Below are positions 1-64,000 of a stretch of 64,000 nucleotides of DNA, piece by piece (position 1 is the stretch's first letter; each line of letters starts with the position of its first letter). Both the position numbers and the translations under genes were made by a program. The stretch lies in the NCBI RefSeq assembly GCF_028736035.1, contig NZ_CP117866.1, positions 1,674,001 to 1,738,000 of the forward strand, written 5' to 3'. This DNA is from Streptomyces sp. T12. GTDB lineage: Bacteria; Actinomycetota; Actinomycetes; Streptomycetales; Streptomycetaceae. The notes beneath the pieces were generated by a model that worked only from the letters and a program-made list of their open reading frames with translations, searched no databases and had not been told where the DNA came from.

Positions 1-120
1 CGGTCGAGAGTCGTGTCATGCCTCCTGCATCTATCAGGAACGCGCTCCGCCGGGGAAGCGATCGGATGCAGTCCACCCGCAAGGCCGCCCTGCCGGTTTC
101 CGGTTGCCCGTGGCACACTT

Positions 121-135
121 CTGACGTTCCGTCAG
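121..135. promoter_or_regulatory. Palindromic operator upstream of the DUF35/thiolase pair
   Basis: The sequence CTGACGTTCCGTCAG is a 6-bp perfect inverted repeat around a 3-bp centre. It ends 20 bp before the ATG at 156, where a bound repressor would block the promoter or ribosome entry. A copy differing in one base (CTGACGTACCGTCAG on the minus strand) precedes the gene starting at 52513. The shape fits a TetR-family operator, but the cognate regulator is not identified here. Confidence 0.6.
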
Positions 136-155
136 ATCTATTGCCAGGAGGGGTT

Positions 156-602
156 ATGCCACGCACGCGCACGCCTGTGGTCGCCGGGTGGTTCGCCGGT
201 GACGGGGACGACTTCCGGCTCCTCGGCACCCGTTGCTCGAACTGCACCTCGGTCTTCTTCCCGCGCGAGGACGCCCACTGCCGCAACCCAGGCTGCCCGG
301 GCGGCGATCTGGAGGAGGTCCCGCTCTCGCGGCGCGGGCGCGTCTGGTCGTACACGGACAGCCGGTATCGACCTCCGTCACCCTATGTGACCGATCCGGA
401 ACTTCCATGGGAGCCGTACGCGTTGATCGCTGTGGAGCTGGAGTCCGAGCGCCTCGTGGTGCTGGGACAGGCGGTTCCCGGGGTCACCGTCGCCGATCTG
501 GCGGTGGGCATGGAGGTGGAGGCCGTTCCCGGCGTACTCCATGAGGACACGGAGACGATCTGGACGACCTGGCAGTGGCGGCCGAGGGGAGTGACGGCAT
601 GA
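156..602 (+). CDS. Zn-ribbon OB-fold (DUF35) protein
   Basis: A 148-residue protein with an N-terminal rubredoxin-like zinc ribbon (Cys27, Cys30, Cys42, Cys47) followed by an OB-fold, the usual DUF35 architecture and length. DUF35 proteins partner thiolase-like enzymes: in steroid side-chain degradation the DUF35 domain of ChsH2 is needed by the aldolase Ltp2. The ATG at 156 is chosen because an AGGAGG ribosome site lies 6 bp before it; the open frame continues upstream but without a comparable signal. The stop overlaps the next start (ATGA), so the two are translationally coupled. Substrate is unknown; an acyl-CoA or sterol intermediate is an inference from the family. Confidence 0.88.
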   Translation: MPRTRTPVVAGWFAGDGDDFRLLGTRCSNCTSVFFPREDAHCRNPGCPGGDLEEVPLSRRGRVWSYTDSRYRPPSPYVTDPELPWEPYALIAVELESERLVVLGQAVPGVTVADLAVGMEVEAVPGVLHEDTETIWTTWQWRPRGVTA

Positions 603-1789
603 CGGAGGAGGTGGCAGTGCTCGGCGTGGGAATGCATCCCTGGGGCAAGTGGGGGCGCAGCTTCGTCGAGTACGGGACGGCGGCGGCCCGCGCGGCGCTC
701 GCGGATGCGGGACTGGAGTGGCGGGACATCGGGTCGATCGTCGGTGCGGACACCGTGCGGGGCGGCTACCCGGGATATGTGGCCGGGGCCACGTTCGCCA
801 AGGCGCTCGGCTGGCAGGGCGCCCGGGTCACGAGCGTGTACGCGGCGTGCGCGTCCGGGGCACAGGCCGTCAACACCGCTCGGGCACAGATACTTTCGGG
901 GCTCGCGGACGTGGTGCTCGTGGTGGGCGCAGATGCGGCTCCCAAGGGCTTCTTCCGGCCGGCGGGCGGCGACCGCCCCGACGATCCGGACTGGCTGCGC
1001 TTCCGCGTTCTCGGTGCGACCAATCCGGCGTACTTCGGGCTGTACGCGCGCCGCCGGATGGCCGTGCACGGCGACACACCCGAGGACTTCGCGCAGGTCA
1101 AGGTGAAGAACTCCGCCCTGGGCGCGCTCAATCCGTATGCGCGCTACCGCAAGCAGGTCACCGCCGAGGAGGTCGCCGCCTCCGCCGTGGTCGCCGATCC
1201 CCTGCGGCTGCTCGACATCTGCGCGACCTCGGACGGAGGGGCGGCGCTCGTGCTGGCCGGGATGGAGTACGCGCGTCGGCACGGAGCCCGGGACCCGGTA
1301 CGGATCCGCGCGGTGTCCACCGTGACGCCCCGCTACCCCAGCACGGTCCTGGATCTGCCCGACATGGCGACGGACTCCGCGGCAGCGGTACAACCGGCAG
1401 CGGAGACCTTCCGGGAGTCGATCGCGCACGCGGCCTACGAGGAAGCGTGCATCGGCCCCGAAGAACTCTCCTTCGCGGAGGTCTACGACCTGTCCACCGC
1501 CCTGGAGTTGCAGTGGTACGAGGATCTGAGGCTGTGCGGCGAGGGAGAGGCCGCGAAGCTGTTACGGGAAGGCGCGACGGCGCTGCGGGGGCGCATACCC
1601 GTGAACATGAGCGGCGGGTTGGCCTCTTTCGGGGAGGCGGTTCCGGCCCAGGCAATAGCCCAAGTCTGCGAACTCACCTGGCAGTTGAGGGGCGATGCCG
1701 GTGACCGGCAGGTCTCCGGGGCACGTGTGGGGATCGCGGCGAATCAAGGGCTGTTCGGGCACGGCTCGGCGGTGATAGCGGTGCGGTGA
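599..1789 (+). CDS. Thiolase-superfamily lipid-transfer protein (Ltp-like)
   Basis: A 396-residue thiolase-fold protein. The nucleophile-loop cysteine is Cys84 in YAACASGAQA, and the C-terminal end carries the NQGLFGHGSA motif typical of SCP2-thiolase/lipid-transfer proteins. Family members act as acetyl-CoA acetyltransferases or, together with DUF35 partners, as retro-aldolases on CoA thioesters of steroid side chains. The start overlaps the stop of the DUF35 gene by 4 bp and sits after a GAGGGGAG-like site, so the pair is likely made as a 1:1 complex. The palindrome at 121-135 probably controls both. No other catabolic gene is adjacent in the window, so the pathway is not determined. Confidence 0.87.
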   Translation: MTEEVAVLGVGMHPWGKWGRSFVEYGTAAARAALADAGLEWRDIGSIVGADTVRGGYPGYVAGATFAKALGWQGARVTSVYAACASGAQAVNTARAQILSGLADVVLVVGADAAPKGFFRPAGGDRPDDPDWLRFRVLGATNPAYFGLYARRRMAVHGDTPEDFAQVKVKNSALGALNPYARYRKQVTAEEVAASAVVADPLRLLDICATSDGGAALVLAGMEYARRHGARDPVRIRAVSTVTPRYPSTVLDLPDMATDSAAAVQPAAETFRESIAHAAYEEACIGPEELSFAEVYDLSTALELQWYEDLRLCGEGEAAKLLREGATALRGRIPVNMSGGLASFGEAVPAQAIAQVCELTWQLRGDAGDRQVSGARVGIAANQGLFGHGSAVIAVR

Positions 1790-1956
1790 TGCGCAGCGGT
1801 GCGACGGACACGAGCGTTCGGCTGTACGAGCCTGATGGCACCGTCGTACGGCCAAGGAAGCCGAGCCATGTCTACGCTGTGTGACCAACCCGGAATCCTG
1901 CGTGAACGTCTCATGAACTGGGCTCAGGCGCCTGCCGGCGGCGACATCATGCTCCC

Positions 1957-3609
1957 GTGCCCTCCTGGACGGATACTCTCCGCTTCGCTTTCCAGCCGGT
2001 GGTCAATCTGACGACCGGAGGAGTCGCAGGGCTGGAGATACTCGCCCGCCCGGAGACCGGCGACGTCCTGGCCGAGGCCCGCCGCGATCCCGAACTCGAC
2101 GGCCGGCTCGCCGTGTTGGCGTTCCGTACGGCGGCTCGCAAGGAGACCTTACTGCCGCTGCACGTCAACGTTTTCGCCGGAACCCTCGCCGACCTGGGCG
2201 GACTGACACCGCTGCACGACGCCGTGCGCGCGGCGGGGCGACTGCCGTGGGAGGTGACGATCGACGTCGGTCCGCCGTACACGCACGTGCCCCAGCACGC
2301 CTTCCTGGAGGCGATCGGCGCGCTGCGGGACCAGGGTTTCCGGATCAGCGCGGACGGCATCGGCGACGGGGACGTACCGCTGCGGTTGCTCACCGACATT
2401 GCGCCGGACCTGGTGAAACTCGACGCGTCCCTGCTGTCGCGGCCGGCGGCGGTACGGGCGATGCGGACGCTGTGCGAGCAGTTGGGAGCGCTCCTGTGCG
2501 TCGAGGGCGTGGAGACGGAGCTGCAGTGCGCGTCCGCACGGTCGGCCGGTGCACAGCTGGCTCAGGGGGAGCTGTTCGCTCCCCCGGCTCGGCTGCCGGC
2601 AGCGGAGGTATACGTTCCGCCGCGTTCGCCCGGGCTGACGGTGACGCCACGCTCGGGGCCGTCGGTGCGGGAGTTCGTGCGGCCGGCCGCACTCCTGCCC
2701 GCCACCGCGTCCGCAGGCCAGGTGCGGGCCCTGCTGACCGGATCGCCGGACGTGTCCGGAGTGCTGCTGGTGGACGCGAACGGGGTCCCGGTGCGGTCCG
2801 TGCACCGCTCCCGGTTCCTGCTGTCGATGTCGGGGCGGTACGGCCATGCCCTGTACGCCGACCGGCCGGCGGCCAAGCTCGGAGATCCGCCGCGCACCGT
2901 GGGCGTCGACGCCACCGCGTGGGAGGTGCTGGACGTGGTGGCGGTCGGCGACCGGGACCGTACGTCGGACGATGTGGCCGTGGTCGACAGGTACGGCCGG
3001 TGCGTGGGCGTCGTACGGCTCGCGGACCTCGTACGGGCGCTCGCCGAGACCCGGGTCGAGGAGGCCGCGGGGCTCAATCCGCTGACGCGTCTGCCCGGTT
3101 CGGACGCGATCACCGGTGAGGTGGACCGGCGCATCGCGGACGGGCGGACGTTCGCGCTGAGTTGGCTGGACGTGGACCACTTCAAGCAGGTCAACGACGG
3201 GGCCGGATTCGCGGCTGGCGACGAGCTGATCCGGTCGATCGGACGGGCGCTGCAGTATGCGGCGTCCGACAGCACCCGCGTGGGGCACATCGGCGGGGAC
3301 GACTTCCTGGTGCTCGCAGATCCGGAGGGGCTCAGTCCGTTGGCCGCCTCCGTGCTGGACGCACCCTGGTCCGCGGGCGGACGTCCCGTCACGCTGTCCC
3401 TGGCCACGGTCCTGTGCGAGCCCGGGAGTGTGGCGGACCATCGGCAGGCGGCCTCCTGTCTGGCGCCGCTGAAGAAGGCCGCGAAGTCACTGAGCGGGGC
3501 GAGCTGGGTGCTGGGCCGTCCGGGGCTGTCCGGGCACGAGATCCTCCGCGGCGTGGCGGCGGAGACGGCCCCGGCCGAGTGGGCGGTGGCGGACCCGAGC
3601 AGGGGGTGA
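1957..3609 (+). CDS. EAL (degenerate) plus GGDEF c-di-GMP protein
   Basis: A 550-residue protein with an N-terminal EAL domain (about 8-220), a middle region resembling a CBS-type sensor (about 230-350) and a C-terminal GGDEF domain (about 360-530), the reverse of the common GGDEF-EAL order. The EAL signature reads EIL at 27-29, the VNVF asparagine and VEGVET glutamate are present, but the DDFGTG metal-binding loop reads ADGIGDG, so phosphodiesterase activity is doubtful. The cyclase signature is GGDDF at 446-450, close to canonical; no RxxD inhibitory site is seen just before it. No membrane segment is visible. The GTG at 1957 is the first usable start, with a poor ribosome site, so the start is uncertain. 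Confidence 0.85.
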   Translation: MPSWTDTLRFAFQPVVNLTTGGVAGLEILARPETGDVLAEARRDPELDGRLAVLAFRTAARKETLLPLHVNVFAGTLADLGGLTPLHDAVRAAGRLPWEVTIDVGPPYTHVPQHAFLEAIGALRDQGFRISADGIGDGDVPLRLLTDIAPDLVKLDASLLSRPAAVRAMRTLCEQLGALLCVEGVETELQCASARSAGAQLAQGELFAPPARLPAAEVYVPPRSPGLTVTPRSGPSVREFVRPAALLPATASAGQVRALLTGSPDVSGVLLVDANGVPVRSVHRSRFLLSMSGRYGHALYADRPAAKLGDPPRTVGVDATAWEVLDVVAVGDRDRTSDDVAVVDRYGRCVGVVRLADLVRALAETRVEEAAGLNPLTRLPGSDAITGEVDRRIADGRTFALSWLDVDHFKQVNDGAGFAAGDELIRSIGRALQYAASDSTRVGHIGGDDFLVLADPEGLSPLAASVLDAPWSAGGRPVTLSLATVLCEPGSVADHRQAASCLAPLKKAAKSLSGASWVLGRPGLSGHEILRGVAAETAPAEWAVADPSRG

Positions 3610-3840
3610 GACGCTTTCCCCACGAGGTCGGCGGAGGCCTAAGGGCATCTGACGGCCTCAGCACCCCCATGGTCTTCGACCCCTGCCGGGTTCAGTAGGA
3701 ATTGGCCTGCCTGCCGGCCTCAGCAGGGTCTCGGCGTCCGTCCCACCTCCCAACGGGCGTGTCATGAGCCGCGTGGGCTACGGTCCGTGACTCGTCGGTG
3801 CGCCCCCAACCGTTGGCGTCGGCGACCTTGACGCCCCCTG

Positions 3841-3866
3841 GACACCGGTGAACACTTCCCGGTGTC
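3841..3866. repeat. Inverted repeat upstream of glpF
   Basis: GACACCGG at 3841-3848 and CCGGTGTC at 3859-3866 form a perfect 8-bp inverted repeat with a 10-bp spacer, 250 bp before the glpF start. It could be an operator for an unlinked glycerol regulator or a leader hairpin; the sequence alone does not decide. Confidence 0.4.
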
Positions 3867-4024
3867 GGTCGACATCGCCGTACATTCTCGGCGTATCCAC
3901 GCACTGCGCCGCGCGGTTCCGCCTGGACCATGGCTCCCTTCCCCCACGGGCGAGTCGGCTGCGACGGCACGCTCGTCACGGACGCCGGGCGGGGCGCGGG
4001 ACCTCCCTGCCTTCGGCTGAAGTC

Positions 4025-4056
4025 GCCGTGGGAAACGCACGCCGTGGGAAACGCAC
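4025..4056 (+). repeat. Tandem 16-bp direct repeat in the glpF leader
   Basis: GCCGTGGGAAACGCAC occurs twice back to back with no mismatch (4025-4040 and 4041-4056), ending 61 bp before the glpF ATG. It looks like a recent tandem duplication in the untranslated leader. Confidence 0.75.
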
Positions 4057-4117
4057 CCCGCAGCACCCCGCACGGAGAACCGGGGCCGATCGTCCCGGCC
4101 AGGGCCTAGGAGCCGCC

Positions 4118-4843
4118 ATGAGCAACGGAGACATATTTCTCGGTGAGGTCATCGGAACCGCGATCCTGATCCTCTTTGGGGCCGGAGTCGTCGCCGCCGT
4201 CGTACTCAACTACTCGAAGGCGAAGGACGCGGGGTGGGTCGTCATCGCGTTCGGCTGGGGATTCGGCGTGATGGCCGGCGCGTACACCGCCGCACCGCTG
4301 TCCGGCGGACAGCTCAACCCGGCCGTGACGATCGGTATCGCCATCGACACCGGGGAATGGGACAAGGTCCACATCTACATCGCAGGCCAGATGGTCGGCG
4401 CGATCCTCGGTGCGGTGCTGTGCTGGCTGGTCTACTTCGCGCAGTTCCAGGCCAACGCCGACGAGGACATCGCCCAGCCGACCCTCGGGATCTTCTCCAC
4501 CGCCCCCGCGATCCGCAATGTCGTGGCCAACCTCATCACCGAGATCATCGCGACGATCGCACTGGTGCTGCCGATCCTCGCCTTCGGTCTGACCAAGGGG
4601 CTCGGCGTGTCCGGCACCGCGATTCTGATCGTCTCGTTCCTGGTGGTCGGCATCGGTCTGTCGCTCGGTGGTCCCACCGGATACGCCATCAATCCGGCCC
4701 GTGACCTGGGCCCCCGCATCGTCCACGCCCTGCTCCCGATTCCCAACAAGGGTACGTCGGACTGGGGTTACGCGTGGATCCCGGTGGTGGGACCGCTGAT
4801 CGGCGGGGTGCTGTCCGGGCTCATCTTCAACGCAGCCTTCTGA
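4118..4843 (+). CDS. glpF: Glycerol uptake facilitator (MIP/aquaglyceroporin)
   Basis: A 241-residue major intrinsic protein with six predicted membrane helices and two half-helix NPA motifs (67-69 in LNPAVT, 192-194 in NPARD). The aspartate right after NPAR is typical of glycerol-conducting channels rather than pure aquaporins. It lets glycerol enter the cell for phosphorylation by the kinase encoded 22 bp downstream. The start has a TAGGAG site 7 bp upstream. In S. coelicolor the equivalent gylCAB operon also has a glycerol-3-phosphate dehydrogenase and the regulator GylR; neither is present here, so this is a two-gene version. Confidence 0.93.
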
Positions 4844-4865
4844 AGGAACCGACGAAGGGGACGTC

Positions 4866-6377
4866 ATGACGGACAAGTTCGTCGCCGCTATCGACCAGGG
4901 CACGACCTCCAGCCGCTGCATCATCTTCAACCAGGACGGCGCCATCGTGGCCGTCGACCAGCGCGAGCACCGCCAGATCTTCCCCAAGCCCGGCTGGGTG
5001 GAGCACGACGCCACGGAGATCTGGTCCAAGGTGCAGGCCGTGGTCGCCGGGGCGATCGCCAAGGCGGGGCTGCGCGCCGACCAGCTCAGCGCCCTGGGCA
5101 TCACCAACCAGCGCGAGACGACGGTCCTGTGGGACCGCGCGACGGGCAAGCCGGTGCACAACGCGATCGTGTGGCAGGACACGCGTACTGCGGCGCTGTG
5201 CAACCAACTCGGTGGTTCGGATGGGCAGGATCGTTTCCGCGAGCAGACCGGGCTACCGCTCGCCAGCTACTTCTCCGGCCCCAAAGCGGCCTGGCTGCTG
5301 GACAACGTGCCCGGCCTCAGGGCTCGCGCCGAGCATGGCGAGATCGCCTTCGGCACCATCGACTCCTGGCTGATCTGGAACCTCACCGGCGGCACGGACG
5401 GCGGGCACCACGTCACCGACGTGACGAACGCCGGGCGCACCATGCTGATGAACCTGGAGAGCCTGCAGTGGGACTCCTCGATCCTGTCCGCCATGAACGT
5501 GCCCGAGGCCGTCCTGCCGGAGATCAAGTCCTCCGCCGAGGTGTATGGAACCGCAGTCGGACAGCTGTCCGGCGTGCCCGTCGCGTCTGCGCTTGGCGAC
5601 CAGCAAGCGGCCGTGTTCGGGCAGGCCTGCTACGACGTGGGCACGGCGAAGAACACGTACGGCACGGGTAGCTTCCTGCTGCTCAACACGGGCAACCGGC
5701 CGGTGCCGTCGAAGAACGGGCTGCTGACGACCATGGGCTACAAGATCGGCAGCGAGGCGCCCGTGTACTGCCTGGAGGGGTCGATAGCGATAACGGGCGC
5801 GCTGGTCCAATGGTTCCGGGACCAGCTCGGCATCATCCGCACCGCCGACGAGATCGAGTCCCTGGCGGCAAGCGTCGAGGACAACGGAGGCGCGTACATC
5901 GTGCCCGCCTTCTCCGGCCTGTTCGCCCCGTATTGGCGCTCCGACGCGCGCGGTGTCATCACCGGACTGACGCGGTACGTCACCAAGGCGCACCTCGCGC
6001 GCGCGGTGCTGGAGGCGACGAGCTGGCAGACGCGCGAGGTCGTGGACGCCATGTACCAGGACTCCGGGGTGCAGATCACGACCCTGAAGGTCGACGGCGG
6101 CATGACGAAGAACAACCTGCTCATGCAACACCAGGCGGATGTGCTCGACGTGCCCGTGATCCGGCCCAAGGTCTCCGAGACGACGTGTCTGGGTGCCGCC
6201 TACGCGGCAGGACTGGCCACGGGCGTATGGAACGACCTGGACGAGCTCAAGGCGCACTGGGCGAAGGACGCCGAGTGGACGCCCTCCATGACTGCCGCCG
6301 TGCGTGACCGCGAGTACCACAACTGGCGCAAGGCGGTGGAGAAGAGCTTCGGCTGGCAGGAGGACGGCGACAACTGA
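4866..6377 (+). CDS. glpK: Glycerol kinase
   Basis: A full-length FGGY-family kinase of 503 residues, the usual GlpK size. The N-terminal phosphate-binding motif DQGTTSSR (10-17) and the conserved [10 protein letters not shown] and DGGMTKNN segments are intact. It phosphorylates glycerol to sn-glycerol-3-phosphate in the cytosol, trapping what GlpF admits. A GAAGGGG ribosome site precedes the ATG. It is convergent with cvnD, and a strong hairpin lies between the two stops. Confidence 0.95.
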
Positions 6378-6458
6378 GGGAGACGGCGAGAGGCGTGATC
6401 GGTGCACGCGTGCGTGCGCTCCGCTCGAGCCACGCTCGCGTGCCCATGAGCCGCGGCT

Positions 6459-6482
6459 CGTACCCCGGTCGGCGGGGGTACG
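6459..6482. terminator. Bidirectional hairpin between glpK and cvnD
   Basis: CGTACCCC (6459-6466) pairs with GGGGTACG (6475-6482) around an 8-nt loop. It lies between two convergent stops (6377 and 6505) and can serve either strand. There is no U tract, as is common in Streptomyces. Confidence 0.55.
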
Positions 6483-6504
6483 GGCCGCACCCCTGCGTCG
6501 GGCT

Positions 6505-7110
6505 TCAGGTGCTCACCGTCTGACGGCGGTCCGCCTGGTAGGCCATCGCGTGCTGGACGACGCCGATGAGGGTCTCCTTGACGGACTCCCGGTCACGGGC
6601 GTCGCACAGCAGCAGCGGTACGCCGTCGTCGAGGTCGAGGGCCTGCCGGATGTCCTCCTCCGGGTAACGCGCGGCTCCCTCGAAGCAGTTGACGCCGACG
6701 ACGAAAGGTATGGAACGCCGTTCGAAGTAGTCCACGGCCGCGAAGCAGTCCTCGAGGCGGCGCGTGTCGGCGAGGACGACGGCGCCGAGCGCGCCCTCCG
6801 AGAGCTCGTCCCACATGAACCAGAACCGCTCCTGGCCGGGCGTGCCGAAGAGGTACAGCACCAGGTCCTCGCGCAGCGTGATGCGGCCGAAGTCCATGGC
6901 GACGGTGGTGGTGCGCTTGCCCTCGACACCGCTCGTGTCGTCGACCGGGCGCCCGGCCTCGGTGAGCAGTTCCTCGGTGCGCAGCGGCCTGATCTCGCTG
7001 ACCGCGCCGACGAGGGTGGTCTTGCCCACGCCGAAGCCGCCGGCCACCAGGATCTTGAGCGTGACGGGTTCGACCGGAGGCTTCCCGCGCTCAGAACGCC
7101 CGAAGATCAT
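6505..7110 (-). CDS. cvnD: Conservon GTPase CvnD
   Basis: A 201-residue Ras/MglA-like small GTPase. The P-loop GGFGVGKT is at 24-31, the switch II-like [13 protein letters not shown] near 88-100, and VNCFEG probably acts as the nucleotide-specificity region. CvnD is the G-protein-like component of the membrane-associated CvnA-B-C-D heterocomplexes of Streptomyces, which affect development and antibiotic production. The ATG at 7110 is chosen because GGAGAA precedes it by 8 bp. This start lies inside the 3' end of the hydantoinase/oxoprolinase gene (20-bp overlap), so translation is coupled to that gene rather than to cvnC as in ordinary conservons. Confidence 0.92.
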
Positions 7111-10100
7111 CGATCTCTTCTCCTGCTTGATGGGGGTCGTGCGACGGTGGGCCGTAGCCTCCGCCGCCGGGGGTTTCGATGACGAGTACGTCGCCGGGGC
7201 CGACGTCGGCCGAGTCGCTTCCGGCGAGTGCAGTGGCCGTGCCGTCCGCACGTTCGACGCGGTTGGCTCCCAGCGCGCCGGGTTCGCCGCCCGCCATGCC
7301 GTACGGCGGGACCCTGCGGTGCTGGGACAGCGTGGAGACGGTCATGGGCTCGTGGAACCGGATACGGCGCACAGCGCCGTCCCCGCCGTGCCACTGCCCG
7401 GCGCCGCCGCTGCCGTGCCGTAGGGCGAACTCCTCGAGCTGTACGGGCAGTCGCCACTCCAGCACTTCGGGATCGGTGAGCCGTGAGTTGGTCATGTGGG
7501 TCTGGACGACGGGCGCGCCGGCGAACCCGTCGCCCGCGCCGGATCCTGAGGCCACGGTCTCGTAGTACTGGTGGCGTTCGTTGCCGAAGGTGACGTTGTT
7601 CATGGTGCCGGAGCCCTCGGCCTGGACGCCCAGTGCGGCGTAGAGGGCGCCGGTGATCGCCTGGGACGTCTCCACGTTGCCCGCGACCACCGCCGCCGGG
7701 GGTTCGGGAGCGAGCATGGAACCGGGCGGCACGATGATCTCGAGGGGGCGCAGGCAGCCGTCGTTGAGCGGGATGTCGTCGGCCACGAGGGTGCGAAAGA
7801 CGTACAGGACCGCCGCGTTGACGACCGAGAAGGGGGCGTTGAAGTTCGTGGCCAGCTGCGGGGAGGTGCCGGTGAAGTCGACCGTGGCGGAGCGGTTCTC
7901 ACGGTCCACGCGCACGCGTACACGGATGACGGCGCCGGAGTCGGTCTCGTAGGCGTATTCGCCGTCGTCCAGGGCGTCGATGACGCCGCGTACCGCTTCC
8001 TCCGCGTTGTCCTGGACGTGCTTCATGTACGCCTGGACGACGTCGAGGCCGAAGTGCTCGATCATGCGCGCGACTTCGTCGACGCCCTTCTGGTTGGCCG
8101 CGATCTGGGCGCGCAGATCGGCGAGGTTGGTCTTCGGGTTGCGGGAGGGGTAGGGCGCCTCGGTGAGCAGGCGGCGGGTCTCCTCCTCGCGGAAGCGGCC
8201 GTTGTCGGCGAGTAGCCAGTTGTCGAAGAGGATGCCCTCCTCCTCGATGGTGCGGCTGTTGGCGGGCATGGAGCCGGGGGCGATGCCGCCGATCTCGGCG
8301 TGGTGGCCGCGTGAGGCGACGTAGAAGAGGATCCGGTCACCCTCCGTGCTTGCGGTGTCGAAGACCGGGGTGATCACGGTGACGTCGGGCAGGTGGGTGC
8401 CACCGTGGTAAGGGTCGTTGACGGCGTAGGTGTCGCCGGGACGCATCCGGGAGCCGCGGCGCCGGATGACCTCCTTGACGCTGGTGCCCATCGAGCCCAG
8501 ATGGACGGGGATGTGCGGGGCGTTGGCCACCAGGTTTCCATCCGGGTCGAAGAGCGCGCAGGAGAAGTCCAGGCGTTCCTTGATGTTGACGGACTGGGCG
8601 GTGGACTCGAGGCGGGCGCCCATCTGTTCGGCGATGGACATGAAGAGGTTGTTGAAGACCTCGAGGAGAACCGGGTCGGCTTCTGTGTTGAGCTCGGAAC
8701 TCTGCGTAACCGCCGTGCGTTCCATGACCAGATGCCCGCCGTCGGTCGTCACGGCTTGCCAGCCGTCGTCGACGACGGTCGTCGCGCTGGCCTCGGTGAT
8801 GATCGCCGGGCCGGTGACGGTCTGGCCGGGAGGCAGGTCCTCGCGGCGGTGGAGGGGTGCGTCGCGCCAGGTGCCGCCCGTGTGAAGGCGGACGGACCGC
8901 GGGGTGGCCGGGCTGCCTTCAGGGGTGGCTTCGTAGGGAGCGAGAGCAGAGAGATCGGGGGGTTCGGTGAGGCCGGTGGCTTCGACGGAGAGGGCTTCGA
9001 CGACGATCGGGCGGTCGAGGGTGAAGGAGTACGTGGCGCGATGACGATCTTCGAAGGCGCGCCGCATGGTGTCGGGGTCGGTGAGTTCGACGGTAAGGGT
9101 GGTGTCGGTGCCGTCGTAGCGGAGTTGGGCGCGTCGAGTGACCTTGATGCGGTCCTCGGGGACGTCCTCGTCGAGGAGTTCGCTGCGGGCAGCGGATTCG
9201 AGGTCGTCCGCGGTCTTCAGGACGCCGGGCATGGAGGTGGCCTCCAGGGGTGCCTCGGCGGACTGTTCGCGCATGGCCGTGGTGTCGGCGAGGCCGATGC
9301 CGAGCGCGGAGAGGACACCGGCCATGGGGGGCACGAGAACGGTGCGGATACCGAGCGAGTCGGCGACCATGCACGCGTGCTGGCCACCCGCACCACCGAA
9401 GGTGGTGAGCGCGTAGCGGGTGACGTCGTGGCCCTTCTGGACGGAGATCCGTTTCACGGCGTTGGCGATGTTGGCGACCGCGATCTGCAGGTAGCCCTCG
9501 GCGACCTGCTCAGGGGTGCGGTCGTCGCCGGTCTGCTCACGGATGTCGCGCGCGAGGGCGGTGAAGCGCTCACGGACGAGGACGTCGTCAAGAGGCTGGT
9601 CGCCTTCAGGGCCGAACACCTGGGGAAAATGGCCGGGTTGGATGCGGCCGAGCATGACATTGGCGTCCGTGACCGCGAGCGGGCCGCCGCCCCGGTAGCA
9701 GGCGGGTCCCGGGTCCGCGCCCGCCGAGTCCGGCCCTACGCGATAGCGGGAGCCGTCGAAGTGGAGGACCGAGCCGCCGCCTGCCGCGACGGTGTGGATG
9801 TCCAGCATGGGGGCGCGCAGGCGGACGCCAGAGATCTGTGTGGTGAAGACCCGTTCGTACTCGCCGGCGAAGTGCGAGACATCGGTGGAGGTGCCGCCCA
9901 TGTCGAACCCGATGACGCGGTCGAAGCCGGCGAGCTGCGACATGCGTGCCATGCCGACGATGCCTCCGGCGGGGCCGGACAGGATGGCGTCCTTGCCGCG
10001 GAACTGCCCGGCTTCGGCGAGACCGCCGTTGGACTGCATGAACATCAGCCGTACGCCTGCGAGCTCGTCGGCGACGTGCTGGACGTAGCGGCGCAGCACG

Positions 10101-10732
10101 GGCGAGAGGTAGGCGTCGACGACAGCGGTGTCCCCACGCGGGACGAGTTTCATCAGAGGGCTGACCTCGCTCGACAGCGAGATCTGCGGGAAGCCGACGC
10201 GGGCGGCGAGCTCGCCGACGGCCTGTTCGTGGACGGGGTGGAGGTGGCTGTGCATGCAGACCACGGCGACGGCTCGGATCCCGTCGTCGTACGCCTCCTG
10301 GAGGGGGCCGGTGAGGGCTTCCAGGTCGGGGGCGCGCAGGACGGTGCCGTCGGCGGCGATGCGTTCGTCGACCTCGACGACCCGTTCGTAGAGCAGCTCG
10401 GGGAGTTCGATGCGGCGGGCGAAGATGCGGGGCCGGTTCTGGTAGGCGATGCGCAGGGCGTCGCGGAAGCCGCGGGTGATGACCAGCAGGGTCCGCTCGC
10501 CCTTGCGCTCGAGGAGGGCGTTCGTGGCGACCGTCGTGCCCATCCGGACGGCCTCGATGGGCTGGTCCTGGGAGCCGTCCAGCAGATCACGTACGCCCGC
10601 GACAGCCGCGTCGGAGTATCGCGCCGGGTTCTCCGACAGGAGTTTGTGGGTCAGCAGACGGCCGTCCGGGCGTCGCGCGACGATGTCCGTGAAGGTGCCG
10701 CCACGGTCGACCCAGAACTGCCAGCCTGTCAT
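7091..10732 (-). CDS. 5-oxoprolinase/hydantoinase (HyuA-HyuB fusion)
   Basis: A 1213-residue protein. Residues 1 to about 690 are the HyuA/hydantoinase A type ATPase half, with the ASKHA phosphate motif [10 protein letters not shown] near 9-18. The rest is the HyuB half, with [12 protein letters not shown] and a glycine-rich C terminus (GGGGYGPP). Fused full-length members hydrolyse 5-oxo-L-proline to glutamate with ATP, although many bacterial homologues act on hydantoins or other lactams. The gene begins 24 bp after the cvnC stop and overlaps cvnD by 20 bp, so it is embedded in the conservon operon. Substrate assignment is by family only. Confidence 0.87.
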
Positions 10733-10756
10733 GTCGCTACCCCGCTTCCACGCCGC

Positions 10757-11152
10757 TCACAGCGCCCGCAGGCCGTTGATCACGTCGCGCAGAATACTCT
10801 CGTCCACCAGCTCGGCAGGCGGTACGGGCCGGTTCACATGGACGAATTCCGCGTCCACGAGATCCCCGACGAGGACCCGTACGACTCCGATGGGCAGGTC
10901 GAGCTCGGCGGAGAGTTCGGCAACGGACTGCGGGGCGTCACGGCACAGTTCGACGATGTCCACGTGCTCCGGGGACAGCATCGAGTCCGCTTCCGGGTCG
11001 TCCGCGTGCGGTTCCGCGACGACCACCGCGATCAGGTCGAGGCGGTGCTGGGCCGCACTGGTGGTGCGGCCGCGCGTCATGGCGTACGGACGGACGACCG
11101 GTCCGGCCTCGTCGTCGAACCAGTGACTTCTTCCCTGACCGTCAGCGCTCAT
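10757..11152 (-). CDS. cvnC: Conservon DUF742 protein CvnC
   Basis: A 131-residue DUF742 protein with a winged-helix-like C-terminal half (SVAELSAELDLPIGVVRVLV), the standard third component of conservons. It starts 9 bp after the cvnB stop. In characterised conservons CvnC joins a complex with the membrane histidine-kinase-like CvnA; its biochemical activity is not established. The next gene on the strand is the oxoprolinase rather than cvnD. Confidence 0.92.
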   Translation of the reverse strand: MSADGQGRSHWFDDEAGPVVRPYAMTRGRTTSAAQHRLDLIAVVVAEPHADDPEADSMLSPEHVDIVELCRDAPQSVAELSAELDLPIGVVRVLVGDLVDAEFVHVNRPVPPAELVDESILRDVINGLRAL

Positions 11153-11161
11153 GCCATCCCA

Positions 11162-11599
11162 CTACCCGCCCGCGGGCAGATCGGTGCGCGGAGCGGTACC
11201 CAGATGCACTCCGACCCGCTTGACGAGGAGCGTCATCTCGTACGCGACCAGGCCGACGTCCGAATCGGCATCCGAGAGCACGGCGAGGCAGCTGCCGTCG
11301 CCTGCGGCCGTCACGAACAGGAAGGCGTCATCGAGCTCGACGACCGTCTGCCGGACGTTGCCCGCCTCGAAGTGGCGGCCCACGCCCTTGGCCAGGCTGT
11401 GGAACCCGGACGCGACGGCGGCCAGGTGCTCGCTGTCCTCGCGGGTCAGATCCTTGGACACCCCCGTCGGCAGGCCGTCGCCGGAGAGCACGAGGGCCTT
11501 ACGGATGCTGGCAACGCGGTCCACCAGGTCGTCGAGGAGCCAGTTGAGCTCGCCGGACTGGTTGGTCGCGGTGTGGCCGGTCGCCTTCGGTGCGGTCAT
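11162..11599 (-). CDS. cvnB: Conservon roadblock/LC7 protein CvnB
   Basis: A 145-residue roadblock/LC7-domain protein (the LNWLLDDLVDRV start and the FLFVTAAGDGSCLAVL strand are typical). Roadblock proteins such as MglB act as partners or GAPs of small GTPases, which fits a role toward CvnD. Its ATG overlaps the cvnA stop by 4 bp (ATGA), so the two are translationally coupled. Confidence 0.93.
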   Translation of the reverse strand: MTAPKATGHTATNQSGELNWLLDDLVDRVASIRKALVLSGDGLPTGVSKDLTREDSEHLAAVASGFHSLAKGVGRHFEAGNVRQTVVELDDAFLFVTAAGDGSCLAVLSDADSDVGLVAYEMTLLVKRVGVHLGTAPRTDLPAGG

Positions 11600-14442
11600 C
11601 GACCGTCCCCCTTAGTCGTTCCTTGTGCTGTGCCGCTGTGGGCGTCGTCGCCCGCGGCGTTCTCCTGGCGGCCGCGCTGCCAGCCGCGCTGGAGCGATGC
11701 CATTCGGCTGCGTACCTCGTCCGCGTCCCGCTCGACGAGTTCCGCGCTCTCCTCGGCGCGGCGAGCGGGGCCCTGCTTGAGCTGCGGCGCCAGGCTGGCC
11801 TGTCGTACGCGCCGGGGCAGCGGACCCGAACCTGAGCCGCTCTCCCGCTGCGCGGCGGGCGTGCTCGGAGCGGCAGGGTCGGGGCCGCTCGATGCGATCG
11901 CCGCACGCCGCGTGCGCCTTGGATGGGCTGCGGGCTCCGGCGGCTCACCTCGGTCGTGTCCGGCGCTGGGCGGCGTGGCGGCACGGTCGCCGATTCGGTC
12001 CTGCGCGCTGGTCAGCTCGCCGCGGGGTCCTGTGTCGCGTCGGCGGGTCGGCAGCGGAGCGAGACCGTTCGGCTCCGGGCGGCTCGGGCCTGCGGAAGGG
12101 GCCGTGTCCGCCTCCTCTCGCCGGGAACGCTGCTCGGTGACCGGGCGTCCGTGCGAACTGACCAGCTTGGGCGTCCGGCGGCGGGGCAGCGGGACCGGGG
12201 CGCTCACATCGTCATCCGTGTCGGGCCGGTCCGGTCCGCCATGGATGCCGGAGACCGGGTGTTCGCCGAGCGACCCAGACGCCTCGTCCTCCACATGGGC
12301 CAGAGCGCGGCGCGGGCGGAAGAGTCCGCCGCGCTCGCTGTCCTCGTCGTCGAGCGCGTCCGGGAAGTCGCTGAGCGCGTCCAGGTCGACGGGGGCCTCC
12401 AGCTCGACCGGTCCGTCCAGGAGCGAGGCGGGCAGGCCGGGCACGCGGGCCGGCACATGGGCGAGGGCGGCGCGGCGCGCCTCCTCCAGCTCGGCCTCCT
12501 TCGACGGCGTGGGCCGGTCGAGACGGAACCCGATGCCGTTGGTGTCCGGGACGTCGTCGGTGAGCAGCGCGTCGGGGATGAAGACGACGGCGGTGGTGCC
12601 GCCGTACGGCGACGGCTGCAGCGAGACCCGGACGTTCTGCCGCTGGGCGAGCCGGCTGACCACGAACAGGCCGAGCCGGTCGGTGTCGGACAGCTCGAAC
12701 TCGGGCGTCTCGGCGAGCCGGAGGTTGGCGTCCAGCAGGGCGTCGGCCGCCATGCCCAGGCCGCGGTCGTGGATCTCCAGGGTGAAGCCGTTGGCGACCC
12801 GCTCGCCCAGGACCTGGACTGCGGTGTGCGGCGGGGAGAACACCGTGGCGTTCTCCAGGAGTTCGGCCACGAGGTGCGTGAGGTCCGCGACGGCCGGTCC
12901 GGTGACGGCGACGCGGGGCAGACGTCGGACCTCGATGCGCTCGTAGTCCTCGACCTCGGCGACGGCGGCGCGTACGACGTCCATGAGCTGGACGGGCTTG
13001 CGCCACTGCCGGGAGGGGGCGGCGCCGGAGAGGATCACGAGCCCCTCGGCGTGCCGACGCATACGGGTGGTCAGGTGGTCGAGGCGGAACAGGTCGGCGA
13101 GTTCGTCGGTGTCCTCGGTCCGGCGTTCCATGGTGTCGAGGAGCGTGAGCTGCTTGTGGAGGAGGACTTGGCTTCGGCGGGCGAGGTTGACGAAGACCTC
13201 GGCCACGCCGGCGCGCAGTTCCGCCTGCTTGACCGCGGCCTCGACGGCGGCCCGCTGCAGGGTGTTGAGGGCCTGGCCGACCTCGCCGATCTCGTTCTTG
13301 TCGTACTCCAGGCGGGGGACCTCGGTCTCCACGTCGACCTGTTCGCCGGAGGAGAGGCGGCGCATCACACTGGGCAGGCGTACGCCGGAGGCCTCGTGGG
13401 CCTCCAGCCGCAGCTGCCGCAGATCGCGGATGAGGCCGCGGCCGATGCGCACGGACAGGAAGAGCGAGAACAGCAGGGCGAGCAGCCCGAGGACACCGGC
13501 GAAGGCCGCCTTCAGGATGACGCCCATCGCGACCGGGCTCACGCGGTCCTGATAGCGGGCGCCCGCCTCGTCGTTGAGCTTGCTGAGCTCGTCGAGGACG
13601 CTGCCGGCGGCGGTGTCCCAGCTCTTGGCGTCCACCCTGCTGGGCCTGCCTGCCTGGGACAGGATGACGGCCTGTTCGGCGACGCGCAGTGGAGCAGTGG
13701 AGGCGTTGTCCCAGAAGCGCCTGTAGCGTTCACGCTCGGACGAGGGCAGGTCCGACAGGCTGATGTCGTACATGAGGGTGCGCTGGGCCACCAGGTCGGA
13801 GACGTCGCGTATCTCTTCGCGGGACAGCTTCCCGACGACCAGGGCGGAACTCAGCAACGCGTCCTCGCGGGAGAGGAGTTCGCGGGCGCGGGTCACGTTG
13901 AGAAGGGCGCGGGCCTGCTTGTCCATCGCCACGCTGTCGATCCCGTCGAGGGAGCCCAGCAGGGCGTAGCAGGGGTCGACGAGCCGGTTGTAGAGGCCGA
14001 GGGCCTGGGAGCGGGTCACCGTTCCGTCCTCGACGCTGCGGCGCAGGGGGTTGATGCCGTCGAAGGCGTCCAGGACGGCGGTGAGGCGTTCGGCGTCCCC
14101 CTCGTCCATCCCGTCACGGACGTCGGGATCCTTGGCATTCTTGCGGATCTCGGCGACGGCGGCGTCGGTGGCACTCCGGGTTTCCCGCAGCGCGGACAGT
14201 GCGTCCGAGGCCCGGCGGTCGGCGAGATAGACGAGGGCCTGGCGGCGTTCCTGCTGCAGGACGCGGACGGCGTCCTCGGTGGAGTAACCGATCTTCTCGA
14301 CGAGGGACGACACCGTGAACAGCTGGGTCACGCCTCGCCCCGTGAGTACCGTGGCGAAGCCCCAGATCGCGGTCAGGGACACCAGCGGCACGAGAAGCAG
14401 CGCCACCATCTTCCGGCGGATCGACTTCCCGCGAAAGCGCAT
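11596..14442 (-). CDS. cvnA: Conservon sensor histidine-kinase-like protein CvnA
   Basis: A 948-residue membrane protein. It has a TM helix at about 11-30, an extracytoplasmic nitrate/nitrite-sensor (NIT)-like domain, a second TM helix near 305-330, a HAMP-like linker, an HATPase domain at about 495-625 with a G-box (DRGLGMAAD near 553), and a long proline/arginine-rich, probably disordered tail. It heads the conservon and is the presumed signal receiver. The ATG at 14442 is preferred over the open extension to 14481 because GGGGGAGG lies 3 bp upstream. The upstream region is shared with the divergent gene at 14864. Confidence 0.92.
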   Translation of the reverse strand: MRFRGKSIRRKMVALLLVPLVSLTAIWGFATVLTGRGVTQLFTVSSLVEKIGYSTEDAVRVLQQERRQALVYLADRRASDALSALRETRSATDAAVAEIRKNAKDPDVRDGMDEGDAERLTAVLDAFDGINPLRRSVEDGTVTRSQALGLYNRLVDPCYALLGSLDGIDSVAMDKQARALLNVTRARELLSREDALLSSALVVGKLSREEIRDVSDLVAQRTLMYDISLSDLPSSERERYRRFWDNASTAPLRVAEQAVILSQAGRPSRVDAKSWDTAAGSVLDELSKLNDEAGARYQDRVSPVAMGVILKAAFAGVLGLLALLFSLFLSVRIGRGLIRDLRQLRLEAHEASGVRLPSVMRRLSSGEQVDVETEVPRLEYDKNEIGEVGQALNTLQRAAVEAAVKQAELRAGVAEVFVNLARRSQVLLHKQLTLLDTMERRTEDTDELADLFRLDHLTTRMRRHAEGLVILSGAAPSRQWRKPVQLMDVVRAAVAEVEDYERIEVRRLPRVAVTGPAVADLTHLVAELLENATVFSPPHTAVQVLGERVANGFTLEIHDRGLGMAADALLDANLRLAETPEFELSDTDRLGLFVVSRLAQRQNVRVSLQPSPYGGTTAVVFIPDALLTDDVPDTNGIGFRLDRPTPSKEAELEEARRAALAHVPARVPGLPASLLDGPVELEAPVDLDALSDFPDALDDEDSERGGLFRPRRALAHVEDEASGSLGEHPVSGIHGGPDRPDTDDDVSAPVPLPRRRTPKLVSSHGRPVTEQRSRREEADTAPSAGPSRPEPNGLAPLPTRRRDTGPRGELTSAQDRIGDRAATPPSAGHDRGEPPEPAAHPRRTRRAAIASSGPDPAAPSTPAAQRESGSGSGPLPRRVRQASLAPQLKQGPARRAEESAELVERDADEVRSRMASLQRGWQRGRQENAAGDDAHSGTAQGTTKGDGR

Positions 14443-14863
14443 GGCCTCCCCCAGCTCAAACCCCCATTGGTCAGGGGGCACACATGTGCGTCAACAATTG
14501 GCGCGAGCCTACTACCGACGCACAAGTAACTCGAAGAGCCATCCGGAACCTGAACTTCCGCACCGGCGACGAGACATGGGGAGTTGTCCGGCCATTGCGG
14601 GAGATTGCCTCCCGTGATCCCGTGGCGCCGCCGAGGACGGATCCGGCCGGTCTCTCGGGCCAGTTGGCCAGAAATTTATCTTCCTCGGGAATCTTCGGCA
14701 CGCGTCGATCGTCCTTCTCTATGGGAGATGGGGGCGGAATGGGCCACAGGAGCCGCATCCAGTCCCCGGGCGGCGTAAAACAGCGCAAGCCGGGCAGCCG
14801 CTGGGGAGCCGCGTCTTCGGACACGGGGCAAGCGGTCTGCTGGCGGTGGGGAGTGACTCGGTG
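14443..14863. other. Divergent promoter region of cvnA and the 14864 gene
   Basis: About 420 bp separate two divergent starts. The part around 14660-14700 (CCAGAAATTTATCTTCC) is the only AT-rich patch and is the likeliest promoter site. I see no gene, repeat or clear operator. Confidence 0.4.
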
Positions 14864-15511
14864 ATGGGCACGGCGGAGCGGCGCGAGGCGCCCGAGGGCG
14901 GGACGGTGGCGCATGTGTCGGCGCGGCGCGGCCCCGAAGCGCTGGATCACGACATTCCGGCGGACGGACGCCAGGCGATGGGCAGCCGCGATGCTCCGGT
15001 GGCCGCGGGTGCGGTGACGACGGACCGGCACGACGTTTCGGCCGGCTCCGGTAGGAAGGCGGCGGCAGACAAGAGTGTGGCCAGAGCCGCCGGCGGCAGA
15101 GCGGCCCAGGAGTGGTCGGGATACCGGCCGTTGTGGGTCGAGGAGCCCGCCCGGCGGCGCCGGATGCCGGATCCGGTGCGGACGGCGTCGGTGCGAGCGG
15201 TGCTGATCATCGCGGTGACGCTGATACAGGCGATGGTGGCCTTCCTGTGCACGCTGGCGGGGTCATGGCTGGCGTTCCCGATGGTGATCAGCAGTGTGGT
15301 CAGCACGGTGGTGGCGACCTGGGGCGCCCTCGACGTCTGGGTGACCCGCCAGGTGTGGAACCAGCGCAATGGCGTCGTCTCCACGCCGAGCAGCACGGCG
15401 CGCATCCTGCGACGCGAGCGGCGCCGGGCACGACGGCAGACACGGGAGGCCGAGCGCGCTCAGGAGCGAATACGCCGACGGGGCGGGGCCGGTCAGTTGT
15501 CGCACTCCTGA
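14864..15511 (+). CDS. Small membrane protein of unknown function
   Basis: A 215-residue protein I cannot assign to a family. The first 105 residues are polar and low-complexity. Two hydrophobic helices follow (about 111-135 and 137-158), then a strongly basic C terminus rich in Arg/Glu that probably forms a cytosolic helix (about 178-206). It is divergent from the conservon, and some conservons do have membrane-protein neighbours, so an association is possible but unproven. The ATG at 14864 is one choice; GTGs at 14846 and 14861 are in frame and the ribosome site is weak. Confidence 0.65.
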   Translation: MGTAERREAPEGGTVAHVSARRGPEALDHDIPADGRQAMGSRDAPVAAGAVTTDRHDVSAGSGRKAAADKSVARAAGGRAAQEWSGYRPLWVEEPARRRRMPDPVRTASVRAVLIIAVTLIQAMVAFLCTLAGSWLAFPMVISSVVSTVVATWGALDVWVTRQVWNQRNGVVSTPSSTARILRRERRRARRQTREAERAQERIRRRGGAGQLSHS

Positions 15512-16002
15512 GTGCACGGTTGAACGACCCAGCGTCAGGGGCTGAGGAATGGCTCCCAGCGGCCCTGCCGAGCCAAGCGCGGGCACGAGCACGAGCCGAG
15601 CCGGGAGCCGGACCGAATGCCGGATCCGGGCCAAGTGCCGGTCCTGGGCCGGGCCGGGCTGCCGGGGTCCGTTGAGCGGTTCCGCCGCGGCCGGCCGAGC
15701 GCGAGACCATCTCGAGCCTGCTGCCCCGGACCGAGTCAGACCGAGACAGACCGTGCCTGGGGCGTCCCGCGGACCATGTTGCGCCACGCCCGCATGAACG
15801 CTCGTGGGCGGTCCACGGAGAGCACAGCGGTCCTCGTACGGCTACACACTGGGCCGCTGCGTCGCGTACGCCTGGCTGCCTACCCTGGTCACCGGCACCG
15901 CCGTGCACATCAAATACTTCGGCGAGACAGGCTGGCCACGGTCGCCGAATTGCCGCTCTTCGACCCCCAAAGATGACCCGCATCCGCCGATAGGAGACTC
16001 CG
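15512..16002. other. Gene-free stretch before the sarcosine oxidase gene
   Basis: About 490 bp with no coding signal I accept. The part 15580-15670 is made of imperfect short repeats built on GCCGG/GAGCCG. TAGGAG at 15991-15996 is the ribosome site of the next gene. Confidence 0.45.
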
Positions 16003-17157
16003 GTGTCCCCCACTTACGACGTGATCGTCATCGGTCTCGGCGGCATGGGCAGCGCCGCCGCCCACCACCTCTCCTCGCGTGGCGCCCGCGTGCTCGGTCT
16101 GGAGAAGTTCGGCCCGGTGCACAACCGCGGCTCCAGCCACGGCGGTTCACGCATCACCCGGCAGTCGTACTTCGAGGACCCGGCGTACGTCCCGCTGCTG
16201 CTACGCGCCTACGAGCTGTACGACGACCTGGAGCGGTCCACCGGCAGGGACATCGCCACCCTCTGCGGCGGCGTCATGATCGGACGCCCCGACACGCCGG
16301 CCGTCTCCGGCTCGCTGCGCTCGGCCCAACAGTGGGACCTGCCGCACGAGATGCTGGATGCGAAGGAGATCCGCCGCCGCTTCCCGACGCTCGCGCCGAA
16401 GGACGACGAGGTGGCGCTGTACGAGAGGAAGGCCGGTCTCCTGCGGCCGGAGAACACGGTCGCCGCTCATGTCCAGCTGGCCACCCAGCAGGGCGCCGAC
16501 CTGCACTTCGAAGAGCCGATGACCCGCTGGGAGCCGTACCGGGACGGAGTCCGCGTCCACACGGCCGAGAACACCTACACCGCCGGCCAGTTGGTGATCT
16601 GCCCGGGCGCATGGGCGCCGCAGCTGCTGACCGATCTCGGGGTGCCGTTCACCATTGAGCGGCAGGTCATGTACTGGTTCCAGCCGAAGCACGGTATTGA
16701 TCCGTTCCGCCCCGAGAACCAACCCATCTACATCTGGGACGACGCGGACGGCGTCCAGGTCTACGGGTTCCCGGCCATCGACGGCCCCGATCTCGGTGCC
16801 AAGGTCGCCTTCTTCCGCAAGGGCGAGGTCACCACCCCGGAGACCATCGACCGGACGGTTCATGAGGAGGAGATCCGGGCCATGGCGGACCACATATCCG
16901 GCTGCATCCCGGACCTGCCCGGCACCTTCCTCAAGGCCGCCACCTGCATGTACTCCATCACCCCCGACGAGCACTTCGTCATCGCCCGCCACCCCGCGCA
17001 CCCGGAGTCGGTCACCGTGGCCTGCGGGTTCTCCGGGCACGGCTTCAAGTTCGTGCCCGTCGTCGGCGAGATACTCGCCGACCTCGCCCTGACCGGCACC
17101 ACCGAGCACCCCATCGGCCTGTTCGACCCCGCCCGCCTCGCCGCCACGCCCGCCTGA
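16003..17157 (+). CDS. Monomeric sarcosine/N-methyltryptophan oxidase-like flavoenzyme
   Basis: A 384-residue DAO-family flavoprotein. The FAD-binding motif GLGGMG is at 11-16, and Cys315 in the ATCMYS context is at the same position as the covalent flavin cysteine of monomeric sarcosine oxidase. Such enzymes oxidise N-methyl or secondary amines to an imine/aldehyde, releasing H2O2. The GTG start at 16003 follows TAGGAG with 6-bp spacing. The APC permease downstream may import the amine substrate, but 618 bp separate them, so co-transcription is not certain. The exact substrate (sarcosine, N-methyltryptophan or pipecolate) cannot be read from sequence. Confidence 0.85.
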
Positions 17158-17319
17158 ACGACAGGCACGTCCCGCCTGCGGAGCACGCGGGCGGATGTGG
17201 CCAAGTCCGTCGAGTTGTCCACCGCGCGAACGTGTAGGACTCGAGGCGTGTGGCTGATCGAGAGGCTCGGGGGTGGATCCGATGTCCCGGCCGACGGGTC
17301 GCTGGTCAGGGTCGCGGAC

Positions 17320-17349
17320 GGGGCGGGCGGGGTGGGGTGGGGTGGGGGG
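17320..17349 (+). repeat. Potential G-quadruplex tract
   Basis: Six consecutive G tracts of 3 to 6 bases are separated by single C or T bases over 30 bp (pattern G4-C-G3-C-G4-T-G4-T-G4-T-G6). Single-base loops make this an exceptionally favourable G-quadruplex sequence. It is on the coding strand, about 430 bp before the permease start. Confidence 0.75.
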
Positions 17350-17540
17350 CAAACTCACGGTGGAGGCGATCGGCGTCGGCCGCCGCACCATCACCGAGGG
17401 CCCTTGGCCCGGGACGTCGCCGGCCGTACGCGGTGACCTGCGGCTGCGGATCGCCGGGCTCCCTCGTACGGGAGAAGGATGCGTTTGCGCGGGGCGCCCA
17501 GTCCCTGGACCCGGGTAAGCGGCTCGTCGAGAGCGAGCAC

Positions 17541-17582
17541 GACATCGACGTCGACATCGGCATCGGCATCGGCATCGGCATC
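17541..17582 (+). repeat. Hexanucleotide tandem array
   Basis: Seven hexamers in a row: GACATC, GACGTC, GACATC, then four perfect GGCATC units. It is non-coding, about 195 bp before the permease start, and such arrays can vary in copy number. Confidence 0.8.
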
Positions 17583-17775
17583 GTGTTGCGAACTCGGGCG
17601 CTCGGGGCTCGCCGGGGTACCACGAGACCAAACACATCTGGTGCCACACCAATCCCGCACCGCAGGGGTGGTTGACCTGACTCCCGGGTAGCAGCACGCT
17701 CACCAGCCCTCTCATTGATCCCGGCACCCGCCCGAGTCGCCCGCTCCCCTTCCCCGGCCCACGAGGAGTCCGCTC

Positions 17776-19335
17776 ATGTCGACAACGGAGCAACCAACGA
17801 GTCCGCGCGGTCACGACGACGCCGAACTCGCCGAGTTCGGCTACAAACCCGAACTCAAGCGCACACTCGGCAACTTCCACACCTTCGCCGCCGGGATCAG
17901 CTACATCTCGATCCTGACCGGCACGTTCCAACTGTTCTACTTCGGCTACGGCAGCGGCGGCCCCGCCTACTGGTGGTCGTGGCCGATGGTGTTCGTCGGC
18001 CAGTTCATGGTCGCCCTCTGCTTCGCGGAGCTGGCCGCCCGCTATCCCGTTGCGGGCTCGGTCTACAACTGGTCGAAGAAGATAGGCAACCCGCATCTGG
18101 GCTGGCTCGCCGGCTGGATGATGTTGATCGCGTCCATAGTGTCCATATCGGCGGTGGCGCTGGCCTACCAGTTGACGCTCCCCCAGATCTCGTCGGCCTT
18201 CCAGATCGTGGGGGACGGCACCGGCAAGTACGACGTGGCGACCAACGCGGTCATCCTGGCCGCGGTGTTGATCCTCTTCACCACCTTGGTGAACGCCTTC
18301 GGCGTCAAGTTGATGGCGAGAATCAACACGGCGGGCGTGTTCATCGAGTTGATCGCCACAGTCGTATTGATCGTCCTGTTCGCCGTCCACATCACCCGTG
18401 GCCCGCAGGTGGTCATGGAGACGAACGGCACCGGCGCGGGCTATGGCGCCGGATACCTGGGTGCCTTCCTTGTGGCGTCGCTGGCGTCCGCATACGTCAT
18501 GTACGGCTTCGACACGGCCTCCTCCCTGGGTGAGGAGTGCCTGGACCCGTCCCGCAACGCGCCGCGCGCCATCATCCGCGCCATCGTGGCCTCCTTCGTC
18601 CTGGGCGGCCTGATCCTGCTGCTCGCCCTGATGAGCGTCTCCAGCCTGAAGGGCGAGAAGCTGTCCACGGACGGACTGCAGTACGTCGTGCTCAACGTCC
18701 TCGGCCCCACGGCCGGCAAGGCGATGCTGTGGTGTGTGCTGATCGCCGTCACGGTGTGCGCACTGGCGGTCCACACGGCGGCGATCCGGCTGGCGTTCGC
18801 GATGGCCCGGGACAACAACTTGCCGGCGTCCTCACTGCTGGCACGGGTCAGCCCCCGCTTCCAGACGCCGGTGCTGCCGACCGTGATCATCGGGCTCCTC
18901 GCACTCGCCATCCTGGTGGTCAACATCCGTCAGCCGCAGATCTTCACCGTCGTCACGAGCATCGGCATCATCATGATCTACCTCGCCTACCTCGGTGTCA
19001 CCGCCCCGATGCTGGTGGCCCGGCTGCGCGGCAGGTGGCAGCCGGCGGGCGACGGCAAGTTCTCCCTCGGCCGGTGGGGGCTGCTGGTCAACATCGTCGC
19101 CGTGGTGTGGGGCGCGGGCATGACGCTCAACCTGATCTGGCCGCGCGCCTCGGTCTACAACGCGACGGCTCCGTACCACTGGTATCTGCAGTGGGGCGCG
19201 GTGCTATTCGTCGCCGTCATAGCGGGCGGCGGCTTCGCCTACTACTGGTTCGTCCAGCGGCACCGGACGGGCGTCCTCGCCGAGCACAGCCTGGAGGGCG
19301 CGGCCGCGCCGACCAAGGAGGTCAACTCGCCGTGA
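17776..19335 (+). CDS. APC-superfamily amino acid/amine permease
   Basis: A 519-residue integral membrane protein with about 12 hydrophobic segments. The N-terminal GISYISILTGTF and the FAELAARYPVAGSVYNW motif are characteristic of the amino acid/choline transporter branch of APC permeases. It probably imports an amino acid or amine by cation symport; the flavoenzyme upstream suggests an N-methylated amine, by context only. The ATG at 17776 follows ACGAGGAG with good spacing. The stop overlaps a GTG (GTGA at 19332) that opens a 30-codon frame, as if a downstream coupled gene had been lost. Confidence 0.87.
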   Translation: MSTTEQPTSPRGHDDAELAEFGYKPELKRTLGNFHTFAAGISYISILTGTFQLFYFGYGSGGPAYWWSWPMVFVGQFMVALCFAELAARYPVAGSVYNWSKKIGNPHLGWLAGWMMLIASIVSISAVALAYQLTLPQISSAFQIVGDGTGKYDVATNAVILAAVLILFTTLVNAFGVKLMARINTAGVFIELIATVVLIVLFAVHITRGPQVVMETNGTGAGYGAGYLGAFLVASLASAYVMYGFDTASSLGEECLDPSRNAPRAIIRAIVASFVLGGLILLLALMSVSSLKGEKLSTDGLQYVVLNVLGPTAGKAMLWCVLIAVTVCALAVHTAAIRLAFAMARDNNLPASSLLARVSPRFQTPVLPTVIIGLLALAILVVNIRQPQIFTVVTSIGIIMIYLAYLGVTAPMLVARLRGRWQPAGDGKFSLGRWGLLVNIVAVVWGAGMTLNLIWPRASVYNATAPYHWYLQWGAVLFVAVIAGGGFAYYWFVQRHRTGVLAEHSLEGAAAPTKEVNSP

Positions 19336-19424
19336 GTTTCGACGAATTCAAGCCCTACCGCCCGTCCTGCACCGTGAAGAGGGACGCGGACAGCTCGGTC
19401 ATGTCGTCGGTGCGGGCCGTTTGA
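19332..19424 (+). pseudogene. 30-codon remnant of a gene coupled to the permease
   Basis: A GTG overlaps the permease stop (GTGA), the usual layout for a translationally coupled partner, but the frame closes after 30 codons and collides with the 3' end of the convergent SMC gene (ends 19399). The first dozen residues (MSFDEFKPYRPS) look protein-like; the rest reads through antisense of the other operon. A truncated partner gene is an inference; a chance overlap is possible. Confidence 0.3.
19355..19402 (-). pseudogene. 15-codon ATGA-overlapping frame after the SMC ATPase gene
   Basis: An ATG overlaps the stop of the SMC-like ATPase gene (ATGA, 19399-19402), exactly where a jetD/mksG nuclease gene would start in a four-gene system, but the frame ends after 15 codons (MTELSASLFTVQDGR). 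There is no ribosome site beyond the overlap itself. It may be the stub of a deleted fourth gene or a coincidence. Confidence 0.25.
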
Positions 19425-22400
19425 ACATCCGTGTCGCCGTGATCTCGCTGTGCACCGCTTCCTCCGCCTGGGGCTGCTGCGGCAGTCCCGGGCGGAGGTG
19501 TTCCTCGACCCTGATGTACTTCAGGCCGGCCCTGAGGTCGGCGTCGTTGCGCAGCCGGATGACCAGCGGGAACTCTGCCAGCGCTGTCGTGTCGAACAGG
19601 CCCGTGGTGTAGAGGAGCTGGACGCCGAGCGCATCCGATACGGCTCGCTGGAGCTCCAGCAGATACGTCGCGTTGGCGCGCCCGATCGGGTTGTCCAGGA
19701 ACAGTGTCCCGGCGTGCCGGTGCTTGTCCCGCCCCCGGTCGTTCGACCGCAGCGCCGCCATCGTGCAGTACAGCGCGATGGCCGCCGTCAGCAGCTGACC
19801 ACCGGAGAACACATCGCCCATCTGGCCGACGGGCACCCGCTCCGCACGCAGTACGGCATCCGGCTTGAGGATCTCGACTGCGACCCCCTTGGGCTGGAGC
19901 GCCGCAGCGACGCCGCGCAGCAGCAGGGACATGCCGTCCCGCCTCAGGTCCGAGTTCTTCTTCACCGCCGCCCGCGTCGCCTCGTCGATCACCTCGCCCA
20001 GTCGTTCGGTGAGGGTGGCCTGGTCGGGTTCCTCGAAGCGGATGCGCAGGAACTCCTGCCCGGACCACTCGCCGAGCCCCTCCGGCAGCCGGGAGAGCCG
20101 CTGGGCGGACCTCAGCGTGGCCAGTGCCGACTCGACCAGGCCCCGGAGCCGGTCCACGATCGAGTCCCGGTTCCGCTCCAGCTGCGCCAACTCGTCGGTG
20201 AGTACGCGGAGTCGGGGTGCGAAGGCGTCCGCCCACTTCTGCGCGTGCTCGGGCAGCGCCGAGGCGGGCAGCTCGCGGATCTGCTGGCGAGCAGGGGTGC
20301 GGACCTGCTCGTAGCGCGTGGAGTTGGCGTGCCGGACGAGCACGTCGCTCGCCTCGCGCACGGCGGCCTCGGCGGCGGAGAGGTCGGCGGCGCAGCCGCG
20401 CAGCGAACGGCGGGCCTCTGCGGCGGACTGCCGAGCCTCCTCAAGATTGCCGGGGTACGGCTCGGGCTCCTCCTGCTCCTCCTCCGAGGTGTGCTCGCGC
20501 AGCAGGTCGCGCAGCATCGCGGCGATCTCGTCGAAGCCGCCCGCCGCGTCCTCGGCGGCGCGGTGCGCTTCGAGGAGTTCCGCGTGCGCCTCGCGGGCCT
20601 GCGCCAACGCCTCGGTGCGGGAGGCGAGTTCGGCGGACGCCGTGCGCAGCAGCGTCTGTGCGTGCTCGGCGTCGCGCGGCTGGAGTTCCTCGGACAGCTC
20701 GGTGTGCGCCTCGCCGTCCTCGGGCGCGTGCCGCTCGGCCTCGCCGCGCAGCCGGCCGAGTTGCTCGCTCGCGCTGGACATCCGGGTCTCCAGGAGCTGG
20801 ACCAGCTCCTCCGCGCGCGCGGCGGCCGCTTGCCGGGAGGGCCCGTCGGAGCCGTCAGGTGACTGAAGGAGCTGTTCGGCCCGGGTACGGACCTTGTTGC
20901 TCAGCCGGTCCAGCTCCGCGCGCGCCGCGCTCTCGTCGCTCTCCGCGCGGGCCTGCTCGGCCCGCAGATCGGCGCCGACCCCGACCTTCTCGTACACCTG
21001 GGAAGCTGCCCGGTACGCCTCACGGAGCGCGGGCAGGGACGCCCTCGGGGCGTCCGCGTCGGTGTCCGGTACGTCGTCGGGGGCGCCCGCGATCTCCGAG
21101 CGCTCGGCGCGCAGGGCACGCGCGGTGCGGCGCGCGTCGTCGGCGGCGCGCTGAGCGGCACGGCGGTCCTCGTCGGCGGCGCGAGCGCGCTCCAGGCAGG
21201 TCTGGGCGCGGGCCTCGGACTCGGTGGCCTCGTCGGCGAGTTCGCGCAGCTTGACCTGCCAGCCGGCCCGCTCGCGCAGCCGGAAGGCCAGCCCGGCCAG
21301 GGCGTCGGCGGCGCGCCGCGCCTTCTGTGCGGCCTCCTGCCGCTCGTCGCGGACCTGGGCGGCCTCGGCGGCGGCTTCGTCGGCCTCGGCCCGTACGGTC
21401 CGTGCCTCGGCCAGCTCGGCCTCGGACTCCTCGGCGAACGCGCGCGCGTCCCGGGCCGCCTGCGCCAACTCGACCAGCCGCCCGGCCGGACAGCCGGTCC
21501 GCCACGAGGCGAGCCGCGCCGCAAGCTCCCGGTCCTTGCCGAGCCGCGCGGCGAGGGTGCGGATCTCCTCGTCCCGCTCGGTCGCCCGGGCGCGCAGCGC
21601 CTGCCGCTCCTCGTCGGCGGCGTGCTCGTCGTGCATGGCGGGGTTCGGCGGTACGAGGAATACGTCGCCGCTCTGCGCATCGGCGGCCGGGGTCGGGGCG
21701 AGCAGGGCGGCCGCCGTGCCCACGGCTACGGCCGACCGTGGCAGCAGGGCCGCGTCGCCGAGCGCCTCGCGGGCACGCGCGTGCGTGTCGGGGTCGGTGA
21801 TGATCACGCCGTCGACGAGCTCCGGCCGGGCGGCCAGCACGCGCGCGTGGTCGGTGGGGTCGACGGCCTGGGCGAGGTAGCGCCAGCCCGGCAGGGCCGG
21901 GATGCCCTGCTCGCCGAGGAACTCCACGGTGGCCAGCACGTCCGGACCGGGCGGCAGCAGCCCGCCGTCACCGAGCGCGCCCAGGATCCGGGAGTCGTCG
22001 GCGGCGGCCGTACGCAGTTCGAAGAGCTGGCGCTCGGCTGCGGAGACGGCGTCGTCGAGAAGCTCACGCAGTTCGTCGGCGAACCGGTCCAGCTCCTCCG
22101 GGGTGAGGGCACCGTCGGCGGGGACGTTCGAAGCGACGTCCTCCTGGCCGGCGCGCGCGGTCGTGGGCGCCTTCTCGTCGTCACCCGTGCGGGGGCCGGG
22201 CACGGACCCGCGCTTCACGCCGGACCCGCCGGTCAGGCTCAGCAGCTCGGCCAGCCGCTCCTCCCCCGCCAGCGCCTCGGCCAGGCGATGTTCCGCCTCG
22301 TACGACCGTTCCGCCGCCGTGGCCGCATCCGCCGCGCGAGCCGCCGTCAGTTCCGCGCGGGATTCGGCCGATGCCGCCTCGCGCGCGTGCTCGGAGGCTC

Positions 22401-24072
22401 GCCGGGAGGCCTCGCGGGCGGTGTCCCAGGCGGCGACGGCCGTCTTCTCGGCGTCGCTCGCGGCGAGGGCCGCGCGCGCCGGGTCGGCGTCGGGCGCGCT
22501 GTCGTCGAGCCAGCCCGCGCGTACGGCCTCGGCGGTCTCCTGCTCGACCTCCGACAGCCGCTGCCGCAGATGCCCGACCTCACTGCGGGCCCGCTGTGCC
22601 TCGGTGGCGGCGGCGGTGGAGTCCCGGTACGCGGACTCGCTGACCTCCTGGAGCGCTGCGGACCGCTCCTCCCCCTCGTTGGCGAGGGTCTCTGCGCTCT
22701 CCGCGGCCGCGTGCAGGGCCCGTACGAGATCGACGGCGGCCTTGGCGCGGGCGGCCAGCGCGGGGGCCGCGTCGCGCTCCGCCTCCTGGATGGCGGCGGC
22801 CACGCGTGCGACGCGGTCGGCGGCGGCGCGGTGCCGCAGGGCGGTCTCGGCGGCCTGCCAGGCGGAGTGCAGCGTGCGCGCTTCGGCGAGCTCGCGCTTC
22901 TGGGCGGCCGCCGACTTCTCGGCCGCGGCGAGCGCCAGCGAGGCGTGGCGGTAGGCGAGTTCGGCGGCGATCAGCGCGCTGCGCTCCCGCGCCGCCTCGG
23001 AGTGGGTCACGGCGTACGCGGCGGCGGTGACCCGCTGGGCGAGGTCGGCCGCCCGGACGCGCTCCTGGACTCCCCGCGCGGAGAGCCGCCGGGCCAGGGT
23101 CCGGGTCCGCCGCTCGGCACCGGCGTGGATGTCCCGCGCGCGTGAGCGTGCCTCGGCGGCTTCCACGATCCGCCCGAGCAGGTCGACGGACCCGGCGGTG
23201 AAGTCCCGTTCGGCGATCAGCTCGGCGCGTCGGCCCAGCTTGTTGCCGAAGCCGCTGACCAGGTCGGCGAGGCCGTCGGTGTCCCGCGTGTCCGTCACGG
23301 CCCGCAGCAGCAGGTCGGTGAAGTCGGAGTCCTTCTTGACCGCGAAGAGGCCGGCCGCCTCGCCCTCGTCGGCGTTCATCTCGCGCTGGTAGCGGAAGAG
23401 TTCGGGGTCGAGGCCGAGGTCGCCGAGGTGCTCGATCCACCGGTCGTGGATCTCCTCCCAGTGCACCTCCAGATGCGGATACGCCTTGCCCGCCTCCGTG
23501 ATGGCGTCCCGGAAGCCCTTCATGGTGCGGCGGCGCCCCTGCGCGCCCGACTGGCCCTCGACGGGCCGCCGTACGGCGGTGGACTCGGCGACGGGCAGAT
23601 TGTCCAGGCTCAGCCCGGGCCCCGGGCGGAAGGAGTACCAGGCCTCGGCGAACTTCCGCGGGTCGTTGGAGACCTGGCGCCCGCGCCACTCGCTGACCTT
23701 GCCGACCACGACGCACTCACCGGTGAGCGTGTGCTGCCACTCCAGCGCGACATGCCCGCAGTCGTCGGCGAGCAGGAACTTCCGCAGCACACCGGAGCTG
23801 GCGCCACCGAGGGTGTTGCGGTGGCCCGGCAGCATCACAGAGAAGATCAGCTTGAGCAGGACCGACTTGCCGCCGCCGTTCTCCAGGAAGAGCACCCCGG
23901 CGGGTGCGGGCCGGCGCGGCGGGCCGACGGGCTCCTCCTCGAAGAACTCCGCCTGCGTCGGTGCGGGGTCGGGCACGGGCTCGCCGACACCGCGCAGGTC
24001 CAGCACGGTGTCGGCGTAACGCGCACCGGCCGGTCCGATGGAGTAGAGGCGGACCCGGGACAGCTCGTACAT
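19399..24072 (-). CDS. SMC-like ATPase of MukB/JetC type
   Basis: A 1557-residue ATPase with split head motifs. The Walker A-like LENGGGKSVLLKL is near residue 63, and the FSGGQ signature and TLFLDNPIG Walker B lie in the last 170 residues. Between them is a very long Ala/Glu/Arg-rich coiled coil broken by a hinge-like region around 620-860 (containing WRYLAQAVD and LVPPNPAM). This is the layout of MukB, MksB and JetC. The residue after the Walker B aspartate is Asn rather than the usual catalytic Glu. It is the last gene of a three-gene operon, 57 bp after the MukE/JetB-like gene. Expected role: loop-extruding DNA motor acting on chromosome or plasmid DNA. Confidence 0.82.
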   Translation of the reverse strand: MYELSRVRLYSIGPAGARYADTVLDLRGVGEPVPDPAPTQAEFFEEEPVGPPRRPAPAGVLFLENGGGKSVLLKLIFSVMLPGHRNTLGGASSGVLRKFLLADDCGHVALEWQHTLTGECVVVGKVSEWRGRQVSNDPRKFAEAWYSFRPGPGLSLDNLPVAESTAVRRPVEGQSGAQGRRRTMKGFRDAITEAGKAYPHLEVHWEEIHDRWIEHLGDLGLDPELFRYQREMNADEGEAAGLFAVKKDSDFTDLLLRAVTDTRDTDGLADLVSGFGNKLGRRAELIAERDFTAGSVDLLGRIVEAAEARSRARDIHAGAERRTRTLARRLSARGVQERVRAADLAQRVTAAAYAVTHSEAARERSALIAAELAYRHASLALAAAEKSAAAQKRELAEARTLHSAWQAAETALRHRAAADRVARVAAAIQEAERDAAPALAARAKAAVDLVRALHAAAESAETLANEGEERSAALQEVSESAYRDSTAAATEAQRARSEVGHLRQRLSEVEQETAEAVRAGWLDDSAPDADPARAALAASDAEKTAVAAWDTAREASRRASEHAREAASAESRAELTAARAADAATAAERSYEAEHRLAEALAGEERLAELLSLTGGSGVKRGSVPGPRTGDDEKAPTTARAGQEDVASNVPADGALTPEELDRFADELRELLDDAVSAAERQLFELRTAAADDSRILGALGDGGLLPPGPDVLATVEFLGEQGIPALPGWRYLAQAVDPTDHARVLAARPELVDGVIITDPDTHARAREALGDAALLPRSAVAVGTAAALLAPTPAADAQSGDVFLVPPNPAMHDEHAADEERQALRARATERDEEIRTLAARLGKDRELAARLASWRTGCPAGRLVELAQAARDARAFAEESEAELAEARTVRAEADEAAAEAAQVRDERQEAAQKARRAADALAGLAFRLRERAGWQVKLRELADEATESEARAQTCLERARAADEDRRAAQRAADDARRTARALRAERSEIAGAPDDVPDTDADAPRASLPALREAYRAASQVYEKVGVGADLRAEQARAESDESAARAELDRLSNKVRTRAEQLLQSPDGSDGPSRQAAAARAEELVQLLETRMSSASEQLGRLRGEAERHAPEDGEAHTELSEELQPRDAEHAQTLLRTASAELASRTEALAQAREAHAELLEAHRAAEDAAGGFDEIAAMLRDLLREHTSEEEQEEPEPYPGNLEEARQSAAEARRSLRGCAADLSAAEAAVREASDVLVRHANSTRYEQVRTPARQQIRELPASALPEHAQKWADAFAPRLRVLTDELAQLERNRDSIVDRLRGLVESALATLRSAQRLSRLPEGLGEWSGQEFLRIRFEEPDQATLTERLGEVIDEATRAAVKKNSDLRRDGMSLLLRGVAAALQPKGVAVEILKPDAVLRAERVPVGQMGDVFSGGQLLTAAIALYCTMAALRSNDRGRDKHRHAGTLFLDNPIGRANATYLLELQRAVSDALGVQLLYTTGLFDTTALAEFPLVIRLRNDADLRAGLKYIRVEEHLRPGLPQQPQAEEAVHSEITATRMFKRPAPTT

Positions 24073-24129
24073 GGCGGACTCTCGTAAGTCTTCGTCTGAG
24101 TCTTTGTCAGATCAGGGATGTTCGGGGCT

Positions 24130-25011
24130 TCAGGCGGAGTGGAACGGCAGCCCGGCGTCGGCCACCAGCTCCAGGTCGTCCGTGTCCTCGGCAGGCAGCA
24201 GGCTCGGCGTGCCGTCGGTGACCGGGACCACGCCCAGCTCCAGCAGCTCGGCCATGGCGGCGGTGCCCGCCATGTCACGCACCTGGAGCTGGTAGCGAGC
24301 CGTGGTGCGGTAGGTGCCGCCGTTGTCGTCGCCGGTGCGCTGCAGGAACCCGGAGTCGGTGAGGAAGGCAGCCGCCTTGCCGACGATGCCGGTGGTCGAA
24401 CCGGCGAGTCTGCGCGCGTCCTTGGTGGCACCGGTCGCGCTGCGTCTCACCCAGATCCGCCAGGCCGCCTCCAGCCCGGGCGCGTCCGTCGCCGGATCGG
24501 TGTTCTCGCCCTGCTCCTCGGCACGCTCCTCCAGGCGTCGGCAGGCCTGGCGTACGAAGGCGTCGACGCCGTTGACCGTCACGCGCCCGATGTAGCCGTC
24601 GTCGGCCAGGTCCTCGGGCCGGGGGAACGCCATGGCGGCGACGGCGAGATGGGCCAGCCCGTGCAGAAAGCGGTCGCTGCCGTCGGCGGACGTTCGACGC
24701 GAGTAGTCGCCCATACGGACGGCGAACACGGAGTCCTCGGCGGCCGTCACGGCCATCCCCGCGCGCGGGGACACCTCCAGCACGACCAGCCCCAGCCCTG
24801 CGGCCACGGCGTCGGCGAGCCGCGCGAACGGGGGGTCCTCCCGGTAGCGCCGCAGCAGCTCCGTGTACTCCTGATCCCGCGCGGGCTGCAACTTCGGCTG
24901 CAGCCCGAAGGCGACCAGCCGAGCCGCGTCGGCGGCGTCGGCGGGCGTGACGGCGGCGGACACCGACGGGGCGGCGGCCTCCGGCTCACTCCGATCGACG
25001 TGCTCGGTCAC
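24130..25011 (-). CDS. MukE/JetB-like winged-helix subunit
   Basis: A 293-residue protein recognised mainly by position and fold type. Its C-terminal half has winged-helix features (GIVGKAAAFLTDSGFLQ, then a TYRTTARYQLQVRDM strand), as in MukE/JetB (DUF4194-type) proteins, and it sits between the kleisin-like and ATPase genes. Its expected role is to bind the kleisin and DNA in the SMC-like complex. The GTG at 25011 is chosen because AAGGAG lies 8 bp upstream; the open frame extends to 25104 but overlaps the previous gene. The gap from the upstream stop is 52 bp. Confidence 0.68.
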   Translation of the reverse strand: MTEHVDRSEPEAAAPSVSAAVTPADAADAARLVAFGLQPKLQPARDQEYTELLRRYREDPPFARLADAVAAGLGLVVLEVSPRAGMAVTAAEDSVFAVRMGDYSRRTSADGSDRFLHGLAHLAVAAMAFPRPEDLADDGYIGRVTVNGVDAFVRQACRRLEERAEEQGENTDPATDAPGLEAAWRIWVRRSATGATKDARRLAGSTTGIVGKAAAFLTDSGFLQRTGDDNGGTYRTTARYQLQVRDMAGTAAMAELLELGVVPVTDGTPSLLPAEDTDDLELVADAGLPFHSA

Positions 25012-25063
25012 GGTTTCGGCTCCTTGCTGGGGTGTTGCTCGTACGTACGGTTCTCGGCGCGGC

Positions 25064-26590
25064 TCATGCTGCTTCCGTTCTGTCGGCGGCCATCCCCGCC
25101 GCATCCAGCAGAGCCGTCCCCACGATCAGGTCGGCCCCTCCGAACTCGGGATCGTCCAGCTCAGTCCCGTCGTCCACGGCGAACAGCAGCTTCTCCTCGC
25201 CCTGCCGATAAGCCGTGCCCACCGGCGGGCTGGCCGCATGAACTGCCAACAAGGCCACCAGGTACGGCAGATCAGGGTCCTGGCGCCGCGCCTGGGCCAA
25301 CAGCCCGGACAGCCGCCGCGGAGCATCCGCCGGCAGATCCAGCAACTCCATCGCGGCGGCGAGCTGCTCCTCGCTGAACCGGCTGTCGTCCGGCGTCGCG
25401 ATGAGGTCGGGCTCGGGCATCTCGGCGCCCAGGTGCTCCCGCTCCACGGGCGGCGTCAGCAATATGTCGACGAGATCGGCGACCCGCACGGACACCGGCG
25501 TACGCATCCCCGTCCCGCGCGCGAAGAAGGCGTCCGTGACCCGGACGGACTGCTCCAGCGGCAACGGCAGGACAGGGGCCAGGAGGTGCCCGTACAGGTC
25601 TGTACCCGACGTCGTCATGGGCGTCGCGAAGGCCTGCCGGTCCTGCTCGGCGCGGAACAGCGGCCCCGCCTCCAGCAGCCGGGACTGCAGCTGTGTGTGC
25701 CGTCGGATGCAGTCCTTGACGATGTCGACGAGCTCGGCGGCGCGGCGCTTGTGCTCCGGGTCCTCGGTCTCGTCGCGCGCTTTGCGGATGTTGGTGAGGA
25801 TCGCGTTCTCATGGCGGTACCGGTCGGCGACGTGGTCGAGCGCCTCGGCGATCATGTCCGGTACGGCGTTCAGCCAGTCGACCGCGCGGACGTTGCGACG
25901 GGTCGCGTCCAGGGCCCTGCGGAGCGTTTCCGAGTACTGCACGGTCCGGTAGCGGGCCTGCTCGGCGGCCAGCTGCGCGTCGGCGAGCCGACCGCGGTTG
26001 ATCAGCACCTCCAGCTTGACCTCCGCGGCGATCTGCGCGCTGGTGACGTCCGTGTCGAGGGCGCCGACCAGGACGTTGACCGCCTCGTCGGTCGTACGGA
26101 GGTACACGGTGCCGCCCGGCCCGGGCACCTCCTCGATCAGCTTGAAGTCGTAGTCACGGCGGACATAGCTGCCGTCCGGCGCGAACGTGCCGTACACGGC
26201 CCGGAAGCCGCGGTCCACGCTGCCGACGTTGATCAGGTTCTCCAGGACCCAGCGGGCCACCCGCTCGTGCTCGGCGACGGGGCGCTGCGGGGCCTGGGCG
26301 GCGATGCGCGGGATGAGGCGGGCGACGATCTGGTCGTGGTCGGCGCCCGTGTCGAAGTCCATGTTCAGCGTGACCAGGTCGATGGCGGCGAGCGCCACCT
26401 CCGCCATGCCGTACACCGAGTACTCGCCCGCCAGGTTGGCCTTGCGCACGTCGAGGTCGTGCAGCGGCGCGGTGCAGGCGAGCGCGCGCAGCCGCCGCGC
26501 CAGCCCCTCGTCGGCGGCCGGGCCCGGAGCCGGGCGCGGCCCCGCGCTGAGCTGGGGCGGAACACGGTCCGTCGATGCAGGCGAAGTCAC
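25064..26590 (-). CDS. MukF/JetA-like kleisin subunit
   Basis: A 508-residue, largely helical protein at the head of the SMC-like operon. Size and gene order (A-B-C) match JetA/MukF (DUF3375-type) kleisins. It has an N-terminal helical region with AEVALAAIDLVTLNMDFDTG, a middle segment with NVRAVDWLNAVPDMIAEALDHV typical of the helical bundle, and a C-terminal region that would contact the ATPase head. I infer the kleisin role from context more than from motifs. The GTG at 26590 is preferred to a TTG 10 codons upstream; neither has a strong ribosome site. Confidence 0.65.
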   Translation of the reverse strand: MTSPASTDRVPPQLSAGPRPAPGPAADEGLARRLRALACTAPLHDLDVRKANLAGEYSVYGMAEVALAAIDLVTLNMDFDTGADHDQIVARLIPRIAAQAPQRPVAEHERVARWVLENLINVGSVDRGFRAVYGTFAPDGSYVRRDYDFKLIEEVPGPGGTVYLRTTDEAVNVLVGALDTDVTSAQIAAEVKLEVLINRGRLADAQLAAEQARYRTVQYSETLRRALDATRRNVRAVDWLNAVPDMIAEALDHVADRYRHENAILTNIRKARDETEDPEHKRRAAELVDIVKDCIRRHTQLQSRLLEAGPLFRAEQDRQAFATPMTTSGTDLYGHLLAPVLPLPLEQSVRVTDAFFARGTGMRTPVSVRVADLVDILLTPPVEREHLGAEMPEPDLIATPDDSRFSEEQLAAAMELLDLPADAPRRLSGLLAQARRQDPDLPYLVALLAVHAASPPVGTAYRQGEEKLLFAVDDGTELDDPEFGGADLIVGTALLDAAGMAADRTEAA

Positions 26591-26708
26591 GGTGCACAGA
26601 CTAGGTCCTCGGTCTGACAACGACCCAAACGTCGGCGCTCCGCCGGGAGAGCCGGGAACCGCAGGTCATCTTGTCGCTGCGGGTTGTCGCTGCGGGTCGC
26701 CCGTGGAT

Positions 26709-26757
26709 GCTCGCGGCCACGCGGCGGAGCCGCATACCGATACAGCCCCGCGCCCCT
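26709..26757 (-). repeat. Interspersed Streptomyces intergenic repeat, copy 1
   Basis: Read on the minus strand, this 49-bp stretch matches the element at 49024-49072 at about 43 of 49 positions, including identical 19-bp and 18-bp blocks (the second is TGCGGCTCCGCCGCGTGG). It begins at the stop codon of the GntR gene and contains GCGG-CCGC pairing that can form a hairpin, so it may act as a terminator-like element. Confidence 0.7.
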
Positions 26758-27451
26758 AGGGCGTGCTCGTCACCCGGCGTCGGTAGACCTCCACGACCCG
26801 CTCCAGTGAGTCGTCGAGATACACGGCGAGCAGCTTCTCGGCCTCGGCCCTGTCCCCCGCCTCCAGTGCTTGGAGGATCTGCCGGTTGCGCGCGAGATAC
26901 GGTTCGTGCAGCCGCTTCGGGTCGTCCACCACATGGAAGGCGAGCCGCAGCTCCGCGAAGACGCTGCGCATCAGCTCGTCCGTGCGGGCGCTCCCGGCGA
27001 GGGAGACCAGCTCGCGGTGGAAGTGGATGTTGGCGGTACCCAGAGCTTTCCAGTCACCTTCACGCGCCGCCCGCTGCCCCTCCTCGACGGCTTCGGCGAG
27101 CCGGTCCAGGCCGTGCGGCGGCTCACCAAGCCCCCGTACGACGGCGCACTCGACGAGGCGTCGGGTGCGGTAGATGTCCTCGACGTCCTCCACCGTCAGA
27201 ACCCGCACGAACACGCCCCGGTTCAGCTCGTGGACGAGCAGCCGTTCGTGGGTGAGCAGCCGGAACGCCTCGCGCAGTGTGTTGCGGGACACACCGAGCG
27301 CCCCTCCGATGCTGTCCTCCGACAGCCGGGTGCCGGGCGGGAAGTAGCCCTCGGCGATGCGGCTTCTGAGGATGTCCGAGACCCGCTCCGCCGTGCTCGT
27401 GCGGCCCAGGAGGGCGCGGTCGTCGGCCAGTCCGGCCAGCTGCTCTGCCAT
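26756..27451 (-). CDS. GntR-family (FCD) transcriptional regulator
   Basis: A 231-residue FadR-subfamily regulator. The winged HTH (LSEDSIGGALGVSRNTLREA, about 43-62) is followed by an all-helical FCD ligand domain, where FHRELVSLAG and the late-helix histidine in FHVVDD are typical metal/ligand positions. It is divergent from the MFS-DUF1445-PxpABC operon, so it most likely controls that operon, with 5-oxoproline or a related organic acid as effector (inference). B. subtilis uses KipR, an IclR-type regulator, at the equivalent locus. The 133-bp divergent region includes AACGATCCTCTACC near 27510, where an operator is expected. Confidence 0.86.
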   Translation of the reverse strand: MAEQLAGLADDRALLGRTSTAERVSDILRSRIAEGYFPPGTRLSEDSIGGALGVSRNTLREAFRLLTHERLLVHELNRGVFVRVLTVEDVEDIYRTRRLVECAVVRGLGEPPHGLDRLAEAVEEGQRAAREGDWKALGTANIHFHRELVSLAGSARTDELMRSVFAELRLAFHVVDDPKRLHEPYLARNRQILQALEAGDRAEAEKLLAVYLDDSLERVVEVYRRRVTSTP

Positions 27452-27584
27452 GCCCGGAATTCAACCGCAGACACGAGAACGAAACAACACGGGTATTGAA
27501 GGATCGTTCAACGATCCTCTACCTTACTGCTCACTGTTCAGCTCAGCTCCGCACCCTCCGTCCCCCCCCCTCTGCGAGGTGCCC

Positions 27585-28883
27585 ATGAGCACGACCCCTC
27601 CACCGCAGGCCCTGACCGACGCTCACCCCACCACTGACGAACGCGCCGCCGACGACGGCGCGTTCGCATGGCTGCGCGCCCTGGGACCGCGTGGCCGTCG
27701 CGCCTTCGCGGGCGCTTTCGGTGGCTATGCCCTGGATTCGTACGACTACTTCACCCTGCCGCTGAGCATGGTGGCGCTGGCCGCGTACTTCGGTCTGGAC
27801 AGCGGCCAGACCGGCCTGTTCACCACCGTCACGCTCGTGGTCTCCGCGATCGGCGGCGCCGTCGCGGGCGTGCTGGCCGACCGGATCGGCCGGGTCAGGG
27901 CGCTGATGATCACGGTCATCACCTACGCGGTCTTCACCGTCGCCTGCGGCTTCGCGCCCAACTACGAGACGCTGCTGGTCTTCCGCGCCCTCCAGGGCCT
28001 CGGCTTCGGCGGCGAGTGGGCGGTCGGCGCGATCCTGGTCGCCGAGTACGCGAGCGCCAAGCACCGGGGCCGCACGCTCGGCGCGATCCAGAGCTCGTGG
28101 GCCGTCGGCTGGGCACTGGCCGCGATCATGTACACCCTGGTCTTCTCGCTCGCCGGCGACGACCTGGCCTGGCGCGTGATGTTCTGGACCGGCGCCCTGC
28201 CCGCGCTGCTCGTCATCTGGATGCGACGCCGGGTGCACGATGCCCCGGAGGCGGTGGCCGTACGTGAACAGAGCACGCAGAAGGGTTCGTTCGCGGCCAT
28301 CTTCAAGCCCGGCCTGCTGCGTACGACGATCTTCGCGGGGCTGCTCTCCACCGGCGTCCAGGGCGGCTACTACACCCTCGCCACCTGGGTGCCGACCTAT
28401 CTCAAGACCGAGCGCGACCTGTCAGTCGTCGGCACCGGCGGCTATCTGACGTTCCTGATCTCGGGCGCCTTCATCGGCTACCTGACCGGCGGATACCTCA
28501 CCGACCGGCTGGGCCGCCGACGCAACATCTGGCTCTTCGCGCTGCTGTCCGCGGCCTGCATCCTCGCGTACGCGAACATCCCGGACGGCGCCAACGCCCT
28601 GCTCCTGGTGCTCGGTTTCCCGCTCGGGTTCTGCATGTCGGCGATCTTCAGCGGCTTCGGGTCCTACCTGAGCGAGCTGTACCCGACGGCGGTGCGCGGC
28701 ACGGGACAGGGCTTCACGTACAACACCGGCCGCGCGGTGGGCGCCGTCTTCCCCACCACGGTCGGCTTCCTGGCCGACAGCTGGGGCGTGGGCGGCGCGC
28801 TGGTCTTCGGCGCGATCGGCTACGGCATCGCGGCGCTGGCCCTGCTCGGGCTGCCGGAGACGCGCGGGAAGGAGCTGGTGTGA
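27585..28883 (+). CDS. MFS transporter (AAHS-type organic acid symporter)
   Basis: A 432-residue major facilitator with 12 predicted helices. [13 protein letters not shown] is the loop 2-3 MFS signature, and [18 protein letters not shown] is typical of the sialate/aromatic-acid (AAHS/SHS) branch. As first gene of a 5-oxoproline cluster it probably imports 5-oxoproline or the substrate that gives rise to it; B. subtilis ycsG, an unrelated transporter, holds the same position. The ATG at 27585 fits the family N terminus and has GCGAGG upstream. The stop overlaps the next GTG (GTGA). Confidence 0.88.
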
Positions 28884-29728
28884 ACCGTACGGAGAACCGC
28901 GCGCCCGCCCTCGTGACCGAAGACCGCCCGCTCACCCTTGTCGAAGAGCACGCGCACGCGTGGAGCCCGAAAACCGCACGCGCCCGCTTCCGGGAGGGCC
29001 TCACGGGCCCCACGGCCGGGGTCTCGGCGGGCCACACCCAGGTCAACCTGATCTCGGTGCCCGCCGACTGGGCGTACGACATGCTGCTGTTCTGCCAGCG
29101 CAACCCCAAGCCCTGCCCGGTCCTCGACGTCACGGACGCCGGTTCCTGGACCACCGTCCTCGCCGACGGCGCCGACCTGCGCACCGACCTGCCGCGCTAC
29201 CGGGTGTGGCGGGACGGCGAGTTGGTGGACGAACCGACGGACGTGCGAGCGCACTGGCGCGACGACCTGGTGTCGTTCCTGATCGGCTGCAGCTTCACGT
29301 TCGAGTGGGCGCTGACCGAGGCGGGCGTCCCGATCCGCCACATCGAGCAGGGCCGCAACGTCCCGATGTACGTGACCAGCCGCCAGTGCCGGCCGGCGGG
29401 GCGACTGCACGGCCCGATGGTGGTGTCGATGCGTCCCGTGCCGCCGGTCCACGTGGCGGCGGCGCTGAGGGAGACCGGTCTCCTCCCGGCAGTGCACGGC
29501 AGCCCCGTGCACTGCGGCGATCCCTCGGCCCTGGGCATCACCGATCTCGGCCGCCCCGACTTCGGCGATCCGGTGGACGCCGAACCGGACGACATCCCGA
29601 TGTTCTGGGCCTGCGGAGTGACCCCGCAGGCCGCCGTGATGGCCTCGCGCCCGCCGTTCGCCATCACTCACGCACCGGGCCAGATGTTCCTCACCGATGC
29701 GCGCGACGAGCAATACCGCATCACCTGA
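28880..29728 (+). CDS. DUF1445 putative hydro-lyase (YcsI-like)
   Basis: A 282-residue DUF1445 protein of normal length, with the conserved [25 protein letters not shown] and [17 protein letters not shown] segments. B. subtilis YcsI, in the ycsF-kipIA locus, belongs to the same family, and related domains occur in mammalian D-glutamate cyclase, which makes 5-oxo-D-proline. Together with PxpABC this suggests handling of D-glutamate or 5-oxo-D-proline, but activity is not established for bacterial members. The start overlaps the transporter stop by 4 bp. Confidence 0.86.
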
Positions 29729-29788
29729 AAGCGCCCGAAGATACCTGAAATCACCTCAAAGTGCCTGACACGAGACACGGAAGGATCC

Positions 29789-30547
29789 ATGACCTCGATC
29801 GATCTCAACGCCGACCTCGGCGAAGGCTTCGGCCGCTGGCAGCTCACCGACGACGAACGGCTGCTGTCCGTCGTCACCAGCGCCAACGTGGCCTGCGGCT
29901 TCCACGCCGGGGACGCGGCCACCATGCGGCGGGTGTGCGAGCAGGCGGCCGAGCGCGGGGTACGGATCGGCGCCCAGGTCTCCTACCGGGACCTCGCGGG
30001 GTTCGGGCGGCGCGCGATGGACGTGCCGCCCGCCGAGCTGGCGGCGGAAGTGGCCTACCAGATCGGCGCCCTGGAGGTTTTCGCGCGAGCGGCGGGCACG
30101 CGCGTGTCGTACGTCAAGCCGCACGGCGCGCTCTACAACCGCGTCGTGCACGACGAGGAGCAGGCCGGCGCGGTCGTCGACGGGGTGCTCCTCGCGGACG
30201 CCACGCTGCCCGTGCTCGGCCTGCCCGGCTCGCGGGTGCTGGATCTGGCCGCCAAGGCCGGACTCCCGGCCGTCACGGAGGCGTTCGCGGACCGCGCGTA
30301 CACCGAGCGGGGCACGCTCGTGCCACGCGGCCAGGACGGCGCCGTGGTCACCGACCCGGAGGCCGTCGTGGAGCGCTCGGTGGGCCTGGCCCGCTCGGGC
30401 GTGGTCGCCTCGCACTCAGGGGTTGCCGTCGAGGTACGCGCGCGTTCCCTGTGCCTGCACGGGGACACGCCCGGCGCCGTCGAGCTGGCCCGCCGGGTGC
30501 GGGCACGGCTGGAGGAGTCGGGTGTCCGGGTGGAGGCGTTCGTATGA
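29789..30547 (+). CDS. pxpA: 5-oxoprolinase subunit A (LamB/YcsF)
   Basis: A 252-residue LamB/YcsF protein with the family signatures LNADLGEGFG at 5-14, ANVACGFHAGD, and VKPHGALYN. With PxpB and PxpC it forms the prokaryotic ATP-dependent 5-oxoprolinase that opens 5-oxoproline to glutamate. GGAAGG stands just before the ATG. The stop overlaps the pxpB start (ATGA), so subunit synthesis is coupled. Confidence 0.94.
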   Translation: MTSIDLNADLGEGFGRWQLTDDERLLSVVTSANVACGFHAGDAATMRRVCEQAAERGVRIGAQVSYRDLAGFGRRAMDVPPAELAAEVAYQIGALEVFARAAGTRVSYVKPHGALYNRVVHDEEQAGAVVDGVLLADATLPVLGLPGSRVLDLAAKAGLPAVTEAFADRAYTERGTLVPRGQDGAVVTDPEAVVERSVGLARSGVVASHSGVAVEVRARSLCLHGDTPGAVELARRVRARLEESGVRVEAFV

Positions 30548-31161
30548 GGGCGCTGCCGGTCGGGGACGACGCCCTGCTCGTCCAGGTGTCCTCGGGCGAG
30601 GAGGCCCAGGCACTGCACGCGGAGTTCCTCCGGCGCCGTACGGAGGGCTCGCTGTCGGTCCGCGAGATCGTCCCCGCCGCCCGCACGGTCCTGCTCGACG
30701 GCCTCGCCGACCCGGTCCGCCTGGCCTGCGAACTGACCACGGCCGAAGTGCCGCCCGCTCCCCCACACGCGCGTGACGTCGTCGAACTCCCGGTGCGCTA
30801 CGACGGCCCGGACCTGGCCGAGGTCGCCGCGCACTGGGGCGTCACCGCACGCGAGGTGGCCCGCCTCCACGCGGGCACCGAATTCAGCGTTGCCTTCTGC
30901 GGTTTCGCCCCCGGATTCGGCTATCTGACCGGCCTGCCGCCCCGCTACGACGTCCCTCGCCGGGCCACTCCGCGCACGGCCGTACCGGCAGGTGCGGTGG
31001 CACTGGCAGGCCCGTACACGGGCGTCTACCCGCGTTCGTCGCCGGGTGGCTGGCAGCTGATCGGCACCACGGACACGGTGCTGTGGGACCACACGCGTGT
31101 GCCGGCCGCGCTGCTGTCACCGGGCACGCGCGTGCGCTTCGTTCCGGTGGGAAGCGCATGA
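30544..31161 (+). CDS. pxpB: 5-oxoprolinase subunit B (KipI-like)
   Basis: A 205-residue allophanate-hydrolase-subunit-1 (AHS1) family protein with the diagnostic FCGFAPGFGYLTGLP stretch and the late GGWQLIGTTDTVLWD segment. It is homologous to B. subtilis KipI, first described as an inhibitor of the sporulation kinase KinA and later shown to be part of 5-oxoprolinase. ATGA overlaps at both ends lock it into the pxpABC operon. Confidence 0.93.
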   Translation: MRALPVGDDALLVQVSSGEEAQALHAEFLRRRTEGSLSVREIVPAARTVLLDGLADPVRLACELTTAEVPPAPPHARDVVELPVRYDGPDLAEVAAHWGVTAREVARLHAGTEFSVAFCGFAPGFGYLTGLPPRYDVPRRATPRTAVPAGAVALAGPYTGVYPRSSPGGWQLIGTTDTVLWDHTRVPAALLSPGTRVRFVPVGSA

Positions 31162-32027
31162 GCGACCGCGCGCTGTCCGTCGTACGCGCCGGGGCGCTCA
31201 CCACCGTGCAGGACCTCGGCCGCCCCGGGCACGCCCACCTCGGCGTGCCCCGCTCGGGAGCGCTGGACGGGCCCGCGGCGGGGCTCGTCAACCGCCTGGT
31301 CGGCAACACCCCCGAAGCGGCCGTGCTGGAGACCACACTGAGCGGCTGTGCGGTGCGGCCTCGTTCGACGGTGACCGTCGCGGTCGGCGGCGCGCCGTGC
31401 CGCGTCGCGGTGGACGGACGCCCGGTCGCCTGGGGCGCTCCGGTGCGGGTGCCTGCCGGTGCGCTCCTGGACGTCGGCGCGGCCATGTCCGGCGTACGCA
31501 GCTATGTGGCCGTCTCCGGCGGGATCTCCGTCGATCCGGTCCTCGGCAGCCGCTCCACGGACCTCCTGTCCGGCCTCGGCCCGCCGCCCCTCACGGACGG
31601 CGCGGTGCTGCCCCTGGGCCGACCGACGGGGCTTCACGCACGCGTGGACGTCGCCCCGCAGCCGGCGCCCCCCGCCGAACTGGTTCTGCGCGTGACGCTG
31701 GGCCCGCGCGACGACTGGTTCACCCCTGAGGCCGTGCGTGCCTTCACCGCCCGCGTGTACAGCGTCTCCCCCGCGAGCAACCGCATCGGGCTGCGCACCG
31801 AGGGCCCTGCCCTGGAACGGGCCCTGACCAGCGAACTCCCCAGCGAGGGCGTCGTCCTGGGCGCGGTCCAGGTACCGCCCGACGGCCGGCCGGTCGTGTT
31901 CCTCGCCGACCACCCGACGACGGGCGGCTACCCGGTGATCGCCGTCGTCCGCGCGGCCGACCTCCCGGCCGCCGCCCAGGCGGTGCCGGGCACCCCGGTC
32001 CGCTTCGTGGCCGTGCGCCGTCGCTGA
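31158..32027 (+). CDS. pxpC: 5-oxoprolinase subunit C (KipA-like)
   Basis: A 289-residue AHS2-family protein, with TVQDLGRPGHAHLGVPRSGA near the N terminus and the NRIGLRTEGPAL and DHPTTGGYPVIAVV motifs of PxpC/KipA and the C domain of urea carboxylase-type enzymes. It is the last gene of the cluster and partners PxpB. No clear terminator follows; the convergent SGNH hydrolase gene ends 22 bp away. Confidence 0.92.
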   Translation: MSDRALSVVRAGALTTVQDLGRPGHAHLGVPRSGALDGPAAGLVNRLVGNTPEAAVLETTLSGCAVRPRSTVTVAVGGAPCRVAVDGRPVAWGAPVRVPAGALLDVGAAMSGVRSYVAVSGGISVDPVLGSRSTDLLSGLGPPPLTDGAVLPLGRPTGLHARVDVAPQPAPPAELVLRVTLGPRDDWFTPEAVRAFTARVYSVSPASNRIGLRTEGPALERALTSELPSEGVVLGAVQVPPDGRPVVFLADHPTTGGYPVIAVVRAADLPAAAQAVPGTPVRFVAVRRR

Positions 32028-32048
32028 CCCCCGCCACCCCTGCGTGCG

Positions 32049-33083
32049 CTACGCCGCCTCCGGTGCGGGCTGTTGCCCCGGAACCGAGCGCTGTCCGGGC
32101 ACCGACAGCCCCTCCGGCAGGGGCCACTGGCCCGCCATGGGCCGAGTCTCCGGCACGGGACGCTCAAGCACGGGCCGCTCAAGCACCGACCGATACTCGG
32201 GCACAGGCCGCTCCAACACCGACCGCTGCTCCGGCAACGGCACCGGCACCGGCACCGGCACCGGCAGCGAGGCCAACGCCATGGACACCGACTGTGCCGC
32301 ACGCAGGTCGAGCCAGCCGCAGGTGCCCTTCGCGCGGTGCCTCATCTCCGTGGCGGCGAGACGCAGCAGCTGGGGCAGCAGGTCGTTGCACCGTCGGACC
32401 ACCCAGGCGGTACCCGCGGTGGCCAGCCACAGCAGGCTCGCCGACTTGGTGGGCGGCGGGAACTCGGGCTCGGCGGCGGGCTCGGTCCCCCACGCCATGC
32501 CGGTGTCGGCCAGCAGCCCGTGGAACCGTATGGCCAGCTGCCGGTGCCCCCGCTCCCCGGGGTGCAGCCGGTCCGCGCTCCACATCGCCCGGTCGTCGAC
32601 CCAGTCGCCCTCGGCCGCGTGCAGGTGCAGGGCGCCGTACCGCTCGGAGAGCGCGTGCACCACGGTGTTGACCGCCCGCTGCCGCCGGGCGAGCGGGTTG
32701 CCCAGCACTCCGGGCAACCCGAGCATCGAGCCGGGGTCGGGCAGGCACGCGGTGAGCACGGCGGTGCCCTGCCGGGTGAAGGCGGCGTAGACCTTGTCGA
32801 GGCGTTCGGCGATGTGGTGGATGTCGAACGTGCGGCGCAGGGTGTCGTTGACGCCGACGAGGACGGAGGCGACGTCCGGGCGCAGGGCCAGTGCGGCGGG
32901 CAGCTGGGTCTCCAGCACGTCCCGGGTCTGTGCCCCGCTGACGGCGAGGTTGGTGAACTCGGCGGCCGGCTCGGACAGCCCGCCGGCGAGCAGCGCGGCC
33001 CAGCCGCGCCACCCGTTCCCCACGGGATCGCCCACCCCCTCGGTCAGTGAGTCACCGAGGGCGACGTAGCGGAGCGGTCTCAT
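32049..33083 (-). CDS. SGNH/GDSL hydrolase with repetitive C-terminal tail
   Basis: A 344-residue protein. Residues 1-200 are an SGNH hydrolase: GDSLTEG (Ser12 nucleophile), GVNDTL (block III) and DRLHPGERGH (catalytic Asp/His). No signal peptide is present, so a cytosolic esterase or acyl-group remover is likely. The tail from about 273 is a proline-rich repeat (VPVPVPVP, then variants of SVLERPVPE) encoded by GGCACC hexamers and longer direct repeats. Its ATG overlaps the stop of the upstream glycosyltransferase (ATGA), which links it to the glycolipid/glycan operon. A deacylase in that pathway is an inference. Confidence 0.86.
   Translation of the reverse strand: MRPLRYVALGDSLTEGVGDPVGNGWRGWAALLAGGLSEPAAEFTNLAVSGAQTRDVLETQLPAALALRPDVASVLVGVNDTLRRTFDIHHIAERLDKVYAAFTRQGTAVLTACLPDPGSMLGLPGVLGNPLARRQRAVNTVVHALSERYGALHLHAAEGDWVDDRAMWSADRLHPGERGHRQLAIRFHGLLADTGMAWGTEPAAEPEFPPPTKSASLLWLATAGTAWVVRRCNDLLPQLLRLAATEMRHRAKGTCGWLDLRAAQSVSMALASLPVPVPVPVPLPEQRSVLERPVPEYRSVLERPVLERPVPETRPMAGQWPLPEGLSVPGQRSVPGQQPAPEAA
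32239..32262 (-). repeat. GGCACC hexamer array inside the SGNH hydrolase gene
   Basis: Four perfect 6-bp GGCACC units (plus strand) encode a Val-Pro repeat in the C-terminal tail. Neighbouring imperfect repeats built on GCTCAAGCAC extend the repetitive zone from about 32150. Confidence 0.75.
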
Positions 33084-34291
33084 GCCGCCCCCTCCGCACG
33101 CGCGAAGGGACGCACCGGCACCGCCGCGTCGTGCGCGGTGAGGAAGGCGTCCACCGCCGTGCCCCAGCCGAAGCACTCCGCACGCGCGCGTGCCGCCTCC
33201 CGGCGCTCGCGCTCGGGACGGTCGAGCAGCATCTCCACGGCGTCCGCGAAGGCGTCCCCGTTGTCCGCCGCGGTGGCCCCGGCGGAGCCGATCACCTCCG
33301 GCAGCGCGGAGGACGCGCTCGCCACGACGGGCGTGCCGCAGGCCATGGCCTCCAGCGCGGCGAGCCCGAAGGTCTCGGCGGGCCCGGGGGCCAGGCAGAT
33401 GTCGGCGGAGGCCTGGAGGGCGCCGAGCAGGCTGCGGTCGGCGACATGCCCGAGGAAGGTCACCGGCAGGTCGCGCTCCTGCGCCCGCTGTTCGAGCCGC
33501 GCCCGCAGGGGGCCGTTTCCGGCCACCACGAGCACCGCCCGCACACCGCGCCCGCGCAGCGACTCCAGGGCGTCCAGCGCGGTGCCGGGCCGCTTCTCCA
33601 CCGAGAGCCGGGAGCACATCACGAGCAGCTTCTCGTCGGCACGCGCGTGTGTCTCGCGCAGCGCCGCGTCGCGCAGGGTGGGACGCCGGTTCATCAGGTC
33701 GACGCCCAGCGGAGCCCGTACGACGTTGCGGGCGCCGATCCGCACGAACTCCCGCTCGGCGAACTCGGTGGTGCACACGACCTTCGAGTACGTGTGGGCA
33801 GTACGGACGTTGAGGGCGTCGGCGGCGCGCCGGGACAGGTTCTCCGACAGGCCCCAGGTGCGCAGCACGCCGTCGGCGGTCTCGTGGGAGACCATCACGG
33901 CGGGCACCCGGGCGCGGCGGGCCCACCTGCCGGTCCAGCGCAGCGTCGTACGGTCGGAGACCTCCAGGCGGTCGGGGGCGAGCTCCTCCAGGAGGGCCGC
34001 GACCCGCCGCTTGTCGACGAGCACGCGGTAGCCGCCGGTGCCGGGCAGCATCGGGCCGGGCAGGGTGATCACGCGGCCCTGCTCGGTCTCGCAGTCGCTG
34101 TACTTCTCGCCCGGCACGACGAGGACGGGGTCGTGGCCCGCCAGCTTGAAGCCCTTGCCCAGCTCGCGCAGCGCGGTACGCAGCCCTCCGGAAGCGGGGG
34201 CGACGAAGTTCGCCAGCCGGACGATGCGCAGCGAGGTGTTCCTACCGGTCCGAGGTGCGGCGTTCATGCCGTTGTGCGGCGAGGTGTTCAT
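33080..34291 (-). CDS. GT4 glycosyltransferase
   Basis: A 403-residue GT-B fold glycosyltransferase. The N-terminal acceptor half contains APASGGLRTAL, and the donor half contains SRLSVEKRPG and the GT4 nucleotide-sugar motif PAETFGLAALEAMACGTPVVA (EX7E within it). Family relatives are retaining mannosyl- or glucosyltransferases acting on lipid or glycan acceptors at the inner membrane face. It is the middle gene of a three-gene unit, overlapping both neighbours by 4 bp. Donor and acceptor cannot be assigned from sequence. Confidence 0.88.
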   Translation of the reverse strand: MNTSPHNGMNAAPRTGRNTSLRIVRLANFVAPASGGLRTALRELGKGFKLAGHDPVLVVPGEKYSDCETEQGRVITLPGPMLPGTGGYRVLVDKRRVAALLEELAPDRLEVSDRTTLRWTGRWARRARVPAVMVSHETADGVLRTWGLSENLSRRAADALNVRTAHTYSKVVCTTEFAEREFVRIGARNVVRAPLGVDLMNRRPTLRDAALRETHARADEKLLVMCSRLSVEKRPGTALDALESLRGRGVRAVLVVAGNGPLRARLEQRAQERDLPVTFLGHVADRSLLGALQASADICLAPGPAETFGLAALEAMACGTPVVASASSALPEVIGSAGATAADNGDAFADAVEMLLDRPERERREAARARAECFGWGTAVDAFLTAHDAAVPVRPFARAEGAA

Positions 34292-35418
34292 ACGGTCACC
34301 GCCGGCCTCCGTGCCTTGAGCACGGCCTCGTAGTGGGTGATGAGCTGGTCGCCGATGGCGGCCCAGGTGCGGCCCTCGACCGTGGCGCGTGCGGCGGACC
34401 CGTACGCGGCCCGCAGCGCGGGGTCGGCGGCCAGGGCCCGTACGGCGTCCCGTACGGCGTCGGCGTCGCGCGGCGGCACCAGGAACCCGGTGCGGCCGTG
34501 GTCGACCAGGTCCAGCGGGCCGCCGGCGGCGGGCGCGACGACGGGCACGCCGCTCGCCATGGCCTCCTGCACGGTCTGGCAGAAGGTCTCGAACGGGCCT
34601 GTGTGGGCGAAGACGTCGAACGAGGCGAAGATCCGGGCGAGGTCGTCTCCGCCGCGGCGCCCCAGGAAGACCGCGCCGGGCAGCGCCTCGGCGAGGGCGG
34701 GCTGGCTCGGCCCGTCACCGACGATCACGACCTTCACGCCCGGCAGGCCGCACACGCCGGAGAGCAGGTCGATGTGCTTCTCCGGGGCGAGCCGCCCGAC
34801 ATAGCCGACGATGATCTCACCGTTCGGGGCGAGTTCGCGGCGCAGCGCCTCGTCCCGGAGTTCGGGGCGGAAGCGGGCGGTGTCCACGCCGCGTGCCCAC
34901 AGCTTGAGCCGGGGCACGCCGTGGGTCTCGAGATCGCGCATGGACGCGCTGGACGGGACGAGGGTGAGGTCGGCGGCGGAGTGGACGGACCGTATGCGCC
35001 GCCAGGCCGCGGCCTCGCCGGCGCCCATGTAGGTGCGGGCGTATCCGGCCAGGTCGGTCTGGTAGACGGCGACGGCGGGGGTGCCGAGCCGTGCGGCGGC
35101 GGCCATGCCGCGGACGCCGAGGACGAAGGGGCTGGCCAGGTGCACGATGTCGGGCTGGTGCTGGATCAGCGCTGCGGCGAGGCGCCGGCTGGGGAGCGCG
35201 ACCCTGACCTGGGGATAGCCGGGGAGCGGGAGGGAGGGGACGTGGACGACGGGGCAGGGCGCCAGAGAGGCGGCCGCCTTGTTCCCGGGAGCGGGGGCCG
35301 GGGCGACGACGATGGGGGTGTGACCGCGATCGACGAGGTGTCGGGCGGTCTGGAGCGCGCAGTGGGCCACGCCGTTCACATCGGGGGGAAAGGATTCGGT
35401 CACGATGACGACACGCAT
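34288..35418 (-). CDS. GT4 mannosyltransferase-like glycosyltransferase
   Basis: A 376-residue GT4 enzyme, distinct from the one downstream. It begins RVVIVTESFPPDVNGVA and has the donor motif GPFETFCQTVQEAMASGVPV, with an EX7E pair (E-TFCQTVQ-E), as in actinobacterial GDP-mannose-dependent MgtA/PimB-type mannosyltransferases. As first gene of the GT-GT-SGNH operon it probably adds the first sugar of an envelope glycolipid. The ATG at 35418 faces the 3' end of the HEAT gene across 200 bp that include a hairpin. Confidence 0.88.
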   Translation of the reverse strand: MRVVIVTESFPPDVNGVAHCALQTARHLVDRGHTPIVVAPAPAPGNKAAASLAPCPVVHVPSLPLPGYPQVRVALPSRRLAAALIQHQPDIVHLASPFVLGVRGMAAAARLGTPAVAVYQTDLAGYARTYMGAGEAAAWRRIRSVHSAADLTLVPSSASMRDLETHGVPRLKLWARGVDTARFRPELRDEALRRELAPNGEIIVGYVGRLAPEKHIDLLSGVCGLPGVKVVIVGDGPSQPALAEALPGAVFLGRRGGDDLARIFASFDVFAHTGPFETFCQTVQEAMASGVPVVAPAAGGPLDLVDHGRTGFLVPPRDADAVRDAVRALAADPALRAAYGSAARATVEGRTWAAIGDQLITHYEAVLKARRPAVTV

Positions 35419-35508
35419 ACCGGTGTTGTCGCCGCACCGGACGTGGCCGCGTCAAAGTGGATCTTTCCGAACGACAAACGTCCCATGAGCGTTCCGCTGC
35501 GCCCCCGA

Positions 35509-35543
35509 GCGGGTCAGGTCACGTCCATGCGCACCTGACCCGC
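35509..35543. terminator. Hairpin between the HEAT gene and the GT operon
   Basis: GCGGGTCAGGT (35509-35519) pairs perfectly with ACCTGACCCGC (35533-35543) around a 13-nt loop. It lies 73 bp after the stop of the HEAT-like gene on the minus strand, where it would end that transcript before the glycosyltransferase operon. Confidence 0.6.
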
Positions 35544-35615
35544 AGGTCACCCGGAGTTCACCCGGCGGGCAGAACTCCGCGACATTCACAGCGCGGACAC
35601 ATGCCCGCCCGATGA

Positions 35616-37034
35616 TCAGCCGGCGGTCGCGTCCGGTCCGATCCGGCTGCGTACGGCCGTCTGGACCTCGTCCTCCTCGGCCGGGTCGGCGGCGAGCCGG
35701 CGCAGTCGCTCGACCACGCGCGTGTCACCGGTCTCGGCGTGCCGGGCGGCGATCTCGCGGGTGGACTCCTCGCAGTCCCAGAGGCACTCGACGGCGAATC
35801 CGGAGGCGAAGGAGGGGTCGGTGGCGGCCAGGGCACGAGCGGTGCGGCCGCGCAGATGCGAGGAGGCGGTCTCGCGGTAGATGTGGCGCAGTACGGGGGC
35901 GGCGCAGGCGATGCCGAGCCGTCCGGTGCCGTCGACGAGGGTCCACAGGGTCGGCGCGTCGGGGCCCTCGCCCCGTACGGCCTCTCGGAGCGCCGCGAGG
36001 ACGAGGTCCTTGTCCTCGGCTCCGCCCCGGCAGGCGAGCATGCGTCCGGCGGCGGCGCCGAGCGGGTCGGGCCGTCGGGCCCAGCCACGTGCGCGGTCGA
36101 CGGCGGCGACGCTGCGCATCCGCTCGAAGGCGTCGAGGGCGGCCTCCACGACGGCCGCCGATCCGGTGATCACGGCCGCCTCGATCAGCTCGAGGGCGTC
36201 GCGATCGTTGCTGTCGGCGAGGTAGCGCAGGGCGGTGCAGCGGGCTCCGTCGGTGCCGTCCTTGGCGGCGGCGACGATCTCGGGCCGGTCCTCGGGGCCC
36301 GCGACGGCTGTGAGGCACCGAGCGGCGGGCACATGGAGCGCGGCTCCGCGCTCGATGCCCTGCTGGGCCCACTCGAAGACAGCCTGCACGCTCCACCCCG
36401 GACGGGGCCCGGTAGGTCGCATCTGCCGTTGCCAGCGGTCGAAACAGCCGGCCTCCTGAGCGGCACGCACACGCGTGGCGATCGATTCACGCGAATCCTC
36501 GGCCCACAGCCGCCACGGCCGTGGCTCAAAAGCATCGCGTACGACGACGGCCAGCTCGGCCTCGCCCTCGGGATCGGCCGGGAAACGGGCCAGGACGGGC
36601 GCGGCGAGGGCACGCAGCCCCGCGTCGTCGTCCCTGAGCGCCAGCTCGTCCAGGGCCCAGGCCCAGTTGGAGCCCGTGGCGGCGTACCTGCGCAGCAGTG
36701 CGAGGGCGTCCCGCCTGCCGTAGGAGGCGAGGTGGCCGAGGACGGCCAGGGCCAGGCCCGTGCGTGACTCCTCGGTGTCGAGGGCGTCCTCGACGTCGAA
36801 GAGGTGCGCCTCGATCTCGTCCAGCTCGCCGTTCAGGTCGAGGTAGAGACGGGCGTAGTACAGGGAGCGGTTCTCCACCTGCCAGTCGTGGCGGGGGTCC
36901 CGCAGCACACAGTGGTTCAGGGCCGCGAGCGCCTCGGCGCGCGGGGCGGTGAGCGCGTGCAGTGTGCCGTCGCCGCGGCCCCGCTGGAGCAGGCCGAGCA
37001 GCGTACCGCTGGGCGCTATGACCGGTTCGAACAT
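35616..37034 (-). CDS. HEAT-repeat-like protein of unknown function
   Basis: A 472-residue, almost entirely helical protein made of degenerate helix pairs rich in Ala/Leu/Arg (LRALAAPVLARF, CTALRYLADSNDRDALELIEAAV, RGRTARALAATDPSF), consistent with an alpha-solenoid of HEAT type. No enzymatic motif, signal peptide or membrane segment is visible, so protein-protein interaction is the likely role. The ATG at 37034 is preferred over a GTG five codons upstream because GTGAGG lies at ribosome-site distance. The neighbouring ankyrin gene is transcribed in the same direction, but 300 bp separate them. Confidence 0.78.
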   Translation of the reverse strand: MFEPVIAPSGTLLGLLQRGRGDGTLHALTAPRAEALAALNHCVLRDPRHDWQVENRSLYYARLYLDLNGELDEIEAHLFDVEDALDTEESRTGLALAVLGHLASYGRRDALALLRRYAATGSNWAWALDELALRDDDAGLRALAAPVLARFPADPEGEAELAVVVRDAFEPRPWRLWAEDSRESIATRVRAAQEAGCFDRWQRQMRPTGPRPGWSVQAVFEWAQQGIERGAALHVPAARCLTAVAGPEDRPEIVAAAKDGTDGARCTALRYLADSNDRDALELIEAAVITGSAAVVEAALDAFERMRSVAAVDRARGWARRPDPLGAAAGRMLACRGGAEDKDLVLAALREAVRGEGPDAPTLWTLVDGTGRLGIACAAPVLRHIYRETASSHLRGRTARALAATDPSFASGFAVECLWDCEESTREIAARHAETGDTRVVERLRRLAADPAEEDEVQTAVRSRIGPDATAG

Positions 37035-37335
37035 GGGAAACAGCCTCACATCAAGCGTCGACGCAACCGGGGATCTTGCTTCACCTGGCCGCGTGACAAC
37101 ACGTCGGGGCGCCCGCCGTTTCCTGCTTGCTGTAGACCATCTTCCTCTGCCTCTCGTCGGTGGCCCATGCGGACCGCATCACGGCCCGCGCGGTGCGGCA
37201 ACACCTGCCCAGCCATCGCGTCCGTGAATCACGACGTCATGATGACTCGGCAGTTCCATCTACCGCGACCGAAATTTCGGCGGCCCTGTACCGCCTCCCC
37301 CGTTTTCCGTGTTTTAGCTGGTCAGAAAGCTCGGC

Positions 37336-37728
37336 TCAGTGCACGCCGAACAGTTCGAGCAGTTCCGTCTTGCCGAACATACGGGCCGTGTCAACGGCTG
37401 ACGGAGTGCCCGCGGCCGGGTCGGCACCGGCCTCCAGCAGCGCCTTGATCACTTCACTCTCGCCCTTGAAGACGGCACCGGCGAGTGGCGTCTGGCCCAG
37501 GTCGTTGACCCGGCCGGCCTCCGCGCCCCGGGCGAGCAGGGCGCGCACCGCGTCGGCGTGGCCGTGGTAGGCGGCGAGCATCACGAGGGAGTCGCCACGG
37601 TCATTGGTGAGGTTGGCAGGAACACCCGCGTCGACATACGCCACGAGCGCCTCGGTCTGCCCCTGCCGGGCCAGATCGAAGATCTTGGTCGCCAGCTCCA
37701 CGACCTCGGGGTCGGGGGCTTCAGTCAT
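37336..37728 (-). CDS. Ankyrin-repeat protein
   Basis: A 130-residue protein made of about three ankyrin repeats (DSLVMLAAYHGHADAVRALL, QTPLAGAVFKGESEVIKALL and a capping repeat) after a short helical start. Such small ankyrin proteins are common in Streptomyces, some next to catalase or other stress genes; no such neighbour is present here. It probably binds another protein; the partner is unknown. Confidence 0.88.
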   Translation of the reverse strand: MTEAPDPEVVELATKIFDLARQGQTEALVAYVDAGVPANLTNDRGDSLVMLAAYHGHADAVRALLARGAEAGRVNDLGQTPLAGAVFKGESEVIKALLEAGADPAAGTPSAVDTARMFGKTELLELFGVH

Positions 37729-38053
37729 CGGCCGGACCGCCTCTCACTACACACACGGGGACTGCGGGAACTACGGGAACTGCGGGGAGCACGGGTACGG
37801 CCGGCGAGCGGTGTCGGCCGTACGAGTGATTCGCCAGGGTACTGGCTCGCGCGGCACATGACCCGATGCGACCGAGGCAAAGATCATCGCAGACACGGCC
37901 GGACGCAACAGCCGCGCTCATCCGATCCGCGACACTCCGCCACAAGAAGGAAATCTGCCGAATTTCACCCAGTTGCACCTTTTATCGTATGGATACATCC
38001 TGTGAGCCTGGAAGTACTCATGGTGACTGTCCCCACCAACCAGGAGCGCTCAC
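37729..38053. other. Divergent promoter region
   Basis: About 325 bp between the ankyrin gene and the small membrane protein gene. Near 37750-37785 there are imperfect repeats of CGGGAACT. The AT-rich part at 37970-37995 (CACCTTTTATCGTATGGAT) is the likely promoter of the downstream pair; CAGGAG at 38041 is its ribosome site. Confidence 0.45.
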
Positions 38054-38248
38054 ATGATCCTCTCCATCTCAGGCGTCGTTCTGCTCGGCATCGTCGTCTT
38101 CATCTTCTTCCGCAAGGACGGACTGAAGGCGTCGCACGCCCTGATCTCGGCCCTGTTCGGCTTCTATCTGGCCAGCACGGCCATCGCCCCGAGCATCAAG
38201 GCCGGCGGCGAGAGCCTGGCAAGCCTCTTGGGCGGCATCCAGTTCTGA
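38054..38248 (+). CDS. 64-residue membrane protein
   Basis: A small protein with one N-terminal hydrophobic helix (about 4-20), a charged FRKDG turn, and a second weaker hydrophobic segment (about 28-47). CAGGAG precedes the ATG with 7-bp spacing. The FtsK-like gene starts 40 bp downstream, so the two are very probably co-transcribed. I know of no defined function. Confidence 0.85.
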   Translation: MILSISGVVLLGIVVFIFFRKDGLKASHALISALFGFYLASTAIAPSIKAGGESLASLLGGIQF

Positions 38249-38288
38249 CGCCGCCCCTCCCGCCCGTACGCACCACCAGGAGACAGCA

Positions 38289-39923
38289 GTGGCCCGCCGC
38301 CCCCTCCCCCGCATCCTGAGCACAGGCAGCGCGCAGATCGCCCGGAACCGGGAGCTGGCCCGGGCGCAGATCGCCCGAAGCCGGGAGCTGGCCCGGACGG
38401 CGGCCGACAGCGCCTCCGATGTCCTCCACCCGTTGATCACGATCACCCGCGGACTGCGCCGGCTGGCCTCGGCCGGGCGGCGCAGGTGGGCCGACACCCC
38501 CAAGGACCGGCGCGGACCGCTGCTGTTCCTGGTGGCTTCGGTGATCCTGGTCGTGGCACTGGTGCCGTACGGGCCGCTGCTCGCCGCCATCACCCTGATG
38601 GCGGCGGCAGCCTGGCAGGGCCGCGACCGGGGGCCGTCGACACCGGACGGGCCCGACGAGTCGCAGACGGAGCGGCTGAAGTCGCTGTACGAGGCGCTGG
38701 TCCCGTACTTCTCCGCCGCCGAGGACCCGGCCCCGCTCTACGCCCACGGCGGCGAGTGGGAGAAGGCCTTCCCGGAGTACGAGTTCGACGGCACGGGACG
38801 CGTCAGCAGTCTCCTGATCCGCTACCCGGCCTACTTCACCGACGGCGAGGCCCAGGCCCGTGCGCGGATCGAGCATCTGCTGACCACGAAGTCCGGCCGC
38901 GGCCGCGAGTACCACTTCGCCTGGGACGAGGAGGGCAACGAGCTCACGGTCACCGTCCTCGCCCCGCTGCCCACCGGCGTCGCCGCCCAGCGCTTCGTGA
39001 CGGCCCCCGGCGAAACGGTCCTGGGCTTCACCGACCCCACCCAGGTCCAGCGCACGCTCCCGCTCACCTACGGCGACCAGCAGCGCGACGTACCGCCGGT
39101 CGTCTGGCGCACCGGCGTCCGCTCCACCGAGCCCCACCTGCTGGTCATCGGCCAGCCCGGCAGCGGTACCTCGACCCTGCTGCGCTCGATCGCCCTGCAG
39201 GCCCTGCAGTACGGCGACGTCGTCATCGTCGAGGGCGGCAGCACCGGCGAGTACGCCTGCCTGATCGGACGGGACGGCGTCCTGGCCGTCGAGTGCGGGC
39301 TGGCCGGGGTGCTGGCGAGCCTGGAGTGGGCGGCCACCGAGACGGAGCGACGCCTGATCGCCACGAACCGGGCCCGCCAGATGGGCAACCCTCCGCCGCA
39401 GGACACCAAGCGCCCGCTGTGGATCCTCCTTGACCGCCCGACCGCGTTCTCCCACCTCGCCGCCGCGGACGACCGCAAGGACCCGCAGTCCCTGCTCCAG
39501 GTGCCCCTGCGGCACGGCCGCGCAGCGGGCGTCACGGTGGTCGTGGCCGACCAGTGGGACACCATGGACGCGCTCAGCGATGCCGTACGGCAGCACACAC
39601 GCGCGCGTGTCGTGCTCGGCCCCGCGACGGCGCAGCAACTGGAGACGGTCCTGGGCGCTCCCCCGCACACCACCCCGGTCGCCGACGTCCCACCCGGCCG
39701 CGGCTACGCCCGCCTGGGCACGGGCCCGGTCCACCGCCTCCAGGTCCCGGCCACCCCGGACCCGTACGACGACGCCACCAGCGAGGCCCACCGGCAGGCG
39801 GTACTGGACCTGTTGCCGGCGCGGACGACGCCGGTGGAGGCGGAATCGCTGGGAAGGCTGGAAAAGACGGAACAGGAGCCGGAACCGGTGCCGGCGGAGG
39901 CTGTGGTGGCCGAGACTTCGTAA
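38289..39923 (+). CDS. FtsK-like membrane ATPase-fold protein with broken Walker A
   Basis: A 544-residue protein. The N terminus is basic with a repeated QIARxRELAR unit, two hydrophobic helices follow at about 77-112, and then a RecA/FtsK-type domain. The P-loop reads GQPGSGTST at 288-296, with Thr294 where the ATP-binding lysine belongs. A Walker B-like LWILLDRP near 376-383 and a late ATAQQLETVLG helix remain. Size and membrane anchor resemble FtsK/SpoIIIE-related proteins of actinobacteria, but DNA translocation is doubtful without the lysine. The GTG at 38289 follows CAGGAGA. It is convergent with the MocR gene, 40 bp away. Confidence 0.82.
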   Translation: MARRPLPRILSTGSAQIARNRELARAQIARSRELARTAADSASDVLHPLITITRGLRRLASAGRRRWADTPKDRRGPLLFLVASVILVVALVPYGPLLAAITLMAAAAWQGRDRGPSTPDGPDESQTERLKSLYEALVPYFSAAEDPAPLYAHGGEWEKAFPEYEFDGTGRVSSLLIRYPAYFTDGEAQARARIEHLLTTKSGRGREYHFAWDEEGNELTVTVLAPLPTGVAAQRFVTAPGETVLGFTDPTQVQRTLPLTYGDQQRDVPPVVWRTGVRSTEPHLLVIGQPGSGTSTLLRSIALQALQYGDVVIVEGGSTGEYACLIGRDGVLAVECGLAGVLASLEWAATETERRLIATNRARQMGNPPPQDTKRPLWILLDRPTAFSHLAAADDRKDPQSLLQVPLRHGRAAGVTVVVADQWDTMDALSDAVRQHTRARVVLGPATAQQLETVLGAPPHTTPVADVPPGRGYARLGTGPVHRLQVPATPDPYDDATSEAHRQAVLDLLPARTTPVEAESLGRLEKTEQEPEPVPAEAVVAETS

Positions 39924-39963
39924 GGTCGGCGCAGCCTGCGGGCAGTCGTGCCGCCGGGCGCCG

Positions 39964-41463
39964 TCACGCGACGAACGGCCGTACAGACTCGCCCGCCCCC
40001 GACACCCCGCTCTCCACCAACCGCGCCGCCGCCCCCAACCGTGCCGCGGCCTCCTCCGCCACCGCACCCCCGACGGTGAACGGCAGCCGCACATACCCCT
40101 CGAAGGCCCCGTCCACCCCGAACCGAGGCCCGGACGGCACCCGGACCCCCACCCGCTCCCCCACTTCGGCGAGCCGCGACCCCGACAGGCCCCCCGTCCG
40201 CACCCACAGCGTGAGCCCGCCCCTCGGCACCTCGAACTCCCACTCGGGCAGCTCCCGCCGTACGGCCGCTACAAGGGCGTCCCGGTTCTCCCGGGCCTGC
40301 CCCCGCCGCAGCTCCACAGCCTGCTCCCAACCCCCCGTGCCGAACAGCCAGTTCACGGCCAGCTGCTCCAGCACCGGCGTCCCCAGATCGGCGTACGCGC
40401 GCGCGACCACGAGGGAGCGGATCACATCCGGAGCCGCCCGCACCCAGCCGATCCGCATCCCGGCCCAGAAGGCCTTGCTGGCCGACCCGACGGTGATGAC
40501 GGTCGACCCGGCGGGGTCGAAGGCGCACACCGGTCGCGGCATCTCGAGATCGTCGTCGAGCCACAGCTCGCTCATCGTCTCGTCGGCGACGAGCACCGTC
40601 CCCGCCGACCGTGCCGCGTCCACCAGCCGGCGCCGCTGGTCCTCGTCGGCCAGCGCCCCGGTCGGGTTGTGGAAGTCGGCGACTACATAGGCGAGCCGGG
40701 GCGCGGCCTCGCGCAGCACCTGCCGCCAGCGGTCCACGTCCCAGCCGGCCAGCCCTTCGGCCATGGCCACGGGCACGAGCCGGGCGCCCGCCTCCCGCAT
40801 CAGCTGGAGGATGTTGGCGTACGACGGCGACTCGACCGCGATCCGCTCACCGCGCCCCGCGAACAGATGACAGATCGCGTCCATGGCGCCCATCGCCCCG
40901 GTCGTCACCATGATCTGCTCGGGCATGGTCGGAATCCCGCGCGCCGTGTACCGGTCGGCGATCATCGCGCGCAGCGCGGGCAGCCCGGCCGGATAGTCGC
41001 CGTGGGTGTGGGCGTACGGGGGCAGCTCCTCCAGGGCGCCCTGGACGGCACGGGTGAGCCACGGCTCGGGCGCGGGCAGCGCCGCGGTGCCCAGATCGAT
41101 CATCGAGCCGAGCGCCTCGGGCGGCAGGGGCTCCAGGCCACGGGCGGGCAGCGGGTTCCCGGCCGGTACGGCGGTCCAGCTCCCGGCCCCGCGCCGCGAC
41201 TCCAGGAACCCCTCGGTGCGCAGCGCCTCGTACGCGGCGGCCACGGTCGTACGGCTCACGGAGAGCGCGAGGGCCAGTTCACGTTCGGCGGGCAGCCGCG
41301 CGGCGACCGGGACGCGGCCCTCCAGGACCAGCAGCCGGATGCCGTCGGCCAGCGCCCGGTACGCGGGCGGGCGCTTGCTGCCGGGGCCGGCGGGGCGGTC
41401 CTGCTGGGAGGTGAGGAGCCGGGCGAGCTGTGCGGCACCCACCGCAGAAGTCCACTGCGCCAT
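39964..41463 (-). CDS. MocR/PdxR-type regulator (GntR HTH plus aminotransferase domain)
   Basis: A 499-residue fusion of an N-terminal GntR winged helix (RLPAERELALALSVSRTTVA) and a fold-type I aminotransferase-like domain. The PLP-binding lysine is near 329 in the GSASKAFWAGMRIGW context, and HNPTG is also present. MocR proteins use PLP as effector and rarely transaminate. The divergent gene encodes a YczE-type membrane protein, the classic partner and likely target of this regulator class. The ATG at 41463 is chosen from the family N terminus and GGTGGA upstream. Confidence 0.92.
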   Translation of the reverse strand: MAQWTSAVGAAQLARLLTSQQDRPAGPGSKRPPAYRALADGIRLLVLEGRVPVAARLPAERELALALSVSRTTVAAAYEALRTEGFLESRRGAGSWTAVPAGNPLPARGLEPLPPEALGSMIDLGTAALPAPEPWLTRAVQGALEELPPYAHTHGDYPAGLPALRAMIADRYTARGIPTMPEQIMVTTGAMGAMDAICHLFAGRGERIAVESPSYANILQLMREAGARLVPVAMAEGLAGWDVDRWRQVLREAAPRLAYVVADFHNPTGALADEDQRRRLVDAARSAGTVLVADETMSELWLDDDLEMPRPVCAFDPAGSTVITVGSASKAFWAGMRIGWVRAAPDVIRSLVVARAYADLGTPVLEQLAVNWLFGTGGWEQAVELRRGQARENRDALVAAVRRELPEWEFEVPRGGLTLWVRTGGLSGSRLAEVGERVGVRVPSGPRFGVDGAFEGYVRLPFTVGGAVAEEAAARLGAAARLVESGVSGAGESVRPFVA

Positions 41464-41527
41464 GATTTCCAGTCCACCTTCCCAGAATTGGCCATGGAGG
41501 GCGTTGCTTCCCAAGCCACAGGGTGTC

Positions 41528-42244
41528 ATGCATCAGTCCACTACCACCACAGGGGGGCACGTCTTGTCCACGCAGGGGCATCCCACCAAGCGGCTCACAC
41601 AAGGGCATCTCATACGGCGGCTGTCACAGCTCTACGTCGGGCTCGCGCTGTACGGCGCGAGCTCGGCGCTGCTCGTCGAGGCGGGCCTGGGCCTGGAGCC
41701 CTGGAACGTGCTGCACCAGGGCCTCGCCGAGCTCACCGGCCTGACGATCGGCGTCGTGTCGATCTTCGTCGGCGCGGCGGTGCTCCTCCTGTGGATCCCG
41801 CTGCGTCAGCGCCCGGGTCTCGGCACCGTCTCCAACGTCTTCGTGGTCGGCATCGCCATGGACGGCACGCTCGCCCTGCTGCCCGAGGCCCACACCCTGG
41901 CCGTACGGATCCCCCTCCTCCTGGCCGGCATCGTACTCAACGGCGTGGCCACCGGCCTCTACATCGCAGCCCGCTTCGGCCCCGGCCCCCGGGACGGCCT
42001 CATGACCGGCCTGCACCGGCGCACCGGCCGCTCGATCCGCCTGATGCGCACAGCCGTCGAGATCGCGGTCGTCGTGACCGGCTTCGCCCTGGGCGGCACG
42101 GTCGGCGTGGGCACCGTCCTCTACGCGGTGTCCATCGGCCCGCTCGCCCAGCTCTTCCTGCGGGTGTTCGCCGTCCCCTCGGCATCGGACGGCAGCACGG
42201 TCGTTGCCACCGGGCAACCCCGGCGCGCGATACTGCGTCCGTGA
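41528..42244 (+). CDS. YczE/YitT-family membrane protein
   Basis: A 238-residue protein with five or so hydrophobic helices after a short polar N terminus. It has the YczE signature region LGLEPWNVLHQGLA and ARFGPGPRDGLMTGL. Such genes are nearly always divergent from a MocR regulator, as here (64 bp apart), and may export or sense a PLP-related or amino compound; the function is not established. The start is uncertain: ATG at 41528, or TTG at 41564 which has a better GGGGGG ribosome site. The stop overlaps the next GTG (GTGA). Confidence 0.84.
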   Translation: MHQSTTTTGGHVLSTQGHPTKRLTQGHLIRRLSQLYVGLALYGASSALLVEAGLGLEPWNVLHQGLAELTGLTIGVVSIFVGAAVLLLWIPLRQRPGLGTVSNVFVVGIAMDGTLALLPEAHTLAVRIPLLLAGIVLNGVATGLYIAARFGPGPRDGLMTGLHRRTGRSIRLMRTAVEIAVVVTGFALGGTVGVGTVLYAVSIGPLAQLFLRVFAVPSASDGSTVVATGQPRRAILRP

Positions 42245-43011
42245 GCACCACGCGGATACGCCACCCCTACCTCGACCACCCCGGCCCGATCCCCTTCGCC
42301 CACCGGGGCGGGGCGGCGGACGGCCTGGAGAACACCGTGCTGCAGTTCCGGCGCGCGGTCGAACTGGGCTACCGGTACATCGAGACCGACGTCCACACCA
42401 CGCGCGACGGCAAGCTCGTCGCCTTCCACGACTCGACGCTGGACCGCGTCACGGACGGGGCGGGCCGGATCGCGGACCTGCCCTGGGACGACGTACGGCA
42501 CGCGCGCGTGGGCGGCAAGGAGCCGGTGCCCCTCTTCGAAGAGCTCCTGGAGACCTTCCCCGAAGTGCGCTGGAACGTCGACCTCAAGGCCGAGCTGGCG
42601 CTCCCCCCCTTCCTGGACCTGATCGAGCGCACCAACGCCTGGGACCGCCTTTGCGTCGGCTCCTTCTCCGAGGCCCGTGTGATCCGCGCCCAGCGCCTGG
42701 CCGGGCCCCGCCTGGCGACGTCGTACGGCACCCGGGGCGTCCTCAATCTGCGGCTGCGCTCCTGGGGCGTGCCGGCCACGCTGCGCCGCTCGGCGGTCGC
42801 CGCCCAGGTGCCCGAGGTCCAGTCCGGGATCCAGGTGGTGGACCACCGCTTCGTACGGGCCGCCCACGCGCGCGGGCTCCAGGTGCACGTGTGGACCATC
42901 AACGATCCCGATGCGATGCACCGGCTCCTGGATCTGGGAGTCGATGGCATCATGACCGATCACATCGACACATTGCGCAAGGTCATGGAGGACCGCGGCG
43001 TCTGGGTCTGA
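42241..43011 (+). CDS. Glycerophosphodiester phosphodiesterase
   Basis: A 256-residue GDPD-family enzyme with the full active-site set: His21-Arg22 (HRGG), Glu48 and Asp50 (ETDVH), and His63 (FHDSTLDR). It cleaves glycerophosphodiesters to glycerol-3-phosphate and an alcohol. No signal peptide is visible, so it is probably cytosolic and recycles phospholipid headgroups. The GTG start overlaps the YczE stop, so the two are likely translated together. Confidence 0.93.
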   Translation: MSTTRIRHPYLDHPGPIPFAHRGGAADGLENTVLQFRRAVELGYRYIETDVHTTRDGKLVAFHDSTLDRVTDGAGRIADLPWDDVRHARVGGKEPVPLFEELLETFPEVRWNVDLKAELALPPFLDLIERTNAWDRLCVGSFSEARVIRAQRLAGPRLATSYGTRGVLNLRLRSWGVPATLRRSAVAAQVPEVQSGIQVVDHRFVRAAHARGLQVHVWTINDPDAMHRLLDLGVDGIMTDHIDTLRKVMEDRGVWV

Positions 43012-43068
43012 CCCTCGTCCCCGTCCCCACCCGCGCGCGGGATCTTCACGGGGAAGCGAGGGCGCGGG

Positions 43069-44454
43069 GTGGGCACCGGAACCGTGCGGACGGAAGCGGC
43101 CGACGAGGCCGCCGGGCGCCGGCGCGAGCAGCGCGGCTGGTACTTCTACGACTGGGCGTGCTCCGTCTACTCGACGAGCGTCCTCACCGTGTTCCTGGGC
43201 CCCTATCTGACGTCGGTCGCCGAGGAGGCGGCGGACGCGGACGGGTTCGTCCACCCCTTGGGCATCCCGGTGCGCGCGGGATCCTTCTTCGCCTACTCGG
43301 TGTCCCTGTCGGTGATCGTGGCTGTCCTGGTGATGCCCTTGGTGGGCGCGGCAGCGGACCGCACCGGCCGCAAGAAGCCCCTCCTCGGGGCCGCCGCCTA
43401 TGTGGGAGCCACGGCCACCACGGCCATGTTCTTCCTGGGCGGCGACCGCTATCTGCTCGGCGGCGTCCTGCTGGTCGTCGCGAACGCGGCGCAGTCGGTC
43501 GCGATGATGCTCTACAACTCCTACCTCCCGCAGATCGCCCCGCCCGAGGAACGCGACGCGGTCTCCTCGCGGGGCTGGGCCTTCGGCTACGCGTCGGGCT
43601 CGCTGATGCTGATCGTGAACCTGGTCCTGTATCTGGCCCACGACTCCTTCGGCGTCTCCGAGAGCATGGCGGTCCGCATCTGTCTGGCGTCGGCCGGCCT
43701 GTGGTGGGGTGCCTTCGCGCTCATCCCGCTACGACGGCTGCGCGACCGCAGGGCCACAAAGGACACAACCAAGGCGAGCGGTACGGACGAGGAGGCGGCC
43801 AAGAAGCCGACGGCCCCCGGCTTCCGGCAACTCGCGGCGACCGTCCGCGACATGCGCCGCCACCCACTGACCCTCGCCTTCCTCCTCGCCTACCTCATCT
43901 ACAACGACGGCATCCAGACCGTGATCTCCCAGGCGTCGATCTACGGCTCCGAGGAACTGGGCCTGGAGCAGTCGACGCTCATCGGCGCCGTCCTGCTGGT
44001 CCAGGTGCTGGCCGTGGTGGGCGCGCTGGCGATGGGGCGGCTGGCCCGGATCTACGGCGCGAAGCGGACGATCCTCGGCTCGCTGGTCGCGTGGACGGTG
44101 ACGCTGGCGGCCGGGTACTTCCTGCCGGCCGGGGCGCCGGTGTGGTTCTTCGTGCTGGCGGCCGGCATCGGGCTGGTCCTCGGCGGCAGCCAGGCCCTGT
44201 CCCGGTCCCTGTTCTCCCATCTCGTCCCGCCGGGCAAGGAGGCCGAATACTTCTCGGCTTACGAGATGAGCGACCGCGGCATGAGCTGGCTCGGCCCGCT
44301 TCTGTTCGGGCTCATCTACCAGCTGACCGGAAGTTATCGGGACGCGATCATCTCCCTGGTGGCCTTCTTCATCATCGGATTCGCCCTGCTCGCGAGGGTT
44401 CCGGTACGCCGGGCGATCAGCGACGCGGGCAATCCGGTGCCGACAACGATTTAG
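43069..44454 (+). CDS. UMF1/Atg22-like MFS transporter
   Basis: A 461-residue major facilitator whose N-terminal RGWYFYDWACSVYST is the hallmark of the UMF1 family (related to yeast vacuolar effluxer Atg22). It has 12 predicted helices with a charged central loop rich in Lys/Thr. Substrate unknown; amino acid efflux is known for the yeast relative. A GAGGGC site precedes the GTG at 43069. It follows the GDPD gene by 57 bp and may share its transcript. Confidence 0.88.
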   Translation: MGTGTVRTEAADEAAGRRREQRGWYFYDWACSVYSTSVLTVFLGPYLTSVAEEAADADGFVHPLGIPVRAGSFFAYSVSLSVIVAVLVMPLVGAAADRTGRKKPLLGAAAYVGATATTAMFFLGGDRYLLGGVLLVVANAAQSVAMMLYNSYLPQIAPPEERDAVSSRGWAFGYASGSLMLIVNLVLYLAHDSFGVSESMAVRICLASAGLWWGAFALIPLRRLRDRRATKDTTKASGTDEEAAKKPTAPGFRQLAATVRDMRRHPLTLAFLLAYLIYNDGIQTVISQASIYGSEELGLEQSTLIGAVLLVQVLAVVGALAMGRLARIYGAKRTILGSLVAWTVTLAAGYFLPAGAPVWFFVLAAGIGLVLGGSQALSRSLFSHLVPPGKEAEYFSAYEMSDRGMSWLGPLLFGLIYQLTGSYRDAIISLVAFFIIGFALLARVPVRRAISDAGNPVPTTI

Positions 44455-44540
44455 CGTTCCGAGTGAAAGGGCGGTAGTGTACGCGTTTGGCCTGCCAGGC
44501 GTACCGTTACTGCGCGTCAAAGATGCCGAAACGCTGGGTT

Positions 44541-44558
44541 ACATCTGCTAGCAGATGT
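44541..44558. promoter_or_regulatory. 18-bp perfect palindrome upstream of rbpA
   Basis: ACATCTGCTAGCAGATGT is identical to its own reverse complement, so it suits a dimeric regulator and not a hairpin. It lies 87 bp downstream of the transporter stop and about 90 bp before the sigma-R type promoter of rbpA. The regulator is unknown. Confidence 0.6.
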
Positions 44559-44645
44559 GACAAACCGGGCGCCGGTGGGTACGACATTGGTCAGCAAGGC
44601 TGCGGCTACGACGGCGACGCATCACCCGGAACGGGACACCGATCG

Positions 44646-44671
44646 GGAATCTTTACCGCCGACCGGACGTT
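44646..44671 (+). promoter_or_regulatory. Sigma-R-type promoter of rbpA
   Basis: GGAAT at 44646-44650 and GTT at 44669-44671 are separated by exactly 18 bp, the sigma-R consensus spacing. S. coelicolor rbpA (SCO1421) is known to be partly transcribed by sigma-R under disulfide stress, which matches this site. The expected transcript start is about 55 bp before the rbpA ATG. Confidence 0.85.
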
Positions 44672-44732
44672 GACCGGATGACGACGACAGCGACACCTGT
44701 CCTGTGGGCGACAAGCCCGGGAGGCACGATTC

Positions 44733-45107
44733 ATGAGTGAGCGAGCTCTTCGCGGCACGCGCCTCGTGGTGACCAGCTACGAGACGGACCGCGGCATCGA
44801 CCTGGCCCCGCGCCAGGCCGTGGAGTACGCATGCGAGAAGGGGCACCGGTTCGAGATGCCCTTCTCGGTCGAGGCGGAGATCCCGCCGGAGTGGGAGTGC
44901 AAGGTCTGCGGGGCCCAGGCACTCCTCGTGGATGGCGACGGTCCAGAGGAGAAGAAGGCCAAGCCCGCGCGCACGCACTGGGACATGCTGATGGAGCGGC
45001 GTACCCGTGAGGAACTCGAAGAGGTCCTCGAGGAGCGCCTTGCTGTTCTGCGCTCCGGGGCGATGAACATCGCAGTTCATCCCCGGGACAGCCGCAAGTC
45101 GGCGTAA
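44733..45107 (+). CDS. rbpA: RNA polymerase-binding protein RbpA
   Basis: A 124-residue RbpA. The zinc-binding core uses Cys34, His38, Cys56 and Cys59 (YACEKGH, WECKVCG). A linker follows, then the C-terminal sigma-interacting helix-turn region ending MNIAVHPRDS. RbpA binds the principal sigma factor HrdB and RNA polymerase and stimulates open-complex formation. GGGAGG precedes the ATG. It has its own sigma-R-type promoter and a strong terminator, so it is monocistronic. Confidence 0.97.
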   Translation: MSERALRGTRLVVTSYETDRGIDLAPRQAVEYACEKGHRFEMPFSVEAEIPPEWECKVCGAQALLVDGDGPEEKKAKPARTHWDMLMERRTREELEEVLEERLAVLRSGAMNIAVHPRDSRKSA

Positions 45108-45161
45108 CCCCCTGCGAGTCCCCTGCGGGGCTCGGGCGGGGTTGGACCAGGCAACGCCTGT

Positions 45162-45206
45162 AACCGCGGGCGCCGTACGTGAAGCCGACGTATGGCGCCC
45201 GCGGTT
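45162..45206 (+). terminator. Terminator of rbpA
   Basis: A 19-bp stem (45162-45180 with 45188-45206, one G-U pair) closes a 7-nt loop and is followed by TTTGG. It starts 55 bp after the rbpA stop. Confidence 0.85.
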
Positions 45207-45262
45207 TGGTGTGCCCAAGAACGCCTGCGGTTTGGTGTGCCAAAAAAACTGGTGTGCCCAAA

Positions 45263-45299
45263 AAGGAAGCCCGGCGCTCGGTGAGCGCCGGGCTTCCTT
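45263..45299. terminator. Bidirectional terminator between rbpA and fxsA
   Basis: GGAAGCCCGGCGCTC at 45265-45279 pairs with its perfect complement at 45283-45297 around GGT; flanking A/T pairs extend the stem to 17 bp. It lies 18 bp past the fxsA stop (minus strand) and after the rbpA terminator, so it mainly serves fxsA. Confidence 0.9.
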
Positions 45300-45316
45300 C
45301 CATGTGAGCCAGCGGG

Positions 45317-45871
45317 TCAGCGGGTCAGCGGCGGGCGCGGGTCCTGCGGCGCATCCCCCGGCTCGTCCCTGATGACCTCACCCTGCACGACCTTGCCGTC
45401 GGGACGGTGCATACGAGCCTGCTGGTAGGCATCGCCGAACGAACCCGGGGTCGCCTCACGCAGCTTCCGGTCGAACGTCCGCTCCGCATAGCCGCTCAGG
45501 GCCTTCTGGACCGGCGGGATCAGCAGGAGCAGGCCCACCGCGTCCGAGATCAGGCCAGGCAGCATGATCAACAGCCCGCCCAGCATCATCAGGCCGTTGC
45601 CGCCGCCGCTCGCTGGGGCACCGCCGCGTTGCAGCGCCTCGTTCAGGGCCTGGAAGGCACGTCGGCCCGCCCGCTTGATGACCACCGAGCCGAGCACGAG
45701 GCCGGCGAGCAGCAGCAGGAACACCAAAAGCCCGCTCGCCGCTTCCGCGACCACGGTCAGCAGCCAGATCTCCAGCACCAGCCATGCCGCGATGCCCAGC
45801 GGCAGAAAAGTCCGCAGCCGGGAGCGCCGGGGCCGGGCGGGATAGGTGGGGGTCGGTGCGCCAGTCGTCAT
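45317..45871 (-). CDS. fxsA: FxsA-family membrane protein
   Basis: A 184-residue protein with two closely spaced N-terminal helices (about 22-60), a third hydrophobic segment (about 92-118, GLISDAVGLLLLIPPVQ) and a polar C-terminal tail. This is the FxsA (phage T7 exclusion suppressor) pattern; LPGLISDAVG is its conserved core. E. coli FxsA binds the F-plasmid exclusion protein PifA; its normal role is unknown. It is convergent with rbpA, and the ppm gene lies 86 bp upstream on the same strand. Confidence 0.9.
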   Translation of the reverse strand: MTTGAPTPTYPARPRRSRLRTFLPLGIAAWLVLEIWLLTVVAEAASGLLVFLLLLAGLVLGSVVIKRAGRRAFQALNEALQRGGAPASGGGNGLMMLGGLLIMLPGLISDAVGLLLLIPPVQKALSGYAERTFDRKLREATPGSFGDAYQQARMHRPDGKVVQGEVIRDEPGDAPQDPRPPLTR

Positions 45872-45957
45872 GCGTCCAGTGTGCCTGGGCCCGGCTCAGA
45901 GCGGGATAAGGGGACGTCCGACGCAGCCTGTGCGGTCGTAGGTGGCTGCGCCGCAGG

Positions 45958-46782
45958 TTACGACCGGGGCGGCCGCGATGGCGACGAGGGCGACGGCTTC
46001 GTGCGGGCCATCAGCTTGCCGACCCGCTCTCGCGCTCCCCACGACGTGACCCGCCACAGCGCCTCGACCAGGATGTCGCGGCTCATCTTCGAGTCACCGA
46101 GCTCGCGCTCGACGAAGGTGATCGGCACCTCGACGACATGGAACCCGGCCTTGACCGCGCGGCGGGCGAGGTCGACCTGGAAGCAGTAGCCCTGGGAGGC
46201 GACATCGTCCAGGCCGAGACCCTCGAGGGTCTCGCGGCGGAAGGCGCGGTAGCCGCCGGTGATGTCGCGCAGCGGGAGATCCAGGGCGAGACGTGAGTAG
46301 AGGCTGCCGCCGCGGGAGATGAACTCGCGGGACTTCGGCCAGTTCACGACCCGGCCGCCGGGTACCCAGCGGGAGCCGAGGACCAGGTCGGCGCCCTTGA
46401 GGGCGGTCAGCAGGCGGGGCAGCTCCTCGGGCTGGTGGGAGCCATCGGCGTCCATCTCGACCAGGACGCCGTAGCCCTGCTCGATGCCCCAGCGGAAGCC
46501 CGCGAGGTAGGCGGCGCCGAGGCCCTCCTTGCCTTTGCGGTGCAGGACCTGGACGTGGTCGTCCCCGACGGCCAGTTCGTCGGCGAGCTTGCCGGTGCCG
46601 TCGGGGCTGTTGTCGTCGGCCACGAGCACGTGCGCCTCCGGGACCGCCTTGCGGACCCGGCCGACGATGCTCTTGATGTTCTCCGCCTCGTTGTAGGTCG
46701 GAATGATCACCAACGCCGTGCCGAGCGGCCCGAACTGCCTCCCCCGGTCCTGTGCCGCGCGGGTCCCGTCGCCGTCGTTCAC
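45958..46782 (-). CDS. ppm1: Polyprenol monophosphomannose synthase
   Basis: A 274-residue GT2 glycosyltransferase with VIIPTYNEAENI, the donor-binding DDNSPDGTG and the metal-binding DADGSHQPE. It transfers mannose from GDP-mannose to polyprenyl phosphate, giving the donor for extracytoplasmic protein O-mannosylation; in S. coelicolor Ppm1 this is needed for the phiC31 receptor. The apolipoprotein N-acyltransferase domain fused to Ppm1 in M. tuberculosis is absent, as usual in Streptomyces. The GTG at 46782 is chosen because AAGGGG lies 6 bp upstream. Confidence 0.93.
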   Translation of the reverse strand: MNDGDGTRAAQDRGRQFGPLGTALVIIPTYNEAENIKSIVGRVRKAVPEAHVLVADDNSPDGTGKLADELAVGDDHVQVLHRKGKEGLGAAYLAGFRWGIEQGYGVLVEMDADGSHQPEELPRLLTALKGADLVLGSRWVPGGRVVNWPKSREFISRGGSLYSRLALDLPLRDITGGYRAFRRETLEGLGLDDVASQGYCFQVDLARRAVKAGFHVVEVPITFVERELGDSKMSRDILVEALWRVTSWGARERVGKLMARTKPSPSSPSRPPRS

Positions 46783-47357
46783 TGCTGCCCCTTCATGTCC
46801 GTACGCAGACGTCCACCATAGTCGTCGCGGCCTGCGCTGACGTGACAGCACGTTCGAATCGTGGTGTCGATTCCACAAGAGCGGGGTAAGTACAGGATTT
46901 CGTGTGCCTGTGCCTCGTGTGACTGTGCGCCGACGCGCGCCTTCTGCTGCGGATGGGGGCCCGGCGCCCTTCGGGCCGACCTGGGACCCGCTGGCTGCGG
47001 GTCGACCGAAAGCCGTTGTCTACTGAGCGCCCGGGCCCCACCCGGGTCACACCTCCCCGACCGGCCGGAACGTTCCGTCGTCGCCGCGCGAGCGCTGAGC
47101 CTGGCTCCCAGTGGCGGTGCCCCGGTGCGGCACACCGTCCCTGACCCAGCGGCTTTGCGACGGGTTCGGGGAAGTTCCGCGGTTCCCCGGTCGGGCGTCC
47201 GGTGGTGGACTCGGCCGAACCTATCGGCCCCGGGCCTCCGCCTGTCAACAGCCGTTTGACCTGCGGTTATTCGCTCAATCCCCTGGTCAGCGCAGAGGAT
47301 GCGCAGGTCGCACGACGGGGTGGTGCGGACCGATCGGGTTCGCGCCACCCCGGGAGA
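46783..47357. other. 575-bp region without a credible gene
   Basis: Between the ppm start and the amidohydrolase stop. Several open frames exist on both strands, but they have arginine/proline/cysteine-rich translations and no ribosome sites. It presumably carries the ppm promoter (the least GC-rich part is 46850-46930). I see no repeat or conserved motif. Confidence 0.5.
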
Positions 47358-48962
47358 TCACTCGCCCGGCCGTACGAAGACCGTTCGTCCGCCCACCACC
47401 GTGCGCAGGCAGACCGGGAGCGCGCGGCCCGGGGTCAGGTCGGGCAGGCCGGGGGTGCCGGAGCGGGGGTCGGTGGACCAGCGCGCGACCCGGTCGTCGG
47501 GGGCCTGGACCACCAGTTCCTCGGTGCGCCACACCGCGTAGTCGGCGGGCGCGCCGGGCACCAGGACGCCCGCGTCGTCCCGCCCGACCGCCCGCCATCC
47601 GCCCCGCGTGTGGGCCGTGAACGCGGCGCGCACGGACACGCGGTGCTCCGGCGTGTGATGGAAGGCCGCGGCGCGGACCGTCCCCCAGGGGTCGAGGGGC
47701 GTGACGGGGCTGTCCGAGCCGAAGGCGAGCGGGACGCCGGCGCGCAGCAGGGCCGCGAAGGGGTTGAGGGAACGGGCGCGTTCGGCACCCAGGCGCTGGA
47801 CGTACATGCCGTCCGCGCCGCCCCACAGTGCGTCGAAGGCGGGCTGGACCGAGGCGGTCAGGCCCAGCTCGGCGAACGCGGCGACGGTGTCCGGCGTGAG
47901 CATCTCGGCGTGCTCCACGCGGTGGCGGGCGCCGCGGACGCGGGCGAGGCCGAGCTTCTCGGCGGCGGCGCGCACGCCCTCCACGACGGCGGTCACGGCG
48001 GCGTCGCCGATCGCGTGGAAGCCCGCCTGGAGGCCGGCCTCGGTGCAGGCGGTGACATGGGCAGCGACGGCGGCCGCGTCCAGGTAGGCGGTGCCGGTGT
48101 GGGCGGCGTCGGCGTACGGCTGGTGCAGGCAGGCGGTGTGCGAGCCGAGGGCGCCGTCGACGAAGAGGTCGCCGGCCGCGCCGATCGCGCCCAGCTCCCG
48201 CACCTTGACCACATCCTGCTCCGCCCAGTAGCCGACGACCCGGGGTCCGGCCTCCTCGGCGGCGAGCCGCAGCAGGCCGGTGAAGTCGTCCTCGGAGGAG
48301 ATGTCGGGCCCGCCGCACTCGTGGACGGTGCCGATGCCGAGGGAGGCGGCGTGGGCCAGGGCGGCGCGCTGGGCCTCGGTGCGCTGGGCGGGGGTGATCG
48401 CGCTCAGTGCAGTGGCGCGTACGGCGTGGTGGGCGTCGGCGACGAGCGGGGCGTCCCCTGCGTCGAGGTCCCCCGGCGTCATGTCCAGCAGAGCCGTGGT
48501 GACGACCGCCGAGTGGACGTCGATGCGGGAGAGGTAGAGCGGGCGGCCGCCGGTGGCTTCGTCGAGTTCGGCGCGCGTCGGCGGGCGGCCGCCGGGCCAG
48601 CGGGAGGCGTCCCAGCCGTGGCCGAGGAGGACGCGATCGTGCGGGCGGGCGGCGGCGAAGTCCCGTACGAGAGTGAGAGCCGCCTCCAGGGAGGGGGCCT
48701 CGGACAGGTCGAGGCCGGTCAGGGCGAGACCCGTGGCGGTGGTGTGCACATGGGCGTCGGTGAACGCCGGCGTGACCAGGGCACCGTCCAGATCGACGAC
48801 CTCGTCCACACCGTCCGCGAAGGCATCGGCGGCCCCCTCGGACCCGACCCAGGCAACCTGCCCACGCTCCACGACCATCGCGGTGGCGAAGGGGTCGGCG
48901 GGGCTGTGGACTTCTCCGCGACGGAGAAGGACGGTCTTCGGCTGGGCGCTGCGCTCACTCAT
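47358..48962 (-). CDS. Amidohydrolase family 3 protein
   Basis: A 534-residue metal-dependent hydrolase of the amidohydrolase 3 (YtcJ-like) group. The metal-binding DAHVH near 69-73, HAIGD, HRVEHAE and the late GSDSPV aspartate are all present. It is predicted to hydrolyse an exocyclic amide or carbamate; the substrate is unknown. No signal peptide is present. It stands alone, with an interspersed repeat just upstream and the Lrp regulator gene before that. Confidence 0.88.
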   Translation of the reverse strand: MSERSAQPKTVLLRRGEVHSPADPFATAMVVERGQVAWVGSEGAADAFADGVDEVVDLDGALVTPAFTDAHVHTTATGLALTGLDLSEAPSLEAALTLVRDFAAARPHDRVLLGHGWDASRWPGGRPPTRAELDEATGGRPLYLSRIDVHSAVVTTALLDMTPGDLDAGDAPLVADAHHAVRATALSAITPAQRTEAQRAALAHAASLGIGTVHECGGPDISSEDDFTGLLRLAAEEAGPRVVGYWAEQDVVKVRELGAIGAAGDLFVDGALGSHTACLHQPYADAAHTGTAYLDAAAVAAHVTACTEAGLQAGFHAIGDAAVTAVVEGVRAAAEKLGLARVRGARHRVEHAEMLTPDTVAAFAELGLTASVQPAFDALWGGADGMYVQRLGAERARSLNPFAALLRAGVPLAFGSDSPVTPLDPWGTVRAAAFHHTPEHRVSVRAAFTAHTRGGWRAVGRDDAGVLVPGAPADYAVWRTEELVVQAPDDRVARWSTDPRSGTPGLPDLTPGRALPVCLRTVVGGRTVFVRPGE

Positions 48963-49023
48963 GGAGACCAGTCTCGCGCCTCACTCCAGCCGCTCCGGAC
49001 ACGGGGCCTCCTCAACGCCCTGA

Positions 49024-49072
49024 AGGGGCGCGGGGCTGTATCCATGTGCGGCTCCGCCGCGTGGGCGCGACC
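49024..49072 (+). repeat. Interspersed Streptomyces intergenic repeat, copy 2
   Basis: This 49-bp element matches the minus strand of 26709-26757 at about 43 of 49 positions, with identical blocks AGGGGCGCGGGGCTGTATC and TGCGGCTCCGCCGCGTGG. It lies between the Lrp stop and the amidohydrolase start. Confidence 0.7.
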
Positions 49073-49091
49073 AGCCGGGGATCCGCGTCGA

Positions 49092-49532
49092 TCAGACCCG
49101 CGGCGGCCGCGCCTCATACGGCGTGGACAGCACCACCGTCGTCCGAGTCGACACCCCCGCCAGCGAACGCAGCCGAGCGAGAAGTTCCTCCAGTTCGTGC
49201 GGCGTGGCCACCCGCACCTTGAGGATGTAGTTCTCGTCGCCCGCGACACTGTGGCAGGCCTCGATCTCGGGCACGCCGGCCAACCGGTCCGCGATGTCGT
49301 CCGGGGCACTGGGATCGAACGGCTTCACCGAGATGAACGCGGTCATGGGCAGCCCCACGGCCTCGGGGTCGACGACCGCGGCGTAGCCACGGATGACACC
49401 ACGCTGTTCCAGTCGGCGCACCCGCTGGTGCACGGCCGACGTGGACAGACCCGTGGCCTTGCCCAGATCGGTGTAACTCATCCGCCCGTCCTTGACGAGC
49501 AGCTGCACGATTTGTCGGTCCAGCTCCTCCAT
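49092..49532 (-). CDS. Lrp/AsnC-family regulator
   Basis: A 146-residue feast/famine regulator. It has an N-terminal HTH (MSYTDLGKATGLSTSAVHQR near 21-40) and a RAM effector domain with the GDENYILKVRV strand and a final TRTTVVLSTPYE. It likely controls an amino-acid-linked target and itself; the divergent gene at 49800 or the downstream amidohydrolase are the nearest candidates, with no direct evidence. Length and domain order are standard. Confidence 0.93.
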   Translation of the reverse strand: MEELDRQIVQLLVKDGRMSYTDLGKATGLSTSAVHQRVRRLEQRGVIRGYAAVVDPEAVGLPMTAFISVKPFDPSAPDDIADRLAGVPEIEACHSVAGDENYILKVRVATPHELEELLARLRSLAGVSTRTTVVLSTPYEARPPRV

Positions 49533-49799
49533 GACGCAGAACCTACAGTGCGGTTGATCTCCTCGGATACCTGAGCAGCCCAGGTCATGCCCGGTTTGTG
49601 ATGTGGCCGAGAGGTGCCTGTGCGCCGACTGAGGGACAAACCGGCCGCGCCGGGCACCTGCGGGCGGCATGTGACGAACGCCACAGGCCCCGAACAGGCT
49701 CCGTGATGTTCTCGTGATTACCGCCGAGACCGGGCGGGAAGTGCTTGCTGTGGTCGAGGCCGCAGCGCCTTCACGGCCCAGCCCGAGGGGGAGAAATCC

Positions 49800-50237
49800 A
49801 TGCAGAGTCTTAAGCGCCCTGGTCGTACCGCACCCAAGCGGCTCCAGCCGGTCGTCGAGCCCGCTCCGGAGGGCGTCGAACCCGACGCCTTCGACGAGGA
49901 AGAGCTCGACGCGTACGACACCTTCGAGATGTACCGGGTGATCTGTCCGGACTGCGCGCAGCCCATCGCCCTGCTGGCGGACGAGGAGGTCCTGCCGGAG
50001 CATGCGCTGTGCGCCTCGCCGTGGAACCCGTTCGGCCTCACGGTCTGTGCCGGTACGGGTCGCCTGGCCACCGAGGCCCGCTCGGCCGACGAGTCGGCGG
50101 AGCCTCAGGAGCAGGACACCGCCCTTCTGTTGACGCTCCCTCAGGGGCTCGACTGGCGGACCCAGCCCTTCTCGCACGTCGGCGGCCCGGGCTCGCGCCC
50201 CCTAAGGGTCCCGGTCATGCGGCGGCAGGCCGCCTGA
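49800..50237 (+). CDS. Small cysteine-motif protein of unknown function
   Basis: A 145-residue acidic protein. A central CxxC (Cys49, Cys52 in ICPDCAQP) and two further cysteines (Cys71, Cys83) could bind zinc as a ribbon; the first 40 residues and the C terminus look disordered. A strong GAGGGGGAG site precedes the ATG. It is divergent from the Lrp gene, and its stop is 17 bp from the convergent phosphotransferase stop. I do not recognise the family. Confidence 0.75.
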   Translation: MQSLKRPGRTAPKRLQPVVEPAPEGVEPDAFDEEELDAYDTFEMYRVICPDCAQPIALLADEEVLPEHALCASPWNPFGLTVCAGTGRLATEARSADESAEPQEQDTALLLTLPQGLDWRTQPFSHVGGPGSRPLRVPVMRRQAA

Positions 50238-50253
50238 GCGCACAGCGTCGGCG

Positions 50254-51390
50254 TCACATCGCTCGATCCCAGTAGCTGCCCTGCACCATGGCTCGCAGGC
50301 TGCCGTGGTGCAGGATCAGTGTGTCCGGGTCCGCCGGTACGGCGACTTCACCGAAGTAGGCCTGGCGGTAGGCGATGCGCAGCATGACGACGGCGTGCCT
50401 CAGCGCGGCGTAGAGCGTGTAGAAGTCCATGTCACGCGGGGTGTGACCGGTGAGATCGGCATAGCGGGCCTCGACCCGGTCCCGGCGCAGGAAGTCCGGC
50501 AGCCCGCGCTGCCCGAAGGCGACCGTCAGGTCCTGGAAGAAGCGGTGCAGATAGACGGTCCAGCCGAGGTCGACCTCGCGTGGGGCGAGTGCCGCCATCT
50601 CCCAGTCGAGGACGGCCGCGGGTTCGAAACCGTCGTAGATGACGTTCCCGATGCGCGCGTCGCCCCAGGTGAGCACCGGCGTGCCCGGATCGTGGGGCCA
50701 GAGCTCCTCCAGACGGTCGAACGTGTCCTCGATGAGCGGGGAGCGGGCTAGTCCGTCAACCACCCATTCGTAGTATGCGCGTTGCGCCGTGACATGACGA
50801 CGCAGTGCGTCACCTTCACCTGGAAGGGCGAGGAACTGGGCTTCGCCGACCGGTACTTGATCGTGCAGCCGGGCCAGCAGCCCGATCGTCGCGGCCTCGA
50901 GGCGCTCGCGCTCCTCGTCGCTCGCCGCGTGCAGCCAGTTGCCCTCGTAGGTGTACGGCATGACGTCCGGCGGCACCCGCCCGGCGACTCGCTCCATGAC
51001 GAAGAAGGGCGCCCCCAGCGGGCCGGAATCCTCCTCCAGCCACAGCACCTTCGGTACGGGGAGGTCGGACCGGCCGGCGACCAGTCGCATCGTGCGGTAC
51101 TGGCGGGCCATGTCGTACACCGGGAACACCGTGTACGCCGCCGGGTCCGCCGCGAGCCGCAACGCGCACGCGTGGACGGGCGGTTCGAGGTGCCCGGCAC
51201 CCGGGCCGGCAGCGCCTTCCGGCTGCTCGATGCCGAAGAGCAGGGTCTCGCTGGACATGCCGTTCGACGCGGGAACGGTGATGTCGACCGCCCTGGCGCC
51301 GGGCAGCCGTACGCCGAGCCAGGCGGTGAGGCGGTGGGCGAGTTCGCCCGGATCGCGTGTCGTCGTGCGGGGGCGGGGTGCCTCGGTCAT
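50254..51390 (-). CDS. Phosphotransferase (APH/ACAD10-like)
   Basis: A 378-residue aminoglycoside-phosphotransferase-fold protein. The catalytic loop reads WGDARIGN (Asp in the Brenner-type motif, Trp in place of the usual His) and the metal-binding aspartate is in LDWEMA. This subgroup, related to the N-terminal kinase domain of human ACAD10, is often linked to fatty-acid or sterol catabolic genes and may phosphorylate hydroxyacyl-CoAs. It follows the lipocalin-like gene by 13 bp and starts after GGGAG; the operator at 52539-52555 probably controls both. Confidence 0.86.
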   Translation of the reverse strand: MTEAPRPRTTTRDPGELAHRLTAWLGVRLPGARAVDITVPASNGMSSETLLFGIEQPEGAAGPGAGHLEPPVHACALRLAADPAAYTVFPVYDMARQYRTMRLVAGRSDLPVPKVLWLEEDSGPLGAPFFVMERVAGRVPPDVMPYTYEGNWLHAASDEERERLEAATIGLLARLHDQVPVGEAQFLALPGEGDALRRHVTAQRAYYEWVVDGLARSPLIEDTFDRLEELWPHDPGTPVLTWGDARIGNVIYDGFEPAAVLDWEMAALAPREVDLGWTVYLHRFFQDLTVAFGQRGLPDFLRRDRVEARYADLTGHTPRDMDFYTLYAALRHAVVMLRIAYRQAYFGEVAVPADPDTLILHHGSLRAMVQGSYWDRAM

Positions 51391-51403
51391 GGCGTCAACT
51401 CCC

Positions 51404-52513
51404 TTACGGAGCGACCGAGTCGAAGCCGGTGAACCCGCTCGGGTCGTGCCGCCCGAACGAGCCGTGCTCGAAGATGCCGTGGCCGACCCGGCCGTCCAGC
51501 CAAAAGCGCGCGGCGTGGTCGGTGACTCCGTACGCGGCGCGGGGATGGGCAGTGGGGTCGGAGAGGTCGTAGGTACGGCGGTCGGTCCAGCCGCGCCCCC
51601 GCCAGGTGCCGTGCTGCCAGTCGTCGGCGGGCGGGTAGCCGGCGCCGATGGCGAGGGGGGACGAGGTCAGGATCTCCACCTCCAGCTCCTGCGGCTTGCG
51701 TACGTCGCCGAGATGGACGAGGGCGCGTTCGGGGTGGCGGGTGCCCGGGCGGTAGGCGATCTCGGCCTGGGGCCATCCGAGTTGGCGGTCGCGGTGGCCG
51801 GGGCGGACCATCGCCGCCTCGCTGAGCGAGCGGTATCCGTCCGCGTCCTCCTGGACGATCACCATCAGGAACCGGTCCTCGAAGCGCACCGGGCTCCAGA
51901 TCCAGTGGAAGCCCTCGGTCGGATGCTCCTCGGCGAACCGCCCGCCCTCCTCCCCCGGTATGGGTCGCACGCCCCAGCTGCGGTCGCGGGTGCCGGTCCA
52001 CTCGGCAGGGGTCACGCGGAACTCCGCACCGCCCGCGCGCACGAGGCCCGCCACGCCACCGGCCTGCACGAAGCGACGCCCTTCGAGGCTGAGCCGGTCA
52101 CCGCGTCGCTGCAGGTGGTGGGGTTCCCAGAGAGCGGGGAAGTCGGCGGTCCAGGTGATGTCGTACGACAACTCCTCGTCGTCGCACGTCAGACGCAGCC
52201 GCCGCAGCGGCTCCTCGACCTCGATGCGCAGCGGCCCGACGGCGAGCCGCATCCGGTCCTCGCCGAGCGCGTTCGACGCCCGGACCGCGTGCAAGGTGTC
52301 TCCCACCCGCAGGGTCGCGTAGGCGTCGATCACCCCGACGTTCGGGTAGATCCCGAGGCCGACGATCAGCAGGGCACGCCCCTGGTGGTCGAGGACGTGG
52401 AAGATGCAGCGGTCGTAGGCGTTCCGATCGCTGGTCGCGACGTACTTCATGGACAGGGGCACCTGGTGCACCGGGTACTCGTCGAGCGGTACCGGGCGGT
52501 CGTCGTCGGCCAC
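51404..52513 (-). CDS. Conserved protein, probably lipocalin/AttH-like beta fold
   Basis: A 369-residue protein rich in beta strands. The middle motif GTRDRSWGVRPI and the following FHWIWSPVRFEDRFLMVIVQ resemble DUF7064/7065 (AttH/CrtC-like) proteins that accompany ACAD10-type phosphotransferases. Its activity is unknown. The GTG at 52513 is chosen because GGGAGG lies 6 bp upstream. A palindrome nearly identical to that before the DUF35/thiolase pair sits 26 bp upstream. Confidence 0.72.
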   Translation of the reverse strand: MADDDRPVPLDEYPVHQVPLSMKYVATSDRNAYDRCIFHVLDHQGRALLIVGLGIYPNVGVIDAYATLRVGDTLHAVRASNALGEDRMRLAVGPLRIEVEEPLRRLRLTCDDEELSYDITWTADFPALWEPHHLQRRGDRLSLEGRRFVQAGGVAGLVRAGGAEFRVTPAEWTGTRDRSWGVRPIPGEEGGRFAEEHPTEGFHWIWSPVRFEDRFLMVIVQEDADGYRSLSEAAMVRPGHRDRQLGWPQAEIAYRPGTRHPERALVHLGDVRKPQELEVEILTSSPLAIGAGYPPADDWQHGTWRGRGWTDRRTYDLSDPTAHPRAAYGVTDHAARFWLDGRVGHGIFEHGSFGRHDPSGFTGFDSVAP

Positions 52514-52538
52514 GGCAAGCCTCCCTGAATGCGGGTGG

Positions 52539-52555
52539 CCTGACGGTACGTCAGG
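52539..52555. promoter_or_regulatory. Palindromic operator before the phosphotransferase operon
   Basis: CCTGACGGTACGTCAGG; on the minus strand the core is CTGACGTACCGTCAG, one base different from 121-135. It ends 26 bp before the GTG at 52513, a repressor-like position. Confidence 0.65.
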
Positions 52556-52652
52556 TAGCGCGACCTGACCAGAGAGGGAGCCGGACGTCCGTGAACTCAC
52601 GCCCGATTCGGGCGGGCGGTGACTTGTCCCCCCGCCTCCGCGTTGCCCTGGT

Positions 52653-52901
52653 ATGCCCCCCACCTATTCGGCGACCGGGCCTCAGCGCCGCATCTTCGTT
52701 CCGCGGCCCGCAGGGACGCTTCCGCCGGCGCCTGCGCAGCAACCGGATCCGCCCATCTACCGCGAGCTGATGCGCACCTGGGCCGACCGTGGCCGCACCC
52801 TGCCCGGACGCCACGACCCGGAGTGGATCCGGCTCGCGGCGCCGCAGGTCAAGCACGGCCAGTTCAGCGTCCCTCGGGACCTGCTAGGTGACGGGCGATG
52901 A
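52653..52901 (+). CDS. 82-residue hypothetical protein
   Basis: A short protein with a proline-rich N-terminal half and a C-terminal motif (IYRELMRTWADRGRTLPGR, then DPEWIRLA) seen in many small Streptomyces proteins of unknown function. Its 3' end overlaps the convergent acyl-CoA dehydrogenase gene by 38 bp. No strong ribosome site precedes the ATG, so the start may be elsewhere. Confidence 0.6.
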   Translation: MPPTYSATGPQRRIFVPRPAGTLPPAPAQQPDPPIYRELMRTWADRGRTLPGRHDPEWIRLAAPQVKHGQFSVPRDLLGDGR

Positions 52902-54036
52902 CCATCCGCTGAATCTGGTTCGTGCCCTCGACGATCTGCAGGACCTTGGCCTCGCGCATGAAGCGCTCGGCCGGGAAGTCCGCGGTGTAGCCGTACCCGC
53001 CGAGGATCTGCACGGCGTCGGTGGTGACCTTCATCGCCGCGTCGGTGCAGTGCAGCTTGGCCATCGCCGCCTGCTTGGCGAACGGCCGGCCCGCGTCGCG
53101 CAGCCGTGCCGCCGCCAGATACAGCGCCCGGCCCGCCTCGATCTGGGTCGCCATGTCGGCGAGCATGAAGCGCAGGCCCTGGAAGTCGGCGATGGGCTTG
53201 CCGAACTGCCGTCGCTCGGTCGCGTACGCCACCGCCTCGTCCAGCGCGGCCTGCGCCACGCCGATCGCGCAGGCCGCGATGCCGAGCCGGCCGGAGTCGA
53301 GCGAGGACAGGGCGATGGCGAAGCCCTGGCCCTCGTCCCCGATGCGCCGCTCGTCGCAGACCCGGACTCCGTCGAAGTGGACCTGAGCCGTGGGCGAGCC
53401 CTTCATGCCCATCTTCTTCTCGGGCGCCGCCGCGCTCAGCCCCGCCGCGTCACCGGGCACCAGGAACGCGGTGATCCCACGCGGCCCTTCCTCGCCGGTG
53501 CGCGCCATGACGGTGTAGAAGTCGGCGATGCCGCCGTGGGTGATCCAGGCCTTGGTGCCGGTGATCACCCAGTCGTCGCCGTCCCGTACGGCCTTGGTGC
53601 GCAGCGACGCCGCGTCCGACCCCGACGACGGCTCGGAGAGGCAGTACGCGCCGAGCAGCCCGCCGCCGAGCATCGCAGGCAGGTGCTCGACCTGCTGCTG
53701 CTTGCTGCCGTAGGCGGCCAGGGCGTAGGAGGACAGGGTGTGCACGCTGACGCCGAGGCCGACGGTGAGGCGGACCGCGGCGAGCTCTTCGAGGACCTGG
53801 AGGTAGACCTCGTACGGCTGGTCGCCGCCGCCGTACTCGGAGTCGTACGGGAGGCCGAGCAGCCCTGACTGGGAGAGCAGGGTGAAGACCTCGCGCGGGA
53901 AGCGTCCGGCGTCCTCCTCCTCGGCCGCCTTCGGGGCGATCTCGCGCTGCGCGATGTCGCGGACGAGCGAGATCAGATCCCGGGCCTCGTCCGTGGGCAG
54001 TTGACGATCCACCGGCTGCGGGGCGCGGTCGGGCAT
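52864..54036 (-). CDS. Acyl-CoA dehydrogenase
   Basis: A 390-residue FAD acyl-CoA dehydrogenase of standard length. CLSEPSSGSDA is signature 1, WITGTKAWITHG lies in the beta domain, QILGGYGYTADFPAERFMRE is the C-terminal signature, and EGTNQIQRMVIARHL is the end. The catalytic base is a glutamate at the C-terminal position of this class. It catalyses the first alpha,beta-desaturation of fatty or branched acyl-CoA. The ATG at 54036 follows GGGAGGAG. It is divergent from the chitinase gene; the palindrome-like GTTAACGACCGCTTAC at 54200-54215 may be its operator. Confidence 0.93.
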   Translation of the reverse strand: MPDRAPQPVDRQLPTDEARDLISLVRDIAQREIAPKAAEEEDAGRFPREVFTLLSQSGLLGLPYDSEYGGGDQPYEVYLQVLEELAAVRLTVGLGVSVHTLSSYALAAYGSKQQQVEHLPAMLGGGLLGAYCLSEPSSGSDAASLRTKAVRDGDDWVITGTKAWITHGGIADFYTVMARTGEEGPRGITAFLVPGDAAGLSAAAPEKKMGMKGSPTAQVHFDGVRVCDERRIGDEGQGFAIALSSLDSGRLGIAACAIGVAQAALDEAVAYATERRQFGKPIADFQGLRFMLADMATQIEAGRALYLAAARLRDAGRPFAKQAAMAKLHCTDAAMKVTTDAVQILGGYGYTADFPAERFMREAKVLQIVEGTNQIQRMVIARHLAGPEGR

Positions 54037-54199
54037 GGCGACGCTCTCCTCCCTTTCGGGAATCGGCGGTCGCACACCTTGGGTGGGGCGGCTCCGCCTG
54101 GTCTCTCGGGTACCGGCCGATGCTCCACTCCCGGATCGCGGAAGCTGCTGACCAGCGGCTCTGCGGTGAGTATGCCCGATCGGGGACATCGAGTCACCA

Positions 54200-54215
54200 G
54201 TTAACGACCGCTTAC
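54200..54215. promoter_or_regulatory. Candidate operator of the acyl-CoA dehydrogenase gene
   Basis: GTTAACGACCGCTTAC is an imperfect palindrome (GTnAnCGnnCGnTnAC symmetric), about 165 bp upstream of the dehydrogenase ATG. The nearby TetR gene (55669-56328) is a possible source of the binding protein; this is an inference. Confidence 0.3.
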
Positions 54216-54240
54216 TCCAAGAAACTTTCACCCCTTCGAA

Positions 54241-54277
54241 ATTGGTCCGAACCATTGACCAAATGGTCTAGTCCTCC
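54241..54277. promoter_or_regulatory. Chitin/DasR-type boxes upstream of the chitinase gene
   Basis: ATTGGTCCGAACCATT (54241-54256) and AATGGTCTAGTCCTCC (54262-54277) are close to the DasR-responsive element ACTGGTCTAGACCAGT and to the TGGTC direct repeats of Streptomyces chitinase promoters. DasR is the GntR regulator that represses chitin and GlcNAc genes. The boxes lie 80-115 bp before the chitinase ATG. Confidence 0.7.
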
Positions 54278-54355
54278 TACCGTTTCGGTCCAACGCTTCC
54301 CGCGTTCATGCCAATCGGCGTGCGATCCCCTCTGTCCCCCGCGAGGAGACACCCG

Positions 54356-55606
<1,251 letters not shown>

Positions 55607-55625
55607 CGGGACCCACGGGGGACTT

Positions 55626-55653
55626 GGGGCGGAGGACCACGAGCCTCCGCCCC
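55626..55653 (+). terminator. Terminator of the chitinase gene
   Basis: GGGGCGGAGG (55626-55635) pairs perfectly with CCTCCGCCCC (55644-55653) around an 8-nt loop, 19 bp after the chitinase stop. It lies just past the convergent TetR stop and may serve both. Confidence 0.8.
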
Positions 55654-55668
55654 TTGCCGCGTCAGTCC

Positions 55669-56328
55669 TCAGTCCTCCCGGCGCGCGGGATCCGGGGCCG
55701 GGTAGGAGGGGTCCATCTCCTCGATGGCGCGCATGGCGCCGCCCAGCGTCTTCACCAGCAGCTCACGCATGGTGTCGCGGTTCAGTTCGGGCCGGTCTAT
55801 CCAGTCGAGGGTGGCACCCTCGACGCTGCACACCCAGGCGAGCAGGCCCATACGGGCCAGCGGGGCGATGTCGGTTCGTCCGTACGCCCCCTCGGCGAGG
55901 GTCGCCACGATCGCCGCGCGCACACCGTCCCGGATGGCGTGCACCTCGGTGTCGAAGCCGACGCCGCCGCTGACGATGGTGCGGTAGGCGGCCTGGTTGT
56001 GCTCGGCGTAGCGGAGATAGCTGTCGATGGTGCGGTGGACCCGGTCCACCGGCTGCATCTCGAGCCCGCTCGCGGCGAAGGTGACCAGGTCCGCGACGGA
56101 GTCCTGGATGATCGCCAGGTAGTACCCGCGCTTGGACTGGAAGTAGTAGTAGATGAGCCCCTTGGCGACATGGGCCTGCCGGGCGATGTCGTCCATGGAG
56201 AGCGCGTCGTACGACGTGTCGGCGAACAGCTTCCGCCCGATGCTGATGAGTTCGGCACGGCGCGCCATCGAGCGCTCGGTGCCGCGGGCCCGGGGACGGG
56301 CCGCATCGCGCTGTTGACTAATATTCAA
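55669..56328 (-). CDS. TetR-family regulator
   Basis: A 219-residue TetR regulator with a typical N-terminal HTH (SMDDIARQAHVAKGLIYYYF near 46-65) and an all-helical ligand domain ending DPSYPAPDP. The start is uncertain: TTG at 56328 gives the NISQQR leader expected by position, while ATG at 56268 gives a shorter version beginning just before the HTH. Its targets are unknown; the acyl-CoA dehydrogenase operator upstream of 54036 and its own promoter are nearest. Confidence 0.87.
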   Translation of the reverse strand: MNISQQRDAARPRARGTERSMARRAELISIGRKLFADTSYDALSMDDIARQAHVAKGLIYYYFQSKRGYYLAIIQDSVADLVTFAASGLEMQPVDRVHRTIDSYLRYAEHNQAAYRTIVSGGVGFDTEVHAIRDGVRAAIVATLAEGAYGRTDIAPLARMGLLAWVCSVEGATLDWIDRPELNRDTMRELLVKTLGGAMRAIEEMDPSYPAPDPARRED

Positions 56329-56476
56329 TTTAGACCCTGGATTTCCAACGGGCGGCGGGACATCGGCAGTATGGCAGACGCACATCAGCTGCTCGTTCGA
56401 GTCTGATCGACTTTGATGGAACCGCTCGACAGCGGGGTCGGCATATGTCCGATCAAAGCGCCCAGTGTGCGTCAGG

Positions 56477-56617
56477 TCACAGCAGGCCGAGCTGGGTGAC
56501 GAGCATCGCGACGACCACCACGAGGGTCCAGCCCATGATGTGCTCGACGAGCTTCGGCCCGTCTCCCTTGGGGCCGCCGGTGCGGACGCGGGCGGCGGTG
56601 GCTGAGTGCGCGGTCAT
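56477..56617 (-). CDS. 46-residue membrane protein
   Basis: A tiny protein with one hydrophobic helix (MGWTLVVVVAMLVTQLGLL at 28-46) after a polar 27-residue N terminus. A strong AAGGTGG site lies 7 bp before the ATG at 56617, which makes real translation likely. Its function is unknown; the upstream gene on the strand is the C39 peptidase. Confidence 0.78.
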   Translation of the reverse strand: MTAHSATAARVRTGGPKGDGPKLVEHIMGWTLVVVVAMLVTQLGLL

Positions 56618-56720
56618 ATGCCCACCTTGCCACCGGCGACGGCTTTTGCGGCAGAGACGTTGCTCACACGGCAAAGGCCCCGGTTTCCCAGGGCCCTTCC
56701 GTGCGTCTGCGCCCGGCGGC

Positions 56721-58091
56721 TCAGCGCACGCCCACCGCCGCGAGCGCGGCGCGCTGGCGCTGGGTCGCAGACGCCGGGAAGTAGAGGTAACAGACGCCAC
56801 CCGTGCCGGAGACCACCTTGCCGCTGGCGTCGTAGCGCTTGGTCCGCAGCCAGATGTTCTCCCATTCGCGCCGCTTGTAGACGCGCCGCACCGCCTCGTT
56901 GCTCGCTGAGTTCGGGTCGTTGGCGATCACGTCGCCGTCGGCGGTGAAGCCGATGACGGTCATCAGATGCCCGGCGGTGCCGTACCCCGCCCCGGTCAGC
57001 TCCCCCTCCAGGAAGGACTGGGACGTGATGGCCGGGATGCCGGCCGCGATCAGCGTCGCCAGGTCGGTGAGCGAGCCGAGCCGGGTGACCACGCCCTGGA
57101 GGCCCTTGAACGTGGCCGCGTAGGCGGCGTTGAACGGCCAGTTCCCGCAGCCGTCGTACTGGTAGTCGAAGGTGAACCGGGCCGCGTGGCAGACCTGCGG
57201 GTCGGCGTACGCCGGGTCGACCCAGGCCAGCTGCTCCGCGGTGAGCCGGCCGCCCCAGTACTCGACGATCATCTGCGAGGAGGTGGGGCTGCACCAGGCC
57301 TCGCCGCCGTTGTCGTACTCCGGGTACTGGCCGACATGGATCTCCTGCGAGTAGCGCGGGACGGTCAGCTCGTGGGCGAGGCCGGGGGCGGAGGCCGGGA
57401 CGGCGAAGCGGTCGGGGACGTCGGAGCCCATCGCGCCGACCCGCCAGACGGTGGGCGTGAGCTTCGTGCCGGGCTTGCGGTAGAGGGTCAGCCGCAGCCG
57501 GTACGAGGTGAGGCGCAGCCCCGTGGCCGGGTCGTCGATGGCGAACGTGTCCGTCCAGACGCTGCTCTTGCCGTCGCTCTGGTCGTCCACCGAGGTCCGG
57601 CGGATGTCCTGGTCACCGGCGGCCCAGCGGCCCAGCACGTACCAGGGGGTCGCGGTGCCGTCGGAGTACGTCCCCTGCAGCTCGATCTGGAGCCAGGTGC
57701 CGGCGGGGGTGTGCGCGTTCCAGGAGGCGATCGCCTCGGTGGCGGGGACGGAGAGCTGGTGGGCGGGCGAGGTCCAGGTCGCGTACTCCCAGCGGGCGCT
57801 CCTGCCGGTGTGCGGGTCGGTGTAGTCGGTGGTGCCGGCGGGCGTGGCGATCACGATGCCGGGGCGGGCGCCCGCGACGGCACGCGTGCCCTGGGCGGCG
57901 CCGCCGCGCCAGTCGGCGTACGTGATCCAGGCACGGTTGTCGACTGTGCGGGCCGGGGCCTGCACGGTGTCCGCGCCCTCGGCGCTGGTGTCGGCGGCGA
58001 CCGCCGGGCCCGCGCTGCCGCCGCCGGCGACGGCTGCGGCGACCGCGGCGACCAGGACGGTTCTGCGGGACGGCTGTTCGGCTCTGCTCAT
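56721..58091 (-). CDS. Secreted C39-family peptidase-like protein
   Basis: A 456-residue protein with a Tat-like signal (SRRTVLVA followed by an Ala/Gly-rich core ending near AVAAD). A beta-rich region follows, then a C-terminal papain-like C39 domain. The catalytic Cys is in EAWCSPTSSQ, His in GHLMTVIGF and Asp in NDPNS. Such extracellular cysteine peptidases are common in Streptomyces; the substrate is unknown. The ATG at 58091 fits the signal peptide. It is monocistronic, with the small 46-residue gene following 103 bp later. Confidence 0.88.
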   Translation of the reverse strand: MSRAEQPSRRTVLVAAVAAAVAGGGSAGPAVAADTSAEGADTVQAPARTVDNRAWITYADWRGGAAQGTRAVAGARPGIVIATPAGTTDYTDPHTGRSARWEYATWTSPAHQLSVPATEAIASWNAHTPAGTWLQIELQGTYSDGTATPWYVLGRWAAGDQDIRRTSVDDQSDGKSSVWTDTFAIDDPATGLRLTSYRLRLTLYRKPGTKLTPTVWRVGAMGSDVPDRFAVPASAPGLAHELTVPRYSQEIHVGQYPEYDNGGEAWCSPTSSQMIVEYWGGRLTAEQLAWVDPAYADPQVCHAARFTFDYQYDGCGNWPFNAAYAATFKGLQGVVTRLGSLTDLATLIAAGIPAITSQSFLEGELTGAGYGTAGHLMTVIGFTADGDVIANDPNSASNEAVRRVYKRREWENIWLRTKRYDASGKVVSGTGGVCYLYFPASATQRQRAALAAVGVR

Positions 58092-58298
58092 GGGCGGAAG
58101 ACCCCCAGGTGTCCGAGTCGGGCGGGTCCAGTGCACGGCTGTCCGCCCACTATGGCCGCGGGCGGCAGCGTCTGCCAGCACTTGCGTCCTTGGCGCGCCT
58201 ACGAATATTGGTGTCGACCACTGGCATGGCCTGGGGCGGCCGCCCGAGCCCCGATGCCGCCCAACCACCGTACGAACGAGGGGGGATGAGCGAGCCGG

Positions 58299-58338
58299 GG
58301 TCTCGGCGTACGCCGCCGCGACGGTGTACGCCGAGACC
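58299..58338 (-). terminator. Terminator of the ACT-family permease gene
   Basis: GGTCTCGGCGTAC (58299-58311) pairs perfectly with GTACGCCGAGACC (58326-58338) around a 14-nt loop. It begins 26 bp past the permease stop on the minus strand. Confidence 0.85.
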
Positions 58339-58364
58339 ATGACGGCCCTCCCGGTGACGCCTCG

Positions 58365-59906
58365 TCAGACGAGGTCCATGGCCGCGACCTCATCCGGGCG
58401 GCCGTAACTGACCGGGCCGTGGAAGCGGCGGCGGGCGGCGGCGAACCACCACACCGCGGCCACGGCCAGGACCACGCCCAGTGCGATCGGCGCGTAGTTG
58501 AAGGAGTGGGCGGTCAGCGGCGAGGCCTGCGGCAGCATGAACAGGACACTGCTGAACAGGATCCAGGTCACCGCGACGACCCCGACCGGCCGTCCCCACC
58601 GGCCCAGGTGCCAGGGCCCTGGCTGGAACTCGTCACCCAGGCGCAGCCGGAGCAGGATCGGGACGGCGTACGCGAGGAAGAGCCCGACGACGTTGACGCT
58701 GACGATGGCGGTGAACGCCGTGTGCGACCACCAGCCGGGCAGCACCAGCGCCAGCGAGCAGGCCACCGCCAGCCACACCGCCTTGACGGGGGTGCGCGTG
58801 CGCGGCGAGACCGAGTGCCACCAGCGGGAGCCGGGCATCGCGCCGTCCCGGGAGAAGGCGAAGATCTGCCGGGTGTTGCTGGTGAGGTTGGCGAGCCCGC
58901 AGAAGAGCATCGCGCCGATGACGATCAGCAGCACCACCTTGGCGGTCCCCGCTCCGAGCCCGTCGATCAGGATCTGCACGGGAGGCGCGTCGGCGCTCGC
59001 CACACGGTCGTAGTCACGAATGCTATAGACCAATGCGAGCATCAGCAGCAGTCCCGCGATCGCGGAGTATCCGATCGCCCGCGTGATCCCCTTCGGCGCG
59101 TTGACCGTCGCCCGGACCGTTTCCTCGGACATGTGGAAGCTGCCGTCGAAGCCGGTGAAGGTCCAGCTGGTGACCAGCAGACCGAGCATCCCGCCGTAAA
59201 GCCCGCTCGTGAAACCGGTGTTGTTCGCGAAATGCGTGACGAACGAGGCCGACTGATGATGTTCGGGCATGACGATCAGGGCGGTCACGATAACCACGAG
59301 TCCGCTCAGCAGCCACCACACGGAGATCCGGTTCAGTACGGCCACCAGGTGCACGGTGTAGGTGTTGGCGAGCCCCTGGAGCACGATGATCAGGGCCGTG
59401 ATCAGCAGCGTCCGGTGCGGCGTCGGCTCGTACGAGGGCCACTGCAGGGCGATGAAGGCCTGGAGGAAGGTGGCGGCGGCGTACCCGGTGGCGGCCGTGC
59501 CGCCGACCTGGCCCACGAAGTTCAGCCAGCCCGTGTACCAGGACCACGCGCCCTTGTGCCGTTTGGCGAGCTTTCCGGCGGAGAAATACAGCGCGCCGCT
59601 CGTCGGATAGGCCGAGGCGACTTCCGCCATCGCTGCTCCCACGAAGAGCACCATGACGGAGACGCCGATCCAGCCGAAGACGAGAATGCTCGGACCACCC
59701 GCGTTCAGACCGAATCCGAACCCCGAGAAGATACCCGAGATGATATTGATGATGGTGAACGAGATGGCGAAATTGTCGAACGCCTGAAAGCGCCGCGTGA
59801 GTTTTCTCGGATAACCCATCGCATGCAGCGTCGCGTCGTCGTCGAGCGCGATCGGAACCGCTCCCCCGCGCGCTTTGGCACGCGGCGGCGATATCCCTTC
59901 TGACAC
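58365..59906 (-). CDS. Amino acid/choline transporter-family permease
   Basis: A 513-residue APC permease of the ACT branch. Following an N-terminal cytosolic stretch are GYPRKLTRRFQAFDNFAISF and about 12 helices; AEVASAYPTSGALYF is the family signature. It transports an amino acid, GABA or choline-like amine, not closer assignable. The GTG at 59906 follows AAAGGT. It lies 37 bp after the stop of the TPR-like gene on the same strand, so the two may be one transcript, ended by the hairpin at 58299-58338. Confidence 0.88.
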   Translation of the reverse strand: MSEGISPPRAKARGGAVPIALDDDATLHAMGYPRKLTRRFQAFDNFAISFTIINIISGIFSGFGFGLNAGGPSILVFGWIGVSVMVLFVGAAMAEVASAYPTSGALYFSAGKLAKRHKGAWSWYTGWLNFVGQVGGTAATGYAAATFLQAFIALQWPSYEPTPHRTLLITALIIVLQGLANTYTVHLVAVLNRISVWWLLSGLVVIVTALIVMPEHHQSASFVTHFANNTGFTSGLYGGMLGLLVTSWTFTGFDGSFHMSEETVRATVNAPKGITRAIGYSAIAGLLLMLALVYSIRDYDRVASADAPPVQILIDGLGAGTAKVVLLIVIGAMLFCGLANLTSNTRQIFAFSRDGAMPGSRWWHSVSPRTRTPVKAVWLAVACSLALVLPGWWSHTAFTAIVSVNVVGLFLAYAVPILLRLRLGDEFQPGPWHLGRWGRPVGVVAVTWILFSSVLFMLPQASPLTAHSFNYAPIALGVVLAVAAVWWFAAARRRFHGPVSYGRPDEVAAMDLV

Positions 59907-59943
59907 GGGTCGGACCTTTCTCTTGGTGGGGGGTTGCGGTCCG

Positions 59944-60897
59944 TCAGGCACCCGGCACGGGCAGACCGCAGGCGCGGCGCGCCCGGGAGAGCTGCCCGGC
60001 CGGGTCGCCGAAGACGGACCAGGGCATCCGGGAGGCGTACGGCCCCATCGCCGCGAAGACGGCGCGGGCCTCCTCCGCACGCCGGGCCATGACCAGTGCG
60101 TGGGCGAGGTAGGCCAGGTCGAGGACCGGCGTGAAGCGGTATTCGGCCACCGTCGGAAGCCAGTTCTGGTGGATCGCCAGCGCGGTCGAGCGCCACTGCG
60201 GCTGCTCCCAGACGCGGTCGGCGAGCAGTTGGGTCGGGTCGTAGCTCGCCACGAGAGCGACCAGTGGGAGCAGGCGCAGCGGCGAGTCGGCGGGCGCGCG
60301 CTGGCCGAGGAAGGCGGCGACGTCCCAGGCGGCGGTCACGGAGCCGCCGTGCCGGGTGAAGAAGCAGGCCAGGAAGCGGTGGTGGGCCTCGCGGTGCCAG
60401 GGGTCGAGCGAGAGGACGTGGGCGAACAGGCGCCAGGGCCCGGGCGGTGCCGTGAGCAGCCCGTGCGGCGCCTGGTCGCGCAGCCGGTGCAGCCGGGCCA
60501 TCGCCAGCTTGGCCACCCAGGGCGTGGGATCGGCGGGGTCCGCCGTCGCGGCCCGCTCGCAGGCGGCCAGCGCTATCCGCTCCAGCGCCTCGGCCCGGGA
60601 GTCACGCGCGTCGGCCGCGCGCAGCGCCCGCAGCACGGCCACCCGCGCCCACAGCAGCGCCGCCTCGGGACCGGGCTCCTCGGCCAGCCAGCGCTCGACG
60701 AGGTCGGAGTCGGCGGCCTCGGAGGCGAGCACGAGAGAGCGGTGGGCGCGCAGACCGAAGTCGCCATGGGTTTCCGCCAGCGCGTCACGGGCGCTCAGAT
60801 AACGGCCGGCGCGCACATCGACGCATACGCTCGCAAGCAAGCGGTCGTCGGCTGCCGGATGCCACACATACTGCCCTTCGAATAACCCCGCGGCCAT
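59944..60897 (-). CDS. Helical repeat protein of unknown function
   Basis: A 317-residue, almost all-helical protein. Repeated pairs such as RALRAADARDSRAEALERIALAAC and FAHVLSLDPWHREAHHRFLA suggest TPR-type repeats; no enzyme motif is present. It sits upstream of the permease gene with a 37-bp gap. A role in permease regulation is possible by position only. The ATG at 60897 gives a sensible N terminus (GLFEGQYVWHP). Confidence 0.75.
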   Translation of the reverse strand: MAAGLFEGQYVWHPAADDRLLASVCVDVRAGRYLSARDALAETHGDFGLRAHRSLVLASEAADSDLVERWLAEEPGPEAALLWARVAVLRALRAADARDSRAEALERIALAACERAATADPADPTPWVAKLAMARLHRLRDQAPHGLLTAPPGPWRLFAHVLSLDPWHREAHHRFLACFFTRHGGSVTAAWDVAAFLGQRAPADSPLRLLPLVALVASYDPTQLLADRVWEQPQWRSTALAIHQNWLPTVAEYRFTPVLDLAYLAHALVMARRAEEARAVFAAMGPYASRMPWSVFGDPAGQLSRARRACGLPVPGA

Positions 60898-61118
60898 CTG
60901 TCCCAGCCCATCCCCCGTTACGGCACCTCACAGTTGCACACCAGGCACCTTACTCAGCACGGGACTCAACCGGAACGCACATTTCGCTGTGGCGGCCGGG
61001 GTTTTTCGGCGGCATTGCGGGCGTCCGACATCTAGTTCAAAGCGACACCTTTTCTAATCCGGCCCCACATCCCGCCCCACCACCCGCTTTCACCCCTACT
61101 AGAATGTTCCAACGAAAT

Positions 61119-61771
61119 ATGCCCACCCTCGCCGCACTCCGGGAAAAACGATTCAAGACCTCGCCACGCGGCTCCGCCGCCTCCCCCCGTCCTGCGGCCC
61201 GGTCCGCCTCATCGGCGTGGACGGGCACGCCGGCTCCGGAAAGTCCACGTTCGCCGGGCAGTTGGCCCGCGCGCTGGGCGAAGCCCCGGTGCTGCATCTC
61301 GACGACATCGCCAGCCACGACGAGCTGTTCGAGTGGACCGAGCGCCTGCTGACCCAGGTGATCGAACCGCTCGCACACGCCGAGACCGCCCACTACGCCC
61401 CGTACGACTGGCGGGCCCGCCGCTTCGCAGCGCCCCTCGCCCTGCCGCCCGCCCCGGTGATCGTCATCGAGGGGGTCGGCGCCGGCCGGCGCGCCCTGCG
61501 CCCGCATCTCGCCCGGCTGCTGTGGATGGAGCTGACGCACGAGGAATCGTGGACGCGGGGGCGCTCGCGGGACGGGGAGGAGCAGCGGGAGTTCTGGGAC
61601 GGGTGGGTCAGGGCGGAGCGCGAGCACTTCGCAGACGACCCGTCCCGGCCGTTCGCCGATCTTCTGGTTCGGCAGTGCAGCAAGGGATATGAAGTGGTTC
61701 CTGGGCCTGCCGGGACCGTTGGACCGGACCAGGCCGTCACGCACGGTGACGGGCCATCGGCAATGTGCTGA
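61119..61771 (+). CDS. P-loop kinase (uridine kinase-like), apparent frameshift near start
   Basis: The body of this protein, open from 61103 in the frame of its stop, is a P-loop NTPase/kinase: VRLIGVDGHAGSGKST (Walker A), HLDDIASHDELFEW (lid/substrate) and VIVIEGVGAGRR (Walker B), like nucleoside kinases. In that frame the first GTG (61217) would cut away the beta strand before the P-loop, while the ATG at 61119 starts a good N terminus (MPTLAALREK) in another frame. The two frames join at the AAAAA run (61144-61148): one missing A, or a -1 slip there, gives MPTLAALREK-TIQDLATRLRRL. The stop is certain; the start needs checking. Confidence 0.72.
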
Positions 61772-61820
61772 ACTTGTGAAGAGCCTTGCGGGAGAAGTTC
61801 TCGGAGTGCTTCAACTCGGC

Positions 61821-61850
61821 TTGACCCGGGGCCCGTACAGGTCTTACGTT
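61821..61850 (+). promoter_or_regulatory. Promoter-like sequence before the small-RNA candidate
   Basis: TTGACC (61821-61826) and TACGTT (61845-61850) are spaced by 18 bp, a good match to a principal sigma-factor promoter. A transcript would start near 61857. Confidence 0.6.
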
Positions 61851-61856
61851 CTCAAT

Positions 61857-61930
61857 GTGCGGCTATTCGAAGCCGCCCACACACGCGAAGCCCCCGGTTG
61901 TTCCCCCGTGATCGGGGGCTTCGTTCTGCC
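61857..61930 (+). ncRNA. Candidate small RNA with two hairpins
   Basis: Directly after the promoter comes a short hairpin (GCGGCT at 61859-61864 pairing with AGCCGC at 61870-61875), a single-stranded CCACACAC spacer, then an 11-bp terminator stem (61886-61896 with 61913-61923) whose loop holds a run of five C, and then TTCT. Such C-rich loops recall the actinobacterial 6C RNA, but I cannot confirm that family. No protein is encoded in this stretch. Confidence 0.5.
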
Positions 61931-62196
61931 CTCACTCCCTTTCCCGGGCGCCGAGAGGCGCGATTCGCTCACCCTCGGTCACCGAGCGCGGTGGGCCCGA
62001 TCTGCTCCCACCTCGCCAAACGGCCCGTGCGGCACCCTGGGGCGGGCCACACCCTCGCAGGTACGATGCCCTCGGTGCGCCCTACGGCTGCTCTGCGCAC
62101 CGTTGCAACTCCGGTCCGCGGTACGGCGGTTCGATCAAGGCGGTCGACGCGCGACCGGTCGCCAACCGACGGGGGCACGGTTTGTGGGGGGACGTG

Positions 62197-64000
62197 ATGG
62201 ACTTCGGCACGCAGGGCCCCGAGGCCCCGGCCGACCTCGCTTGGCTGCGAGGCGTGGACGCCTACACGATGGGGGCGTATCCGCAGGCGGAGGAGGAGTT
62301 CCGTACCGCGGTGCGGATCGATCCCGGGATGGCCGACGGCTGGCTCGGGCTGCACGCGCTGCGCGTCGACACGACGACCGCGCTGCTGCGCATGTTCCGG
62401 CACCGGGAGCGCTTCGGGGAACAGCGCACCCGGCACCGGCGGACGCTCAACTCCTGGTACTGGCTGGGCTGGTGGGTGCAGCCGGTGCTGGAGAGCCCGC
62501 GCGACCTGCTGCTGGCCCACGCCTCGCACTGGCTGGACGGCCGGCACGTCCCTGAGCTGGACCGCGCGCTGGCCGGGCTCCCGCCCGTGGACACCGACCA
62601 CCAGGTCCGCTTCCTGCACGCCTGCCGCGCCTACCTCGTCAAGGACTGGGAGCAGCTCGTCCGGCACACCGACCCGCTGCTCGACGACCAGCTGCTCGGC
62701 ATCGAGGCCGGCCTGTTCGGCGGGATGGCGCGGGTACGGCTGGAGACGTACGGGCAGGCCGAGCCGCTGTTGTCGGCCGCGCTGATGCGCTGCCGCAGCG
62801 AGCAGCCGCAGCGCAAGGAGCTGCGGTACTGGCTGGCCCGGGCGCATGAGGGCACGGGCCGGTCCGCGGCCGCCCTCCCGCTCTACCGTGCCGTGCACCG
62901 CGTCGACCCCGCCTTCATGGACACCTCGGCCCGGCTCGCGGCGATCGCCGAGGGCGACGGCTACGACGACACCGCCGACCTCGCGGCGATCACGCTCACC
63001 GGGGTGGGCCAGGACGTGGCCGACGGTCCCGATGGGCTCGACCCGCTCTTCGGCATCGAGGGACGGGACCTGAGGCTGCCGGACCCCGACCTGCCGCCCG
63101 CTCCGCTGCCGTCGGTGGTCGATCCGGCGGTGCGCGAGAAGACGGCCGTTCCGCAGCAGTCACTGCCCGCCGGGCCCACCGACCCCGGGTTACTCGAGGA
63201 GGCGCTCGCCGAGCTCGAGCGCATGGTGGGGCTGGAGCCCGTCAAACGCCAGGTCAAGGCGCTGTCCGCGCAGCTGAACATGGCCCGGCTGCGCACCGGG
63301 CAGGGCCTGCCGGTGCAGCCGCCCAAACGGCACTTCGTCTTCTCCGGCCCCTCCGGCACCGGCAAGACCACGGTCGCCCGCATCCTCGGCCGCGTCTTCT
63401 ACGCGCTCGGCCTCCTCGGCGGCGACCATCTGGTGGAGGCCCAGCGAGCCGATCTGGTCGGCGAGTATCTGGGCCAGACGGCCGTGAAGGCCAACGAGCT
63501 CATCGACTCCGCGCTCGGCGGTGTCCTGTTCGTGGACGAGGCGTACTCCCTCTCCAACTCCGGCTACGGCAAGGGCGACGCCTACGGCGACGAGGCCCTC
63601 CAGGTGCTGCTGAAGCGGGCCGAGGACAACCGGGACCACCTGGTGGTGATCCTGGCAGGCTATCCGGAGGGCATGGACCGTCTGCTGGCCGCCAATCCGG
63701 GCCTGTCGTCCCGTTTCACGACCCGCGTCGACTTCCCGTCCTACCGGCCCCTCGAACTCACCTCGATCGGCGAGGTGCTCGCCGGGGACAACGGGGACGT
63801 GTGGGACGAGGAGGCGCTGGACGAGCTGCGGTCCATCGCCGGGCACGTGGTCGACCAGGGCTGGATCGACGAGTTGGGCAACGGGCGGTTCCTGCGGACG
63901 CTGTACGAGAAGAGCTGTGCGTACCGGGATCTGCGGTTGACGACTTATCCGGGGGCGCTGACGAGGGACGACCTGTCGACGCTCCGGTTGCCGGATCTGA
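62197..64000 (+). CDS. SpoVK/CbxX-type AAA+ ATPase, 3' end outside the window
   Basis: 601 codons are visible and the frame is still open at the last base (the terminal TGA is in another frame). The N-terminal half (about 1-270) is helical and TPR-like (AEEEFRTAVRIDPGMADGWL). A linker follows, then a CbxX/CfqX (SpoVK) AAA+ module: Walker A GPSGTGKTT at 384-392, Walker B VLFVDEAYSL, arginine-finger region NPGLSSRFTT. This TPR-AAA+ design is that of EccA-type ATPases of type VII secretion, though no other ESX gene is in the window. GGGGGG precedes the ATG at 62197. Confidence 0.85.
   Translation, partial: MDFGTQGPEAPADLAWLRGVDAYTMGAYPQAEEEFRTAVRIDPGMADGWLGLHALRVDTTTALLRMFRHRERFGEQRTRHRRTLNSWYWLGWWVQPVLESPRDLLLAHASHWLDGRHVPELDRALAGLPPVDTDHQVRFLHACRAYLVKDWEQLVRHTDPLLDDQLLGIEAGLFGGMARVRLETYGQAEPLLSAALMRCRSEQPQRKELRYWLARAHEGTGRSAAALPLYRAVHRVDPAFMDTSARLAAIAEGDGYDDTADLAAITLTGVGQDVADGPDGLDPLFGIEGRDLRLPDPDLPPAPLPSVVDPAVREKTAVPQQSLPAGPTDPGLLEEALAELERMVGLEPVKRQVKALSAQLNMARLRTGQGLPVQPPKRHFVFSGPSGTGKTTVARILGRVFYALGLLGGDHLVEAQRADLVGEYLGQTAVKANELIDSALGGVLFVDEAYSLSNSGYGKGDAYGDEALQVLLKRAEDNRDHLVVILAGYPEGMDRLLAANPGLSSRFTTRVDFPSYRPLELTSIGEVLAGDNGDVWDEEALDELRSIAGHVVDQGWIDELGNGRFLRTLYEKSCAYRDLRLTTYPGALTRDDLSTLRLPDL

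Follow-up and report, generated by a model that had tools for sequence, protein, structure and literature searches.

Conservons are described as gene sets with the order cvnA-D, a subset of which carries an accessory gene of the cvnE/cvnF type. These accessory genes follow cvnD, encode a P450 or GAF protein and occur with a CvnA that lacks a NIT domain (available parts of PMC13343842). The cvn1-6 loci of S. coelicolor encode a NIT-type CvnA (PMC8510531, in part). Eukaryotic 5-oxoprolinases are chains of about 1250 aa (PMC8453981, in part), and the prokaryotic 5-oxoprolinase PxpABC has no sequence similarity to the HyuAB type according to the available parts of PMC8453981 and PMC13274462.

We analyzed a window of 64,000 nucleotides from Streptomyces sp. 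T12. It encodes the four core proteins of a conservon in order on one strand (CvnA HATPase, CvnB roadblock, CvnC DUF742, CvnD GTPase), and CvnA carries a NIT domain (PF08376, E=2.5e-43) as in cvn1-6. In contrast to the described layout, the core genes are not contiguous: between cvnC and cvnD lies a metabolic gene of 3.6 kb. The features are as follows.

cvnA, 11596..14442, minus strand: sensor-like histidine-kinase protein with NIT domain and HATPase_c; the open frame reaches 14481
cvnB, 11162..11599, minus strand: roadblock/LC7 protein (Robl_LC7), overlapping cvnA by 4 bp
cvnC, 10757..11152, minus strand: DUF742 protein with the derived C-terminus LRDVINGLRAL, without a cvnD start codon
hyuAB, 7091..10732, minus strand: the insert, a fused ATP-dependent oxoprolinase/hydantoinase-type gene of 1213 aa (Hydant_A_N, Hydantoinase_A, Hydant_A_C, Hydantoinase_B)
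cvnD, 6505..7110, minus strand: small P-loop GTPase (ATP_bind_1)
glpK, 4866..6377, plus strand: convergent neighbour, a synteny anchor common to split and several unsplit conservons
pxpA (LamB/YcsF), 29789..30547, plus strand: member of a distinct pxpABC set that lies 19 kb away from hyuAB
pxpB (CT_C_D), 30544..31161, plus strand
pxpC (CT_A_B), 31083..32027, plus strand: the open frame starts before the end of pxpB; a later true start is probable

Pfam domains and coordinates bear out the sequence-only reading, which had placed a fused HyuA-HyuB gene between cvnC and cvnD; the 24-bp gap after cvnC and the 20-bp overlap with cvnD that it gave are both exact. The cvnC and cvnD matches of the other conservons in this genome (n=12) lie at most ~125 bp apart. 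A 13th DUF742 match is weak, and its 8.2 kb contain no further cvn gene.

The HyuAB-split conservon is a real and widespread conservon variant that we did not find in print. No published description of a conservon with a hydantoinase/oxoprolinase gene was found in a literature search that had most subscription journals outside its reach and in which part of the material was judged by title or start of abstract. A survey for oplAH between cvnC and cvnD revealed that the arrangement is not limited to this strain, since 38 of the 131 Streptomyces genomes sampled had HyuAB next to this cvnD (E<=1e-150, genomes at least 95% complete). HyuAB at a level of at least 81% was present in 39 of the 131, conservon-linked in 38 and unlinked in one (G103). 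These 39 comprise the genome of the window, 33 whose HyuAB was assigned to an adjacent cvnD by visual comparison of coordinates and five that were fetched (four linked, G103 not). Another 25 loci (L009-L029, L055, L061, L075, L088) had been picked by HyuAB similarity; they were therefore excluded from the prevalence, and they inflate the HyuAB share in the conservon tree.

HyuAB is most likely a fused, eukaryotic-type ATP-dependent 5-oxoprolinase, as suggested by the presence of the metal ligands and ATP-site aspartates and by the many relatives located beside pxp genes. In domain layout and family residues it resembles the eukaryotic enzymes, being a single fused HyuA-HyuB chain with conserved ATP and metal sites; the difference is its location inside a signalling operon. 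The ATP-site aspartates are D9 and D277 and the Asp-His-Asp-His metal ligands D722, H780, D783 and H810, all of them common to the whole family and not specific to 5-oxoprolinase. Mutation of the matching residues in caprolactamase abolished or nearly abolished activity (PMC8453981, in part). Among free HyuAB loci of the Streptomyces type, pxpC lay at most 0.8 kb away in 9 of 16, while 7 of 16 had no adjoining pxp gene; the gene order in G103 (locus L224) is pxpA-pxpB-pxpC-hyuAB. PxpABC, whose set in the window is separate and which adjoins many free HyuAB relatives, would carry out the same reaction.

As an alternative to 5-oxoproline, the substrate of HyuAB might be hydantoin, N-methylhydantoin or a further lactam, all of them cyclic amides. 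The best-scoring solved relative is the N-methylhydantoinase 7hk5, and the oxidase-like gene at 16003-17157 could suit N-methylhydantoin breakdown. However, the frequent proximity of HyuAB relatives to pxp genes and the scores of the caprolactamase models, which at 342 and 168 bits fell far below the NCBIfam equivalog cut-off of 1000, make such a substrate unlikely. HyuAB belongs to the same family as 7hk5 and caprolactamase CapAB (6yra) and has the same active-site residues, but differs from CapAB also in the missing vicinal disulfide, no vicinal cysteines being present in HyuAB opposite CapB 410/411. The gene at 16003-17157 exceeded the threshold of the model for N-methyltryptophan oxidase and showed a weaker likeness to sarcosine oxidase. 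A substitution of PxpABC by HyuAB was not supported: of the 80 genomes surveyed (11 of an initial 91 were left out), 76 encode PxpA, whether or not they have HyuAB. Three of the four PxpA-less genomes had conservon-linked HyuAB and one (G135) had neither, which is too few to weigh. In annotation, HyuAB would appear as a probable second 5-oxoprolinase alongside PxpABC in Streptomyces.

The overlap between hyuAB and cvnD spans 7091..7110 (-), running from the first base of the cvnD ATG at 7110 to the last base of the hyuAB stop at 7091. The cvnD Shine-Dalgarno sequence AGGAG at 7120..7124 (-) also lies within hyuAB. Across this start region, the terminal hyuAB codons at 7091..7113 (-) read DDLRAF-stop, in the frame formerly used by the cvnC tail (x-GLRAL-stop). 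Of 72 loci with HyuAB, 61 show the 20-bp overlap and 55 the 24-bp cvnC-hyuAB gap, indicating that the junction layout is not due to chance; in 11 of 72, hyuAB ended elsewhere, from 4 bp inside cvnD up to 180 bp ahead of it. Synonymous identity to the window was 0.99 for the last 10 hyuAB codons (4 informative codons only) versus 0.69 overall, and 0.83 for the preceding 10 codons, barely over the best other 100-codon stretch (0.80). The proposal that cvnD is translated from inside hyuAB stands as far as the position of the start region and the constraint on the last codons are concerned, but not in the sense that HyuAB is required for CvnD.

Outgroup conservons are devoid of HyuAB, and their cvnC overlaps cvnD directly, likewise by 20 bp; among the 120 loci of this conservon, 21 have overlapping cvnC and cvnD. 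The 20-bp overlap therefore looks inherited and older than HyuAB. All 17 overlap loci compared had a CvnC tail of LREVI with an ATG at the cvnD-start position, and the tail was LRDVI without ATG in 69/69 HyuAB loci and 23/23 post-loss loci. Gap loci outside the HyuAB clade (n=4) kept LREVI.

Seven of the 120 loci duplicated others in CvnB-C-D and were left out of the CvnBCD tree. Among the 113 distinct loci, all 69 HyuAB-bearing and 23 HyuAB-less gap loci formed one clade without a single overlap locus, with a support of 0.924 (SH-like, FastTree, short proteins; many inner nodes are weak). Under one gain, the tree required 16 losses, or 14 once nodes <0.8 were collapsed. Both the tree and the CvnC-tail signature fit one HyuAB insertion followed by ~14-16 losses. 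In all 23 sampled post-loss loci cvnA-D were open and full-length, and dN/dS of CvnA-D was similar with and without HyuAB. HyuAB remnants were detected in 8 of 23 post-loss gaps, and the idea of remnants in every such gap was rejected. Dinucleotide-shuffle tests took in 15 of the 23 gaps (seven short gaps and the overlong one of L139 fell outside the usable length), and 7 of these 15 reached p=0.005 in one or both of two tests; the L139 gap contained a remnant by tblastn. The other 8 of 15 gave no significant remnant, the nearest being the L149 5' end and the L170 3' end (p=0.08), and none was significant in the three tested gaps outside the clade.

At the level of sequence, we thus find one clade, one overlap position, repeated absence together with a derived signature, scars in some loci, intact catalytic residues and relatives in a pxp context. 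The history that we consider probable is a single HyuAB insertion into a glpK-linked conservon, in which the overlap was taken over by a separate metabolic enzyme that was later repeatedly deleted. In the ancestral state, the last codons of cvnC would have held the ribosome site and start codon of cvnD within the 20-bp overlap. A fused hyuAB would then have entered the cvnC/cvnD junction once, in the ancestor of a large Streptomyces clade, and by reading into cvnD and ending at the same stop position it would have taken over the overlap, while the cvnC tail would have lost its ribosome site and start codon. The present HyuAB would be a metabolic enzyme converting 5-oxoproline to glutamate, presumably co-transcribed with the conservon and probably independent of it in function. 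It would be expendable in genomes whose pxpABC fulfils this function, and its ~14-16 deletions would have left the conservon whole. The single landing, the overlap taken over and the many deletions with intact signalling genes suggest that hyuAB is most plausibly a captured metabolic passenger and not a working part of the switch. Residence in a signalling operon, overlapping start included, thus does not by itself make a metabolic gene part of the signalling, and the ancestral, inserted and post-loss forms of one operon in related species provide a ready natural mutant set.

An effect of HyuAB on CvnD expression is possible. If CvnD came mostly from ribosomes finishing hyuAB, the G-protein supply would follow hyuAB translation, as the recurrent overlap, the internal cvnD ribosome site and start and the constrained last codons would allow. 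In L135, L136 and L156, moreover, the reading frame is still open between the place where hyuAB once started and the same stop inside cvnD, and a useful coupling would also fit the fixed position of HyuAB under purifying selection. Such translational coupling is nevertheless doubtful, given the identical overlap of cvnC and cvnD where HyuAB is absent, the strong Shine-Dalgarno sequence of cvnD itself, the divergent hyuAB ends and the disappearance of the +20 stop after loss in 4 of 23 loci (L144, L167, L175, L187). In three genomes other genes, some of them divergent, fill the same cvnC/cvnD junction (the cargo of L139, L155 and L198 was read from Pfam matches). That this seam is a recurrent capture site, at which the oxoprolinase sets CvnD supply via the inherited overlap and relays 5-oxoproline or nitrogen status to the G protein, with rewiring in post-loss genomes, appears quite improbable.

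A role of HyuAB as conservon sensor or target had also been proposed. The losses with retained cvnA-D, the similar CvnA-D dN/dS, the other genes at the junction and the older overlap argue against this role and against a requirement for CvnD alike. A true accessory protein, sensing 5-oxoproline or controlled by CvnD in the manner of CvnE/CvnF, would be consistent with the fixed position and purifying selection of HyuAB in 69 distinct loci (median dN/dS 0.175), and CvnF8 of S. coelicolor binds and stimulates CvnA8 (PMC13343842, in part). We regard this as highly unlikely, because hyuAB is internal and deviates from the known accessory genes in position, Pfam content and its NIT-bearing CvnA, the conservon outlived its repeated loss, and no HyuAB elsewhere in the genome reached E<=1e-150 in 20 of the 23 post-loss cases.

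As to the source of the captured passenger, relocation of a pxp-syntenic Streptomyces HyuAB from ~20 kb away was not supported, since the HyuAB tree groups the linked copies elsewhere. Its 96 sequences did not include L224; the 41 linked copies (0.995) join further free actinobacterial copies, of which two are Streptomyces sequences. The region next to pxpC in the window gave no trace of a native HyuAB. In a smaller tree, the HyuAB of L224 nests within the linked clade, together with L188/L200 (0.988), yet it is located after pxpC, so that HyuAB may have moved more than once.

A fused HyuA-HyuB gene (hyuAB, 1213 aa) lies between cvnC and cvnD in the window, as the sequence-only reading had claimed. 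All five genes of the locus encode the expected domains:

14442-11596, minus strand, cvnA (NIT and HATPase_c)
11599-11162, minus strand, cvnB (Robl_LC7)
11152-10757, minus strand, cvnC (DUF742)
10732-7091, minus strand, hyuAB
7110-6505, minus strand, cvnD (GTPase)

While cvnA and cvnB overlap by 4 bp and 9 bp separate cvnB from cvnC, hyuAB starts 24 bp after cvnC and overlaps cvnD by 20 bp. The cvnD ATG and an AGGAG of its own, nine bases upstream, both lie within hyuAB, supporting the earlier proposal that cvnD translation would start inside the metabolic gene. The cvnC and cvnD matches of 12 other conservons found in the same genome are at most about 125 bp apart. Convergent glpF and glpK genes neighbor the window conservon.

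A contig scan with HyuAB as query yielded at least 80 loci. Among the matches listed, all 25 of at least 81% identity were lodged in the cvnC/cvnD junction of the same conservon, and none of the 55 of at most 79% directly adjoined a cvn gene, some of the contigs being short. Four loci of the latter class (L035, L041, L049 and L050) carried cvn genes 2.5 to 8.6 kb from HyuAB. In the Amycolatopsis locus (L035:3795-7475) the free HyuAB lies 2.5 kb from a different, divergent conservon, which may be chance. Among 131 Streptomyces genomes at least 95% complete (cut-off E<=1e-150), 39 harbored HyuAB of at least 81% identity, 51 only a distant copy (<=74%) and 41 none; no genome contained both kinds. 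The close copy stood beside cvnD in 38 of the 39, genome G103 being the exception. The arrangement is thus widespread (38/131) and not peculiar to a single strain. Among 60 genomes picked from the CvnD matches listed, HyuAB was present at the junction in 39 and absent from it in 21.

Comparison of 120 loci revealed three states: HyuAB-bearing (72), gap without HyuAB (27) and direct cvnC/cvnD overlap (21). In all 17 distinct overlap loci, the cvnC tail reads LREVI-x-GLRAL-stop and contains the cvnD ATG, which lies 20 bp before cvnC ends and is preceded by a ribosome site resembling GAGGTGAT (GAAGTGAT in two loci). In all 69 distinct HyuAB loci the tail is LRDVI-x-GLRAL and the ATG is gone. In 61 of 72 loci the hyuAB stop lies 20 bp into cvnD, in the reading frame formerly belonging to cvnC; the window protein terminates there with I-D-D-L-R-A-F-stop. 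It extends 17 residues past the GGGGYGPP motif, versus 2 and 9 in the free copies of L224 and L225. The simplest reading of these sequences is that the overlap predates HyuAB and was passed to it from cvnC.

When 113 distinct loci were placed on a CvnB-C-D tree with L119/L120 as root, one clade (support 0.924) comprised 69 HyuAB and 23 gap loci and no overlap locus. Assuming one gain, the tree requires 16 losses of HyuAB, or 14 with nodes below 0.8 collapsed. All 23 post-loss loci possess the derived CvnC tail, their four cvn genes (cvnA-D) are open and full-length, and 8 of the loci retain recognizable HyuAB pieces in the gap. The four remaining gap loci (L114, L192, L197 and L198), which fall outside this clade, keep the ancestral LREVI without the ATG, indicating that cvnC and cvnD were also separated without HyuAB; none of three tested contained significant HyuAB pieces (L114 5' end, p=0.065). 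In L135 and L136, separate on the tree by weak nodes, HyuAB deletions before cvnD share a near-identical 3' endpoint and leave a short in-frame remnant terminating inside cvnD.

Median pairwise dN/dS values with HyuAB, after its loss and in overlap loci were 0.382, 0.392 and 0.380 for CvnA, 0.127, 0.151 and 0.128 for CvnB, 0.179, 0.188 and 0.215 for CvnC, and 0.186, 0.208 and 0.228 for CvnD, a rough comparison over non-independent pairs. Post-loss values of CvnB and CvnD were slightly higher than those with HyuAB. HyuAB itself gave 0.175.

Other cargo occupies the junction as well. IclR regulator, beta-keto acid cleavage enzyme and 3-hydroxyacyl-CoA dehydrogenase genes, presumably for carnitine breakdown, were found in two loci:

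L155:1683-5595, divergent, between cvnC and hyuAB
L139:5536-9427, divergent, between cvnC and cvnD

L139 additionally carries a thioesterase gene, and just a 5' piece of HyuAB remains beside cvnD. The cargo of L198 encodes a MASE1 protein, a SpoIIE-type phosphatase, an alpha/beta hydrolase and a TetR regulator. Intervening divergent genes should hinder co-transcription of cvnC and cvnD, and cvnD is nonetheless retained.

The proposed link between enzyme and G protein is disfavored because HyuAB was lost repeatedly, other cargo occurs at the junction and the overlap appears older; none of the evidence found requires such a link. HyuAB may affect cvnD expression in genomes keeping it. PMC8510531 and PMC13343842 describe conservons as cvnA-D, a subset with a P450 or GAF gene 3' of cvnD accompanying a CvnA without NIT domain. 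In contrast, hyuAB precedes cvnD and encodes neither a P450 nor a GAF protein, and the CvnA of its conservon does not lack NIT. Our search found no literature linking conservons to hydantoinase or oxoprolinase.

The HyuAB chain is fused and full. Its alignment places ATP-site aspartates at D9 and D277 and a metal site at D722, H780, D783 and H810. Mutation of caprolactamase showed such residues to be required there (PMC8453981). They are family-wide and do not fix the substrate; caprolactamase models scored far below cut-off against the window HyuAB. Among distant Streptomyces-type loci, pxpC lay within 0.8 kb of HyuAB in 9 of 16 and was not shown in the other 7; the neighborhood of these pxpC-adjoining copies is equivalent to window 31-33 kb. 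By coordinates, PxpA was within 5 kb of free HyuAB in 8 of 12 genomes with PxpA located, and not in 4. A relative of the window D-glutamate cyclase gene occurs within 8 kb of HyuAB in L033, L064, L080, L081 and L086. In G103, pxpA-pxpB-pxpC are followed by a HyuAB that branches within the linked clade (L224:3617-9750). This context of its relatives suggests 5-oxoproline as the likeliest substrate. The window HyuAB probably resembles human and yeast 5-oxoprolinase closely, beyond family level. The G103 conservon (L227) bears the post-loss signature, and HyuAB may have moved between conservon and pxp operon (L224/L227).

The window also contains a probable 5-oxoproline cluster:

26756-32027, genes for a GntR regulator, an MFS transporter, D-glutamate cyclase (PF07286), PxpA, PxpB and PxpC

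Its GntR and MFS genes beside pxpABC are reminiscent of Corynebacterium, where a GntR regulator controls a pxp operon and its transporter (PMC13274462). PxpA was found in 76 of 80 genomes. All but one of the 23 post-loss genomes have it (22 of 23), and HyuAB loss may be tolerated because of its presence. In 20 of the 23, no HyuAB was detected elsewhere in the genome at E<=1e-150. At 19399-26620, three genes without Pfam match (1557, 324 and 518 aa) keep their order in many relatives.
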